From positions 14,324,501 through 14,388,500 of the forward strand of contig OY821750.1 in the NCBI GenBank assembly GCA_963682055.1: a stretch of 64,000 bases of DNA, written 5' to 3'. The position numbers and the translations under genes were made by a program. Below the pieces are notes generated by a model. That model saw nothing but the letters and a program-made list of their open reading frames with translations. It ran no database searches and was not told where the DNA came from. Each line of letters starts with the position of its first letter. The first letter of the stretch is position 1. This DNA is from Primula veris (taxonomy: Eukaryota; Streptophyta; Magnoliopsida; Ericales; Primulaceae). This document shows, piece after piece, positions 1 through 64,000 of this stretch.

Positions 1-2569
1 AGGGTCAAGTTAAAAAAAATCATAACTTCTCTGTCATCCGAATTCGATAATTGAAGTCAGAGAACCTTCAGAATCGGCTTTTCATGTCCCTGCAAAAAAA
101 AAGTTAGATTTGGACACTGTTTGCTATCCGGAAGCGGCAGTTTTGCAAAACTCAACAAATCTGGAAAAATCTGCACTTGACAAACCAATTTGAAAATTCA
201 TAACACGTTCGTCTCTCGCCCAAACGAACCCCTCCCAACCAAATAATACTCACGTAGGTCTTTATAATATCTCCATCAATTTTTAGCAACACAAGGACTC
301 GTTTAATATGGGCAACAAACACATTTCCAAGTATCGCCGGTTTTACCAACATAATAAAATATATCAAATATAAGCGAATTAGGTCGCCGTTTCATGCTCT
401 AGCAGACAACAAAACACCTATGTGTTCCTCACACACAAGATGCATTACCGATCACTTTGTAAAAATTCATTGTATCTCCATTGGAACGACTCGAAAAATT
501 TATGTATTAATTATTAGTTTTTAGAAAAACTTATAGTAATACTATTTCTGATGTTTTATATGGGTATCTAAGTAATAGTTTTGGGGGAGTTTGTTATTAA
601 AAATAACTAGGTGAAGTAAATTTGAAATATAGCTAAGTATAAAATGTAATTATGAAAGCCCAATACAGTACATATTTATACAACTTATATACATACATAT
701 GACAAAGATGTATATATAACAAATATACATCTAAAGGCCAATAGTGTTTTTTTTTTTGTTTTCTATGTGGTCGCTTCGGAGGCTAGTATCGAGGTATTCG
801 GATGTCCGTTTTTCGCAATCCAATATGTTTTCTTAAGGTACTCCTCGAGCCCTATCTATCTGTGTAAGCCTCTTTCTTCGATTTTCACTTTTATAAAATA
901 ATGTTTTTTGAGGTTTTACCATAATCCGAATTTACATTAATTATATTGATCCGTATCTTGTTTTAATCACATTTAGGACAATTTTAAGGGCAATAAAGTT
1001 GTTGTCCAGATCTGGTCTTTCTGTTTTGTCAGGTATTCGGCTCCGTTTAGCGGTTTATAAATGAGCTCTCGTTTGGTTCGGTAAGGGGGAAAAAACCGGT
1101 ATAAACTTTAAGTGGCTTAATTGTTTTGTTTGTTTGACTTATGGGGTTATTCCTCTAATATTTTAATTTCTCCACTATGTTGGTACCACTATTATGTTAG
1201 GTATCAAATGTTTGATAAGTGACAAGTTGGTTTGGCGATTGGGTATTGAATAAAATTGACTTCATCTTTAAAAGTGGATTATTATTGTGCTTGTATACTG
1301 AATGTATCTTATTGCGATTGTCACCATTTGTTTATTGTTTACGTGTTGATGTGTAATTGTATTCGTTGTTGAATTGTATTGGAAATGAAAGGTGTTAACT
1401 TGGATGTGTTGACTCGGAAATGTTATATGGTGATTAATTGATTTACATTTATCTACTTTTTCTCTTGAATAAAGTAAGAATATGTGTGTATCGTAGATGA
1501 GTTTTCTATGATAAGTTATGTGTGTACTGTAGAGGGGGTTTCTACGGTGAGATGTAGACGGGATTCCTACATCGAGCTATAGATGAGGTTCCTATAGCTG
1601 TAACTTGCGCAATAGGAATATCGGTTAATTTGCGGTTAGCTCACTCTGAAACCGGCCTAAATTAGGCACGGTGCTCTATCCAAGTGGGTGAGGATCTCAT
1701 TACACAAAGAGCTCCTGTGATGTGGGGGATCGGTCCGAAGTGTGTGTTGGCTAAGTGTGTTGGCCAAGTGTGCGTGTTTTGTGTTTTAAATATCTTATAG
1801 GTTAGTCTTGTAAATGAGTTGTGGTGACATTGATATGTGATTAATGATTGTATTTATTATTGTGTTGATTCGGTTATTTAAGTGATTTTATTATTTGTTT
1901 GTCGGCTTAAGACATTATTTGTATTTGGTTATAACGTGTGTTTATTATATTGGTTGAGATGTAACTGGTAGGTTGTGTGTGTGCCCATTTATTTAAAGCA
2001 AAGATTGTTTTCTTAGCTCTTTTACTTTTTCTGTATATTTTGTTCCTTATCGATGTACAGGTGTTGGTCCAGTCATGAAGAAGGTTAGAGTTGTTCGCTT
2101 GCGAGATTGGTTTAAAATATATACACTCTTAACCGCATGTACACTATACTATTTATTTTAGACAAGTCTCATTTTAAAACAATCGTTTATATTGCATTCG
2201 TATCTGGTGGATTGCAAGCTAGGTAATAATGACGTTTTTACTGTTGGTTTATTTTGTGAAATCGTATTGGCAACACTTGTAATTGAATGGTTTTATGATC
2301 AGCTTTATTTTTATGGAAACAAATAGAAAACCCAAAGGTCATGTCGAATTTTATAGTTTCTTTTGAACTCTTTTTTATCACATATGGAAATCATTAGCTA
2401 TCCTTAGGTCAATAGATCTACCAAATGTAATAATCGGCGTACCTTGTTTTACTATTTGGCTCTGTATTTATAAACTAAAATTATTGAAATCCATGTTATT
2501 GTATTTTTTATTATTTAAAACTCATATTTATATTTACAACTCGGATTCTTCAGAATCCAGGGTGTGACA
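1..2569 (+). mobile_element. Ty3/gypsy LTR, 3' part (left end outside window)
   Basis: AT-rich DNA with no sustained reading frame. It ends in GGTGTGACA at 2569, directly before a TGGTATCA-type primer-binding site, which is how long plant gypsy (Tekay/Del-like) LTRs end. Internal short repeats around 1505-1620 (TAGA.G.GG.TTCCTA units) and a GGTGAGGATCTC segment near 1688 resemble the structured middle of such LTRs. By eye it is not the same family as the LTR at 27344-29694, so I do not pair the two. The LTR start is not in the window. Confidence 0.6.
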
Positions 2570-2572
2570 GCT

Positions 2573-2584
2573 TGGTATCATAGC
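2573..2584 (+). other. Primer-binding site of the outer gypsy element
   Basis: TGGTATCATAGC begins three bases after the LTR end at 2569. It resembles TGGTATCAGAGC, the complement of the initiator-Met tRNA 3' end used by many plant LTR elements, with one mismatch. Confidence 0.6.
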
Positions 2585-2996
2585 TAACCGAGTTCCGATC
2601 ACCTCGGTTGCCTATTGTGTAGGATAGGCACACACGGGAATGGGTGACACTTGGTGGTGTAAGACATTTTAAGAAAATCTACTTTTTTTCAAGAGTTACG
2701 TGTTTGCATCCGAGTGTTTGTGTATGTGTGGTTAGTTTGTTGTTATTGTTGGAGTAATCCGCTTGCGTTTTATTTTGGTAACTTGACAGTGTTTTGTATT
2801 TATTACTCGTGTTCAGAAATTTTTGTGCTTATCTATAACTAGAATATGAATTGTTTTAAATAAATAGACATAGTGTTTTGATTCCCGTAATATGATTACA
2901 TAGAGATATTGCTTATGTTTGTACTATGTTTTAAAAATTAAGCTTTAAAGCATGTCGGGTGTATCATGATTTGAAATTCTTCGATGTTTAGCGATG
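2585..2996 (+). other. Leader remnant of the outer gypsy element
   Basis: Non-coding sequence after the primer-binding site. It is cut by the Tat insertion and resumes after 20421, where I also find no gag. I see no gene here. Confidence 0.4.
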
Positions 2997-3001
2997 GACT
3001 G
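2997..3001. repeat. Target site duplication GACTG, left copy
   Basis: GACTG lies directly before the 5' LTR of the Tat element and is repeated exactly after the 3' LTR at 20417-20421. Confidence 0.95.
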
Positions 3002-3569
3002 TGATAGAACATAAAAATCAGACCCGAATATTTTATTCGGGTCATAATCAACCCACTTTATAAATGGGTATCCAACGCTTAAATGGGTCATCTCATACCT
3101 TTTATAGGAATTGAGGTGCTACACCCAAAAGCCCAAGCCCAATCAAAGGGGGACCCTTGTCTGAAAAATCCCTGGGATGAAGACATTTGTCAATATCCTA
3201 GAAGGCGCAGTTGCCTATAAATAGCCAACTACCCCTCCTAGAAAAAGACCAGAAAATCTATCCAAAAAATATAGAGAGAAGTTAAGAAAAGAGAGAAACT
3301 AACCAAAGCATATCACTTCGAGAAATAAACCGAGAAAAGACAGCCGAGCACCGAATAAAAGAGGAGAAAGATCAAGACGAGAGATTAAATAGTTATATCG
3401 AGCATAATTGTAAAGCCGAAATACTAATCCGAGCAAATGTAATAGTCCGAACAAGGACAATAATCCGAGCAATAATAAAGATCAGGAAATATCATTTATT
3501 CACGGTTGATTTATCATTATATCATTGTTGAAAAGCCTAACGCGACCGACCAAAGTTATGGCTTTATCA
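3002..3569 (+). repeat. 5' LTR of the Tat element
   Basis: Starts TGATAGAACA and ends GCTTTATCA. Near its start (3021-3043) is a perfect stem, GACCCGAATA/TATTCGGGTC, with a TTT loop. TATAAATAG at 3216-3224 is the likely promoter TATA box, and the purine-rich sequence downstream would be R/U5. Confidence 0.95.
3216..3224 (+). promoter_or_regulatory. LTR TATA box
   Basis: TATAAATAG in the middle of the 5' LTR, in the expected place for a U3 promoter. The same box is at 20063-20071 in the 3' LTR. Confidence 0.7.
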
Positions 3570-3571
3570 AA

Positions 3572-3589
3572 TGACGCCGTCTCCGGGAA
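3572..3589 (+). other. Primer-binding site of the Tat element
   Basis: TGACGCCGTCTCCGGGAA starts two bases after the LTR. It resembles the TGGCGCCGTTGCCGGGGA type of site (tRNA-Asp) seen in Athila/Tat elements, with several mismatches including one in the leading TGG. The tRNA assignment is therefore tentative. Confidence 0.5.
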
Positions 3590-3648
3590 TCATCTAGTTC
3601 CCAACTAGTTTAGAATTCGAATACCAATACTCTGCCAGACGAGCGACT

Positions 3649-5652
3649 ATGGTTACCAATGTAGAGGAAACCCATCCCGAGATAGTAGAAACCAATAACC
3701 AAAACACGCAAATTAGCCAACAAGACCTCGACGATCTACTCGCTATCCGCGACAGATATGAAGCTATCCAATCCGGAAACCAACCAACAACCTCCTACGT
3801 CAACCAAGAACAACCGGTCGAACCACCCCGACATTTCATCGAAGGGATTGTCGACGAACACCCTTCGTCCTCGGAGGACGAACAAGACGTGCCCGTATTA
3901 AGGCGTGCACGAAGACGCTTAACCGGGTCCCAAGCAGGGCCGAGCTCAAGAGTCCCTCTGCCTACGGCCTCGGTCAACTCCGGTGCTCGTTTACAAACGG
4001 ACGAGGCTCATCAGTTTGGCATGCCCGAGGATCATGTACTCGGACAGTCGCCCCGACCGCCGACTAATTTTCCGAGGATGATTACACCACCCACGGTGGA
4101 GGTACAACATGTCGTTCCATTAGCCGATGAAAGGAACTACACCCAGCTACAAGCTCAGCTGGCGGCATGCATGACGGCCATGACAGCGGCCGGCATCGTA
4201 TTGGCAGTTATCCAACCCGACAAAGACCCACGCCATGAAGTGAAAGATTCTGCCTACAGGGCCGCCCTGGAGGCAGCGGGTCGGCGACCCGATACAAGAG
4301 TCCCCCACCAAGGGGGCAATGTCCCAATAATTATCGTCCATCCGAACACTCATATGGAACGTGTCCACACAAACACGAAGGACGATAGATATCCCGAATA
4401 CAGGATCGGGGAGGGATATGGCCCACCACCACATCAGGGAGGATACCCTCCCCCCTACCAAGTCACGGATGACGCGTTCCAACAGGCTTGGAATGTATGC
4501 CAAGAAACCCCGTGTGCTGAACAGATCACGCGGTACCGCAATCCTATGGGATTCGTCATCCCCGAATTCAGGCTCTATGACGGGAAGAGTTGCCCTATCG
4601 ACCATCTGAGGCACTACAAGACGAAGATGGAACTGTGGAGTGATGACCATGCACTGATGTGCAAATTTTTCAAAAACAGCTTGGGTCAAGAGGCTTCGTC
4701 ATGGTATCATAACTTACCACGGGGCCCCATTAGAAACTGGGCAGAACTGCTAAGAGCGTACTCCACCCGATACGCTGCTCATCGGAAAAAGAAGGTTAGT
4801 ATCGAAACCCTTCTTAAAATGACGATGATGCCAAATGAAAGGCTCAACGATTACTGCATACGTTTTATCGACGTAGCAAACCAGATTCCACGATATGCCA
4901 ATAATATAGCCATCCAAAACTTTATCAATTCCATCCCTAATGGCTATTGGGCGAGAAGGAAGTTCATAGGCAAAAACTTCCCAACCACTGATTCCCTGCT
5001 AGCCTATTGTACCCACCTCACCGATAAAAACGACGAATTGCGTTTCCTCAACCGGACTCTACCGAGAAGAGAGTCGGTCCGCGAGGCACATGTGGGTCGC
5101 AAAAGAGTTAGAAATAACCAGGGAGAAGCATTCCAACCGACCAGAAAGGACAAAGAGCCCGAGGCCCATAGCAGGGTAGAGCGACCACGAGCACTAGAGC
5201 CCAAACCGCTCCAGATCGCATACCCAACACCGACCAACGAGCATAAACCGCTCCAGCTCGCCTACCCGATGCCACCCAAGCCATTTCAACAGGTTCGGCC
5301 CCAAGAGAGGGAACACCGAAATACTTTCGGACCGGTCGAGCTGCGATACACTTTCAACCTGTCTGCTGAAGATATCCTCAAGGATATATGCAGGGAAAGT
5401 TGGTATTCCCGACCACAACCGATCATCTCTCCCCCCAATCAGAGAGATTCCAAGCTCTTCTGCGCATATCACGAGGATCATGGCCATCTCACTGAGCACT
5501 GCCGTAACCTGCGATGGAGAATGAACCAGTGGGGCGATGCAGGATATCTAGCCAAGTTCATCAAAGGAGCTGGGAATAAAGGCAAACAACTGGCCATCGA
5601 GGGATCTGACAACCGGCAAGGCAAAACGATCAACGTCGTTCATATGTCATGA
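3649..5652 (+). CDS. gag: Retrotransposon Gag polyprotein (Tat lineage)
   Basis: A 667-residue structural protein expected to form the cytoplasmic virus-like particle and bind element RNA. The N-terminal 300 residues are low-complexity and Pro/Gln/Asp-rich. A plant retrotransposon gag domain occupies about residues 310-440 (motifs DHLRHYKTKMELW, ASSWYHNLPRG, FINSIPNGYWARRKF). Near residues 605-618 is the compact zinc-knuckle-like CAYHEDHGHLTEHC typical of Tat/Ogre Gag in place of CCHC. ATG at 3649 is the first in-frame start after the primer-binding site. It ends in TGA at 5650-5652, and the same frame then stays open through pol. Confidence 0.92.
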   Translation: MVTNVEETHPEIVETNNQNTQISQQDLDDLLAIRDRYEAIQSGNQPTTSYVNQEQPVEPPRHFIEGIVDEHPSSSEDEQDVPVLRRARRRLTGSQAGPSSRVPLPTASVNSGARLQTDEAHQFGMPEDHVLGQSPRPPTNFPRMITPPTVEVQHVVPLADERNYTQLQAQLAACMTAMTAAGIVLAVIQPDKDPRHEVKDSAYRAALEAAGRRPDTRVPHQGGNVPIIIVHPNTHMERVHTNTKDDRYPEYRIGEGYGPPPHQGGYPPPYQVTDDAFQQAWNVCQETPCAEQITRYRNPMGFVIPEFRLYDGKSCPIDHLRHYKTKMELWSDDHALMCKFFKNSLGQEASSWYHNLPRGPIRNWAELLRAYSTRYAAHRKKKVSIETLLKMTMMPNERLNDYCIRFIDVANQIPRYANNIAIQNFINSIPNGYWARRKFIGKNFPTTDSLLAYCTHLTDKNDELRFLNRTLPRRESVREAHVGRKRVRNNQGEAFQPTRKDKEPEAHSRVERPRALEPKPLQIAYPTPTNEHKPLQLAYPMPPKPFQQVRPQEREHRNTFGPVELRYTFNLSAEDILKDICRESWYSRPQPIISPPNQRDSKLFCAYHEDHGHLTEHCRNLRWRMNQWGDAGYLAKFIKGAGNKGKQLAIEGSDNRQGKTINVVHMS

Positions 5653-8600
5653 CCCAAGGGCCCAGGCGGGGAACGATCACGACAACGGCAGCTGGCCCAC
5701 TTTGGCCAAGTAGCCAAGACATCACAGGCGTCAACCTCTAAACGACAATGCACACCACGACGACATCCACCCATTTCTTTCTCGGATCTTGACGAAGAAG
5801 GGGTGATTTACCCCCACGGAGACGCCATTAACCTCCGTGTTCAAATCGGCCTAGACACAGTCAGCAGGGTACTTGTCGACCAAGGAGCCTCTTGTGATAT
5901 CATGTACAAGGAGCTCTTCGACAAGATGGAACTCAAGCTGCAAGATCTACAGCCTACCGATGTCACACTGATCGGATTCATCTCCGAAACGACCAAACCG
6001 TTGGGTATGATCGTCCTCAGTGTCACAACAGGGTCCATGTCGGTTCCCGTGGAGTTCTTAGTGGTCGACGACCACTCCGGGCACAACGCAATATTGGGCC
6101 GACCTTGGTTACATGCCATGAAGGCCATACCCTCGACCTATCACCAAAAGGTCAAATACCCAAATGATAGGGGAGCGATCGAGACAGCCAGAGGATGTCA
6201 AGAAGATTCGAGACGCTGCGAAGACATCATCGCGACTCTCCAAAAACAACGAAGCACTGTGGAACAACCCACCAGCACAAAGAAGCTGATCAACCAAATA
6301 TCCAAAACCGAAAGGGTGGTCGAAGAACAAGTAGGAGAGACACTCAGGAAGGTGTATATTCCTGATATGGACGAGGAGCACTACTTCCTCCTCGGCGACA
6401 ACCTTCCAAAACAGGAATCCGAGGAGTTGAAAGCATTCCTCCTCAACAACACTGATAAATTCGCCTGGAGTCCTAAAGACATGCCGGGCCTAGACCCCAA
6501 TACAGCATGCCACCACCTAAGTGTGAACGCCGAGTACAAGCCAATAGCACAGAGGAGCAGAAAAGTCTCTGTACAGCACAGAGCCGCTATAATCGCTGAA
6601 GTACAAAAGCTATTAGAGGCTGGAGCCATAAGGGAGGTTTACTATCCAAAATGGTTGTCCAACCCGGTCGTCGTCCCTAAGAAGAACGGGAAGGAGAGAG
6701 TCTGTATAGACTTCACCAACCTCAACAAAGCCTGCCCGAGGGACCACTTTCCCTTTCCAAGGATCGATCAACTGGTGGACGCAACAGCGGGAGCCGAACG
6801 GATGACCTTCCTTGACGCATACTCAGGATACCATCAAATTCCCCTCGCCCGCGAAGATCAAGAAAAGACTTCGTTTATCTCACCTTTGGGAAATTATTGC
6901 TATACGGTAATGCCGTTCGGCCTACGCAATGCAGGAGCAACATACCAAAGGATGATAACACGGGTATGTCGAGATCATATAGGGAAAACAATGGAGGTAT
7001 ACATAGACGACATGGTCGTCAAAAGCGAAAGAGCCACATCCCACCTTCAAGATATCAGGGACGTTTTCCGAACGCTGGGCGAGCACAAACTGAAACTCAA
7101 TGCGAGTAAGTGTGCATTTGGCATCAGCAAAGGGAAATTCTTGGGACATATGGTTAGCCGACGAGGAATAGAGGCTAATCCCGATCAAATAACGGCTCTA
7201 CGAAACCTAGCAGCGCCCAAGAATAAGAAACAGGTACAAGAGCTCACGGGAATGATGGCCGCGCTGAGCAGGTTCATTAGCCGATCCGCAGATAAGGGAC
7301 GGCCATTTTTCGAATCACTCAAGAAGGATAGAAAATTCGTCTGGGACCCGGAATGTGAAGCTTCATTCAACAATCTCAAAGAGTACTTGAGGACATTGCC
7401 ACTGCTAGTAAGGCCGAACAGAGGAGACATTCTGGCATGCTACCTAGCAGTTTCCTCTACAGCTGTGAGCGCGGTCATCCTGAGAGAAGAAGGTCGCGAA
7501 CAATTTCCGATCTACTTCGTCAGCAAGACTCTGGTCGAAGCCGAAACACGTTATCTACCCTTAGAAAAGCTGTGTCTGGCATTGGTCGTCGCAACCAGAA
7601 AGTTGCCACACTATTTCATAGCTCATCAGGTCCGGGTATACACAAAATTTCATATTAAAGAGTCACTTCGACGGACGGACATTAGCGGCCGAGTTGCCGC
7701 CTGGGGGGTCGAGCTATCCCAATTTCATATCGAGTTCGCACCCCGCCACGCCATAAAGGGACAAGTCCTGGCCGATTTCGTCGCAGAATTCACCGAAGGC
7801 TATGACGAGCCTTTGGCACTCTCTCCACAATCACACTGGCAGATACATGTCGACGGATCAGCCACCAAGGACGGATCAGGAGCAGGGATCGTCCTAAAGT
7901 CCAGCGAGGGAGCAATCATCGAAAAAAGCATAAAACTGGGCTTCCGAGCTACCAACAATGAGGCAGAATACGAGGCCATGATAAATGGCATGCTTATTGC
8001 CCGGTCCCTCGGATGCTCCCACTTAATTGCAAGCTCAGACTCCATGCTCATCGTCAATCAAGCCATCGGCGAGTACCAAGCGAAAGATGATAGAATGATC
8101 CTCTACCAAGAGAAAGTCCAAAGCTTGATGGCAACCTTCGAACAGTGCGAGTTAGTAAGAATCAATCGCACCGAGAATGCACATGCCGATGCATTGGCCA
8201 CTCTAGCCTCGACATTAACATTGACCGACACCCGGTCGATCACAGTGGAACTACTGCCGACCCCGAGCATAATAAAAAGGGTAAACCGGGTGACATCGAT
8301 ACAGTACGAACTAGGATGGATGGAGGACATGACCCATTATCTGCGAAATGGAACGCTTCCGGTCGACAAGATAAAAGCGCTGAAAATTACAAGAAAAGCT
8401 CCTCGCTTCTGGCTATCCGAGGACGATAAACTATACAAATCCAGTTACCGGGGACCACATCTACTGTGCGTCCCGACCGAGCTACAACTGCCGGTCTTGG
8501 AGGAAATCCACGAAGGATCTTGCGGAGCACACATCAAAGGGCGATCCCTTGCAAACAAGGCAGTGACCCAAGGATATTGGTGGCCCTATATCAAGCGAGA

Positions 8601-9567
8601 CGCCGATGCATACGTCCAACGATGCGACAAGTGCCAACGATTCGCCAAGATACCACGGCTCCCTTCATCTATGATGACCCCGGTATCAGCACCATGGCCG
8701 TTCGCTCAATGGGCAATCGATTTGGTCGGTAAACTCCCAAGAGCACCTGGGAATGTGGAATATCTGATCGTTGCGACTGATTATTTCACCAAATGGGTTG
8801 AAGCTAAACCCCTCCGAGAAATCAAAGCCAGCAACGTCAAACAATTCATTTGGGAATACATCATAACTAGGTTCGGTATACCGTACGCTATAGTCGCCGA
8901 CAACGGAACCCAGTTCAAAGATGCCAATTTACAGCTGTGGTACGAGGAACTCGGTATCCGAAAATTCTATTCGACGCCGACATACCCACAAGGGAACGGG
9001 CAAGCCGAAGTGTCAAACCGAACCATATTAGACGGCATCAAGACCACCCTTGAACAAGCAAAGGGGAGGTGGCCCGAGCGGCTACTCAACGTTTTATGGT
9101 CGTGCCGAACTACACCCAAGACGGGCACCAAGGAAACCCCCTTTAGCTTAGCATACGGTGTTGAGGCCGTCATACCGACAGAGATCGGGCTACCTACGCT
9201 CCGAACAACGTTGGTCGAGCAGGGAAATAATGAACAAAGAATGAGAGAAGAGCTCGACATGATAGACGAGAAACGAGAGATAGCGGCCCTTACCTTAGCT
9301 AAATACCAACAAAGCGTAAAGCAAACCTATGACAAGAGAGTAAAAGGATCTAAAGAATTCATGGTAGGAGAACTGGTGCTGCGACGAGTGACGGTCTATA
9401 CCCGCAACGAAATACATGGCAAACTGAGCCCTACCTGGGAAGGCCCATACGAAATCGTCAAGCGAACAAGTCCAGTCTCTTACAAAATCAAAAGCGTCCT
9501 GTTCGCCAACAGCCGAGGGGAAAAGAATTCTTGGAACGTGGCTAACCTAAAGAAGTACTACGTATAG
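5653..9567 (+). CDS. pol: Retrotransposon Pol polyprotein (PR-RT-RH-aRH-INT)
   Basis: This frame is in phase with gag and open from directly after the gag TGA; no ATG is needed if the stop is read through. Positions below count residues from codon 5803. Aspartic protease: VDQGASCDIM near residue 23. Reverse transcriptase: about 280-450, with YIDD near 400. A gypsy RNase H-like region: about 540-665. A second, archaeal-type RNase H: about 680-805 (VDGSATKDGSGAGIV, NNEAEYEAM, SDSMLIVNQ, NAHADALATLAS). Integrase: H-H-C-C finger about 903-948, then D near 972 (AIDLVG), D near 1033 (VADNGTQF) and E near 1069 (GQAEVSNR), giving the DD35E spacing. There is no chromodomain. No frameshift or internal stop is visible, so this copy looks enzymatically intact. 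Confidence 0.93.
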   Translation, partial: PKGPGGERSRQRQLAHFGQVAKTSQASTSKRQCTPRRHPPISFSDLDEEGVIYPHGDAINLRVQIGLDTVSRVLVDQGASCDIMYKELFDKMELKLQDLQPTDVTLIGFISETTKPLGMIVLSVTTGSMSVPVEFLVVDDHSGHNAILGRPWLHAMKAIPSTYHQKVKYPNDRGAIETARGCQEDSRRCEDIIATLQKQRSTVEQPTSTKKLINQISKTERVVEEQVGETLRKVYIPDMDEEHYFLLGDNLPKQESEELKAFLLNNTDKFAWSPKDMPGLDPNTACHHLSVNAEYKPIAQRSRKVSVQHRAAIIAEVQKLLEAGAIREVYYPKWLSNPVVVPKKNGKERVCIDFTNLNKACPRDHFPFPRIDQLVDATAGAERMTFLDAYSGYHQIPLAREDQEKTSFISPLGNYCYTVMPFGLRNAGATYQRMITRVCRDHIGKTMEVYIDDMVVKSERATSHLQDIRDVFRTLGEHKLKLNASKCAFGISKGKFLGHMVSRRGIEANPDQITALRNLAAPKNKKQVQELTGMMAALSRFISRSADKGRPFFESLKKDRKFVWDPECEASFNNLKEYLRTLPLLVRPNRGDILACYLAVSSTAVSAVILREEGREQFPIYFVSKTLVEAETRYLPLEKLCLALVVATRKLPHYFIAHQVRVYTKFHIKESLRRTDISGRVAAWGVELSQFHIEFAPRHAIKGQVLADFVAEFTEGYDEPLALSPQSHWQIHVDGSATKDGSGAGIVLKSSEGAIIEKSIKLGFRATNNEAEYEAMINGMLIARSLGCSHLIASSDSMLIVNQAIGEYQAKDDRMILYQEKVQSLMATFEQCELVRINRTENAHADALATLASTLTLTDTRSITVELLPTPSIIKRVNRVTSIQYELGWMEDMTHYLRNGTLPVDKIKALKITRKAPRFWLSEDDKLYKSSYRGPHLLCVPTELQLPVLEEIHEGSCGAHIKGRSLANKAVTQGYWWPYIKRDADAYVQRCDKCQRFAKIPRLPSSMMTPVSAPWPFAQWAIDLVGKLPRAPGNVEYLIVATDYFTKWVEAKPLREIKASNVKQFIWEYIITRFGIPYAIVADNGTQFKDANLQLWYEELGIRKFYSTPTYPQGNGQAEVSNRTILDGIKTTLEQAKGRWPERLLNVLWSCRTTPKTGTKETPFSLAYGVEAVIPTEIGLPTLRTTLVEQGNNEQRMREELDMIDEKREIAALTLAKYQQSVKQTYDKRVKGSKEFMVGELVLRRVTVYTRNEIHGKLSPTWEGPYEIVKRTSPVSYKIKSVLFANSRGEKNSWNVANLKKYYV

Positions 9568-9662
9568 GCAATGCTCCGAATACAAGTACAGGTGTTACCT
9601 TACCCTTTTTGCTTAATGGCATTATCTTTCTTCTTTTGAATGAATAAAATATATTATTATGC

Positions 9663-10760
9663 TGTCTACTAATACTATGAAATTCCCAACATGGCCGAAG
9701 TGCCTAGGAATACTATGAAATTCCGTAAATGGCGTGTTACCGAAGGAACGTCTAGGAATACTATGAAATTCCCAACATGGCCGAAGTGTCTAGGAATACT
9801 ATGAAATCCCGTAAATGGCGTGTTACCGAAGGAACGTCTAGGGATACTATGAAATTCCCAGCATGGCCGAAGTGCCTAGGAATACAATGAAAGTCCGTAA
9901 ATGGCGTGTTACCAAAGGAACGTCTAGGCATACTATGAAATTCCCAGCATGGCCGAAGTGCCTAGGAATACAATGAAAGTCCGTAAATGGCGTGTTACCA
10001 AAGGAACGTCTAGGCATACTATGAAATTCCCAGCATGGCCGAAGTGCCTAGGAATACAATGAAAGTCCGTAAATGGCGTGTTACCAAAGGAACGTCTAGG
10101 CATACTATGAAATCCCGTAAATGGCGTGTTACCGAAGGAACGTCTAGGGATACTATGAAATTCCCAGCATGGCCGAAGTGCCTAGGAATACAATGAAAGT
10201 CCGTAAATGGCGTGTTACCTAAGGAACGTCTAGGCATACTATGAAATTCCCAACATGGCCGAAGTGCCTAGGAATACTATGAAATTCCGTAAATGGCGTG
10301 TTACCGAAGGAACGTCTAGGAATACTATGAAATTCCCAACATGGCCGAAGTGCCTAGGAATACTATGAAATCCCGTAAATGGCGTGTTACCGAAGGAACG
10401 TCTAGGGATACTATGAAATTCCCAGCATGGCCGAGGTGCCTAGGAATACAATGAAAGTCCGTAAATGGCGTGTTACCAAAGGAACGTCTAGGCATACTAT
10501 GAAATTCCCAGCATGGCCGAAGTGCCTAGGAATACAATGAAAGTCCGTAAATGGCGTGTTACCAAAGGAACGTCTAGGCATACTATGAAATTCCCAACAT
10601 GGCCGAAGTGCCTAGGAATACTATGAAATTCCGTAAATGGCGTGTTACCGAAGGAACGTCTAGGGATACTATGAAATTCCCAACATGGCCGAAGTGCCTA
10701 GGAATACGATGAAATTCCCAACATGGCGTGTTACCGAAGGAACGCCTAGGAATACTATGA
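9663..10760 (+). repeat. Tandem array of about 86-bp composite units
   Basis: Roughly 12-13 copies alternate a 38-bp half (GGAATACTATGAAATTCCCA, then an ACATGGCCGAAGTGCCTA part) with a 48-bp half (same start, then CGTAAATGGCGTGTTACCGA and AGGAACGTCTA). Copies differ by a few bases and some halves are skipped, so the array evolves by unequal exchange or slippage. Arrays just after pol are known in Tat/Ogre elements and can seed satellite DNA. The following 300 bases, 10761-11058, hold no gene I can support. Confidence 0.9.
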
Positions 10761-11058
10761 AATTTATATGCAGGTACAATGCAAGGAATTATTCAGTTCC
10801 ACTTTACGACGGCGATGCAATATAAATTGGCTAAAACAATGAAGGAGAATCAATCTAAACAACAAAATATCAACAAGAAGCATCTCCAAAACAGGGATAA
10901 CGAAATAACAAATGATTTAGCAAGGAAAAATCGATCCAATCAATTAAATAGCAATACGGCAATGGAAAGGTACAAAACAGGAATAAAGAAATCACATATA
11001 TAGTCCTCGCCCGCATTACGGAGGCAACAAGAAGATCAACGACACTAAAGAGATTCAT

Positions 11059-11697
11059 TTAAGAAGAGCTACTGCAGGAGGAGCACGACGGTAATTGACC
11101 GAGCTCAATCTCTTCGTCATCCGTCGTTGTGTACCCATCAGACTCATCACCATCAAAACGCTCCTCAGAAATGAGGGCATCAAAATTGGTCGTATGAGCC
11201 CCAACACAAGTCAGCGTCTGAAGTCGCGCGTTGAACTCGGCTTCTTTGGTGGACTCGTGAGCATCCGAGGCCGCTTTACGGCGATCATCGTCAAAGGAGA
11301 GGTCACGGCGAGCTTCAATCACAGCTGCGGAAGCATCGTATCTGGCGCGGGACAAACGGAAATACTTCACCAACACGTTGGCCTTGGTCACAAGCAACTT
11401 TAATTTGCCGAAGTACTCGCCCTTTGCACGCCAATATCGATCCAAACGACGCTCCTGAACCTCAACAGCATGCTCGGCACGGCGAACGTATTCCCGAAAA
11501 GAGGCCGCCTGGGTTTTCAGCTTGGTCCGCAGTCGAGCACATTGATCGGTCAATTTGACATTTTTGCTCATCAAAACAATGTAGGGCCACCTGTCAGGCA
11601 CCTCACTAGCCGCACCAGATGAGACCTCGTCCCGGGCAGCACCAGTAGGTCCTAACCCCGGGTTAACTAGGCATGGAGAACCAACCTGGTGCGACAT
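11059..11697 (-). CDS. Antisense coiled-coil protein C of the Tat element
   Basis: 212 residues read from ATG at 11697. No enzyme motif is recognisable. The first 40 residues are flexible; a long helical, charged region follows (DQCARLRTKLKTQAASFREY, then heptad-like R/A/E-rich sequence to about residue 165). The tail is very acidic and serine-rich (DDEEIELGQLPSCSSCSSSS). TATAAAAA lies about 120 bases upstream on the same strand. TTTTTATAG just before the ATG could instead be a 3' splice site, so joining to gene B is an alternative. Function unknown; the composition suggests a protein-protein interaction role. Confidence 0.6.
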   Translation of the reverse strand: MSHQVGSPCLVNPGLGPTGAARDEVSSGAASEVPDRWPYIVLMSKNVKLTDQCARLRTKLKTQAASFREYVRRAEHAVEVQERRLDRYWRAKGEYFGKLKLLVTKANVLVKYFRLSRARYDASAAVIEARRDLSFDDDRRKAASDAHESTKEAEFNARLQTLTCVGAHTTNFDALISEERFDGDESDGYTTTDDEEIELGQLPSCSSCSSSS

Positions 11698-11811
11698 AGT
11701 AGCATGTGCCTATAAAAAAAAAGAGGGGGGGAGACGAACGAGAAGAGATGAATAAACAAAAAGAAAGAAGCTACCAAAAACAAAAACAAAAAGAGAAGCG
11801 AGAGAATTTTT

Positions 11812-11819
11812 TATACAAG
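11812..11819 (-). promoter_or_regulatory. Putative TATA box for antisense gene C
   Basis: TATAAAAA on the - strand, about 115 bases before the ATG at 11697 and after the stop of gene B. Confidence 0.45.
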
Positions 11820-11851
11820 CTACAAAGAAAACAACAAAACAAGCTATTTTA

Positions 11852-12466
11852 CTAATCCGACAACCCCTCAACAGACGCCGAAGCCTCTACTACATCGGCA
11901 AAATGAATATCTCGCAATGAATTAATTTGCGTCCCCAAACGCTCACGAATGACCGCCTCGATTCGGTTTAAGACAACAGTGGTTTCAGTTACCCCGGCCT
12001 TCGCATCCACCATGCGCTCTGCCCGGGACACACCACTCATTCCTTTTATATGCTCCAGCACCTCTAAGGCGCGAGCTCGGGCCCAATACGCTTTGGCAAA
12101 GGATAGCAGCAGATCCGCGTCCTCGAAAACGGCCCCAAGGACCAAGCTCAAGCTCGTCACACGACCTCGGGCTTCATCACGAGAACGTCGTAGGGCACTG
12201 AGAAGCTCCTTTGCTTTACCCTTATTTGCCGTATAATGGGCGGTCTTTTTACTAAATTTCTCTCCCAAATCACGTAACCGGATCGCCAGGTTGGAAATAT
12301 GAATATTCAGACCCTCGATTTCCTGATAGGCACAAGTCAATTTCGCGGTAAGGGACGCGTTAGACCTTTCCAAATCCTCCATTACGTCACCTACACTACG
12401 ACTAGGCGAGGTCCAGACCACCATGGCAAGGGGGTTATTTGGTACCTGACAATATTTTGTTTTCAT
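11852..12466 (-). CDS. Antisense coiled-coil protein B of the Tat element
   Basis: 204 residues if started at the ATG at 12466 (the frame is open a little further upstream without an ATG). Most of it is predicted helix with heptads (MEDLERSNASLTAKLTCAYQ, IRLRDLGEKFSKKTAHYTAN) and an acidic/alanine-rich end. It lies between antisense genes A and C on the same strand. A (TA)n run at 12612-12632 lies upstream. CAG at the codon before GTACCAAA could be a splice acceptor, so this may be an exon of a larger antisense gene. Not recognised beyond coiled coil. Confidence 0.5.
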   Translation of the reverse strand: MKTKYCQVPNNPLAMVVWTSPSRSVGDVMEDLERSNASLTAKLTCAYQEIEGLNIHISNLAIRLRDLGEKFSKKTAHYTANKGKAKELLSALRRSRDEARGRVTSLSLVLGAVFEDADLLLSFAKAYWARARALEVLEHIKGMSGVSRAERMVDAKAGVTETTVVLNRIEAVIRERLGTQINSLRDIHFADVVEASASVEGLSD

Positions 12467-12576
12467 ATCCTTCAAAATATGACGACCATCAAAAGAAATT
12501 AACCCAAGCAAGCCCAACAGAAAGAAACCACAACACCTATATTATCACTTCCCCAAAAGAATCTGTTTCTAGATAC

Positions 12577-12632
12577 AAAAAAAAATAAAAAATAAAAAAA
12601 TAAAAAAATAAAAATATATATATATATATATA
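12577..12632. repeat. A-rich/TA low-complexity tract
   Basis: A run of AAAAAT-like units followed by (TA)n, in the gap between antisense genes A and B. Confidence 0.85.
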
Positions 12633-12651
12633 CATAATGCTAGAAAGATAG

Positions 12652-14984
12652 TCAAGGTTCCACCTGAGGAGATGCTGGTGGGGGAACAACAGTAGCATCC
12701 GGTCGAGGAGTGGACGCGGTCGACATAAAGTGAGGACGCAGCGCTGTCGAAATTGTCTGCCCCGGTAGCCGAGGAAGCTCTTCTTCACGAAGATTCGCCC
12801 AGTCCAAGGGTTTCGGCGGTGCACCATGCGGACATGGATACACCAACTCCGACCACGCCCTATCCCACAGAGGAACATTCGCGAAATTGAGCGCCCGCAC
12901 ATGAGCGCAGTATACAGAAAAGTTGGCCATCATCGCTAACTTTTTTCGCTCCTCCGCCTGTTCCGTTTTCAGGGCAGACACCTTAGCCTTTTCGGCTTCC
13001 ACGTCCTCAACCAGGAGCAAGTTCTCCTCCTCTAATTCGCCGTACTTAGCGGCCATGCTCTCTTTTTCCACCCTCAATTTCTCGACATCCTCGGTCAGGT
13101 GCAGGAAGTCCACCGACAGTTTGTCATAATTCTCGCCCAGGGTTTTCTTCTCGGTGACCAATTTCTCCTTTTCGGCCACCAGATTATCCTTCTCGGCCAC
13201 CAGCTTCTCTTTCTCAGCCCCTAGAGCTCCCAGCTGATCCCGTAGCGCCACGGCACTCACAGCAATCTGCACTTCAACACATTAGTTTCCAAATAAAATA
13301 CAAGTACCAAACCTATATAGTGCAATACGAGCCCCACGTACCCTCAGCGCATCCGCGTGGGCCTGCTCTATAACTGACATTGTAGGTTGGGCAGATAGTT
13401 TTTCTGCATTCTTGAACACAAGGGGTTTCAGAGCCGTATACCCCATCTTCAGCGTTCTCGGTTGATCCAGCAGTTCACCCCTACATCGGTCAATGTACCG
13501 GGTCATTGCAACCCCGTCAACCAACCCCTTCTCGGATCCGTCGAGAGCCTCATCCTCGACACCCGTCACAACATCCCCGGCATTCTCTTCGCTGCCTTCC
13601 ATCTCCACCCCCACGTCCTCCTCCAACTGCTCAATCTCAGGGGCCCTATGCTCGATCTCTTCCTCATTACGGAGGGGCGAGCACACGGACAAATCTATCG
13701 GACCCTCGGTGGGGATAGGCGAGATGACCGGCAAAGTCATCGTACCCTCTCCCATGTTCGTCAAGAGGTTCATATATCCGAATACATCGTCGACCGACCC
13801 CTAAAACACAATAATACCCATAGACCGGGCAAGAGCGAGGGTAACCAATGGAGAAGTCAGTAGCTGAAACAAGATGACTAATAAAGCAAAGCACTAGCGA
13901 ACCAAATGACAAACAACCAAAAGACAAGAAAATCATAATACATATACACATACCTCGCCCGGAGCAGAGGCATCCTCGGCGGTATCCCCTTGAGCAGCGG
14001 CAAACACCCCCTCGCCCGAGCCAACGTTAGCATCTTCCTCGGTAACCGATGTATCGGTTCCCCTAGCCCTCTTCGTTGTTTCAACGATAGGGTCAGCTGC
14101 ACGACGCTTAGAACGAACGGCTTTTTTCCCAAGCCGAGTAGCACATCGAGCCTGGACCACCTTTAAGAATTCCTCCTCGGGCTCTTTGGGGATCTCGGGT
14201 GCAGGATTTCCCCTGGTCACCGACCCCATAGGGTAACCGAGCAACATGTGAGCCGTACGACTCGCAGGATCCGGCGTAGGTCCAGGCCCCCACCATTTCC
14301 AAAGAGCTAACAGAGCCTCTACATTGGGGGCGCCGAGGTCTGGCATGATGGGAGCATTGGTCGCCGGTCCAGGAATCTGGTGTCCCGCACAACCCCATGC
14401 ACTGGAAGCAATTACAATACCAAGATTACGCTCTTTATTGGTATCCGGCAAACCGATAACGAGCCGGCAAAAGGCACGCAGAGTCTTCAAATACGAGCTG
14501 CGACGCTCAAAGCTCAGACTATAGACTCCAAAGACGTCCTTCAGTTCAATCGGTATTCCGGACAACTCCGATAGCCTTTGGATACCATTCAGAGTACGGT
14601 AACCATTTAGGGCCAGTTGGGCCGGAGCAATTTGGACGGCCTCAAAGAACGAAGCCACCCATTTTGTAAAGGGCAGTCGAAGACCCCCAGTGAAGAATGC
14701 CGAAGAACGCACGGCCACCTCGCCGGCAGGTACAAATCCCAGCACCTCTTCGTCAGAAATAGGAAGCCGGATATGTATGTTGTCAGGTATTCCGGCGAGT
14801 TCTTTAAAATCCTTCTCCACGAATGTGCCAACTTGGGCCACACTTTGGGTCAAAATTTCCTATACAAAGATCATCAAAAGTCCATCAATATACTAACCAA
14901 ATACACAAACCAGAACCACATCAATAGAACGAGAGCCACCACCCCCCCCCCCCCCACGCACATTACATCAGAATCATCAGACAT
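12652..14984 (-). CDS. Antisense four-exon gene A: 'putative gypsy-type transposon' domain plus coiled coil
   Basis: Gene model on the - strand, all introns GT-AG and phase 0: exons 14984-14967 (an 18-base first exon), 14859-13954, 13800-13342 and 13266-12652, giving about 665 residues. Introns are 107, 153 and 75 bases. Exon 2 carries FFTGGLRLPFTKWVASFFEA and the following LNGYRTLNGIQRLSELSGI, which match the plant PF04195 family. Exon 3 is acidic. Exon 4 has perfect heptad-like coiled coil (repeated LVAEKE/KL units), then a Pro-rich end. Donors read GAG|GTATG and AGG|GTACGT; acceptors TTTTAG|GGG and GTGCAG|ATT. Every splice keeps the frame open, which supports a functional antisense transcript. 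The tiny first exon is the least certain part. The biochemical role of the family is unknown. Confidence 0.8.
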
Positions 14985-15054
14985 ATATAGATAACCTGAA
15001 CCATATACCAACGACACACCTATGACCACAACGACAAATCAAATACAACTCCTA

Positions 15055-15123
15055 AAAGAGGGAAGGGGGGTGATAGAACATAAAAATCAGACCCGAATAT
15101 TTTATTCGGGTCATAATCAACCC
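15055..15123 (+). repeat. Internal polypurine tract plus first 53 bases of the LTR
   Basis: AAAGAGGGAAGGGGGG at 15055-15070 is followed directly by TGATAGAACATAAAAATCAG and the rest of the LTR start, including the hairpin at 15090-15112. It is identical to the LTRs for 53 bases, then diverges after AATCAACCC. A purine tract ending exactly at an LTR start is the signature of a 3' LTR boundary, so this looks like a second, truncated 3' end inside the element. The sequence from 15124 to 15293 holds no gene I can support. Confidence 0.9.
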
Positions 15124-15293
15124 GAAAAGCTTCTCACATATGCTACCACTACTATCACACCGAGAATATCCCCCGATTAAAGTTCCTCGACTCCCAAACC
15201 AATCCTTAACACAAGGGCACACCGAACAAAGTGGACGAAGACCGTTTCTAGCTTGATGGCAGGGAGCATCAAGTCTAACAACGCTCTCCGGGG

Positions 15294-15465
15294 GGATAAC
15301 CGGGCATATTGTTCGGTGTATGCATATTGTTCGGTGTATTATCAGAAACATAAAAGAGAAGCGGATAACCGGGCATATTGTTCGGTGTATTATCAGAAAC
15401 ATAAAAGAGAAGCGGATAACCGGGCATATTGTTCGGTGTATGATCAGAAACATAAAAGAGAAGCA
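15294..15465 (+). repeat. 51-bp tandem repeat, about three copies
   Basis: Units of GGATAACCGGGCATATTGTT, CGGTGTATTATCAGAAACAT and AAAAGAGAAGC. The first copy has an extra 18-bp internal duplication of CATATTGTTCGGTGTAT. Confidence 0.9.
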
Positions 15466-15506
15466 AACAGGAAATAAAATAGGACAGAATCAAATGCAAG
15501 ACAAGT

Positions 15507-15512
15507 TTTATT
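15507..15512 (-). terminator. AATAAA poly(A) signal for antisense gene D1
   Basis: AATAAA on the - strand about 56 bases after the stop codon of the reading frame ending at 15568. Confidence 0.5.
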
Positions 15513-15567
15513 CATCCACAAAGGGGGAAACACAAACAATACAACAGAAAAAGAAAATACACCCATC

Positions 15568-15930
15568 CTACTTTTTCGAACTATCCCCCATACCAACATC
15601 CCTCTTCGCCAAAAGTTCCTCCAGACGCTCTTTCTCCCTAACCAAACGAGAAATCGCCATCTCAGCCTGTTTCAAGGCGTAAGACTGAGACTCGCATTTT
15701 TGCTCGGCCTTGAAACGAGCAGTGCCCTCCTCGTCCCAATATTGTTTAAACCTCCTCGCTTCAGTCCGAGCACACATGAGATCATGTTTCAGCCATGACA
15801 TCTCAATTTCTTTTAGTTGAAGAGGAGTCAAATCCTCCTCCCCAAAGCCAGGGGGACGAGGTAGCAAAAAGGTAGGCTCCTCTTCCATAAGGGCTTTCTT
15901 TTTGGAGGCAGACCTAGTGATGGGAGCCAT
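15568..15930 (-). CDS. Antisense small coiled-coil gene D1
   Basis: 120 residues from ATG at 15930 (MAPITRSASKKKALMEEEP). A basic N-terminus, which could serve nuclear import, is followed by a helical segment (LKQAEMAISRLVREKERLEE) and a short Ser/Lys tail. On the same strand a TATA box (16005-15998) lies 68-75 bases before the ATG, and AATAAA lies 56 bases after the stop. It therefore looks like a compact one-exon gene. First of five such genes between the internal LTR fragment and the 3' LTR. No known family recognised. Confidence 0.6.
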   Translation of the reverse strand: MAPITRSASKKKALMEEEPTFLLPRPPGFGEEDLTPLQLKEIEMSWLKHDLMCARTEARRFKQYWDEEGTARFKAEQKCESQSYALKQAEMAISRLVREKERLEELLAKRDVGMGDSSKK

Positions 15931-15997
15931 CTCACGCAAAAGCAAATTATAAAACAAGAGAGGTAGAAATTGATAATGAGATACAGGCAATAAGGAG

Positions 15998-16005
15998 CAT
16001 TTATA
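15998..16005 (-). promoter_or_regulatory. Putative TATA box for D1
   Basis: TATAAATG on the - strand, in a C-rich context, upstream of the D1 start codon and downstream of D2. Confidence 0.5.
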
Positions 16006-16148
16006 GAGAATCAAAAGGCACAAAATACGAAGCGTTACAATGGTTCACAAGACAGGCACGAGACACGAAAAGATACAACTGATTCATCAAATACAGAAGA
16101 TAAAACACAAATGGCAAAAGGGGAAATACAAAAGAAAACCAGCCCAAT

Positions 16149-16628
16149 CTAAGGATCAATGGGTGGAAAAACCGAACTGCCAGACCGAGAGAAAGCAAAA
16201 CGAGCAGAACAATTCAACCGAGCTTGGTAGGAATCGTTCATGGCGACCAAATCGTCATTCTCCGAGGAGAGCCTGTTGTTTTCCGTAGTAAGAACCCTGA
16301 CGTGTTCCACGAGCCGAGCATTCTTTACCATTATGTTAGCTAGGCCTTGAGGAGAGTTGTCAAACTCATCTTGAGAATGGTCCCAAATTTCCTCGGCATC
16401 ATACCAGGAGTTGGCCAGATGGTTTCTCTGCAGCAACAAGTGATCGAGCTGGCGACTCAGTGCCGAGATCTCGGTCCACTTCACCGTCTCTTCGGGATAA
16501 GAGCCGAACAAGCTCAAGGCCAAAATGCCATACTCTTTCTCAAGCCTTGCCATCCGACGGCGGACCCGAGATACCTCAGTATCCAAGCCCTTCATCTGAG
16601 CATGATATCTCACCACAGGTCCAGACAT
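16149..16628 (-). CDS. Antisense small coiled-coil gene D2
   Basis: 159 residues from ATG at 16628 (MSGPVVRYHAQMKGLDTEVS). Helical and charged, with an ERNHLANSW-like middle and an asparagine/glutamate heptad region (VRVLTTENNRLSSENDDLVA). It shares its start context with D3: AATTTCCC, a few bases, then ATGTCTGG, and the first residues MSGP. The two probably arose by duplication and diverged. A TATAAGTA box lies about 100 bases upstream (16731-16724). No poly(A) hexamer is obvious before D1. Confidence 0.6.
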   Translation of the reverse strand: MSGPVVRYHAQMKGLDTEVSRVRRRMARLEKEYGILALSLFGSYPEETVKWTEISALSRQLDHLLLQRNHLANSWYDAEEIWDHSQDEFDNSPQGLANIMVKNARLVEHVRVLTTENNRLSSENDDLVAMNDSYQARLNCSARFAFSRSGSSVFPPIDP

Positions 16629-16723
16629 TCTGGGAAATTGTTTAGTACGGAAGAAAATAAAGGGCTAAGGAAGAGAGAAGCAAAAAGAAAAAAGAGATGA
16701 TAAACTACCAAAGAAAAGAGAAG

Positions 16724-16731
16724 TACTTATA
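16724..16731 (-). promoter_or_regulatory. Putative TATA box for D2
   Basis: TATAAGTA on the - strand about 100 bases before the D2 ATG. It occupies the same relative place as the boxes of D1, D3, D4 and D5. Confidence 0.45.
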
Positions 16732-17037
16732 GAACGAAGAGTACGATATTTTATGACCTTGCTTGGGAAATTGCATATTTCCTGACATGCTGGGGGGCAT
16801 GTACATTTCCTGACCTACTAGGGAGCATGCACTTATGTTTGACAGTGACGGGGACATCTATTGACATCTGAGACTACAGTGCAGAAGAAATAAAGACGAG
16901 ATATTCAAAGATCTAGATCCCAGACAAACAACAAACCACAGGTACAATATAAAAAGAAAGGCAAAAAGAAAAGGGCAAAAATACTTTTCATTAATGAAGA
17001 TGGAATACATCATTGTTCATTACATCAATAGACAATA

Positions 17038-17162
17038 TTACATCGAGGTCTGTTACATCGAGGTCTGTTACATCCGAGATAAAAACCTATTACATCCGAA
17101 AAGAAAATCTATCACATCCGAGATAAAACCTATTACATCCGAAAAGATCTATTACATCGAGA
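17038..17162 (+). repeat. Short tandem repeats with TTACATCCGA/TTACATCGAG core
   Basis: Six to seven imperfect copies of a TTACATC(C)GAG core at irregular 18-25 base spacing, between D2 and the purine tract. Confidence 0.75.
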
Positions 17163-17220
17163 AGAGCTAGTACAGAAGATCAGGCAAAGGATCAACTATA
17201 TCAGCTGACCAAGTGAGCAG

Positions 17221-17715
17221 GAGACGCCAAAAAGAAAAAGTAAGAAGAAAGAGAAAGGAAAAGCAAGAAGAGGAAAAGAAGAAGAGTGCAAGAAAAGAAG
17301 GAAGTGATAAGAAAGAAGAGTCAAAAAGAAAAATGACCAACCCTAAATGTAACACAAAACCCTTTGGATCACAGGGCTGATTGTTACATCGTAGTGGTGC
17401 ATAAAAAAAAAAAAAAAAAAAAGAGTGATGGGAGAGAAGATGAAGAAAAAGAAAGAGGAGGCACAGAAGAAAAACAGATGAGAAGAAGATAAAGAGACGA
17501 AGGAGACAGACAACTAAAAAGGAAGTCAATTAAACAAAAAAGAAACGGAAAAAGAAAAGAATAAAAAGTACGAGAAAACAGAGTATAAAAAAAAAACACA
17601 AGAGAGGAAGAGGAAGAAATGATGGAAACGGAGAAATAAAAAATAAAAAAAAAGGAAGAGATGGGAAAAGATGGGGAAAGAGCAGAGAAAAAGAAAAAAA
17701 GAAGGGGGAAGGTTA
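17221..17715 (+). repeat. About 500-bp purine-rich (GA/AAG) tract
   Basis: The + strand is overwhelmingly A and G (AAAGAAAAAGTAAGAAGAAA style), with one break around 17335-17400. Apparent Ser/Phe/Leu-rich antisense frames across it are products of the strand bias, not genes. Confidence 0.9.
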
Positions 17716-18006
17716 GGGGGAAGTCGATCGGTATCGATGAGAGGGCCCGGCAGAGACATCCCTGTCCCTCAGTGTCGGGTTCCCCCTTAGCATCTCATTC
17801 TTTTCGACTAGAGCCTGACGAGCACGTCGGCAGTAAGCCAGTTCGGATCTTAGCCAAGTTAATTCCCGAACCATCTCGGTATGGTGATAACGCATCACCT
17901 TCAATTCCTCCTCGGCATCGCTCAACAGCCTTTGTACATGGTTATAGGAGGCTTCAAAGGCCTCCACTTGCAAAGCTAATGCTGATTGGGTGAAAGGACC
18001 AGACAT
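17713..18006 (-). CDS. Antisense small coiled-coil gene D3
   Basis: 97 residues from ATG at 18006 (MSGPFTQSALALQVEAFEAS). One long amphipathic helix (VQRLLSDAEEELKVMRYHHT and on) is followed by a Ser/Arg tail. It resembles D2 in the 5' flank and first residues. A classical TATA box, TATAAATA, lies at 18098-18091, with a second (CATATATAGA) closer to the ATG. The 480 bases upstream (18100-18570) are non-coding. They contain short repeats of CAAGAAA(A)CGTTTGGATTC and of AAGGCTCAAGAAA. Confidence 0.55.
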   Translation of the reverse strand: MSGPFTQSALALQVEAFEASYNHVQRLLSDAEEELKVMRYHHTEMVRELTWLRSELAYCRRARQALVEKNEMLRGNPTLRDRDVSAGPSHRYRSTSP

Positions 18007-18090
18007 CTTAGGGAAATTATAAGATGAGGGTCTATATATGGGGGAAAATAATATGATGAGAAGTGTGGATGTAACCATGCTGTAAGCAGG

Positions 18091-18098
18091 TATTTATA
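18091..18098 (-). promoter_or_regulatory. Putative TATA box for D3
   Basis: TATAAATA on the - strand, about 85-92 bases before the D3 ATG. Confidence 0.5.
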
Positions 18099-18573
18099 GA
18101 TCAATTGTATGAGGGCTGGGATTGAGAGTCGCAACCATTCGCCAATGGGTATTCAGAAGCGATGGCACTCAAAAGAGGTGACTGTTCAAGAAAAACGTTT
18201 GGATTCCCAAAAGACTCTAAAGAGCGTGAGTAATTAAAAGCCACTCCTGTTCAAGAAACGTTTGGATTCTTACCAATATTTAAAGGGAGTAAGTAATAAT
18301 GGCATTGAAACAGGCGTCGTTTTTGGGAAGAGCAGCGGTTCAAATAAATGTCCCAGATCTTTTGCGCAAGGCTCAAGAAAACTCTGGTGAATAGGATTTT
18401 CTATGCACAAGGCTCAAGAAATCCTAATAATCCCTAGATATAAAGAGTAAGAAGGTCCAATGGATAAGATCAAACGTCAGGCCCAAGAAAAGTATTAATG
18501 AGGCCACAAGCGTGCGCAGTCAAAATAAATTGCATTGGGAAAGTAATTCAGATATAAACAAGAAAAAGAAATC

Positions 18574-18579
18574 TTTATT
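18574..18579 (-). terminator. AATAAA poly(A) signal for antisense gene D4
   Basis: AATAAA on the - strand 62 bases after the D4 stop codon. Confidence 0.5.
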
Positions 18580-18640
18580 GATTGGTTGATACTTCGTTAC
18601 ATAAGAAGCACAAAGAGGAAATACAATGAAAACAATAAAA

Positions 18641-18979
18641 TCATTTCATAGAAGGGCCCGCTTCGTCATTCGGCTTCCTTTTCGACCGAGCATACACTTC
18701 CTTAAGGGCCAATTTGTAAGCCCTCTTGGAAGCAAGCTGCCTATCTCTGGAGGCCTCGAGCTCTTTGATCCGGGCACGAGCACGAATACTGTCGAGCAAA
18801 GACCTCTGGTGCTCCTTCTCTAGGGCATCCAATCGCTCGTCTAGTTCGGCGGCCCGACGAGCTTCCACCGACAGCCGGGCAACCCTCTTCTCGAGATAAC
18901 GCACCTTCTGAACTTCCTCTTCCAGACGGGCAACGTATTCAGGAAGGTTGTCACCATACTTTTCAAGAGGAGAAGCCAT
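18641..18979 (-). CDS. Antisense small coiled-coil gene D4
   Basis: 112 residues from ATG at 18979 (MASPLEKYGDNLPEYVARLE). Almost the whole protein is heptad coiled coil rich in Arg, Glu and Leu. It ends in KRAYKLALKEVYARSK plus an acidic/Ser tail, nearly the same as D5 (KRAYKLAFKELHARSK), so D4 and D5 are paralogues. On its strand TATAAAA lies about 55 bases before the ATG and AATAAA 62 bases after the stop: a complete minimal transcription unit. Confidence 0.65.
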   Translation of the reverse strand: MASPLEKYGDNLPEYVARLEEEVQKVRYLEKRVARLSVEARRAAELDERLDALEKEHQRSLLDSIRARARIKELEASRDRQLASKRAYKLALKEVYARSKRKPNDEAGPSMK

Positions 18980-19029
18980 TTGTTCGTTAATAAAGAATGA
19001 ACTGCATAAAAAATACTGGGACAGTCTCC

Positions 19030-19036
19030 TTTTATA
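19030..19036 (-). promoter_or_regulatory. Putative TATA box for D4
   Basis: TATAAAA followed by GG on the - strand, 51-57 bases before the D4 ATG. Confidence 0.55.
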
Positions 19037-19197
19037 AGAAGAAACAAGGAGTAGGTCAAAGGTCATCTTGAATAAATACAACCTCTTGAACTTCCCAAGA
19101 GCATTAAAGGCGAATTAACCACAGTTCCAAATCCAATTAAAGTCATCCAAAAAGACATCAAGAAGATAAACAGACAAGAACAAGGAAAGGAAAATAT

Positions 19198-19203
19198 TTT
19201 ATT
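19198..19203 (-). terminator. AATAAA poly(A) signal for antisense gene D5
   Basis: AATAAA on the - strand 80 bases after the D5 stop codon, before the TATA box of D4. Confidence 0.5.
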
Positions 19204-19282
19204 AATTCCAAAAACTTCGATTACAACTGAGGAGAAGACTCCCCATTCAAGAGAAATTACGACAGAAATTACAAAAGACTAA

Positions 19283-19603
19283 TTATTTCGAGGAAGAGCC
19301 TTCTTCATCGTCATCCGAACTCGGTTTGGACCGAGCATGCAACTCCTTGAAGGCAAGCTTATAGGCCCTTTTTGCTGCCTTCTGCTTAGCCAGATTAGCC
19401 TCGAGCTTCTTTATATGCTCATAGGCCCAATCCCGATCGGCCATCGTCACATGATGATCAGAATCCATGTCAGACAACCTTTTCTTGTAGTTTGAAACCT
19501 TGGCCACGAGTTTCTTATTCGCGGTACGAGATTTCTTGATTTCCGTTTCTAAATATGAAATATAATTAAAGGAGCTCTCACCAGTAGAACCAGAAGAAGC
19601 CAT
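19283..19603 (-). CDS. Antisense small coiled-coil gene D5
   Basis: 106 residues from ATG at 19603 (MASSGSTGESSFNYISYLET). Serine-rich start, coiled coil (KKSRTANKKLVAKVSNYKKR), then a KRAYKLAFKELHARSK block shared with D4 and an acidic/serine tail. TATAAAG lies at 19664-19658 and AATAAA at 19203-19198. It is the antisense gene nearest the 3' LTR. Its promoter lies only about 190 bases from the LTR start, so the LTR could influence it. Confidence 0.65.
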   Translation of the reverse strand: MASSGSTGESSFNYISYLETEIKKSRTANKKLVAKVSNYKKRLSDMDSDHHVTMADRDWAYEHIKKLEANLAKQKAAKRAYKLAFKELHARSKPSSDDDEEGSSSK

Positions 19604-19657
19604 TATGTCACGGGAAAATTAGTAGTAAAATGCCTAATTATGGAGGGAGCACACCCC

Positions 19658-19664
19658 CTTTATA
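19658..19664 (-). promoter_or_regulatory. Putative TATA box for D5
   Basis: TATAAAG followed by GGGG on the - strand, 55-61 bases before the D5 ATG. Confidence 0.55.
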
Positions 19665-19847
19665 GGAGTTTTCCTCGAAGAAAGATATTAGGATAGGAAA
19701 CATTAAATGTGCCCCCCTGGGAACCGTCACGAGTCTATTGCGTTTCTCGATGAAGCATTGGGAAAAACAAGACCGAAGTAACGTTCTCGACAAACCGAAC
19801 ATGACTCCCCCGACATGGAAACCACGCCGAGGAAGTCAGGGAGCACT

Positions 19848-20416
19848 TGATAGAACATAAAAATCAGACCCGAATATTTTATTCGGGTCATAATCAACCC
19901 ACTTTATAAATGGGTATCCAACGCTTAAATGGGTCATCTCATACCTTTTATAGGAATTGAGGTGCTACTACCCAAAAGCCCAAGCCCAATCAAAGGGGGA
20001 CCCTTGTCTGAAAAATCCCTGGGATGAAGACATTTGTCAATATCCTAGAAGGCGCAGTTGCCTATAAATAGCCAACTACCCCTCCTAGAAAAGGACCAGA
20101 AAATCTATCCAAAAAATATAGAGAGAAGTTAAGAAAAGAGAGAAACTAACCAAAGCATATCACTTCGAGAAATAAACCGAGAAAAGACAGCCGAGCACCG
20201 AATAAAAGAGGAGAAAGATCAAGACGAGAGATTAAATAGTTATATCGAGCATAATTGTAAAGCCGAAATACTAATCCGAGCAAATGTAATAGTCCGAACA
20301 AGGACAATAATCCGAGCAATAATAAAGATCAGGAAATATCATTTATTCACGGTTGATTTATCATTATATCATTGTTGAAAAGCCTAACGCGACCGACCAA
20401 AGTTATGGCTTTATCA
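19848..20416 (+). repeat. 3' LTR of the Tat element
   Basis: 569 bp, the same as the 5' LTR except for one substitution and one extra base. The sequence before it (GAGGAAGTCAGGGAGCACT) is only a weak polypurine tract. The strong one is at 15055-15070. Confidence 0.95.
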
Positions 20417-20421
20417 GACTG
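20417..20421. repeat. Target site duplication GACTG, right copy
   Basis: Exact repeat of 2997-3001. Confidence 0.95.
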
Positions 20422-21655
20422 CTTATTATTATAAAGATAAGACATGCATATATGTTGTTTGGGTTATGTATATATATTTACTTGTGAAACTTTTGAATTT
20501 GAGTTGTTTCACATTCACATGAATCTTCTATTGTAGTTCAGTGTATATTGGTACATTTCTAACTAATACAACATGTATTAATATCGTTAACTTTTGTTAT
20601 ATTTTAAATCATAGAGTGAATATTTTTTTTATTTAATAAGATGTATGTAACAGATCAGTTATTTATGATTTCGGTGTGATTGTTAAGCAAGGGAGATAGG
20701 ATGGAAAAAAAGGGTGTCTTAATGATAATTAATTGCGTGATTTTTTATGTCGTGTGGTTGTTTATTAGTAACTGAAATAATGGGTATATGTAGACCATTT
20801 GAAAATAAATTTAAATTAAAACATGACATTATGTTTAGGATATGTGTAATGTAAAATGACTATAAAATTTCTTTTACATTTGCGTGACTGTGTAACTATA
20901 TGCTAAGTGTACTATTTTTCTTTTAGTTTCATTTTTATAGAACTATATATCATGTGTTTTGCTGTGTAACTAGTGATGGTTCGTAAGTAATGTTGGTGAA
21001 GGTATATTGAGACTATGAAATAAATTTAATAACTAAAAGAGGAAGAAGACATGTGTTGAGATTGTGGACTCACTAGTGTATCGTTTTATAGTTATTGAAT
21101 TCAATGCATCTCTGATCAGATATTCTTGTTTCTCTTTAATTGTTTACGTTAGTTAGACCAAATTCTAGAAACAACATAGGGTGATTCGCCTATTTATTGG
21201 ATTAATCATATCCTGCTTCCGTTATGTATATATTTTTTCCCTTTCTTCACTTGTACGTGTATTAGGTGTTATTGAGAAAATAGCTTTTTTATTTTAAAAT
21301 ATCTCCTTTTTCGTAGACACCATCTTAGTAGGATAATGTGTCATGTTTATTCTATTGATGTCTAAAAACTCAAAGTGCCTTACTATGCGGATTATCAATT
21401 ATGTTGGAATTAATCTTGATGTTTTCTTTGGGAAAAAGGTATAACATGAGCATGACATTGTAGGCCTTTATTTAGTTGTAGATTGTGAATCATTAGAGTG
21501 TGTTTGTTCTCTTTGTTATAATATTGTCCGAGTAAAATCTAGTAGTACAGATTGATGTGGAGGTGCACGATTGTATAATTTTAGTGTTTATAATTTCATG
21601 TGTTAACATATATAATTGCCCCCAATTTTATTGGAGCTACTATTACATTTTCCAT
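20422..21655. other. Non-coding remnant of the outer element
   Basis: AT-rich, no reading frame of note and no repeat that I can name. It continues the sequence interrupted at 3001. Confidence 0.4.
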
Positions 21656-22455
21656 TTAACAAATTTCATTTGCTGTATTCTTTTTAAAGCGTGATAGAAT
21701 TGTGATATAATAATTAATTGGTCCCATAACTTCTGTAGAGTCTGTCTGACTCTTGATAATATCCCATAAATCCACCATAGGCCTACTAATTTGTGATAAC
21801 TCGGCCATACAAACAACCGACCCTACCGCACCTGCATTCGGCCCACCAATGGTGGGTTGGGCAGCCGCCCCTTGCGTGGTGATGGAAATCGTTCCCATTC
21901 CCACCAAACCAATGCCAATGGGGTCCACTCCAAATGGTAGTACCTGTCTCGAATTTCCAATCACAAATTTTTGACTCCCTATCATAAATTCCATAACAAT
22001 TAAATTATAATCCGTCGTAAACTGACCCAATCCTCTCAACCATGGTACGCCTAAAATAATTTCCAACCCATGCAACACAATACCAACAAAATCCAATGTA
22101 CTAATAAATCCGCCAATGTCAATAGCAATATCGCGAAAAAAAAGATGAACTAGAAATATCTGTACCATTCGCTAAACTTGTCGTAAAATTGTAACACAAT
22201 ACCAACAAAATTCAGTATACTAATAAATCCACCAATGTCAATAGCAATATCGTGAAAGCAATGATGAACTATAAATATTTGTACCATTCGCTAAACATGT
22301 TGTAAAATTAGTAGTAGGGAACCCATCATGCCCAATAAATCCGCGATATCACTATGAATAAAATTTTGGGTTGAACCCGAATCAATCAAAAAATTTACCT
22401 CATGACCAAGGAGAAGACCCGAGAGCCACATCGTCTTACCCGTGACCCCCACGTC
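21656..22455 (-). pseudogene. Ty3/gypsy protease fragment, antisense, internally duplicated
   Basis: Read on the - strand. The catalytic motif LIDSGSTQNFIHSDIADLLG is encoded at about 22395-22335. It is followed, after a duplicated segment, by the conserved post-catalytic part (GLEIILGVPWLRGLGQFTTD and MEFMIGSQKFVIG). These are standard plant gypsy retropepsin features. A direct duplication of about 118 bases breaks the domain. Downstream residues look like linker to reverse transcriptase but soon end. Dead copy; the remainder is absent. Confidence 0.8.
22071..22310. repeat. Tandem direct duplication, about 118 bp
   Basis: Two copies of AACACAATACCAACAAAATY...GTACCATTCGCTAAAC. They differ at several positions and lie inside the gypsy protease fragment. 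Confidence 0.85.
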
Positions 22456-22806
22456 TGTTAGGAAATCAAGTCGAGCTAAAAGAAAGGCAGGAACTCAAAC
22501 CGAGCACACACACACTTTGATAACGGAGTTCACCCAAATTGGCTACATCTCCGGGCCGCTACACGTGGCACTTAATATTATTATAATGAGGATTACAACT
22601 GTAATCTAGCTCAAACACAAGCTATGGTTCTCTCGCAAATAGAACTCTCTCACTTATAATATTTAAAAGGTGTTTGTGTAGGTGTAATTAAAATACAAGA
22701 TATTGGGGCATATAAATAGAACCCTTAGTGTGTCATATTACAATTCCAGGTATTGTGGGATAATAAAAAAGCATGGCCAAAGCTCATTTGGCTCCACAAC
22801 TCAACA
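22456..22806 (-). repeat. 3' LTR of the antisense copia element
   Basis: On the - strand it runs from TGTTGAGTTGTGG (22806) to CTAACA (22456), about 351 bp. It is preceded on its own strand by CCAAGTGGGAGATTG, the typical copia polypurine tract. The TATATAAAT-like region near 22708 fits an LTR promoter. The element is inserted in the gypsy protease fragment; the matching 5' LTR is missing. Confidence 0.75.
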
Positions 22807-24825
22807 ATCTCCCACTTGGAGTCAAATGTCGAGTGCTTCAAAAGAACTCCAATTATCCCCGACCACCGAACTCACTGTGCTCCACCGAGCAGAATGCTCC
22901 CATCGGTATCTTTGTATAATAATTATTACTCTTCACAGTTGCTCATTCTTTATGTAGAGGCGACCCTGAGCATCAAGCTCGGAGTCCTACTGAGGTTGCA
23001 CACAACCTCAGTTTGTCGATTGTAACAGCCTTCATTAGCATATCGGCGGGGTTCTTAGCGCCCTCAATCTTTTCTAGCGCGAAGATTCCATCTTCTAGAA
23101 CAGCCCAGATAAAATGGTAACGAATCTGTATGTGTTTTGTGCGTGAATGGAATACAGGATTCTTAGCTAGCTGAACTGCACTTTGACTATCACAGTGCAG
23201 AACTCCCTTGTCGGTTTTCTGACCGAGCTCCTTTAAGAAACCTTGCAACCAAATCATCTATTTGCTTGCTTCCGTCACCGCGACGTACTCAGCCTCTGTG
23301 GTCGACAATGCAACAATCTTTTGCATCTTAGATGTCCAACTCACAGCAGTACCACCATAGATACAAACACATCCCGTTGTGCTCTTTCGGCTGTCCAGAT
23401 TACCGGCCATGTCAGTATCCATATAGCCGTGCAGGCCTTCCGAGGTCTTTCGGAAACATAATGCTGAACTCAATGTACCCGAGAGATATCTCAATATCCA
23501 TTTCACAACTTCCCAATGGTTCTTTCCTGGGTTACTCATGTAACGACTGACAACTCCCACTGTATGGGCAATGTCCGGTCTTGTACACACCATAGCGTAT
23601 ATCAAGCTACCAATTCCTGAAGCGTAGGATATGTTCGACATACGATCCTTTCCTTCCTCGTCTGAGTGTGATTGTTTCTTCGACAAGATAAAGTGTGCAG
23701 CTAGCGATGAGCCTATAGTCTTGGCATCACTCATGCTAAACCGTACCAACACTTTCTTCACATATTCGGCTTGTGACAAAAACAAAGACCCATCCCTCCT
23801 CGAGAAATCCTCATACCGAGGATCTGATTTGCGGCACCCAAATCTTTCATCTCAAACTATTTCGCCAACTGTTGCTTCACCTTGTTAATCTCTAAAAGGC
23901 TCGACCCGACAAGCAACATGTCATCTACATACAAAAGTAGTATGATGTATGAAGAGTTCGCAAATCTCTTCACGAAACAACAGTGATCGCTATTACTTCT
24001 TTCGAACCCGGTATCTACCATGAAACTGTCAAACTTCTTATACCACTGTCGTGGTGCTTGTTTTAGCCCGTACAAGCTCTTCCTCAGTTTGCAGACCAGT
24101 TTCTTTTTTCCCTTTTCGACAAACCCTTCAGGTTGGAGCATGTAAATTTCTTCTTCAAGATCTCCATGGAGAAAGGCAGTTTTCACATCTAACTGCTCAA
24201 GATGGAGATTCGTATTTACAACAATGCTCAACAATAGCCGAATAGTCGTCATCTTTACGACTGGTGAAAAGATCTCGGTGTAGTCAATTCCTGCCTTTTG
24301 CTGGAACCCTTTGACTACTAATCGTGCCTTATGCCGTTTTGTGCCATCTTGTTCCTCCTTTAGTCGGAACACCCATTTGTTGCTCAGTGCCCTTTTCCTC
24401 TTGGGTAGATCGGCTAACTGCCAAGTCACATTCTTCTAAAGTGACTTCATTTCATCCTTCATCGCGAGCTCCCACTTGCTCGAGTCTTTCAGCTCCAGAG
24501 CTTCCTCTCTACTTTCGGGCTCGCCTGCATCATTGAGTAATATGTAATGTAGGGAAGGAAAGTATCTGGCAGGAGGTCTCCTCTCGCGATGACCTCGGCC
24601 CAATTCAGGTCGAGGAGTTTGGGGCTCCTCCTCGTCCTCTTCGGCACTTGATGGTAGGTTGTCGAGCACCACTGGCTCATCTTCAGTGTCATTTTCCAAC
24701 TCTCTTGGAAACACATTCATGTAGACTATACCACTTTCTTCGGACGGGAGCGCGTGTTCTTCCACCACCACATTTTGTCGATCTTTGAACAAAAGGAGGA
24801 AAATAGGCACAACCGAAAAATGTGT
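22807..24825 (-). pseudogene. Ty1/copia Pol remnant (C-terminal integrase, RT, RNase H), antisense
   Basis: Reads right to left. A short integrase tail (FFGCAYF-like near 24810) is joined to a linker, then reverse transcriptase (NKWVFRLKEEQDG, LDVKTAFLHGDLEEE, YVDDMLLVG), then RNase H (STTEAEYVAVTEA, CDSQSAVQLAKNPVFHSRTK). Lesions: TAG at 24433-24435 and at 23258-23260, and one frameshift near 23795. The 5' half (gag, protease, most of integrase) is gone; at about 24825 the sequence switches abruptly to a sense gypsy pol. Coding ends near 22973. Confidence 0.88.
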
Positions 24826-26945
24826 TCGAGATTCGAAGTTTCTTAGGTTTAGCAAGATACTATCGACGGTTCGTCAAGGATTTCTCAAAGTTAGCAACTC
24901 CAATGACTCACCTTACCAAGAAAGGGGTGAAGTTTGTGTGGAGTGAGGCTTGAGAGAAAGCTTTCCTAGAGCTTAAGAAGTGGTTGACTAGTTCCCCCAT
25001 ACTAGTTATTCCCGAGCAAGGGAAGGGTTACCAAGTGTATTGCGATGCTTCGAATGAAGGTTTGGGTTGCGTCTTGATGCAAGACGGAAAGGTTATCGCA
25101 TATGCTTCGCGACAACTAAAGATTCACGAAAAGAACTATCCAACTCATGACCTAGAGCTAGCGGCAATAGTTCATGCGTTGAAGATATGGAGGCATTATC
25201 TGTTCGGGGAAAAGTTCGAAGTGTCCTCGGATCACAAGATCTTAGGGCATATTTTTACCCAACGTGATCTAAATATGCGACAACGGAGATGGATGGAATA
25301 TTTGGAACAGTACGACTATGACTTGCACTATCATCCGGGAAAGGCCAATGTAGTGGCGGATGCTTTGAGTCGAAAGTCCCATGCGACCTTAGCGCATGTG
25401 GCGATCGAGGAATGGAGGATGATGGGAAAGGTGAACGAGTTCAACTTGGAGTTGGGACATGTTGATGTGGGGACCCTGTACAAAATAGTGGTACAACCGG
25501 AACTTGTGAGTAGGATCTTGGAAGCACAAGATGGGGACGAAAAAGTAGAGAACTATGAGAAATAGATGAGTTCAAGCGAAGGATTAGATGGTTGGACGAA
25601 AGGAACCAATGGAGGACTACGATTTAAGGGAAGAACTTATGTGACAGAAAACATGAGGAATGAGGTATTAAAGGAGTTTCACCACTCCCGATTAGCCGTT
25701 CATCCAGGCGGGATGAAAATGTATCACGATGCGAAAAGACAATTTTGGTGGCCCGAAATGAAACGAGATGTAGCTTCATATTTTAGCAGATGTCTACCTT
25801 GCCAGCAAGTGAAAGCGGAGCACCAAAGGCCGGCGGGTATGCTCCAACCCTTACCGGTGATGGAATGGAAGTGGGAAAGGATAGCAATGGATTTTGTGAC
25901 CAACTTACCTAAATCGGTAAGTGGGAATGACACTGTGTGGGTTGTGGTCGACCATCTGACCAAATCCACACACTTCATTGAAATTAAGATGACGAACTCG
26001 GTGGACATCTTGGGACGAAAGTATATTAAGGAAATTGTTAGACTTCATGGGGTACCGATTTCGATAGTATCGGATCGAGACGCGAGGTTTGTGTCGAGGT
26101 TCTGGGACCCATTGCAAAATGCCTTAGGGACCAAGTTGACAATGAGTACAGCGTTTCATCCCCAAACGGATGGACAATCGGAACGGACTATCCAAGTGCT
26201 AGAGGATATGTTGCGCGCATGTGTGAATGACTTTAAGGGAGACTGGGAGAGCCATCTATCCTTAGTTGAGTTTGCGTATAATAATAGCTTTCAAGCTAGC
26301 ATTGGCATGGCACCTTTTGAGGCTTTATACGGGCGGTCGTGTAGGTCTCTGGTGTGTTGGACCGAGATGGGAGAAGCGGAAATGTTAGGATCGCAATTGA
26401 TTCAAGAGACGACAGAAAAGATTAAGTTAATTCGACAAAGGCTTGAGACGGCTCGAAGTAGGCAAAAGAGTTATGCGGATAAGAGGAGGAGACCTTTGGA
26501 GTTCGAAAAGGGGGATCAAGTATTTTTGCGAGTTTCGCCAAGGAAGGGTGTTATGAGGTTTGGCTCTAAAGGGAAGTTGAACCCGAGATTTATCGGACCA
26601 TTTGAGATCGTGGACCTAGTTGGAGAAGTTGCATACCGGTTGGACTTGCCAGCAAAGTTGGCGGTGGTACACCCGGTGTTCCATGTGTCAATGTTGAAAA
26701 AGTATCATCACGACCCTTCACACGTGGTGGACTTTGAGGACATTGAGGTGAGTGCGGATGTGACCTACGAAGTGGGACCTATGAGGATTATCGACGTGCA
26801 AGAGAAGGAACTTCGAGGAAAAACAATTAGATTGGTAAAGGTGGTTTGGAAACACCATGGGGCCGAGGAGGCAACTTGGGAACGCGAGAATGAGATGAAG
26901 AGGAAGTATCCTGACCTCGTGCTTTCTTTAGGTACTTTTGTTTAG
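24826..26945 (+). pseudogene. Ty3/gypsy (Tekay-type chromovirus) Pol 3' part
   Basis: Open in one frame except for two stops, TGA at 24951 and TAG at 25563. Order: RT thumb (RSFLGLARYYRRFVKDFSKL), RNase H ([38 protein letters not shown]), integrase with H-H-C-C finger (25680-25810) and D, D, E in AMDFVTNLP, VSDRDARFV and TDGQSERTIQ, then a C-terminal chromodomain (VEVSADVTYEVG-like start; VVWKHHGAEEATWERE). The long second piece (25566-26945, 459 codons) is undamaged, so decay is modest. Everything 5' of the RT thumb is missing at the junction with the antisense copia element. Confidence 0.9.
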
Positions 26946-27343
26946 ATATTTTCTAATTTCGGGACGAAATTTTTTTATCGGGGAAGGGTTGTAACGCCTA
27001 GAGTTGGAGTTTATTTTATTAGAGTTTGGAGTTTATTTTATTAGAGTTGGAGTTTATTTTATTAGAGTTTAGTTTACTAGAAAGACCCGTACATTGAGTC
27101 TTGGGGACGTTTTGGAGTTGTTGAGTTGTTGTCTTTTATTCTATTTGATATTGTATACAGGTGTTTACCTTATTTGAGATTTTTACATGTTGTTTATGTA
27201 CTTGAGTTATGGAGTTGTTACGGGTTGTGAACCCTGCGTATTTTATTTCTTGAATTATGACACGAATTGCACGTTTAAATTTTTATGGGCTTATTTATTA
27301 AAGTTTATAATTTCGGGACGAAATTCTTTTTAGGAGAGTTAGT
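26946..27343 (+). mobile_element. Two successive gypsy 3' ends: internal end, LTR fragment, second internal end
   Basis: After the pol stop comes TTTCGGGACGAAATTTTTTT, a purine stretch (GGGGAAGGG), then TGTAACGCC at 26990, a Tekay-type LTR start. This LTR piece runs only about 320 bases and contains three to four short GAGTTTATTTTATTAGAG repeats (27006-27070). Then TTTCGGGACGAAATTC and a purine stretch recur at 27311-27340, before the full LTR at 27344. A second related element, or recombination, must explain the doubled end. Confidence 0.75.
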
Positions 27344-28278
27344 TGTAACATTCTGTATTTTTATGAATGGTTTTATTTATGATTTAATTTATCCAAAAAC
27401 GTTTTATACAAATTTTATCAAAAACCGGTCACTCGACTAATTTTTACCCAAAAACCGAAACTCTTCCGAAAAACTTTATTTTTAAAACCTGTTACTAATT
27501 TATAAATAAAAATGACCCAATAGATTTGTTTCTAAAGATTTGTTATTTTTTAGTAGTAAAACACTATTTTTGGATTAAGAGTTAACTTTTAGAACTTTGG
27601 GGAGCAAATAGTTTGCTTCCATAAACTTTCTCAAAACAGTTTTTACATATTCAATTCAGCCCATTTTTTAAAACAGTAAACCTAAAACAAGAGAGAAAAG
27701 AGAGAAAAAGAAAGAAAATAGAGATTTCAAAGCTTAGGAAGAAAAGAAGAAACCACGTTAGCGGATTCTTACCGTAAGCATCTCCTCTACGCGCTAAGGT
27801 AACGGGGGTTATCCATTGCGACTAGACGAGTGTGTATGTTAGGATTAGGTTTTGCGTTTATTATAAATTGGGGGTTTTTGTCTTTTATATTAATTATGTT
27901 ATTAAATTGTTAATTGGGGTTTATTTGTTGTACTTTTAATTCCATTATTTGAATTGTAGAAGTTGAGACTTGAGACATATTAATTTCGAATTAATGAGAT
28001 TATGGATGGGTTTGCATGTTTTATGAGTTGATTATGTGATTATATAGTTGTTGATGAAATTGGGTAAATTTATGTTGAATATGGATGAATTGTAGTTTAC
28101 GCATACAAGGTGTTTGTTAAAATGCCTGAATGAGATTTTATGATTGTTGGAGTTGTTTGGCTAGTTGTGAATCTAGCACCTATGTTTATGGGTTACATTG
28201 AATTACGTTAAAGTGACATATGAGAATGTGATAATTGAATGGTCTTATATTATTGACCGAGGCCTTGTGATTTAGATT

Positions 28279-28650
28279 AGTGGCAATGGTCTATGTCTCT
28301 CCCTAATTCCAGGGACACAAGACGGCCGAGGGGATAGGGAATGACTCGTCTTACGGACTGAGGCGAGTGGCGTGAGAGGTCCTAGTGTGCAGTATATTTA
28401 TTTTTATTGTTAGCAATGGTCTATGTCTCTCCCTAATTCCGGGGACATAAGATGGCCGAGGGGATAGGGAATGACTCGTCTTACGGACTGGGACGAATGG
28501 CGTGAAAGGTCCAAGTGCGCACTTTAAATTTATTTTTATGTTAGCAATGGTCTATGTCTCTCCATATACCGGGGACAATAGACGACCGAGGGATATAGGG
28601 AATGACTTACCTTACGGACTGGGATAGGTGGCGTGAGAGGTCCATGTTTG
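28279..28650 (+). repeat. Three tandem copies of an about 131-bp unit in the LTR
   Basis: Each copy begins GGCAATGGTCTATGTCTCTC or AGCAATGGTCTATGTCTCTC. It continues with GGGGACA.AAGA, GGCCGAGGG, ATAGGGAATGAC and CTTACGGACTG, ending in GTGAGAGGTCC. Copies differ at several positions. Confidence 0.9.
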
Positions 28651-29000
28651 CTATAGATGTGTGTTGACGTTATTTAATTTATTTTGTTATACGATGTTAT
28701 TATATTTCTTTTTATACGTTGATTATCGTAGTTGTTGTTTGTGAGTTCTTACATTTATGGGATGGGGTGACGATATTTTATGGTGTTGTCCCGTCTATGT
28801 ATGTGCGTGAGACTCACCGTTACAATTTTGTCTTTCAGGTACAACTTAAATTGAGACGTTTGGATAGGAGATTTAGCATGGTATCGCATGGGTTCGGGGC
28901 TCTTTGAATTGCTTTCTTTTTCTTAGACTATATTTTTGATGTTGTAGCCTACGGACAATTTACATTCGTTTGTCATCCTTTTATAAATATTTTCAAACTA

Positions 29001-29520
29001 CAGTAGAAACTCGATAAATTAATACTCGATTATTTAATAAACTCTCTAAGATAATATTTTTGGCCGGTACCGACTCGGGGATAGGGTGCTAAATTAATAA
29101 TTCGCTAAAATTATAAGATAATACATTTTTGATAATTTCTTTAGACCTCATATAAAATATAAATTAATAATTCCTTATATATAGCATATTACATGAATGA
29201 TTTACGAAGGTTTCAAATTGGGCCCTTCATTTGATATACATGCATTGAAACTATTCATTTGATATACATGCATTGGAACTATTCATAACTCCTACTTATT
29301 TGATATACATGCATTGGAACTCTTTATTTTACTAAGGTTAATTGTACAATAATTAAGTGGAAGCTTGAAATGTGTTTGTAAACTAAGTATTTTACTATAA
29401 ATTAATAAAATATTAATTAATATATAAATTAATAATTATTAATTTATCGATTAATTAATAACTCTTTTAATTAATAAATTTTGGTGGTCCCAAGTGTATT
29501 ATTTTATAGATTTTCTATTG
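29001..29520. mobile_element. pogo/Emigrant-type (Tc1/mariner) MITE, 520 bp
   Basis: Left end CAGTAGAAACTCGATAAATT; right end, read in reverse, CAATAGAAAATCTATAAAAT. These are imperfect terminal inverted repeats of about 25 bp and are flanked by TA on both sides (28999-29000 and 29521-29522). Very AT-rich with no coding capacity. It lies inside the gypsy LTR and is therefore younger than it. Confidence 0.82.
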
Positions 29521-29694
29521 TATCTCGTCTTGTAGCCGCGTTTGGCAAACATTTTTATTTATTGATTAATTGTTCTTTTAGCTCTCAAGTTATTTCTTTT
29601 AAAAATTTAAATTTTGTACCAACATGTTTCTTTTTACTTTTGTTTAAAAAGGTCATGACTTGATATCCGTTTTTAAGGATTTTGGGGTGTGACA

Positions 29695-30210
29695 AAATAT
29701 GTGTATCGAAAATAGTCTAGACATTAAAAGTATAAGTAATCATAATAATTTGTTATGTATAATTATTTTATTCTGATCAGTATCATAAAATAATACCACT
29801 TTGTGGTACAATTATACCGATGGTTGTCCACTCCATCTAAAAATGTGAACGAAAAAATATATTCTGTTAGAACCAGTGATTTGATAATTTATGTGTAAGC
29901 CGTACTCTAAACACCAAATCACTTACTATATAAAATAAAGATACATGTACATGTAAATAATACTTACAACATTACTCACATTTATTCTCAAATAAACCTT
30001 CATTGTTAATAAATAAATACTAAACCGACAAAAAATTATATCATTCTAAGCTACTGTTCCAAAGAAAATTCCGTTAAATACGGTTCAAATAATATGTTAA
30101 TAAGTACAAGAACGACTAAATAGGAGAATTTTTTTTATACAACACACAAACACAAAAATACATAATCTGACAAAATTAAATTAAAATATACTAGTAGTAA
30201 ATTAATTCCG
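29695..30210. other. AT-rich spacer
   Basis: No gene or repeat recognised. The last 40 bases before 30211 resemble the bases before the true ABC1K start codon at 37663. Confidence 0.4.
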
Positions 30211-30319
30211 ATGGATGTTCCAATATGTAGTAGATGTTCATCTCACTCGTCTCAGCCGCTACCGACACATGGTTCGGTCAAACACGATTGGACAAAAATT
30301 GGAAAAAATACGTTTAGTA
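30211..30319 (+). pseudogene. Displaced partial copy of ABC1K exon 1
   Basis: MDVPICSRCSSHSSQPLPTH aligns with the start of exon 1 at 37663 (MDLPICCSCSAYSSPQALPK). The match extends to HDWTKIGKN versus PDWINGKVN and is then lost at a fold-back MITE. The flank before the ATG is also similar. No ABC1K exon follows in frame, so this is a duplicated 5' end or an old first exon cut off by insertions. Confidence 0.7.
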
Positions 30320-30795
30320 CACTAAACTATAATGTTGTTAACGATTTGGGTACTCACCTTTCAAAAAAAATTTATTTGGATACCACACTATAATAACTTT
30401 CCAATTTAGGTATCGCCGTCTAAATTAATCACGGAATCATGTCACGTGACATTTGACAAACGTTAATTTAAAAGGGTAATTTGACAATTTTGCAAAAAAA
30501 TATGTCATATTAGAAAAACTTTTTCTCCAATTTCACACATAACAAAAATTAGCACATAATCCAAATTTTTGTTATATGTGAAATTGGGGAAAACATTTTT
30601 TCTAAAATGACATATTTTTGTACAAAACTATTAATTATCCTCTCAAAATAACGTTTGTCAAATGTCACGTGACATGATTCCGTGATTAATTTAGACGGTG
30701 GTACCTAAATTGAAAAGTTATTAAAGCATGATATCCAAATTAAAAAATTTGAAAGGTACCCAATCCAAGTCGTTAAAAGCAGATAGTTTCGAACG
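30320..30795. mobile_element. Fold-back MITE with about 200-bp inverted arms
   Basis: The left arm (ACTATAATGTTGTTAACGAT onward) and the right arm are near-perfect reverse complements through CGTCTAAATTAATCACGGAA, TCATGTCACGTGACATTTGA and beyond, to a short centre near 30560-30575. The transcript would form a long hairpin. The exact ends and target duplication are unclear. No coding capacity. Confidence 0.8.
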
Positions 30796-31000
30796 TAGAA
30801 AATCCCACAAAGAATTGGCATCTTATTATTTGAAATCCAAAACTAGAATAAAAACACACAACAAACTGGTATTACCTACAAAGTACGTTTTCAATAGTAA
30901 TAACTAATAATACAAAAAGGACCAAATAGTAAATTAGTTGGAAAACACTGGACCTCAAAATCCTCCCCAAATATACACTGTTAACACATTATTAGAAAAA

Positions 31001-31009
31001 TTACAGAAT
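31001..31009. repeat. 9-bp target site duplication TTACAGAAT, left
   Basis: Exact match to 37438-37446, flanking inverted termini. Nine bases is the usual size for the Mutator superfamily. Confidence 0.93.
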
Positions 31010-31052
31010 GAGGTGCTCTCAATACACTACATTTTTTCTGTTTTTACGCGTG

Positions 31053-31197
31053 AACCGTAGATTAAATCTACGGTTTACAGTGATCCACTGTAAACCGTAG
31101 ATTTAATCTACGGTTTGTATTCATTTAATGCAAACCGTAGATTAAATCTACGGTTTACAGTGGATCACTGTAAACCGTAGATTTAATCTACGGTCTG
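31053..31197. repeat. Left subterminal palindrome array (four units)
   Basis: Four copies of the 19-bp palindrome CCGTAGATTWAATCTACGG, separated by spacers that are partly palindromic themselves (ACAGTGATCCACTGT). Directly after it, GTGTAATTTCTGAAGAAATT ACAC is another palindrome. Likely protein-binding sites or hairpins at the transposon end. Confidence 0.9.
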
Positions 31198-31501
31198 TGT
31201 AATTTCTGAAGAAATTACACAGTCAGTCCCTGCTTTTCAGAATTACACAGTCAGTCCCTGCGCCAAAATTACACAGAAGGTCCCTGAAAAACAGAAACTT
31301 ACGTTTTTTTTAAAAAAAAAACATTTTTTATACTACATTCTCTCTCTTTCTCTCAAAAACCCCCAATTTTCAACCCAAAAAATCACCCAAATCAATCAAC
31401 CACATTAACTATCAACTTTATTAACAAAAAACCCCAAATCATCAATCAAACTTATCCATAATTCAAGGGTATATCTTTTATTCTCTAATTTATTATGTAT
31501 T

Positions 31502-31818
31502 TTGTGTAATTTAAATTTGTAAAATAGGAAAAAATATATAAAATATGCAAATCCATAATTCACTTAGCTATATATCATTGTTTGTTGTTTGTTTATATTA
31601 ATTATAGAAATTTTAATAATTGTTGATATTTGTCCCATTTTTGCATGTTTTTTTATTTTTTGTAATTTTAATTTGTAAAATAGGAAAAAATATATAAAAT
31701 ATGCAAAACCATAATTCACTTAGCTATATATAATTGTTTGTTGTTTGTTTATATTAATTATAGAAATTTTAATAATTGTTGATATTTGTCCCATTTTTGC
31801 ATGTTTTTTTATTTTGTT
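31502..31818. repeat. Tandem duplication of about 159 bp
   Basis: Two nearly identical copies run from TTTGTAAAATAGGAAAAAAT through TTGTCCCATTTTTGCATG. They lie between the left end and the satellite. The stretch 31200-31500 is non-coding. Confidence 0.88.
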
Positions 31819-31840
31819 TGGTTAATTTGAATTGTTGAGA

Positions 31841-33480
31841 ATGTGTTTGGTTATGATTAAAAAATTGAGTTATTATTGTTTGGTTTATGATTAAATGTGT
31901 TTGGTTATGATTAAATGTGTTTGGTTATGATTAAAAAATTGAATTATTATTGTTTGGTTTATGAAAAAATGTGTGTTTGGTTATCATTAAAAAATTGAAT
32001 TATTATTGTTTGGTTTATGAAAAAATGTGTGTTTGGTTATGATTAAAAAATTGAATTATTATTGTTTGGTTTATGAAAAAATGTGTGTTTGGTTATGATT
32101 AAAAAATTTAATTATTATTGTTTGGTTTATGAAAAAATGTGTGTTTGGTTATCATTAAAAAATTTAATTATTATTGTTTGGTTTATAAAAAAATGTGTGT
32201 TTGGTTATCATTAAAAAATTTAATTATTATTGTTTGGTTTATGAAAAAATGTGTGTTTGGTTATCATTAAAAAATTGAATTATTATTGTTTGGTTTATGA
32301 AAAAATGTGTGTTTGGTTATCATTAAAAAATTTAATTATTATTGTTTGGTTTATGAAAAAATGTGTGTTTGGTTATCATTAAAAAATTTAATTATTATTG
32401 TTTGGTTTATGAAAAAATGTGTGTTTGGTTATCATTAAAAAATTGAATTATTATTGTTTGGTTTATGAAAAAATGTGTGTTTGGTTATGATTAAAAAATT
32501 GAATTATTATTGTTTGGTTTATGAAAAAATGTGTGTTTGGTTATGATTAAAAAATTGAATTATTATTGTTTGGTTTATGAAAAAATGTGTGTTTGGTTAT
32601 GATTAAAAAATTTAATTATTATTGTTTGGTTTATGAAAAAATGTGTGTTTGGTTATCATTAAAAAATTTAATTATTATTGTTTGGTTTATAAAAAAATGT
32701 GTGTTTGGTTATCATTAAAAAATTTAATTATTATTGTTTGGTTTATGAAAAAATGTGTGTTTGGTTATCATTAAAAAATTTAATTATTATTGTTTGGTTT
32801 ATGAAAAAATGTGTGTTTGGTTATCATTAAAAAATTTAATTATTATTGTTTGGTTTATGAAAAAATGTGTGTTTGGTTATCATTAAAAAATTTAATTATT
32901 ATTGTTTGGTTTATGAAAAAATGTGTGTTTGGTTATCATTAAAAAATTTAATTATTATTGTTTGGTTTATGAAAAAATGTGTGTTTGGTTATCATTAAAA
33001 AATTTAATTATTATTGTTTGGTTTATGAAAAAATGTGTGTTTGGTTATCATTAAAAAATTGAATTATTATTGTTTGGTTTATGAAAAAATGTGTGTTTGG
33101 TTATCATTAAAAAATTTAATTATTATTGTTTGGTTTATGAAAAAATGTGTGTTTGGTTATCATTAAAAAATTTAATTATTATTGTTTGGTTTATGAAAAA
33201 ATGTGTGTTTGGTTATCATTAAAAAATTTAATTATTATTGTTTTGTTTATGAAAAAATGTGTGTTTGGTTATCATTAAAAAATTGAATTATTATTGTTTT
33301 GTTTATGAAAAAATGTGTGTTTGGTTATCATTAAAAAATTTAATTATTATTGTTTGGTTTATGAAAAAATGTGTGTTTGGTTATCATTAATTGGTTATAA
33401 TTGAGTTATCATTGTTTGGTTATCATTGAGTTATCATTGTTTGGTTATCATTAATTGGTTATGTTATCATTTTTTTGGTT
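31841..33480. repeat. 56-bp satellite, about 28 copies
   Basis: Unit GAAAAAATGTGTGTTTGGTT, ATCATTAAAAAATTTAATTA, TTATTGTTTGGTTTAT. Variants are GAT/CAT and TTTAATT/TTGAATT. A rare TTTATAAAAAAATG variant occurs twice, exactly 504 bases (nine units) apart with the same neighbouring variants, so a nine-unit block was duplicated. The array ends just before the plant mobile domain gene. Confidence 0.93.
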
Positions 33481-33517
33481 ATCATTAATTGAGTTATATT
33501 TGGTTATCATAGTTAGG

Positions 33518-35918
33518 ATGACAGACCCAGGTCCACAGATTAAAGGGAGGTTGGGTATTTTACGACAGACCGGTCACATTTCTAATCAGACTTGGGATGC
33601 TGGCAGAGAAGCGGGTAGAGGAGATGCCAATAAGATTAGGGTTTATAATTATAGTTGGCAGATACCGACGCCTGAAAGGGTAGTTCATAATATTATTAGG
33701 GCTGGTTTTTACGGTATTTACAGTATAGGTAATTATACCGTAGACCGAGGGTTGATTACAGCCTTAGTTGATAGGTGGCGTGATGAGTCGCACACGTTCC
33801 ATTTTGTCGGGGGAGAGTTGGGGATATCTTTACAGGATGTAGAGATTATGCTCGGTCTGAGGGTGGATGGTCTTGCTGTGACCCGATCGGAGCGGAATGA
33901 CACGAAGGCGAGCAGGTTGGCTATGATGGAGAGTTTGTTGGGTGTTAGGCCGGCTGACAATCAAGTCGATCAAAACTGTCTGACAGTTAGACTTGATTGG
34001 ATGTTACAGACCTTCGGTGAATTACCCCCCAACCCTAGTGAGGAGCGTTTACTATATCAGTCTAGGGCTGCCATGCTATTATTACTGGCTGCACATGTGT
34101 TTTCGGATAAGAGCAGTGATCAGATTCCACTCTGGCCTCTGCCATTTCTGGAGGATTTTGACACATGTGCTGAGTATAGTTGGGGATCAGCTCTTCTGGC
34201 CTGGTTAGAGGCTAATCTATGCAGGGTGGTACGTTGTAAGACAACCGGAGTAAGCGGGGCGGTGATGTTTCTGGATATGTGGGCGATTACCAGACTACTG
34301 CCGGTTAGACCGTGTGAAGAGCTGCCGGAAGATGTCGAGCCACCGGAGGGCTTGCCTAGGTTCCCCCTCGGTTACAGGTATGATATTTATTTAGTTTTTG
34401 AATTGGATTTGCTTTTTTATATTATTGTGTCATCTATCATTTACTTAGCTGCCGGTTATATTTATTGTTTATCGGTTTTTGTTTGTATATTACAGATGGA
34501 AGATGTGGCGGCAAACTAACCTTACGCCATATGTCTACGGACATAATGTGGTCCACATACGTGACCAGTTTGACAATATGTCGCCTGAACAGGTAAATTA
34601 TAATTTTCGTATTATATGTAACTTACGTATTATATGTTGTATATGTTTGCATTGGTCTTATCTTCGCAGAATTTATTACTCGTCTATTTTTAAACCATTG
34701 TTTATATATTCTAATTTGATGATTACAGATAGTGTGGCAACCTTACGGGGATCTTAATCAGTATCCGGAATACTGCACGCGGGGCCGGTATATGTGGCAT
34801 TGTTCTGTGCCTCTCATTTGTAATGAGAAGATTGAGTACCACCCCGCGGACAGGTTCATGAGGCAGTTCGGTTTTGTGCAGCGGGTCCCTACGTATATTT
34901 GGAAACCAAGACAGGGTCACGGCAAGGATAGAAGATATGGGGTTGGGCAAAAACACGACTGGCCTTTACTAACCGGAGAATTTATAGCCGTGTGGAATGA
35001 CCGCCACACCCGTCTTATTAACGGCGAATATGGCACGGGGACGTCACCGGGTTACATGAAATGGTATAGAGAGCGGACCCGCATCTTCATAAACCCACCT
35101 GAACTTGCCCCGCCCCCTCACGGTTTCCGGGAGAATACGGGTGTCTTCAATAAAATGGTAACTACTAAATCGTTTTTTACTAATAAATCGTTACTTCTTT
35201 TTATGTATATTTCAATACTAATAAATCGTTTTTTATTGTTTTTTTTTTACAGAAAGCGATGTTGCGCCGCAGTTTCAAATCGTTCAAACGGGCGAAAATG
35301 AAAACGGACGTGGACTTACTACGTAAGGAGTTCGCTGAAATGGGTATGAATCCGTATGAGTCAGCTGATGAACAGTCGGAGGGGGATGACGACGACGACG
35401 ACGACGACGATGGTGATGACGACCTACGTTACGACCCAAGAAATTACACTAGGTCGGCAAGTTGTCGGCGTCCCGACGAAAGAGGCAGAGGGGAAGGCGA
35501 ATCTAGTAGCGGCGGTAGAAGAACCAGTGGAGGTCGACCCCCGACTACAGATCAGGGTCCGGGTCCGAGTTCAAGCGGTCATGGTCGTCGTGCTTCTTTT
35601 GCTGGGTCGGGCTACGTTCAGGATGATGTCCCATTCGAGCATCATCCTAGTCATCAGTCAACCGACAGTTGGAGTCGAGGGTTGACAGTTACATCCCACG
35701 AGCGTGCGCCGCATCCAGAATCGCAGCAGCGACAAAGACGGCGTACGGAGCTAAACGAAATCGAAGAGTCTGCTGAGCCGTCATCCGATAGATTAACATC
35801 GGCGGGAAAGATGCTCCCTATGTCCAACTTTAAAACATTTAGTCGTTACAAAAAAAAAATAAATGCACTGTTTTTGTATTTGATTTCTATGTTTGATTTG
35901 TACGTTATAATTTCGTAA
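33518..35918 (+). CDS. Plant mobile domain protein, four exons
   Basis: Exons 33518-34377, 34496-34592, 34729-35157 and 35253-35918, all GT-AG, giving about 683 residues with the frame preserved at every join. Plant mobile domain (PF10536, as in MAIN/MAIL1 and transposon-borne relatives) spans exons 1-3: FHFVGGELGISLQDVEIMLG, LRVDGLAV, RWKMWRQTNLTPYVYG, DRFMRQFGFVQRVPTYIW and HDWPLLTGEFIAVWNDR are characteristic. Exon 4 adds a basic patch (LRRSFKSFKRAKMKTD), an aspartate run near residue 510 and a long Gly/Ser/Arg-rich disordered tail. Family members are nuclear and some affect silencing of transposons. ATG at 33518 (MTDPGPQIKG) is chosen because exon 1 starts directly after the satellite; an upstream open stretch is repeat-derived. 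No lesion is seen. Confidence 0.85.
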
Positions 35919-36008
35919 GTTTAATTTGATTCGTATGTTTGATTTGTATGTTTTAGGGTAAAAAATATTCTGTATTTTAATTTATAGGACCAATATTGAG
36001 TTTTTACA

Positions 36009-36403
36009 AACCCTAAACCCTAAACCCTAAACCCTAAACCCTAAACCCTGAACCCTAAACCCTAAATTACAAACCCTAAACCCTAAACCCTAAATTACAA
36101 ACCCTAAACCCTAAACCCTAAATTCTAAACCCTAAAACCTAAACCCTAAATTACAAACCCTAACCCTAAACCCTAAACCCTAAATTACAAACCACTTACC
36201 CTAAACCCTAAAATCTAAACCGTAAACCCTAAACCCTAATTTACAAACCCTAACCCCTAACCCCTAAACCATAAACCCTAATTTACAAACCCTAACCCCT
36301 AAACCCTAAACCCTAAATTACAAACCATAAACCCTAAACCCTAAATTACAAACCCTAAACCCTAAACCCTATATTAAAAACCCTAAACCCTAAACCCTAA
36401 ATT
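36009..36403. repeat. Interstitial telomere-like repeats, (CCCTAAA)n with TTACAAA spacers
   Basis: About 395 bases of CCCTAAA (the complement of the plant telomere unit TTTAGGG) in groups of two to six, separated by ATTACAAA. Point variants occur (CCCTGAA, CCTAAAA, CCCCTAA). It lies inside the transposon, so it moved with it and is not a chromosome end. Confidence 0.95.
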
Positions 36404-37290
36404 GACGACTTAGTTATGTTTCATATTGCGTTATACAAAGTGTTAAAAACAAAAAAAAAAAACTTCACAAAAATTGACGATTTAGTTAATCATTCAATAA
36501 ATATCAACTTATACACTTAAATATAACATGAACAAAAAACATAAAATTTATCAAATCAATTTTTTTTGTGTAAATTTGTGTAAATTTTGTGTTTTTTTTG
36601 AGAGATTGTTAGAATATTTGGTAATTTATTTTATGTATAATTTTAAAAAGAAGGCATTTAGTTTTTTTATTAAAAAAAAATCATGTTTAATTTGAAAAAA
36701 ATATTAAGTATTTTAATTTTAATTATTAGAATTTTAATTTATGTAAAAAGAGTAATTTACATAAAATTAAAAATAAAAAACTGATTATTGACTCCAAATT
36801 GACGACTTAATTAATGTTTCATATTGCGTTATACAAGTGTTTAAAACCAAACAAAAAAACTTCTCAAAAATTGACAATTTAGTTAATCATTCAATAAATA
36901 TAAACTTATACAATTGACAAAAATATAACATGAACCAAAATTGTAAAATTTATCAAAACAACTTTTTTTTGGTAAATTTTGTGTAAATTTTGAGAGTTTG
37001 TTATAATATTGGTAATTTATTTTATGTAAAATTTTAAAACTAAGGCATTTTGTTTTTTAATTTGAAAAAAACAAAAAAATATCAACTTATACACTTGAAA
37101 AAAATATCAAATTATACACTTGAAAAAAATATCAACTTATACACTTGAAAAAAATATCAAATTTTAAAAATAAGGCATTTTTATGTAAAAAAAAAAACAT
37201 ATTTAATTTGAAAAAATTATTCAGCATTTTAATTTTAATTCTCATATTTTTATTTTTTATTTTTAAAGCAAAAAACCTGAAAAAGGCTGT
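36404..37290. other. AT-rich non-coding DNA with internal duplication
   Basis: Two related copies of TTGACGACTTAGTTATGTTT...AAAATTTATCAAA (36410-36600 and 36795-36970), and short repeats of ATATCAACTTATACACTTGA around 37080-37160. No gene. Confidence 0.75.
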
Positions 37291-37395
37291 AAACCGTAGA
37301 TTAAATCTACGGTCTACAGTCATTGACTGTAAACCGTAGATTAAATCTACGGTTTACAGTCAATGACTGTAGACCGTAGATTTAATCTACGGTCT
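37291..37395. repeat. Right subterminal palindrome array (three units)
   Basis: Three copies of CCGTAGATTWAATCTACGG with ACAGTCATTGACTGT spacers. It mirrors the left array at 31053-31197. Confidence 0.9.
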
Positions 37396-37437
37396 GAGAG
37401 TGAATTCAGAATTTATGTAGTACAATGAGTGCACCTC

Positions 37438-37446
37438 TTACAGAAT
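37438..37446. repeat. 9-bp target site duplication TTACAGAAT, right
   Basis: Exact copy of 31001-31009. Confidence 0.93.
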
Positions 37447-37600
37447 TTGACAAAAATTAAATTAGATTTTACTAGTAATTGTAAATTGTGATGGACCTGC
37501 CAAATAATAATAATAATACAAAAAGGACCAGATTGGAGTTTTGGTTAAAAAACACTGGACCTCACAATTTACATTATCTGTCACCCCCTACAATTTACAT
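37447..37600 (+). pseudogene. Second partial copy of the ABC1K 5' flank and start codon
   Basis: GACAAAAATTAAATTAGA...GTGATGGACCTGCCAA repeats the bases just before and at the true start (37629-37676). It then continues as ATAATACAAAAAGGACCA and AACACTGGACCTCA, which also occur left of the transposon at 30905-30965. The transposon thus landed in a duplicated promoter/exon-1 region. Confidence 0.65.
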
Positions 37601-37662
37601 TACAAACACAATTACTTACAGGAGTAAGTTGACAAAACTAAATTAAATTAAAATTAATTCTG

Positions 37663-40600
37663 ATGGACCTGCCAATCTGTTGTAGCTGTTCAGCTTACTC
37701 GTCTCCTCAGGCGCTACCAAAACGAGGCCCCAACAAGTTAAATTATTTTGTAAAACCCGATTGGATTAACGGAAAAGTTAACAAAAGTTGTACACGGAGG
37801 AGGAGGTTAAATAGTATTAGTTGTAAAGTAACAGCGGGTAGTGCGTTGGAGCAGTTGGATATTGAGCGCGGTGTTTGTGTTCCGTTTCGCAAGTATACAC
37901 CCGATACGGTAACTTTTTTATATCCAGTAACTTTTTTTGTTTATTTACTGTTAAATACTACTACTTTTTTACTGTAGGACTAAGGGAGTATTAATACTAC
38001 TGGTTCATGTTTGTTTGCGGTATAAGAATAGTCATAGTATTAATTATTAAATATTGATAGGCAGGGTAGGTTTTGGTATAAGTCAAGTAAGCCGGATAAA
38101 TTAGGCCGCGGCCCCTGAAAAGGCGTGGAATTTTTTATTTTTTTAAAAATTGCAGAACAAAGTCATTTACACCGTGATACAATCATACAATACACAAAGA
38201 ACCTATATTATTTGATGGTCTATTTTGTTAACGGAAGTGTTAACGGAGGAGACGGAGGAGGGTTTTTATCGTTACTAGTAAAGTAACGGCTGTAGTGTGT
38301 TGGAGCAGTTGGATATTGAGCGCGGCGTTTGTGTTCCCTTCCGTAAATACACACCCGATACGGTAACTTTTTCTGTAATTTTTTTAGTTTATTTACTGCT
38401 AAATACTGGTGTACCTTTTTTATTGTAGAAGTAGGAATTGTTATGCTTTGCTATCATTTACTATGCACGTTTTATCTTTTAGTACCTTCAACTATACACT
38501 ATGTTAGCATTTGATGCAAAAACGTAATTGACTTGATAGTTGATGGTACTCAAAAAGGTGTATAGTGGATAGTATCATCCCTTTTAGTTACGTGTTTGTA
38601 CCAAATTCTGACAGAGAGTAAAGTTAATAAAAAGTTACTTAACGGTAACTTTTTCCCTTCAGTAATTTTTTGTTTATTTACTGTAAAATGGAGTACTTTT
38701 TAATGCAAGACTAGGTATTAGTACTAGTAGTAGGAGAATACTTGTATGAACCCGGTCCACTATAATTAAGGATATGGCAGCCAATCAAATTTTTTAGTTT
38801 TAATTTTGAATTAATTTTAGGATACTGGACCGGGTTCACCATAGTGTTAGTCCTAGTAGTAGTATTTTAGGAGTAAGTATACAGTATTAGGTAGACCGGG
38901 TAACTATTTTAGTTTATTTACTGTTAAAAGGAGTACTTTTTAATGTAGGAATATGGATTATTATGGTTTAGAACCGTTAACTATGAACGTTTTACTGTTT
39001 GGTAACATGGACTACAAGTTTTCCCTTTTAGTACTATCAACTATACACTCTGTTAGCATTTGATACAAAAAACGTAATTTGGTACTAAAAGGGTATATAG
39101 TTAGTATCATCCCTTTTAGACACACTTTTATACCAAAATCAGACAGGGTAACTATTTTTCCAACACTTATTACTCTAACTTTTTTTCAGTTCTTTTACTG
39201 TTAAATACTACTTTTTAATGTAGGAATAGGGATTGTTATGGTTTGGTGCCATTAACTATGAACGTTTTAATGTTTATTACTATGAACTAGGATTTTTCCC
39301 TTTTAGTACCATCAACTGTTATACACTCTGTTAGAATTTGATACGAAAACGCAATTGACTTGATAGTTGGTGGTACTAAATGGGTGTATAGTTGATAGCA
39401 TCATCCTTTTAGTTACGTGTTTGTACCAAATTCAGTGACTTTTTTCCAATAGTTTTGTTACTCTGTAACTTTTTTTCATTTTATTTACTGTTAAATACTA
39501 CTTTTTAATGTAGGAATAGGTATTGTTGTTGTTTTATACCATTAACTATGGACGTTTTACCATTTGGTACCATTAACTACGAGTTTTCTCTTTTAGTACC
39601 ATTAACTATACACTCTGTTAGCATTTGATTAAAAAACGTAATTGACTTGGTAGTCGATGGTACTAAAAGGATGACACGGTAACTTTTTTTATCAACACTT
39701 TTTACTCTGTAACCTTTTTAGTTTATATACTGTGAAATACTACTTTTTAATGTAGGACTAGGGATTAATGCTATTCGTAGTATTTTGGGAGTAAGTAGGG
39801 ATAAGCATGGCACCTGGCATCGACTCATCCCGTCTCGATTACTAGTAAGACGAAATGGACCGAGTGCCTTTTATTTTGGTACTCCACCTATTCTGGTTTG
39901 TTTGGCCCGGGTAATGGAAGCGGAAAATGAAACAGGAAATGAAAACATGAAATGTGAAAAAATAAAAATAAAGTATGAAACTTACAATTGAAATAATAGG
40001 AAGCAGAAAACATGAAACAAAGAAGTAGGAAACGAGAGGTGGGAAACGGAAAACAAGAAATGAGAAGCAGGAAATAGGAATCAAGAAATGCAATTTTTTT
40101 GAAGGGAAAATGGAAAATGAAACTAGAAACGGAATCGTGAAGAAAATGAAAAATAAATCTAAAATTTACATGTGAAATAGTAGGAAGCGGGAAATGGGAA
40201 GCATGGTTTTTAAATGGGAAACATGTTTTTTGTGTTGGGGAAATGAGTTTCCGGTTAACTAAGGTTAATACGAAAACGTAAACTTATAAAAGGGAACACA
40301 TGGGATTACCAAACTGGACTACTTAATTGTACGGTCTGTTGTTGGATTTTAGAGGGGTATGTCTCCAAGAGGACCGCCTTTAACACCTTTGATACAACAG
40401 AATCTTCGGAGTCACATGGAAATGTGGAATAAAATACAAAATATATGTGGTGTGAAGTGTGTTGGAGGAGTCATCAAAGACACTATAATTTCTTCTACTT
40501 ACATATTTGCTAAATATAGGAAATAGGTCGTGACACTATTTTGGGAGTAAGCATTAGGCAGGTAAGAAACTGAAGGAGACAGTAGACCCTCCCCTTTTCA

Positions 40601-43600
40601 TTAAATTGACAAAAAAAATGTTTTTTTTTACGCTTTTTTATTAAAATTTCTTAAAATTAGCATTTGACCTCTGACATACTATAAAAAAGGACCCTATAGA
40701 ATATCAGGCTCTCGATATGAATTTGTTGGCTACTAAATTGCATATGAAGGATTAATTGGCAGGCAACATAATACTTGGTTGTCAACTTGAACATAACAGT
40801 GTACTGATACCCAATTTATACAGAAGTGTGCCGGTGGACATTGAGAATGTTAGCTAATAAGTTGCGTTTATAAATATAGGTTGATAAGCATTCAGTGCCC
40901 AACTTGAGAATAATAAATAGTTCTGGCCAAAACTAAATAAGCAGGTATTCCTCTACTTTAGGCGATTGGTTCTAATCTAAGCTAGACAAGGATGTGGGAA
41001 ACTTTAGGCCCTACGATTAATTTTTTCTGGATGGGCCGTGGGAAATTATTATTCAACCTCTGCAGAAGCGCACCAATAGAAATCAAGCAGATGGGGCACT
41101 AAATTATGTACTAAAAATAGTGCCAGTGGTGATAAAAACGCTGTGGGTACTAAATTGCATGTCAGGATATGTTGTTAAGCAGTTAAAGCAGCCCATAAAC
41201 ATAATTACACTTAACTCGGCTAATACAGATAAAAATTTTATAAACATAATTACACTTAACTCGGCTAATACAGATAAATTTTTTATCAAGTTTCAAACTC
41301 AGGATACTGACTTTGAGAACTTCCTAGTCCAGATTTTAAATCCAGTTTGCTACCTGGTCTGCCATTATACACTTTTAATGGTGACATCTTTATTCTGTTT
41401 GAGATATGGATTCAGTCACAGGGGTGCTGATTGTTGCAATAAGGCGTAAATTTGTTATCAATGTGTATTTGCTCAGCATTGGGGGTATCGAGGTAGGGCT
41501 AATAAATGATTGTCTCCTAAAAGAAATAGCAATCGGATTAATTAAAATGTAACTAAAGCACAGCCACAAAGCTAGCTACTATAGTATTAAATCTTTTGAG
41601 GAATGGAGGGAATTTTTTTCATCACTAGCGAAAAGGTTTTCCAGCCAACTTCTCGCCATTCTACGGGGCCTGCCAAATGGACTGTCATAATGCAGCAAAT
41701 GATTTTATCACGAATTTAGTTTGGTGCATAAACGTTCTTGTAGAAGCCCGTCCATTCCCCACTAAAAGGTCTATTAGTAGAGAAGGAGAGGAGCTTATAT
41801 TAATGCTTGGCTTTAACAATGCCTAAACGATGTGGGACAATTCCAACACTCCCCCTCACTCGTGGGTTGATCAATTTTCGATAAGCCCAACGAGTGCAAT
41901 CAACAAATTGGGTGGAGGTGGCCCATCATACAAACCGGCTTAGACTTGGCTCTGATATCATGTAGAAGCCCGTCCATTCTCCACTAAAAGGCCTATTAGT
42001 AGGGAAGGAGATGAGCTTATTTTAATGCTTGGCTTTAACAATGCCTAAACGATGTGAAACAATTCAACAGTTCTTATTTAGGCAGTTAAGAGTATGACTT
42101 CTCATTGTGGATTTAGATGATGTAAGAGAATTTTAAACTACCAAAAAATATTATATCTTCTAAAAAACTACACTCACAATACTTAAGAAATGTGTACTTA
42201 CATACCTTTTATTAGATATATTGTAGGGATCTGTGATTCACCACGTGTGACTCTCAATGCTGCTGTAATCAGCATCTCGACCTCATATCTTTAAAATGGT
42301 TTTGACACCAAGCATATTCGAAGATACAAGCATTCGATTTGTCATTTCTATTAAGCGTATGTTTATAGAGTTTTTTCCTTCTCGAGTAAATTATCCTTTT
42401 GTAGAAATTACAGCGGTCCTCAGCTTACCTGTTTTATATGTATGCAGTTTCTTTTTTACGAAGAGACATATTTTGGGTTTGTTTCATACGTATAAGAGGT
42501 GTGAATTATATTGAATATACTTTTCATATCCTGCCTCTGATATCTAATGGTAGAGCTAAATACTTCATAATTCATGCTTATGCTAGCTATACAACAAGTT
42601 TTTTTTTTAATTCCATCGAATTTTTGCAGCAGAACTGACTTAGTTTCATTTCCGAAGAGACATATTCAACGATATGTTGCATTTATCTTTCTTCCAAAAT
42701 TTAGGGGAATTAACATAGACATACTATACACATTATATTAACAAAAACATACTATCAAAAGTTAGATTATCAAAAATATACTTTCAATTAATAATTAATA
42801 ATTAATAAAAAAACAAAAAAGCTCATTCATCACTCTCAATCTATTTCCCCTATCTATCTCCTCTTATCACTCTCTCCAATCCCTCTCTCCTCCTTCTCCC
42901 TCTCTCCTCCTCTCCCTCCCTCCGATCTCTCTTATGCTCCTTCTTACTCTCTCCGATCTCTCATCCTTCCTTTCTCTTTCCGATCTCTCTCCTCCTCCTC
43001 CCTCTATCTTTCCGATCTTTTTTTCTTCCTCGCTCTCTCTTTCCGATTTCACTCTTCGGTGGAGATTGAGACGGAGACAGCCGTCGGAATGAACGGCGAG
43101 GGTGTAGAGCGAGCTTGATGTCGACGGAGATGCGGTCGTCGAAGTAGAGGCCCATGACGGCGACGTGGTAGTTTGAGATCGGAGGACGGGTAAGAGTTGG
43201 ATTTGTTAACTAGTGTATAATCTTGAAAAATAAGTGTATGAATTCCGTGAACTAAGGGTATGGAGTTGAAAATTATGGATATAAATTATGTAAGTAAGGA
43301 TATGAATTCTGTAAATTGGGGTATGAACTTTAAAAATAAGGGTGAATTTTACGAATTAGTATATGAACTTTTGAAATAAGGGTATGAACTTTTGGAATAA
43401 GGGTTGAAATATACAAATTAGTATATGAACTTTTGGGTATGTTTTTGTTAATTTAGTTTCAAAAGTAGTATGTTTTGTTAATTTTATCTTAAATTAATTT
43501 GTGTGACTTTAGGTGAGGAATAAAGTATTGGAATCTAACGGAGCTATTCTCTCACTGCTGGGCCGTGGAGTAGAGATAGTGTGGAACTTGGGATTTTATT

Positions 43601-46600
43601 GGTCAACTTTATGGTATGATTTTGTGGTTGGTCGTGATGAAGAAGTTGTTCCATTTCGTGCTCGACAGCTTAGAAATCTCTTATGTGATTTAGGCCCTTC
43701 CTTCGTTAAAGCTGGGCAGGTAATAGTTCATCATATTGCCTTGTTTCATTGCATCTTATAAACTAAGCTTTTTTGTTTATAATTTCCATTTTCCACTAAA
43801 AATCTGGGCTGTATTTTGTTTACCCATCATAAAAGCTGAATATCTCGGTCTTTTGGCAAGTTTAAGCTGAATGAAACTAGCTTTTCACTGAGCTTTAAAA
43901 ACATATGGCTAGTACCTTAAAAGCTGCAACCAAACAAGTCCTGTATTTTTATTTTTATTTTTATTTTTATTTTTATTTTTATTTTTATTTTTATTTTTAT
44001 TTTTATTTTTATTTTTATTTTTATTTTTATTTTTATTTTTATTTTTATTTTTATTTTTATTTTTATTTTTATTTTTATTTTTATTTTTATTTTGAAGAAT
44101 AAGAACTTCCTTGTATTCTTACATGCATTGGAACCCATAGCATTTGTACTGAAAGTTATTTCTTTCTAGTTTTCTTATAATTTCTTGCTTTTGTTTCCAA
44201 TTTGCTTAATTCTATGTTTTAGTGTTTAATATAATTTCTTTCTGGATGGACGTTGTGGCCATAGGTTCTTGCCAATCGTCCAGATATCATTAGAGAAGAT
44301 TATATGAACGAGCTGTGCGTTCTTCAAGATGATGTTCCTCCATTTGCCAATCAGGTAAACTTAAATGGTTTCCTTTTTTCAGTTATCATTTAATCCACCC
44401 CCTCGGGTTTGAATTTGAGTTATTCACACCCCATGAGTATAAATTACTTCACTGGTACCCCTAGAATTGTTTCTTTTTGTAGATTTAAGGGATGGAAAGA
44501 TGTTTCCATCCTTTCTTATTAGAACATAAGTAACAATATATTAGGTCTAAAATTCAGAAAATCATGTTTATGTTGAAAATAAAATATCAAATGAAGTTTA
44601 ATATGAGGTCTTCTTAACCATAAACTAACAAAAAGTCTAAACAAAACCTATGAGATCTTGTTTACATATAATTAAATGTTAATAACGTCATCTCAATCCT
44701 TAGACTAAAGGGATATTATTGATATATATTGAAACCACGGGGGCGTGTTGATTGAAACGAAAACATGTGGGGTGTGTTTGATTTTGAACCAAACCTTCTG
44801 GGTCTCCACCAAGCACCACACACCCAATCCCCCCTCTCTCCCTCCTATCTCCTCCCTCTCTGAATAAAAGTTTTTTAAGTAAATTGTTAAATATTTTTAG
44901 GTTGCCTTTAAAATCATAGAGGAAGAACTGGGTCAACCCCTTGAAGCTGTTTTCAGTAAGATTTCATCAGAAACTATAGCTGCTGCAAGTCTAGGTCAAG
45001 TGTATCGAGCTACCTTACGTGTTTCCGGGGAGGATGTTGCAATTAAGGTTGTAAAATATGGTAAATTTCTTTTGAGTTTTAATTTATTTAAGTTGGCTTT
45101 CCTACCAGCTTCAGAAAAACTAACTTTTGCTTATGCTATTTATTATTTGGTCTTGCACAAGATGTTCATTCCGATTCTTTCTCTATATCAAATGGAAGTA
45201 AAACTTTAAATAAGAAAAATTAGATTATGAAACTTCTATATTTGCTACCCAGATACAATGCTCTTGACTCTTAAACATAGGGTATCTTTGGATGTCTAAC
45301 AAACTTTGATTCTTCACTGTTTAACAGGTTCAGAGGCCTCAAATAGAGCCTATTATATATCGTGATCTTTTCCTTTTCCGAACTCTAGCTTCATTTCTCA
45401 ATGGGATTAGTCTTCAGAAACTAGGATGCAACGCAGAGCTTATTGTTGATGAATTTGGGGAAAAGCTCTTAGAGGAGCTAGACTATACACTGGTATCATG
45501 ATATCTACTTGCTTTTTCATAGAAAAGAAAAGGGTTATTATTATTGAGTACCCTTGAGGTTTGGCCAATTGTTAGTCAACACTCAAGTACCTATATCGAA
45601 TCTGATCATTCAAGTCCTGAACTTTCAACAAATTATTAATCAACACCATCTTATTCGGTAAATAGATTTTAGGAAAATAAATTAACCCTTACATAAGAAT
45701 TATTCCAATAACTTTTAATATTTGTAGTTTAATTTCTTTGGAAAAAAGTTCTTGATTACTTAAGATAAAATTGGTTTTCATCTCTCTTTATAACTGCAAT
45801 ACTTTTTGGATTTCTTATGTTTCCATGCCCCTTCATATTTGTTTTTGCATCCTCATATGGAAATGTTCAAAAGTAACCTATTTGAGAAAAAATAATAGAA
45901 AATGGTGTTCCTTGGACCTTGATGGTATATTGAAAGTTCAAGACTTAGTTGACCTTATTGAAGCATGTGGGTGTTGACTGGTTATACGCCAAAATTCTGA
46001 TGGATTCAATAATAATAACGCAATGAAAAATTACAAAAAAGCCAATTTTCATAGTTTTACCAAAATTAAAAGAAGTCGTACTCATGACTTTAGATGTATC
46101 AATTTACGCTTTGATTAAAACCTCTTTTTTTTCTAGGAAGCTCGTAATATTGAAGATTTTCTCGAAAACTTTAAAGATGATCCGACTGTTAAAATCCCTC
46201 GAGTGTACAAAGAGCTATGTGGTTCACGGGTTTTAGTTATGGAATGGATTGATGGAATAAGATGTACTGACCCACAGGTTGGCATATTGAAAAATTTCTT
46301 AAGTATGATATTTTATTAAATTTAAGCAACGTTTGTAATATATTTTTCGGCATAAATTCAGGCTATTAAAGAGGCTGGCATTGATGTTAATGGATTCTTA
46401 ACAGTAGGAGTAAGTGCTGCTTTGCGGCAATTATTAGAATTTGGATTATTTCATGGAGATCCACACCCTGGAAATATTTTTGCGATGCGTGATGGACGTA
46501 TTGCGTATGTAGATTTTGGAAATGTTGCCGAGTTAAGCCAGGTAATATATAGATAATAATGCATGTTCAAGATAATAAGATGTTAAGTTTTACATTCTTT

Positions 46601-49600
46601 TGGATCCATATGATTTTGTCTAAGTACAGAATGCTGATGTCTATCTGATATAAGCGATAAAGTAGATGTTTTGGTTACATATGTTGAGATAATTGCGCTT
46701 AAGAATTAGTTGCCGTCTTTTCTCCCTTATAAATTACTTTTAATTGAAGACCGGCCTTCTTAAAAAGCGCTTTTACCTGGATTAAAGCTGAATCAGATAG
46801 CACACCGCATCGGGCTCTCTTTCCAATCTGTAAATTTTCATAGCTCTTTATATCATCTCTCTCTCTCTCCTTAGATTTGGAGGGAAAGATTGCGTCCTTG
46901 ATTATTAAAATAAAACATTTGTCTTCTTTTACATCTCTTGCTTCTTTTATCTCATAGATCTGTGTTTCATATAAAATAATACATAAATTATTGATAAGAA
47001 GAATTAAAAAAATAATATGAAATACATATATGTATGACTCGGAAATATTTTGTAAATTTAAAGGAAATACATGTAGAAGTTAAATATTGGAGAGGTTTAT
47101 ACAGAGAGGTGTGGATGCTTTTACTTTCTATGTAAAGTGTGTTTCTCCTTTTGTTCTGCTATATCTGGAAAACCTCAGCTTTTCCTTTTGTGCAGCAAAA
47201 CAAACAAATACTAATCGACGCGGTTGTACATGCTGTAAACGAGGATTATGCTGAGATGGCGAATGATTTCACTAGGCTTGGGTTTTTGGCTAGTGGAACT
47301 GACGTATCTCCAATTGTACCTGCATTAGAAGCAATTTGGCAAAATTCCGCTGGTAAAGGGCTTTCTGATTTCAATTTCAGAAGTGTTACAGGTAATAATA
47401 ATCACTCTTCTGTTCTTCTCCAAAAAATTTATATTGGACAGAAAACTAAAGAAAAGCCGTAAGTGTAAACTTCCATGTGTAAAATGTATAACGATTATAA
47501 AGCAAATGGTTTGAAACTAGTGTAAGAGTTTTTGCTGCCAAAAGAATCAAAAACATTGTTTCTTCCCAGAATTTGTACACACTGAAGAGATTCGATGGCT
47601 TTGACTATCTTCCGAAACTCCGAGTGGGAGTCAATGCAATTTTCATTTATAAAGTCTTAATCTCATTCATTCGTTAGTGAAAATTCAATATCAGTTGCTT
47701 TTATAAGGAAAATATCTATTCGTGGGTCTTGAATTTCATAGCAGTGATCTTTTTTGCCATTCAGATAACCACAGCAGCAATCTTGCTTTGCTGTAAAGCT
47801 CGTAGCAGTTTGATAAAAAGAAACACGAACTTAAACTGTAGAAGTCATTTAATTGTCTTCTAGTTTTGTATCATAAACTTAATGGCTAATGCCTTTCGAA
47901 TAAATGATGCCCACCAGTTTCTGGGATGCCATGCGGGGGATTTTCCCTATCTATTCACAGTCAACATCATAACGATGCAGCTCTATTTGCTTATTCTATT
48001 GGGAATAAGTGATTATGAATTTGGTTATCGCTACAACCTGTTCTGCATTTGGGTATCATATTCACCTATCTATAAATGTTGCAGGGAAGTTTAACCAACT
48101 AGTATATCAGTACCCAATTCGTATCCCAGAGAGATTTTCGCTGGTCATACGTTCTTTATTGACCCAAGAAGGCATTTGCTTCACATTGAAGCCTGATTTT
48201 AAGTTTCTTGAGGTACTGTTTTCTTTCTTATCATAATCTTTTAGTGTATTCAGCGTGATTCTGTTAGAAAACGGATGATAAATGGGCTTCATTTTGTTAC
48301 TTTACGGGCTGCTGCTAGGGATACAAATGAACCGACCGTTCATGAATACATCGTGTGCGGTTTGATAACAGCTCGATTCGTATCATTTCGTTTCATTTAT
48401 ACATTATAAATGAACCAAACATGAATGTTGTGACACTAGTATATATAATTATGTGACCGAGTCTAAAGTCCATCTTTAAGATTCATGTTGGTAACGAAAT
48501 GAACAAATTTTTAATCGTGTGTCAAACACTCAGGTTTGTGTACGTCCATTTATAAATGAACATGATTCAAATATGAACAAACATTCCGAGTAAACCAAAG
48601 AAACATGAACAGGGCTTTCGTTTGTTCGGTTCATTTGCAGCTCTAGCTGCTGCTGGTCTCTTCATCTCATGATCAGGACAGTGGGCTTTAGTGTATTTTC
48701 TCACAAGTGTAGAAATCAAATATTTGTTTATTAATGATAGAAACAATAATAATAACCATGAAATCGGTAAAGGATTTGAACATTAGAAGTAAGAACTTTA
48801 CGTGAAGGACCAGGGAAAGAGAGATGCAATAATATGTATTTTGAATCTTGCTTTGAAGATGCACAAAGAGTTTACGAACGTTTGGTAGAAGTTTTTTTAG
48901 CTAAACTATATAATAATTTTTTGAGTCTTTTTTCCATTCCAAAAAATGGACCAGAATCATCAGACATGGAGTTGTGACCTACTGGTTCAACTTTTTAATG
49001 TTATCTGAAAATATAATTTGTACATTTAATTGTTGTAATGTCTATCTCCCAACCCGGTATTACATATATGCATCAAATTCTGTATATTAATTTTGGCGTC
49101 TGCTTTGTTTATGTTCATTTAATAATAGATTTCGTTTTGTTTCAGGTTGCATATCCTTATGTTGCAAAGCGTCTTTTGACAGACCCTAATCCAACACTTC
49201 GTGAGCGCCTCATTCAGGTGAGTTCAAAGCAATTTAGATTACCTATAGAGTTAAAATATTGCTGGTGCAGTGCTAATTTTCGACTGTCTTTAGCTTCTCT
49301 TCATATGACAGCACAGATTTCTGATAAATTAAGTCTGGGGTGATTTGTGCCTTTTTGTATATGCTCTACCAGGGGGGGACCCAAGGGGGGGCTGGGGGTG
49401 GCCGTCGCCACCCCGGCGACGATTTTCATTTTCATTTTTTTTATACATGTAATTAAAAAAATTCTGAGATATATACATTGATGCCCCCAGTTAAACAAAA
49501 GAGTTGTTGGTGTAATGGTAAAATTAGACCATAAGTAAGTGAAAGGTTAGAAGTTCAAATCATGTTAGCTTCTTTTTTCTAAAATTTTCTGTTTTTTACT

Positions 49601-52117
49601 TTAAAATTACCAAATTTTCTAAATAACCATTGTATCTTCCCAAACAAGATTACATAAAAAATTATTTTACTGTCCAATGTCCTTTGTCTTGATTTCATAT
49701 TTATTTTATGTTACGTTGAACATAGAAAAAAAAAATTGTAATAGACCTATTTTTTTTCTATTCGACATATTTTTTACACCACGGCCCCCCGAATAAAACC
49801 ATCCTGGTTCCGCCCCTGTGCTCCACGTTCTATTTTTGTTCTGGTGGGAGAATCGACCAATTGGCAGATGATGTATGGACAAGGTCATTTTAGAAATGTT
49901 ATGAGTGGGCTGATGAAGATGGCTAATTTGCTAAGAATCCATGTTTTAAAAAATGTGCTATGTTGCACTATATTGTGTGAAATAGCGTTTATTGTGCGAA
50001 ATAGCGTTTTTTTGGGAAAAAATGCATCGATGAACCGCTATTTGGATGGGAAAGCGCTAAATTCGCGCTATTGGGACTAAAAGCGCAAAAACATGAAATT
50101 ATTGGACTGGTAGCGTAAATAGCGAGTTTTTAAAACAGAATACAGTGGACTGGTAGTGTAAATATTGCACTGACCCCTATAGTATATAACATGTCCCAAT
50201 TAGCCCCTTTAGCATATAATATGTCACAATTAGCCCCCTATAGTTAATAACATGTCACATATTTGCTCTTATAGTAAATAACATGTCACAAATTCCCTCC
50301 TATAGTAATTAATATATCAAAAAAACACATTTATCCCCAAATACTTAAAAAAAACGTACATTTTTTTAACCAAACATGTCTATGAGTCTTTCTTACCCAA
50401 AAAAACCACACTAATTCTTTTAACTTCTAATTTTGTTAACATAATTAGTATAAATTGTATGACTGTAGTGTTATATTGTTATATATTTAGGCAAAAAAAT
50501 TACACCGCAAAGCACTACGTTGCTACGCTATTTGCGTTTTTAGCGTTTCTCTCGAAAAAACGCTATGCTAGCGATAATACTATTTAAAACATTGTTAAGA
50601 ATAATCAGTACTAAATTTATTTTTAATATTTATAAGAAGACTAAGGTGATGGAGCGATAATTTGAAAGAAATATTAAAATCTTTCAGATATATGAAAAAT
50701 GGAGAAATTTCACTTTGTACTTACCAGCTGAAAAGAACGGCTAATAAATCGCATGTTAGCTTATCCTTCCAGTTTCGAGTTTTATTGGATGGTGTCATTG
50801 TACTAGAAATATGCTTGTGTCTAGCTCTTCATAGTGTTTGTAATTTCTTTTTTTGTTGGTTTTTGCATATTCCTTGCTACATTACTGAATGACCTTAAAT
50901 TTTCATATAGGTTTTGTTTAAAGATGGCGTTTTCCAGTGGAAGCGACTTGAAAATCTTATTGTTCTGGCTAAGGAAAACGTTGTGAAGATGAGCAACAAT
51001 CCTGCGTTACAAGGAAACATGTCGGTACCATAATTAAAACTTGATATATTTTTTTCTCAAATCAAAAGTAATATTATCTTATATACGTTTTCATTAATAG
51101 GCATCTAGTTGTTCATGACATCTCGATCTGTTCAGTTGTCCTTTTTCAGTTTCTGGTTAGTCATTACAGTCTCCATTTTGGATTTTCCTAACCAAAGAAA
51201 TTTCTCTTCAGCCAAATGAAGGCATTGAAATAGGTTCTAAACATGGGAGGCCTTTACGTAATAAGAGTCTAGACAAAATAATGTTTCACAAACAAATCTC
51301 TTACACTTTCTTAAATGAAATGATTTTCTTTCTCCTAAGCAAAGTGTTGTTATTTCAGGGATAGTTCAAAAGAGTGGAAGGTTGATAAGAAATTAGACTT
51401 GACAGATACCGTAAAAGATGGTGCTCGCCTTTTCTTGATAGATGAAGGGATTCGGAGGCAGCTTCTTCTTGCTCTCACTGAAGACTCTAAGCTTCACATT
51501 CAAGAGGTAAGAATAACAGCTATTTATGTTGTCGTTTTCAAATTATAATTGATTTCCCTCTAATGTAGGATATTTTGTTTCTTTTTATATTTTGTCAGCT
51601 TGTTGACGTCTATAAACTGGTTGAAGATCAAATAGATGTTCCATCCATGGCTTTAAAGGTGGCACAAGGTAAACTTTTCCGCATACATAATTCCAAGTTG
51701 TGGTCACTTGCATGAATGCATTTGTTTAGTTGTGTTTCTGAGATCTATCTTCTGATTCTGAAAAGAGACTCAATTGGTGAATTAATTTCCTAAATTGTTC
51801 AAGAACCCCAGATAAACTTGATTCCTCATAACAAGAAGTTATTTCTGTCAGACTTCAAGATACATAAATAACATGAAAACCACAAGTTTTCAAAAAGTCC
51901 TACTCTATATTTTAGCACCAAACATGAACAAAACATGCCTATAAGGAGAACCTTACGGAAAACAACATAAACTTCTCTGTGGCATTTACGTTTACCTTAT
52001 ATATGACTGTGTTGTATCAATATTTATGAGGAATCTGGTTCAAATGCAGATTTACCATCAGTTGCAAGGGATGTCATGCTTTCCTGGAGTGAGTCAATCT
52101 TATCGGATAGATACTAG
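37663..52117 (+). CDS. ABC1 atypical kinase, chloroplast type (ABC1K6-like), 14 exons
   Basis: Exons: 37663-37908, 43513-43719, 44265-44354, 44901-45047, 45328-45492, 46137-46277, 46362-46541, 47196-47391, 48085-48212, 49146-49217, 50911-51020, 51359-51506, 51599-51668 and 52050-52117, about 655 residues. All joins keep frame. The end of exon 11 is uncertain (51005 also fits). Exon 1 encodes a Cys/Ser/Arg-rich start that could be a chloroplast transit peptide. ABC1 hallmarks: FVKAGQ (KxGQ), AAASLGQVY (Ala-rich loop), VAIKV lysine, EELDYTLEARN (ExD), HGDPHPGNIF catalytic loop and VDFGN (DFG). Family members are ADCK/UbiB-like, and plant plastid ones act in prenyl-lipid metabolism and stress responses. 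Resemblance to Arabidopsis ABC1K6 is from memory. No stop or frameshift in any exon. Intron 1 is 5.6 kb. Confidence 0.9.
37909..39770 (+). repeat. Amplified exon 1/intron 1 boundary, about seven diverged copies
   Basis: Copies begin with (C)GGTAACTTTTTT-like sequence at 37909, 38363, 38645, 38900, 39148, about 39475 and 39679. They continue GTTTATTTACTGTTAAATAC, then TACTTTTTAATGTAGGA. Most are followed by a TTAGTACCATCAACTATACA inverted-repeat segment. Spacing is 200-450 bases. Each copy carries a donor-like GTAACT and an acceptor-like TGTAGGA. Confidence 0.75.
38222..38362 (+). pseudogene. Frameshifted duplicate of ABC1K exon 1 (3' half) in intron 1
   Basis: GTTGGAGCAGTTGGATATTG onward matches exon 1 (LEQLDIERGVCVPFRKYTPDT) up to the same donor ACG|GTAACT. 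One base is missing shortly before (GCTGTAGTG versus GCGGGTAGTG). Using it in the mRNA would break the frame, so I treat it as a pseudo-exon. Confidence 0.75.
39900..40220. repeat. Purine-rich low-complexity stretch in intron 1
   Basis: Many GGAAA/GAAAC/ATGAAA motifs (GGAAACGGAAAACAAGAAAT style), with no clear period. The rest of intron 1 up to 41190 (40221-41190) shows nothing I can name. Confidence 0.6.
41195..41281. repeat. Tandem duplication of about 45 bp in intron 1
   Basis: Two copies of ATAAACATAATTACACTTAA followed by CTCGGCTAATACAGATAAA. Confidence 0.88.
41739..42069 (-). mobile_element. TRIM retrotransposon, 331 bp, in intron 1
   Basis: Two direct repeats, 41739-41848 and 41961-42069 (110 and 109 bp), start TGTAGAAGCCCG and end CAACA. 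They flank 112 bases of non-coding DNA. On the - strand the LTR is followed directly by TGATATCAGAGCC, close to the tRNA-iMet primer-binding site. GTTCT is repeated exactly on both sides (41734-41738, 42070-42074). The LTR motif TCCCACATCG is common in plant TRIMs. Too small to encode anything; it depends on other elements. Confidence 0.9.
42709..43482. mobile_element. Candidate MITE with repeated inverted ends, intron 1
   Basis: The left end ATTAACATAGACATACTATA and a second TTAACAAAAACATACTATCA motif are mirrored on the right in reverse (ATTAACAAAACATACTACTT, then TTAACAAAAACATACCCAAA). The middle holds a CT-rich tract (42830-43050) and a series of GGGTATGAACTT-type repeats. I found no clear target duplication. 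Confidence 0.5.
43943..44093. repeat. (ATTTTT)n hexanucleotide microsatellite, intron 2
   Basis: About 25 perfect copies in 151 bases. Phe/Tyr- and Lys/Ile-repeat reading frames over it are artefacts. Confidence 0.98.
49370..49818. mobile_element. Non-autonomous hAT-like element, 449 bp, intron 10
   Basis: Ends CAGGGGGGGACCCAAGG (left) and, in reverse, CAGGGGCGGAACCAGG (right). Flanks are TGCTCTAC and TGCTCCAC, an 8-bp duplication with one mismatch. The left third is GC-rich and the rest AT-rich. A degenerate tRNA-like stretch (A box TTGGTGTAATGGTA at 49507-49520, B box-like GAAGTTCAAATC near 49550) lies inside. No transposase. Confidence 0.75.
49939..50595. mobile_element. Candidate MITE with TAAGAAT flanks, intron 10
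   Basis: TAAGAAT is repeated at 49932-49938 and 50596-50602. Termini CCATGTTTTAAA and, in reverse, ACAATGTTTTAAA are inverted. Both ends also carry AAATAGCGTTTT-like motifs in opposite orientation. Between them is a series of ATAACATGTCACAAATT.-type repeats (50200-50320). Family not identified. Confidence 0.6.
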
Positions 52118-55100
52118 TCTTGCAAAAACATACATGTATACAAGCATAAATTACAAGAAAATTAATCCGCAGAGTAAAAGGGGCCTTGCCATTTTTCTCC
52201 TTTTGGTAAGAGCGTCATGTTATATATTAATACTGTACAAAAGGAAAAAAAAACATGGTATCTAAATACTGTGTATACTGTATATAGATACTATATATAT
52301 CATGTTACGTAACACGAGGGGATAGTGCAGAGTTTGTGAAGGAGAGGAGAAGAGAATACATTGTATTTTTCTATTTCAGGAAGTTCGATTATGTGCAAAA
52401 GAAATTGTGTGAAGGTAAACAGCACTAAATTGCATTCAAAATATACTTTACACAAAATCTTTGTTTTTGACCTCCATAATTGTCGGTTTCAAACTTAGAA
52501 GATGGGTGCAGTGTGTGTTTTACATACGTCACAAAAAAAAACATGCTTGTGAAACATCAACTTTTTGATTGAATTGTGATAATTTGATGTTGATCGAAAT
52601 TTCATTAAAAATGATAAAACGCATTATGTCAATACATACAAATACTTGGGGAACAACATAAGAGCAATGAAGATGAAAAGCAAATAGCAAAATCAATTTC
52701 ATAATACTAGGTCGGTAAAACTATTTTCCACTTGAACGAATAAAGAAGCCATCGTGTTGTGTACAGTGCCTTTTGTGCAGTGAAAACGAATTGAACATTA
52801 TGATGAACTATCTATCTTAACCTAAACATATGAATTTTATAGTGAACTATATGAACTTTCAGATTGACATATATACAATTCCAAATAAGCTATACGTACT
52901 TTCAAGTGAATTCTATGCAATTACAACTAAACTATATTCACTTTGTACCAAATTATTTGCACTTTTTAACTATAATATGAAAACTTATAAGAAGACATGC
53001 ACTTTCAAGTGAACTATGTGTAATTTCAACTCAACTATATGCATTTTATACCAAATTTCCATGAAAACACAACTTTTGGGTAGAAAAAATCGCTTTTCAG
53101 TGAAATAGTTGCTTTTCGGTGAAAAAAATCATCTTTCCATTGAAAAAAGTTGTCTCTTGTTATGAAAAATACTACTCTTTGGCAAAAACAACAAATTTTC
53201 GGAAAAGACTACCTTGAGTAATGAAGTTTTTTTTTTTGTAAATGAAGTAGATACTTATAAAATTAAAGTCTGACATTTGAGGTAATGAAAATATGGGGCG
53301 AGGAATATTATTTGGCGACTTATTGAAAATTAGCATGTTGAAGCAACCGGTAAGGGCAACTCACAAGTCACCGGCCTGTTCTCATTTATACACATTAGGC
53401 AATTTTGGGTTTCGGACAGTTTCGTATCTCAATTAGAAACTATGTACCTTTTTCTAAACTATTCGAGTGTTGGGGAGTGGCAAAAATGCAAAATAAGCAT
53501 ACATCTCGTACTTTTCACAAAATAACTCAAAATCCCAAAAAAAAATCAAAAATATGAAAAATGGTGTTTTTTTTCATGAAATGATTTTTTTACCCAAAAA
53601 ATAAAATCACAAATCCCGTCAAATAAAGAAAAAATTGTCACTGGGACACGGCTGAGAACATTTTTTCTCACCATTGTTTTATTTTGGGACACTGTTTAGT
53701 AAGAACACTATTTTTTTCGATAAATTGTTTTTCCTGAAAACAAGAGTGCATCCGATTTTTTAAAATAAATACACGATTTCAGAGATAAAAAAAACATCTC
53801 AATTGGAAATGCAAATCAACTTTATGACCAAAAGAACCTAAAACATCTCAATTGGAAATGCAAATCAACTTTATGACCAAAAGAACCTAGACAGGCCTAT
53901 AGAGTTAGACGAAGGCTAAGCATTCAAAGAACATTAGTTAGGCAAAACAGTCAGTACACGGTGGATTCAATCAAGTCCACGACACCTCATGAACTTCTTA
54001 CTGAACGGCCCTTCCTCTTCACATGATGAAATTTTAACTAAACATATATTGAGAAAAAAAATTTGGCTGGTGAGGCTGGAACCGAAAAGAACATGATTTC
54101 ACACATAAAAGACAATTAGTTGGTATGAGACAACCTGTTTACCACAGAAAGGCATAGACACCCTTGTGATCACTGCCCACCTAGACTATGGGTCCATTGC
54201 ATCAGAAACCTCCATGCCTCGCTAGGTTGGCTGAGAGGTTTGAACTGAATTCAACCCCTTTACACTAACTAGGAGGAGAGGCCTAGCAATTTGACTTGAT
54301 TGAAATGAACGGGCGGCATTCCCAACTGTCAATTCCACATCTCCTTCATCTTCGTACGTTCAGATTGAAACTTGAAAATCTCTGATTTATGATACTGATG
54401 CATTTTAGTATGTTAAGCGCTTTTGCATCAATGGTGAGTTGATGCATGGATTTTTCCTTCGCTCGTTAAAGTTGTACATGCACAACAAAAGCAGTATGAC
54501 CCGAGTCCTTGATTCCAAATGTCTTGTTGTTTTTCACACAAACAGTGCCCAAATCCAATTTTGTAAATTGTGTTGATCTCTAAAAAAATACACGACTTCA
54601 AAAGAAAATTCATGTTAATCGTATACTCGAATTGACTTTTATTGAAATTTCGATTAGGACACTGTTTCAAAATAAAAAGAAATGTCACAATCAGAAACTT
54701 GGTTAGTTCGTAGTTATTTGAAAGTTTTATGGTTAACTATGTTACTTTCTCATGCAAGTTAGTTTGATTGCAATAATTTTGTTATTTTAGGGTATGTTGA
54801 AATAACCCAAGTTACTTAAATTCATAATTCAAGCATGCCATGGTGGCAATGGCGACACACATGGTTGTTGACCACGGTGACTGGAGAAGGCGTTCAAGCT
54901 CTTGTGGCAAGGATAGGTTATCGAAGCCGAGGACAGAGTCAGGATCAACATTCTGAGGTTGCGGGTTACAACGTGTTATTTTATGTGGTTGCAAAACTTA
55001 TAATTTAAAATCATTTAAAATTTTCTTACCGAAAAAAGTAACATTTTTATAAATTATGAGCATGCACGTGTACCCCTTTGTCTAATGGAGCTTCCGCCCC

Positions 55101-55318
55101 CTAATCAGAGCGGGAAAGTATGGGCTGCGATTGACATAGAGAGCAAGGGCAAATGAGATAAATATACATTTTGACTCTCCAAATAACCTTTTAATTATTT
55201 AGAAAATTCTCTTAAAACTTAATTTTCGAAGAATTAATTGGAGGCCGGTAGTCTTTTAAGAGAATTATTAGGTTTTAATACCTCTTGTATTTTCTATTAA
55301 CATAAGATAACTTATTCA
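52118..55318. other. Non-coding DNA downstream of ABC1K
   Basis: No supported gene. There are diverged repeats of a (GTGAA)CTATATGCACTTTCA type at 52800-53045 and of GAAAAAA(T)..CTTTTC at 53080-53200. Short antisense frames near 54430 and 54812 have no recognisable motif. The first few hundred bases would include the ABC1K 3' UTR, but I cannot fix its end. Confidence 0.5.
53793..53889. repeat. Perfect 49-bp tandem duplication
   Basis: Two identical copies of AACATCTCAATTGGAAATGC, AAATCAACTTTATGACCAAA, AGAACCTA. Confidence 0.95.
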
Positions 55319-55769
55319 TGTTGTAGAATATTATTGGTCATCTTGTGCCTTAGTCTATTGGGTCTATCTTAGGATTTCCTAGCATATGTAACCCTACCCT
55401 CTATTATATAAAGAGCGTTAGAGATCTCTTGATGTATTTCTCTATCACTCGTATTAATAAATAAACACTTCGTCTTGTTGTCTCTCTCTATATTCTCTCC
55501 CTATATCTATATACATATATATGTGAGTTAGTATGTCACACAATACGTTATCAGCACTTTGCTCACGGAGATTGGAGTAAAAACTAAGAGATTGGGGTAT
55601 TTGTTCAAATATTGGGTTATAAACATATGACCAAAATTTAAAAAAAAATTGTGTTCGATCGACCTTTCCAAAATAGGAGGCGTACGGTACACAGACAAAC
55701 CTATTTTTATAAATTGTGAAGGTAGGAAATTGCATATGACCTAATTTGCTACTGCATAAAAAAACGAAA

Positions 55770-55775
<6 letters not shown>

Positions 55776-55826
<51 letters not shown>
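55776..55826. repeat. (AT)n microsatellite
   Basis: About 25 AT repeats. A poly(T) run of 19 follows at about 55870. Confidence 0.97.
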
Positions 55827-55830
<4 letters not shown>

Positions 55831-57039
55831 GTGATTAACTTGCATGAGTGTAGAAACTACGCATGTATGTAGTTTTTTTTTTTTTTTTTGTGACTTTGTA
55901 AAAGTCAGATGGATCACTGCATGAGAATAAATATTTATGAGATAAATTCTTGCTAGATAATTCGGTAATTACCCTAATAATTTGTTTCCTTATGGTGTGG
56001 TTTAAAAATTATCTTATATGGAACTTGCATGTATATTGTAAATTGGTGAATTAATATATTACTAACATGCATGATTTAGTTAACATGTATAGAACTTACA
56101 CATAAAAGTAATAAATTTGTATAATATTAATTTAGATCTTACTAATGTTAAATTGATAAATAAAGTATATTAATAACATGCATGATTTAGTTACCATGAA
56201 TAAAAACTTACACATATAGCAGTAAAATAATAATATATTCTGTTAGATATTGATGTTGTAAATTTGTTAAATAATAATCTAGATTGATTACATTAATTTG
56301 GATTCCTTATTAGGAAGTATGTACTACCATGTTATTTAATCATGAAACATGTACAATATAGATAATTGATCACTGCCATGTAGTATTTATTTACTGCCAT
56401 GTGTAAAATATGTTAATTTGTGAAATCATATATTTTCACATTTAAGTTGAAAAAATTATGAACTTTCCCCAACTAGACTCACCTATTTGGATACGATGTC
56501 TAGGAAAGATATAGGCGGAAGTCGATATCCTAATGAGGTCGGGTTTTAAGTGGCATTCGTGCCCTGCACTCTCACAGTCTTTCCTGGTCGTTTTTCAAGT
56601 AGAGCTACCGAAAGGGGTTGACTAAATAATAATTTCCCCGAGTGTGTTTATATAGTGATGTATGTTTCGCCGAATTGGTGTCTCTGTATCGACCTGTCGT
56701 TCGATCAATGAGAAGCTATTCACATTAAAAGCAAAATTATTTTTCGAACCTGTCGTTTCGAAATAAAGTAAGCTTTTGCAAACCATAAACATATAAACCA
56801 GTCGTTTTATATGATAATTAATTCAGAACTCCCAACACATGTTGGATACCGTCTATGATGAGGAAATCGCAAAGCATACTTGCGAAATAAATGTTTAGGT
56901 AAGGTATTTTATGCCACGACATGTTAGTTACCCTGATGTGTGAGCATGTGATGCCCAAATTATCTGGATGCCATCTTTGATGAGTAAAATACGAGTTTGT
57001 TGTTACCCTCGAGATGAATGCTAAGGCGTTATTTTTATT

Positions 57040-57560
57040 CCGCCGTCACATTTGAGACGTGATGACGACTATGGTGAACAAATGTCTGAAATTGACATAT
57101 TGGAGCAATCCTTCACCAAAATACTAGCTTGGAAATTGTATTCCATAAGCAGTATCGTGAATTTATATTCACCATGTTCCTTTATTGCCCATCTATTATT
57201 GGATAAGAAAATTACCCCGGTAAGTAGTTTTAATCCTATTGGGTCAATGGCGAATTGTTTCCCTGATATTAATGCTATTCGTGTACATTTTTTTTCCACG
57301 AATCGAGAACCGAGACAAGAGTTATTTGTCTCGAACTGTCGTGATCCCGATGAATCGCCTAGCCAAGCGAGATTTTAGACAAACGTCAAATTCGAAAACC
57401 TGTGGCTCCAAGATAGTAATTGAAACGAACAATATGGCCCGTTGTCACAAAGCAAGAAATAATGCTCAAGAGGCAACTCTATGCTATAAAGACAAAGGTC
57501 ATGCACGATTACTCTTTAAATAGTTCAAAACTATTATAAAGGTGAAAAAACCGATGCTAA
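57040..57560 (+). pseudogene. Copia Gag remnant
   Basis: Weak similarity to copia Gag. A DDDYGEQMSEIDILEQSF-type stretch sits where family members have the acidic 'EKT..TF' segment, followed by LLLDKKITP..FNPIGS and a CYKDKGHA relic that could be the zinc-knuckle region. At least six in-frame stops. Low certainty for exact limits. Confidence 0.4.
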
Positions 57561-58489
57561 TGTGGTTAAAGATAGCTGAAATGAAACTCTTGAGACCTCC
57601 GGTTTTGTGGCTCAAATAAGTTTGGTACCTTTCTTTATTGATTTTAATAAATCATTGAGCCATTTTTTCGCTCACCTAGATTATGTTTTTCCATTTGGAT
57701 TATGATTTTTCCATTTGGACATACTTTTGGATTATGGTTTGCCTGTTTACAAAATTTCTCGAAATAATTTAAAGTGTTTTGAGCAAATTTCTTTGACAAA
57801 TGTGACCAAATTTTAAATTATGAAATTTTAGGCAATACTTGTGGGGTAGTTGATTTTTTTGGAAATAGTGGGTTGTTACCACATAATTTCACCAACTATT
57901 TACCTAAAAGAGTACTCAGTGACAACGATTCTGGAGCTGTCGCTCCAAATCAAAATCTTTGGTAAAACCAAATTGATTTGTCAAATATGAGGTCTTATAC
58001 TCATGTAGGTCATGTCGTACCTTGTTGAGTTATAAAATATTCAAGAAAATCAGTGTTATCTGGTAATAACTCATGAAAGAAATGAAATTTCTTTACATAG
58101 CCTCCACTCAAAAACGTATTTTAGAGGAGTTGAAATGTCTTTCAAGTGGTTGCTACCATATTTTTTTAAAGCATTTAAAGTTAACTTATCATTTCGCCTG
58201 TCGTCGATTGATAAATGATTTAGATGCTAAGACATGATTGTCTATACTATCATTCGCCTATCGTCGATTGATCAAAGCATTTCGATATTGTGGCATTGAC
58301 CGGATGAGATATTCCCGAAGTCAAAAGACGATGCTTGATTTATAATCGCATCGCATTTGGATTCTCTTTGAGGATATATTTCGTGATTAATCCGAAATTC
58401 ATGCCACTAATGCTCAATTTGAAAGACTAGAATGTGTAAAGATCACGAAATGAACTCGTAGAATTCTTGTAAAGAATTGAAAGAGTTAT

Positions 58490-59330
58490 TGTGAACTTAT
58501 CCAACCATAAGACGGACCATAAATATAAATGGTTATGGTTGATGCATCGACAATATGGTCATATTTTACTGTTGTCCGCATAAATGCAGCACTTCCCAAA
58601 CTTTTAGCCTTATAATTAAGTTGATGGCTCATGATCCGGATTATCCTAAAAAGTCTAGTTGACTTGATAATGCCGAAGAGTAAGAATCGAAATTTTGATT
58701 TGTATTACTTGACTTTGGGAATTGAAATTGAACATAATGTTGATTATGTTCCGACCCAAAATAGACTCACAGAAATTTTAAGCGGTTGCAAATGATTACA
58801 CGTGTTATTTGGTGATGCGCACCTATATATATTTCTGTGTGGGGTCACAATACATTGTATTTTGCTGCATTGGTCCGTTATGAGGTCCATAGACACTCAA
58901 ACACCATAAGCGTACCAGCTGATTACTGGTTATGAGCCAGAAGTCTCATATTAACGCGTGTTTGGAGTGCTGAATTAATATTTTCATTGAGCCGCTATAA
59001 CGTTCAAAATATGGACCTCTGAAGGGGACATAAGTCGATTATGAATCCCATGCCTATCATTTGATAGAGTAACCTTGGCAAGCGATCTCTTTACCGCATG
59101 ATATGCGAAAGTGACATCGCTAAGACTGTTCTCCCCATCATTAGGGGTGATTTGTACATTACCGTTGATAAGGAAAGACGTGAAGTAACATGGCATAACC
59201 CACTCAGTCTTAGCTTGATCCCCAAAACTGCACTTAGGGATAAGTAAGTGCATAGACTCCCTCAAGTCTAACTAAATGTCAGACGCATGTAATGACTTTA
59301 TGAGATGTCACGAGATCATTTATATCTGCT
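58490..59330 (+). pseudogene. Copia integrase remnant
   Basis: In broken frames one can read VDASTIWSY, AHDPDYPKKS, LDNAEE (relic of the second catalytic Asp region), VPTQNRLTEIL (relic of the QNGxAE motif), SVWGHNTLYFAALVRYE, RVFGVLN.YFH and TWHNPLSLSLIPKTALRDK. All match the order of copia integrase and the linker to reverse transcriptase. Stops and shifts every 20-40 codons: an old copy. Confidence 0.7.
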
Positions 59331-59732
59331 GCAAATGTTGGAAAAACATGTGAAAACATGGGTGTTTCCGAATGGTCACTGGACCAACTTCGAGTCATTA
59401 TTTCGTATAACAGCGCTGAGTTGTTTATACCGTACTCAACGTGGTTGAGTAGCCCGTGTGACGAGCTTCGTAACGGTATATCACATGACCTATTCGGAGA
59501 ATGGGTGTGAATACAAAGTGGCTTCAAAGTTGGTACCTCGGAAGCTCAAATCTGGAAAAAATCTGGAAAAACCGAAATGGTTAATGAGAAAACCATTTTG
59601 ATTAATCCCATATTGGAAGATTAAGAGTTAATCTTACAATATATATACCTTACCAACCCATGTAGTTATTAAACTAACATGTCCACATACACCTAAGAGT
59701 ATTAGTGTGTACCACACACGCGCGCTCGCTCG

Positions 59733-59944
59733 TGTCTCGTGTCTCGGGTCTCGGGTCTCGGGCTCAGGCTCGGGCACGGGCACGGGCACGGGCACGGGCG
59801 TGGGCGTGGGCGTGGGCTTGGGCTTGGGCTTGGGCTTGGGATTTGGGATTTGGGATTTGGGATTTGGGATTTGGGATTTGGGGAATGTCTCGGGTCTCGG
59901 GTCTCGGGTCTTGGGTCTTGGGTCTTGGGTCTTGGGTCTTGGGT
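59733..59944 (+). repeat. GGG-phased variant minisatellite with homogenised blocks
   Basis: About 212 bases of GGG separated by 3-4 bases, in consecutive blocks: TCTCGGG, GGGCAC x4, GGGCGT x3, GGGCTT x4, GGGATTT x6, TCTCGGG x3, TCTTGGG x5. The + strand has more than 25 GGG runs, with strong potential for G-quadruplex. Frames rich in GLGLG or PRPKTQ across it are not genes. Confidence 0.95.
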
Positions 59945-60125
59945 CCAAACCCGAATAGGGAGTTTTGTATAAAATACAAAAGGAGTCCCTAGAGTTTCCA
60001 GCAAGAGAAAACGTCAGCAATGAATGAGAGTAAATGCTGCGGTTTCAGAATTGATTGAGCGGATTCTGGGGGTGTAACTCCCAGAATTAAAGACCAACAT
60101 TTATGGTTGCGGTTTCAGTAGAGCC

Positions 60126-60133
60126 TATAAAAG
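60126..60133 (+). promoter_or_regulatory. TATA box of the right-hand copia element
   Basis: TATAAAAGGCAGCC with CCCCTCTCATTTCAGTACAC about 20 bases after. The usual layout of a copia LTR promoter. Confidence 0.65.
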
Positions 60134-60548
60134 GCAGCCATCCCCCTCTCATTTCAGTACACCATCAAACACACAACTCACAGCATAAGCATACACTTAG
60201 TGAGAGAGAACCGCACCACCAACAGCTCGACCTGTGGTTCGGTGCCGGTTTCCATACGAGCCACTCTGAGATAGAAGTTGTACCTTGGGAACAAAGTCCC
60301 GAAACCAGAAACCTTTAAAGGTGGTTCGGGAAATATTGTTTAAGGGAAACTGCTCAGCAGTTGCCTCTTCTTTTAATTTCTGTTATTTATTTTTCAGTCT
60401 TTTACTTTCTGTCCATTTCATTTCAGTACCGTTTCATTTCTGTAATTTACTTTCCTGTACTGTTTCTTTTCTGTATTTACATTTCAGTACTGTTTACTTT
60501 CAGTCTTTCGATTCTGTTATTTACTTTTCAGTTCTGTAATTTCCAGTA

Positions 60549-60865
60549 TTTACAAAAAACAGTCCGGCAGTTTTTTATTTGTTAAAAACCAGTCCGGCAG
60601 TTTTTTTTTATGCTTTAAAACCAGTCCAGTTTGTTTTGTTCAAAACCAGTCCGGCAGTTTGTTTAAAACCAGTCCGGCAGTTTGTTAAAACCAGTCCGGC
60701 AGTTTTGTTTAAAACCAGTCCGGCAGTTTGTTTAAAACCAGTCCGGCAGTTTGTTAAAACCAGTCCGGCAGTTTCTGTAAAACCAGTCCGGCAGTTTCTG
60801 TAAAACCAGTCCGGCAGTTTTTAAAACAGTCCGGCAGTTTATTTATTTCAGTCCAGCAGTTTTAT
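60549..60865 (+). repeat. Minisatellite with AACCAGTCCGGCAGTTT core, about 13 copies
   Basis: Core AACCAGTCCGGCAGTTT, with spacers TGTTTAA, TGTTAA or CTGTAA. Unit length is about 20-25 bp. Copies at the edges are degenerate. It lies in the copia leader. Confidence 0.93.
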
Positions 60866-61348
60866 TTATTTGTTGAGTCAGGAATTGTAATTCATATTCC
60901 AATTGTGAGAAATAAAATTGTTTATTTCCTTTGCGTTCCTGTCTCTTTTATTTATTGTCCTTTCATTATCGTATTCGAAATAGTACCGAAAACCAACAAT
61001 CTTAAACAATATCATTTTTTGGTTTTTCTATTTTCGAAATAAGAAAGGACTTTTCTTTTTTATTTTATTGTTGTTGACGTCTCGGTTTTTTATTCTCGCA
61101 AAATCATTGCTAGTTTACTAGAAATTGAAATTTGCACATAGAATAAATCCGAATTGGTTTTGATCTTTTTATTCTAGAATACTATAAAGAATTCTTAGTG
61201 AAATCAAAAGTGATTTGATTTTCACGCTAGAATATCTTTTATTGTTTTTATTCTTTTGAAGCAATCTAATTAAGTTATAATTAGTATTTGCGATAAAGAA
61301 TTTAGTTTTCTTGCGAGAAACTAAACGGTTTTAAATTTGTCATTTCAG

Positions 61349-64000
61349 ATGACTAATGATGATCGAACACCCACCGTTCCTTCGGGAGACGTGCAGGGCG
61401 CACTTGTGATTGGCAGTAGCCATAACAATGCGAGCGCTGCGAGTGGGGGGGCTCAGGCTCAAGCTGAGGCCGAAGCTGCTGCGGCAAAGGCTGCGGCCGA
61501 CGCCGCTGCGGCAGAGGCCGATGCTATGGCTGCGGCTGCGGCCGCAGCACAGGCTGCTGCTAAGGCTGCGGCCAAGGCAGCGCTTGTAGCTGCGGCCAGG
61601 GCAAAGGGCAAGGCTCCGGCAACGCCGGCGATGCCAATGTTGCCAACCTCTCAACTGGAGAGACCGGAAAAGTTTAGGGGCAACAACTTCAAACGTTGGC
61701 AGCAAAAGATGCTGTTTTATTTAACTGCCCTTAATCTGACCCGGTTTCTTAAGGAGTCTGCACCCGTCCTAAGCGAGGACGATGAGGACGTGCAGACGGT
61801 TTCGGCGGTGGAAGCGTGGAAACACGGCGACTACCTATGCCGGAACTACATCCTGTGTGCTCTGGATGACACTCTCTTCAGTGTATTCGAGCCCAAAGCT
61901 TCTGCAAAGGAGCTTTGGGAGTCTCTCGAACGAAAGTACAAAGTGAATAACGCTGGCGCAAAGAAATTTGTCGTCACGGACTTTCACGAGTACATGATGA
62001 CTGATGGGAAGAGTGTTATCGAGCAGGTTGAGGAACTCCAACTCATATACCATAGGCTTGAGGTTGAAGGGCTAGTTATCAACGAACCTTTCCAAGTGGC
62101 ATTAATGATTGAGAAACTGCCACCTTCTTGGAAAGAGTTTCAAAACTACCTGAAACACAAGCGAAAGGCTATGACCTTGGAGGGACTCATTGAGAGGCTC
62201 AATGTTGAGCAAAGCAACCGCCGATCCGGAAGGAAAGGCGGTGGCGGAGCAGGCAACGCGGTTGCCAAGGCCCATGTGGTTGAGGACGTTGTGTCTAAGC
62301 GGAAACGCTTTGACAGCGGAGTCGGTGCCTCTCTCAAGAAGAAATTCATGGGAGACTGCTTTGTGTGCAACAAACCGGGCCATCGTGCCGCGGATTGTAA
62401 GATGCGCACCGACAAGCCCAAACCCCCCCCAAAGAGGAAGTTCCAAGGGAAAGGGAGGAAGAGGGCACCTGCTCAAGCTAATGTGGCTGAGGGAGGAGAT
62501 GATGCTGGACAGGACTATATGCACCTGAGTGCTGTGGTCTCGGAAGTGAACCTGGTGGGGAGCAACCCAAAGGAATGGTGGCTAGACACAGGCGCCACTA
62601 GTCACATCTGTGCCAGCAAATGGATGTTCAAGACCTATACGGCCGTGGACAATGAGAGCTGCTTCATGGGGAACTCGGCTACTTCCAGGGTGGAAGGAAA
62701 AGGAACCGTGCTGCTGAAGATGACATCGGGAAAGGAGCTCACACTGAATGGCGTGCTCCATGTGCCGGAAATTCGCAAGAATCTGGTTTCCGGGTCCGTG
62801 ATGGTGAACAAAGGATTTAAACTTGTATTTGAATCTGCTAAAATTGTAATCACTTTAAACGGAATGTATGTAGGCCGTGGCTATATGACCAACGGCATGT
62901 TTAAATTAAATGTTGGTACTCCGGCTCCTAAAGCCGAGTCTGCTATTGTGGGTACTAAGGCTGAGGCCAGTACCAAGAATAATGTAACCGTTAATGTTGC
63001 CCAAGTGGCTAATAAAACTTCGTTTGCTTATTCTTGCGATTCATTTAATTTATGGCATGGTAGATTAGGTCATGTGAATGCTAATTCTATGAAGAAATTA
63101 ATATCACTGAATCTACTACCTAATTTTGTTTTTGATAAACAACATAAATGTGAGATTTGTGTTGAAGCAAAATTAACTAAGTCTTCGTATCAACATATTG
63201 AACGAAGTACTGAACCTCTCGGTCTAATACATACGGATGTATGCGACTTAAAGTTTATACAAACGCGAGGAGGGAAAAGGTATTTCATCACGTTTATAGA
63301 TGATTGTACTAGATACTGCTATGTCTACTTAATGAGAAGTAAAGACGAAGCGGTAGAGAAATTCGCTCTTTATAAGACCGAAGTAGAGAATCAACTCAAT
63401 AAAAAGATTAAAATGTTGAGGAGTGATAGAGGCGGTGAATACGAAGCACCGTTTGCGCAGATATGCGCAGAAAATGGCATTATACATCAAACGACAGCCC
63501 CATACTCTCCGGAGCAGAATGGGGTTGCCGAGCGTAAGAATAGGACGCTCAAGGAAATGATGAATGCTATGTTAATAAGTTCTGGGTTACCCCAGAACAT
63601 GTGGGGGGAAGCGCTGCTTTCCGCCAACTATGTATTGAACAAGCTACCACATAAGAAACGTGATAAACCACCTTATGAACTATGGAAAGGCCATAGGCCG
63701 AGCTATAAATTCTTAAGGGTTTGGGGTTGTCTCGCGAAGGTCCTTGTCTCGCTTCCTAAAAGAACGAGAATAGGGCCAAAGACGGTAGACTGTGTGTTCA
63801 TAGGATATGCACAAAACAGTAGTGCTTATCGTTTTCTCGTGCACAAGTCGGATAATCCCGATGTGCATGCAGATACTATCATCGAAGCTCGAGAAGCTTC
63901 TTTCTTCGAGGAGATCTTTCCCCGCAAGTCTTCCGTAACTGTAGAGACTGAGGAGTCAAACAGTGAGGAAAATGTGGGGGCAAGTGAACCGTTGGAGGAA
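61349..64000 (+). CDS. gag-pol: Ty1/copia Gag-Pol polyprotein, 5' part, open to the window edge
   Basis: 884 codons without a stop from ATG at 61349 (MTNDDRTPTVPSGDVQ). An unusual Ala/Lys/Glu-rich N-terminus covers residues about 35-90. Gag core follows (LERPEKFRGNNFKRWQQKML to LEGLIERLNVE). The zinc knuckle CFVCNKPGHRAADC is near residues 337-350. Protease WWLDTGATSHIC is near 411. The pre-integrase H-H-C-C finger includes LWHGRLGH and CEICVEAK (about 567-608). Integrase has D (HTDVCDL, about 629), D (LRSDRGGEY, about 692) and E (PEQNGVAERKNRT, about 727). Reverse transcriptase and RNase H lie beyond 64000. Intact as far as seen, thus probably young. The first 480 codons are GC-rich and the rest AT-rich. 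Confidence 0.93.
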   Translation, partial: MTNDDRTPTVPSGDVQGALVIGSSHNNASAASGGAQAQAEAEAAAAKAAADAAAAEADAMAAAAAAAQAAAKAAAKAALVAAARAKGKAPATPAMPMLPTSQLERPEKFRGNNFKRWQQKMLFYLTALNLTRFLKESAPVLSEDDEDVQTVSAVEAWKHGDYLCRNYILCALDDTLFSVFEPKASAKELWESLERKYKVNNAGAKKFVVTDFHEYMMTDGKSVIEQVEELQLIYHRLEVEGLVINEPFQVALMIEKLPPSWKEFQNYLKHKRKAMTLEGLIERLNVEQSNRRSGRKGGGGAGNAVAKAHVVEDVVSKRKRFDSGVGASLKKKFMGDCFVCNKPGHRAADCKMRTDKPKPPPKRKFQGKGRKRAPAQANVAEGGDDAGQDYMHLSAVVSEVNLVGSNPKEWWLDTGATSHICASKWMFKTYTAVDNESCFMGNSATSRVEGKGTVLLKMTSGKELTLNGVLHVPEIRKNLVSGSVMVNKGFKLVFESAKIVITLNGMYVGRGYMTNGMFKLNVGTPAPKAESAIVGTKAEASTKNNVTVNVAQVANKTSFAYSCDSFNLWHGRLGHVNANSMKKLISLNLLPNFVFDKQHKCEICVEAKLTKSSYQHIERSTEPLGLIHTDVCDLKFIQTRGGKRYFITFIDDCTRYCYVYLMRSKDEAVEKFALYKTEVENQLNKKIKMLRSDRGGEYEAPFAQICAENGIIHQTTAPYSPEQNGVAERKNRTLKEMMNAMLISSGLPQNMWGEALLSANYVLNKLPHKKRDKPPYELWKGHRPSYKFLRVWGCLAKVLVSLPKRTRIGPKTVDCVFIGYAQNSSAYRFLVHKSDNPDVHADTIIEAREASFFEEIFPRKSSVTVETEESNSEENVGASEPLEE

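Follow-up and report, generated by a model that had tools for sequence, protein, structure and literature searches.

Candidate antisense accessory genes, five of them small and TATA-led, in a Tat-clade retrotransposon of Primula veris

Antisense open reading frames (ORFs) have been known in plant retrotransposons for years, and their function is not agreed. In maize Grande, gene23 lies antisense between pol and the 3' LTR, has its own upstream promoter and yields a nuclear product, and regulatory roles have been suggested for antisense ORFs (PMC7264820, accessible part). PvRetro13 of Phaseolus and Retand of Silene resemble the element described here in carrying antisense ORFs with SMC-like or TRP28 regions, but the accessible part of the same paper describes no series of small TATA-led genes in them (PMC7264820). 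As far as the available excerpts go, all of 63 surveyed Retand clusters have antisense ORFs, with 2,933-6,566 bp between pol and the 3' LTR (PMC11963269) and an internal region of 7,380-12,869 bp (PMC11963269; PMC6317226). One survey set its lower limit at 600 bp, admitting shorter ORFs that bear TRP28, and arrived at 104 antisense ORFs (PMC11963269, excerpt); the other set it at 250 codons (PMC6317226, excerpt). Both cut-offs exceed the lengths of the small genes reported below, so such surveys would miss a cluster of this type. The statement in an earlier note on this DNA, that Tat relatives may carry one or two antisense ORFs, fits the excerpted survey figures, but the surveys ignored anything shorter than 600 bp or 250 codons. 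Outside plants, HBZ and APH-2 of HTLV are antisense accessory genes of a retroelement with a nuclear role (PMC11963269, excerpt); the likeness is an analogy only, and each is a single gene read from the 3' LTR promoter, in contrast to the cluster here. A search of the literature, mainly open-access, found no plant element in which small antisense genes, led by TATA boxes of their own, are reported to form a cluster. Antisense ORFs as such were already known, and one of them has a promoter of its own.

The window (the whole 64-kb stretch of DNA that was analysed) comes from the 436.5 Mb genome of Primula veris, and between positions 3002 and 20416 it holds a complete 17.4 kb Ty3/gypsy element of the Tat clade, bounded by the target duplication GACTG. 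Its features are as follows.

3002-3569, plus strand: 5' LTR, TGATAG...TTATCA, with the target duplication GACTG at 2997-3001
3649-5652, plus strand: gag frame (Retrotrans_gag)
5803-9567, plus strand: pol frame (protease, RT, RNase H, RVT_3, integrase)
9578-10871, no strand assigned: array of 86-bp tandem repeats adjoining pol
11059-11697, minus strand: C, a frame of 212 aa
11852-12466, minus strand: B, a frame of 204 aa
12652-14984, minus strand: spliced TRP28-type gene with a diverged TRP28 (PF04195) region; exons 14984-14967 (doubtful), 14859-13954, 13800-13342 and 13266-12652
15054-15123, plus strand: purine tract, then 53 nt that repeat the start of the LTR and match both LTRs exactly
15568-15930, minus strand: D1, 120 aa; TATA at 16005, AATAAA at 15512
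16149-16628, minus strand: D2, 159 aa; TATAAG 103 nt upstream
17713-18006, minus strand: D3, 97 aa; TATA at 18098
18641-18979, minus strand: D4, 112 aa; TATA at 19036, AATAAA at 18579
19283-19603, minus strand: D5, 106 aa; TATA at 19664, AATAAA at 19203
19848-20416, plus strand: 3' LTR, with the target duplication GACTG at 20417-20421

The two LTRs differ by one substitution and one indel (99.65% identity), and with this near-identical pair and the 5-bp target duplication both present, the element is an intact LTR retrotransposon. When folded, the LTR start (3002-3054 and 19848-19900) gives a hairpin of 10 bp (z -4.8 against shuffles). Gag and pol share one frame, divided by a single in-frame TGA at 5650-5652 that may reflect readthrough or a mutation. 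Within pol, RT occupies residues 291-450, RNase H 514-641, RVT_3 683-801 and integrase 890-1062; angiosperm Tat elements are marked by an additional RNase H placed between the first one and integrase (PMC6317226, excerpt), and the element belongs in this clade because RVT_3 sits at just that place. With Retand, as described in the excerpts, it shares this second RNase H before integrase, a putative antisense TRP28-type gene, tandem repeats beside pol and a long stretch with antisense ORFs between pol and the 3' LTR. It differs in that this stretch measures 10,280 bp as against 2,933-6,566 bp, in an internal region of 16,278 bp as against 7,380-12,869 bp, and in five extra small genes, D1-D5. 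The excess over the described length range must be read knowing that the range describes surveyed elements and is no strict criterion. The element is likely, though not proven, to belong to Retand, because the antisense TRP28 match is weak: exon 2 scores 16.1 bits (E 0.013) against PF04195, where the cut-off is 26.2, and the joined four-exon protein has no family match at E 0.001. Compared with Grande gene23, as far as the excerpt describes it, the difference lies in number (one gene there, eight here), and the promoters of the present genes are predicted from TATA sequence and its conservation.

The earlier note had proposed that a four-exon gene (14984-12652) and seven one-exon coiled-coil frames form an expanded antisense cluster of the element. 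The four-exon model, one of 216 in-frame exon combinations tried, has fitting GT-AG sites and a product of 665 aa in which basic clusters like those of nuclear signals occur around residues 257-272, but its first exon is doubtful, since the window lacks about 405 nt that lie just upstream in 17 of the 20 near copies. All five D frames are open in the window as single minus-strand exons. On the minus strand of 15124-19847 they are five ORFs of at least 95 aa, where dinucleotide shuffles average 0.47 and none of 500 reaches five, and their G+C content is 0.497 as against 0.375 in the spacers (6 of 1575 rotations). ORF length by itself is not decisive, because three ORFs, of 107-120 aa, occur on the plus strand of this stretch as well; the ratio of nonsynonymous to synonymous change (dN/dS) is. 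Behind D3, at 17242-17712, lies a long stretch that is purine-rich on the plus strand.

The purine tract and LTR start at 15054-15123 lie between the TRP28 gene and D1. This LTR piece is absent from all 20 near copies, 17 of which have at its site the spacer of about 405 nt; on the minus strand this spacer holds an ATG with GTAAGT after it, which may belong to the 5' portion of the TRP28 gene. In the window's copy, then, a stretch upstream of the TRP28 gene has been lost or exchanged, and the piece at 15054-15123 looks like a template switch or conversion, a rearrangement so far seen in this copy alone. The idea that D1-D5 are a segment added beyond an original polypurine tract was rejected, as the near copies have the D genes without the LTR piece, which makes D1-D5 regular parts of the family.

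Copies elsewhere in the genome are numerous. With D4 as a DNA query, the best 40 of 1266 candidates scored were 99-100% identical; with P0005 (a database relative of D2) as a protein query, the best 150 of 1439 candidates scored were 86-94% identical, and 127 of the 150 had no stop, among the matches listed; the TRP28 exon 2 query gave the best 129 of 1980 candidates scored. The 20 near copies fetched show 95-99% identity along most of their sequence and 88% in one piece, and in each the D region reaches the LTR end. Their right flanks were distinct in 15 of 16 examined, and the two copies that share the flank AATGG may be a tandem, because AATGG resembles the sequence following a 5' LTR. At least 20 of the 40 D4 matches listed, the window included, have a TRP28 match 2.5-9 kb further downstream on their own strand. 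The D genes travel with the element, as the run to the LTR, the differing flanks and the linked TRP28 gene attest. More distant relatives extend the association: the LTRs of L059 and L062 are 74% and 71% like that of the window and their D5-like proteins 64% and 62% identical, and in L060 the corresponding values are 88% for the LTR, 95% for D4 and 96% for D5. In one of the 30 diverged loci (L040/L063) the junction with an LTR end is some 110 nt away from the D region, and a further 4.6 kb read on its LTR side gave no gag, pol, B, C or TRP28 match; the locus is possibly a derivative that has kept the D genes.

The frames are intact in these copies as follows: D1 in 13/17, D2 in 15/18, D3 in 19/20 and D4 and D5 each in 20/20 near copies, and D1 in 16/30, D2 in 25/30 and D3 in 22/26 diverged copies. 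The diverged set was drawn by a D2 protein query and is biased toward readable D2, a bias of limited reach because D1 and D3 came by linkage. Many copies are broken, as the figure of only 16/30 for D1 illustrates, and this counts against reading the frames as genes. Net dN/dS between the near and diverged groups, about half of whose synonymous sites differ, was 0.10 for D1 (95% range 0.05-0.20), 0.13 for D2 (0.08-0.24) and 0.21 for D3 (0.07-0.56), and no bootstrap reached 1. These values are group means over at most 48 copies, from window-length genes only and with identities of 90-94% left out; the rows used, window included, were 36/48, 48/49 and 32/47. Raw pN/pS in the D frame was 0.18, 0.24 and 0.27 for D1, D2 and D3, the lowest of the six frames for all three; the wrong frames gave 0.92-2.05, with the exception of the plus-strand frame that has third positions in common (0.23-0.37).

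For D4 and D5, copies below 97% identity gave dN/dS of 0.09-0.44 in 8/9 comparisons. Against this count the ninth, a D5 with very few changes (1.07), and the D4 of L059, the tenth such copy, which carries a stop. Between the two paralogues themselves pN/pS was 0.57 (bootstrap range 0.42-0.77; none of 5000 bootstraps at or above 1). The longer genes were followed in three further diverged stretches, one of which (L063) is without all three; against the two others dN/dS was 0.12-0.25 for B, 0.14-0.15 for C and 0.14-0.35 for the TRP28 exons, with one stop each in C and in exon 3 in one of the two. P0007, a database relative of TRP28 exon 2, has 22 changes, of which residues 6-229 hold 6 and the last 77 residues 16 (Fisher 1.8e-6). 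Codon usage did not single out the D frames, a score that is uninformative here because TRP28 exon 2 ranks only fourth of the six frames once stops are ignored. The frames are thus kept open with dN/dS below 1, as the earlier note had expected of genes, and not randomly broken with dN/dS near 1; its expanded antisense cluster is part of the element, and selection has kept it across copies. Comparison of these sequences shows purifying selection on the frames as proteins, and dispersed copies have the D region next to their 3' LTR. The family evidently needs more than gag and pol, since several antisense ORFs pass the selection test at once.

Signals around the D genes had likewise been noted, TATA boxes before C and D1-D5 and AATAAA after D1, D4 and D5. 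TATAWA lies 57-92 nt upstream of four of the five D genes, and D2 has TATAAG 103 nt upstream; rotation of the stretch reached four of five in 57/4723 cases and five of five in 29/4723. All three AATAAA signals on the minus strand of the stretch were indeed found 40-100 nt past the stops of D1, D4 and D5, a placement matched by 36/4723 rotations. C has TATAAA at 11815, and it may be an exon without a promoter of its own because a pyrimidine tract ending in AG, like a splice acceptor, directly adjoins its ATG; the claim of TATA boxes thus stands for D1-D5 (TATAAG for D2) and less surely for C. In the copies, TATAWA was scored 40-130 nt upstream and AATAAA within 105 nt of the stop, using full-length protein matches with complete flanks (six matches at locus edges were dropped). 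TATAWA was present for D1 in 15/15 near and 22/24 diverged copies, for D3 in 22/22 and 20/21, for D4 in 20/20 and 1/1, and for D5 in 21/21 and 2/2; for D2 it was found in 0/15 near copies (TATAAG in 13/15) and 28/29 diverged ones. AATAAA followed D1 in 15/15 near and 23/24 diverged copies, D4 in 20/20 and 0/1, and D5 in 21/21 and 2/2; none lay within 105 nt of the stops of D2 and D3 in either group, or near TRP28, B and C in the window. Since the copies share descent, these counts are not independent trials. Taken as sequence, each D gene has a TATA box at core-promoter distance that is kept across subfamilies.

The proteins themselves fall into few relationships. D4 and D5 are paralogues, as first proposed (39% identity, E 2e-18, profile probability 98.6%), whereas D2 and D3, put forward as a second pair, are not: sequence comparison speaks against it, the profile probability is 0.33%, and the pairing was rejected. 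Growth of the set by duplication is thus visible once and not twice. Profiles built from the copies gave the D pairs other than D4/D5 at most 3.7%, and the cluster is taken to comprise four unrelated families (D1, D2, D3 and D4/D5) because only D4 and D5 are joined. The two proteins modelled, each from three sequences, are predicted to be helical, D2 as three long helices (mean pLDDT 71) and D4 as one helix over residues 9-99 (mean pLDDT 88). The description of the one-exon frames as coiled coils holds in part: set against shuffles, D2 (0/1000) and B (2/1000) have a clear heptad-like periodicity, D1 (38/1000) and D4 (45/1000) a marginal one, and C (87/1000), D3 (347/1000) and D5 (308/1000) none. 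No D protein matched a curated family above its cut-off, a fold search with the D2 model gave no match at E 0.001 or better, neither D2 nor TRP28 exon 2 had a PDB match by sequence at E 0.1, and scans of viral and prokaryote contigs found no relatives. In a protein database the D proteins have six relatives and TRP28 exon 2 has one, matches that carry no weight on spread because plant proteins are, by a control, nearly missing from that database.

The explanation regarded as highly probable is that this family carries a lasting antisense module of selected accessory protein genes, the spliced TRP28-like gene, B, C and D1-D5. That the D frames are chance or shadow ORFs without a protein role is hardly credible: the three plus-strand ORFs of comparable length, a codon usage that does not single out the D frames and the lack of a curated family above cut-off would suit it, but not the dN/dS of 0.10-0.21 for D1-D3 with wrong-frame controls, frames retained over 20% DNA divergence, and the constraint between D4 and D5. 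It might instead be the antisense RNAs that matter, by dampening or tuning the element through double-stranded RNA and small RNAs. Such a role has been proposed for antisense ORFs in general (PMC7264820, excerpt) and would agree with the conserved TATA boxes, but it predicts neither change biased to third positions nor low dN/dS, and as a substitute for proteins it is improbable; an RNA role could exist alongside the protein role.

It is quite improbable, too, that D1-D5 are captured host genes carried as passengers that the element does not use. Their compact TATA-ORF-AATAAA units do resemble ordinary host genes, and D1, D2, D3 and D4/D5 have no sequence link to one another, but the genes are intact and selected across subfamilies with LTRs up to about 29% apart, as passengers would not be; an ancient capture followed by use by the element is possible. 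An unlikely reading, though one with several points in its favour, is that one or a few long antisense transcripts include the D genes, the TATA boxes not being separate promoters. All eight genes point one way, a tract like a splice acceptor precedes C, and TRP28, B and C have no nearby AATAAA; against this stand the TATA boxes 55-107 nt ahead of each D gene, kept across subfamilies, and the AATAAA in which D1, D4 and D5 each end.

On the reading of a selected protein module, each D gene would be its own Pol II transcription unit, independent of the LTR promoter, and antisense placement would keep the AATAAA signals of the D genes off the genomic RNA. It seems somewhat probable that the D genes form a second, independent antisense programme beside TRP28, B and C, made up of several genes that are monocistronic and TATA-driven, encode small helical proteins from four unrelated families, are under purifying selection and move with the element. 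The small helical proteins may act in trans, as partners of one another and of the coiled-coil tail of the TRP28 protein, a tentative proposal that is possible though not probable. Assembly with TRP28 might, as a guess, serve a step linked to the nucleus, for instance import, integration or transcriptional control of the element; assembly and a nuclear role are suggested more weakly, by resemblance. Antisense small-gene modules may be widespread in Tat elements and hidden by ORF length cut-offs. Surveys with limits of 600 bp or 250 codons may have overlooked an entire layer of genes in these elements, and gene models annotated in plants as short 'orphans' may be retrotransposon genes. The five D genes (four families) and the three longer genes supply concrete proteins for tagging, location and pull-down.

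Elsewhere in the 64-kb window, throughout which Rfam gave no match, a remnant integrase with an SH3_Tf2-1 tail, from another Ty3/gypsy element, lies at 25566-26945. A plant mobile domain protein (PF10536, E 1.8e-41) lies at 33455-34519, adjoined by an array at about 56-bp spacing (31498-33517).
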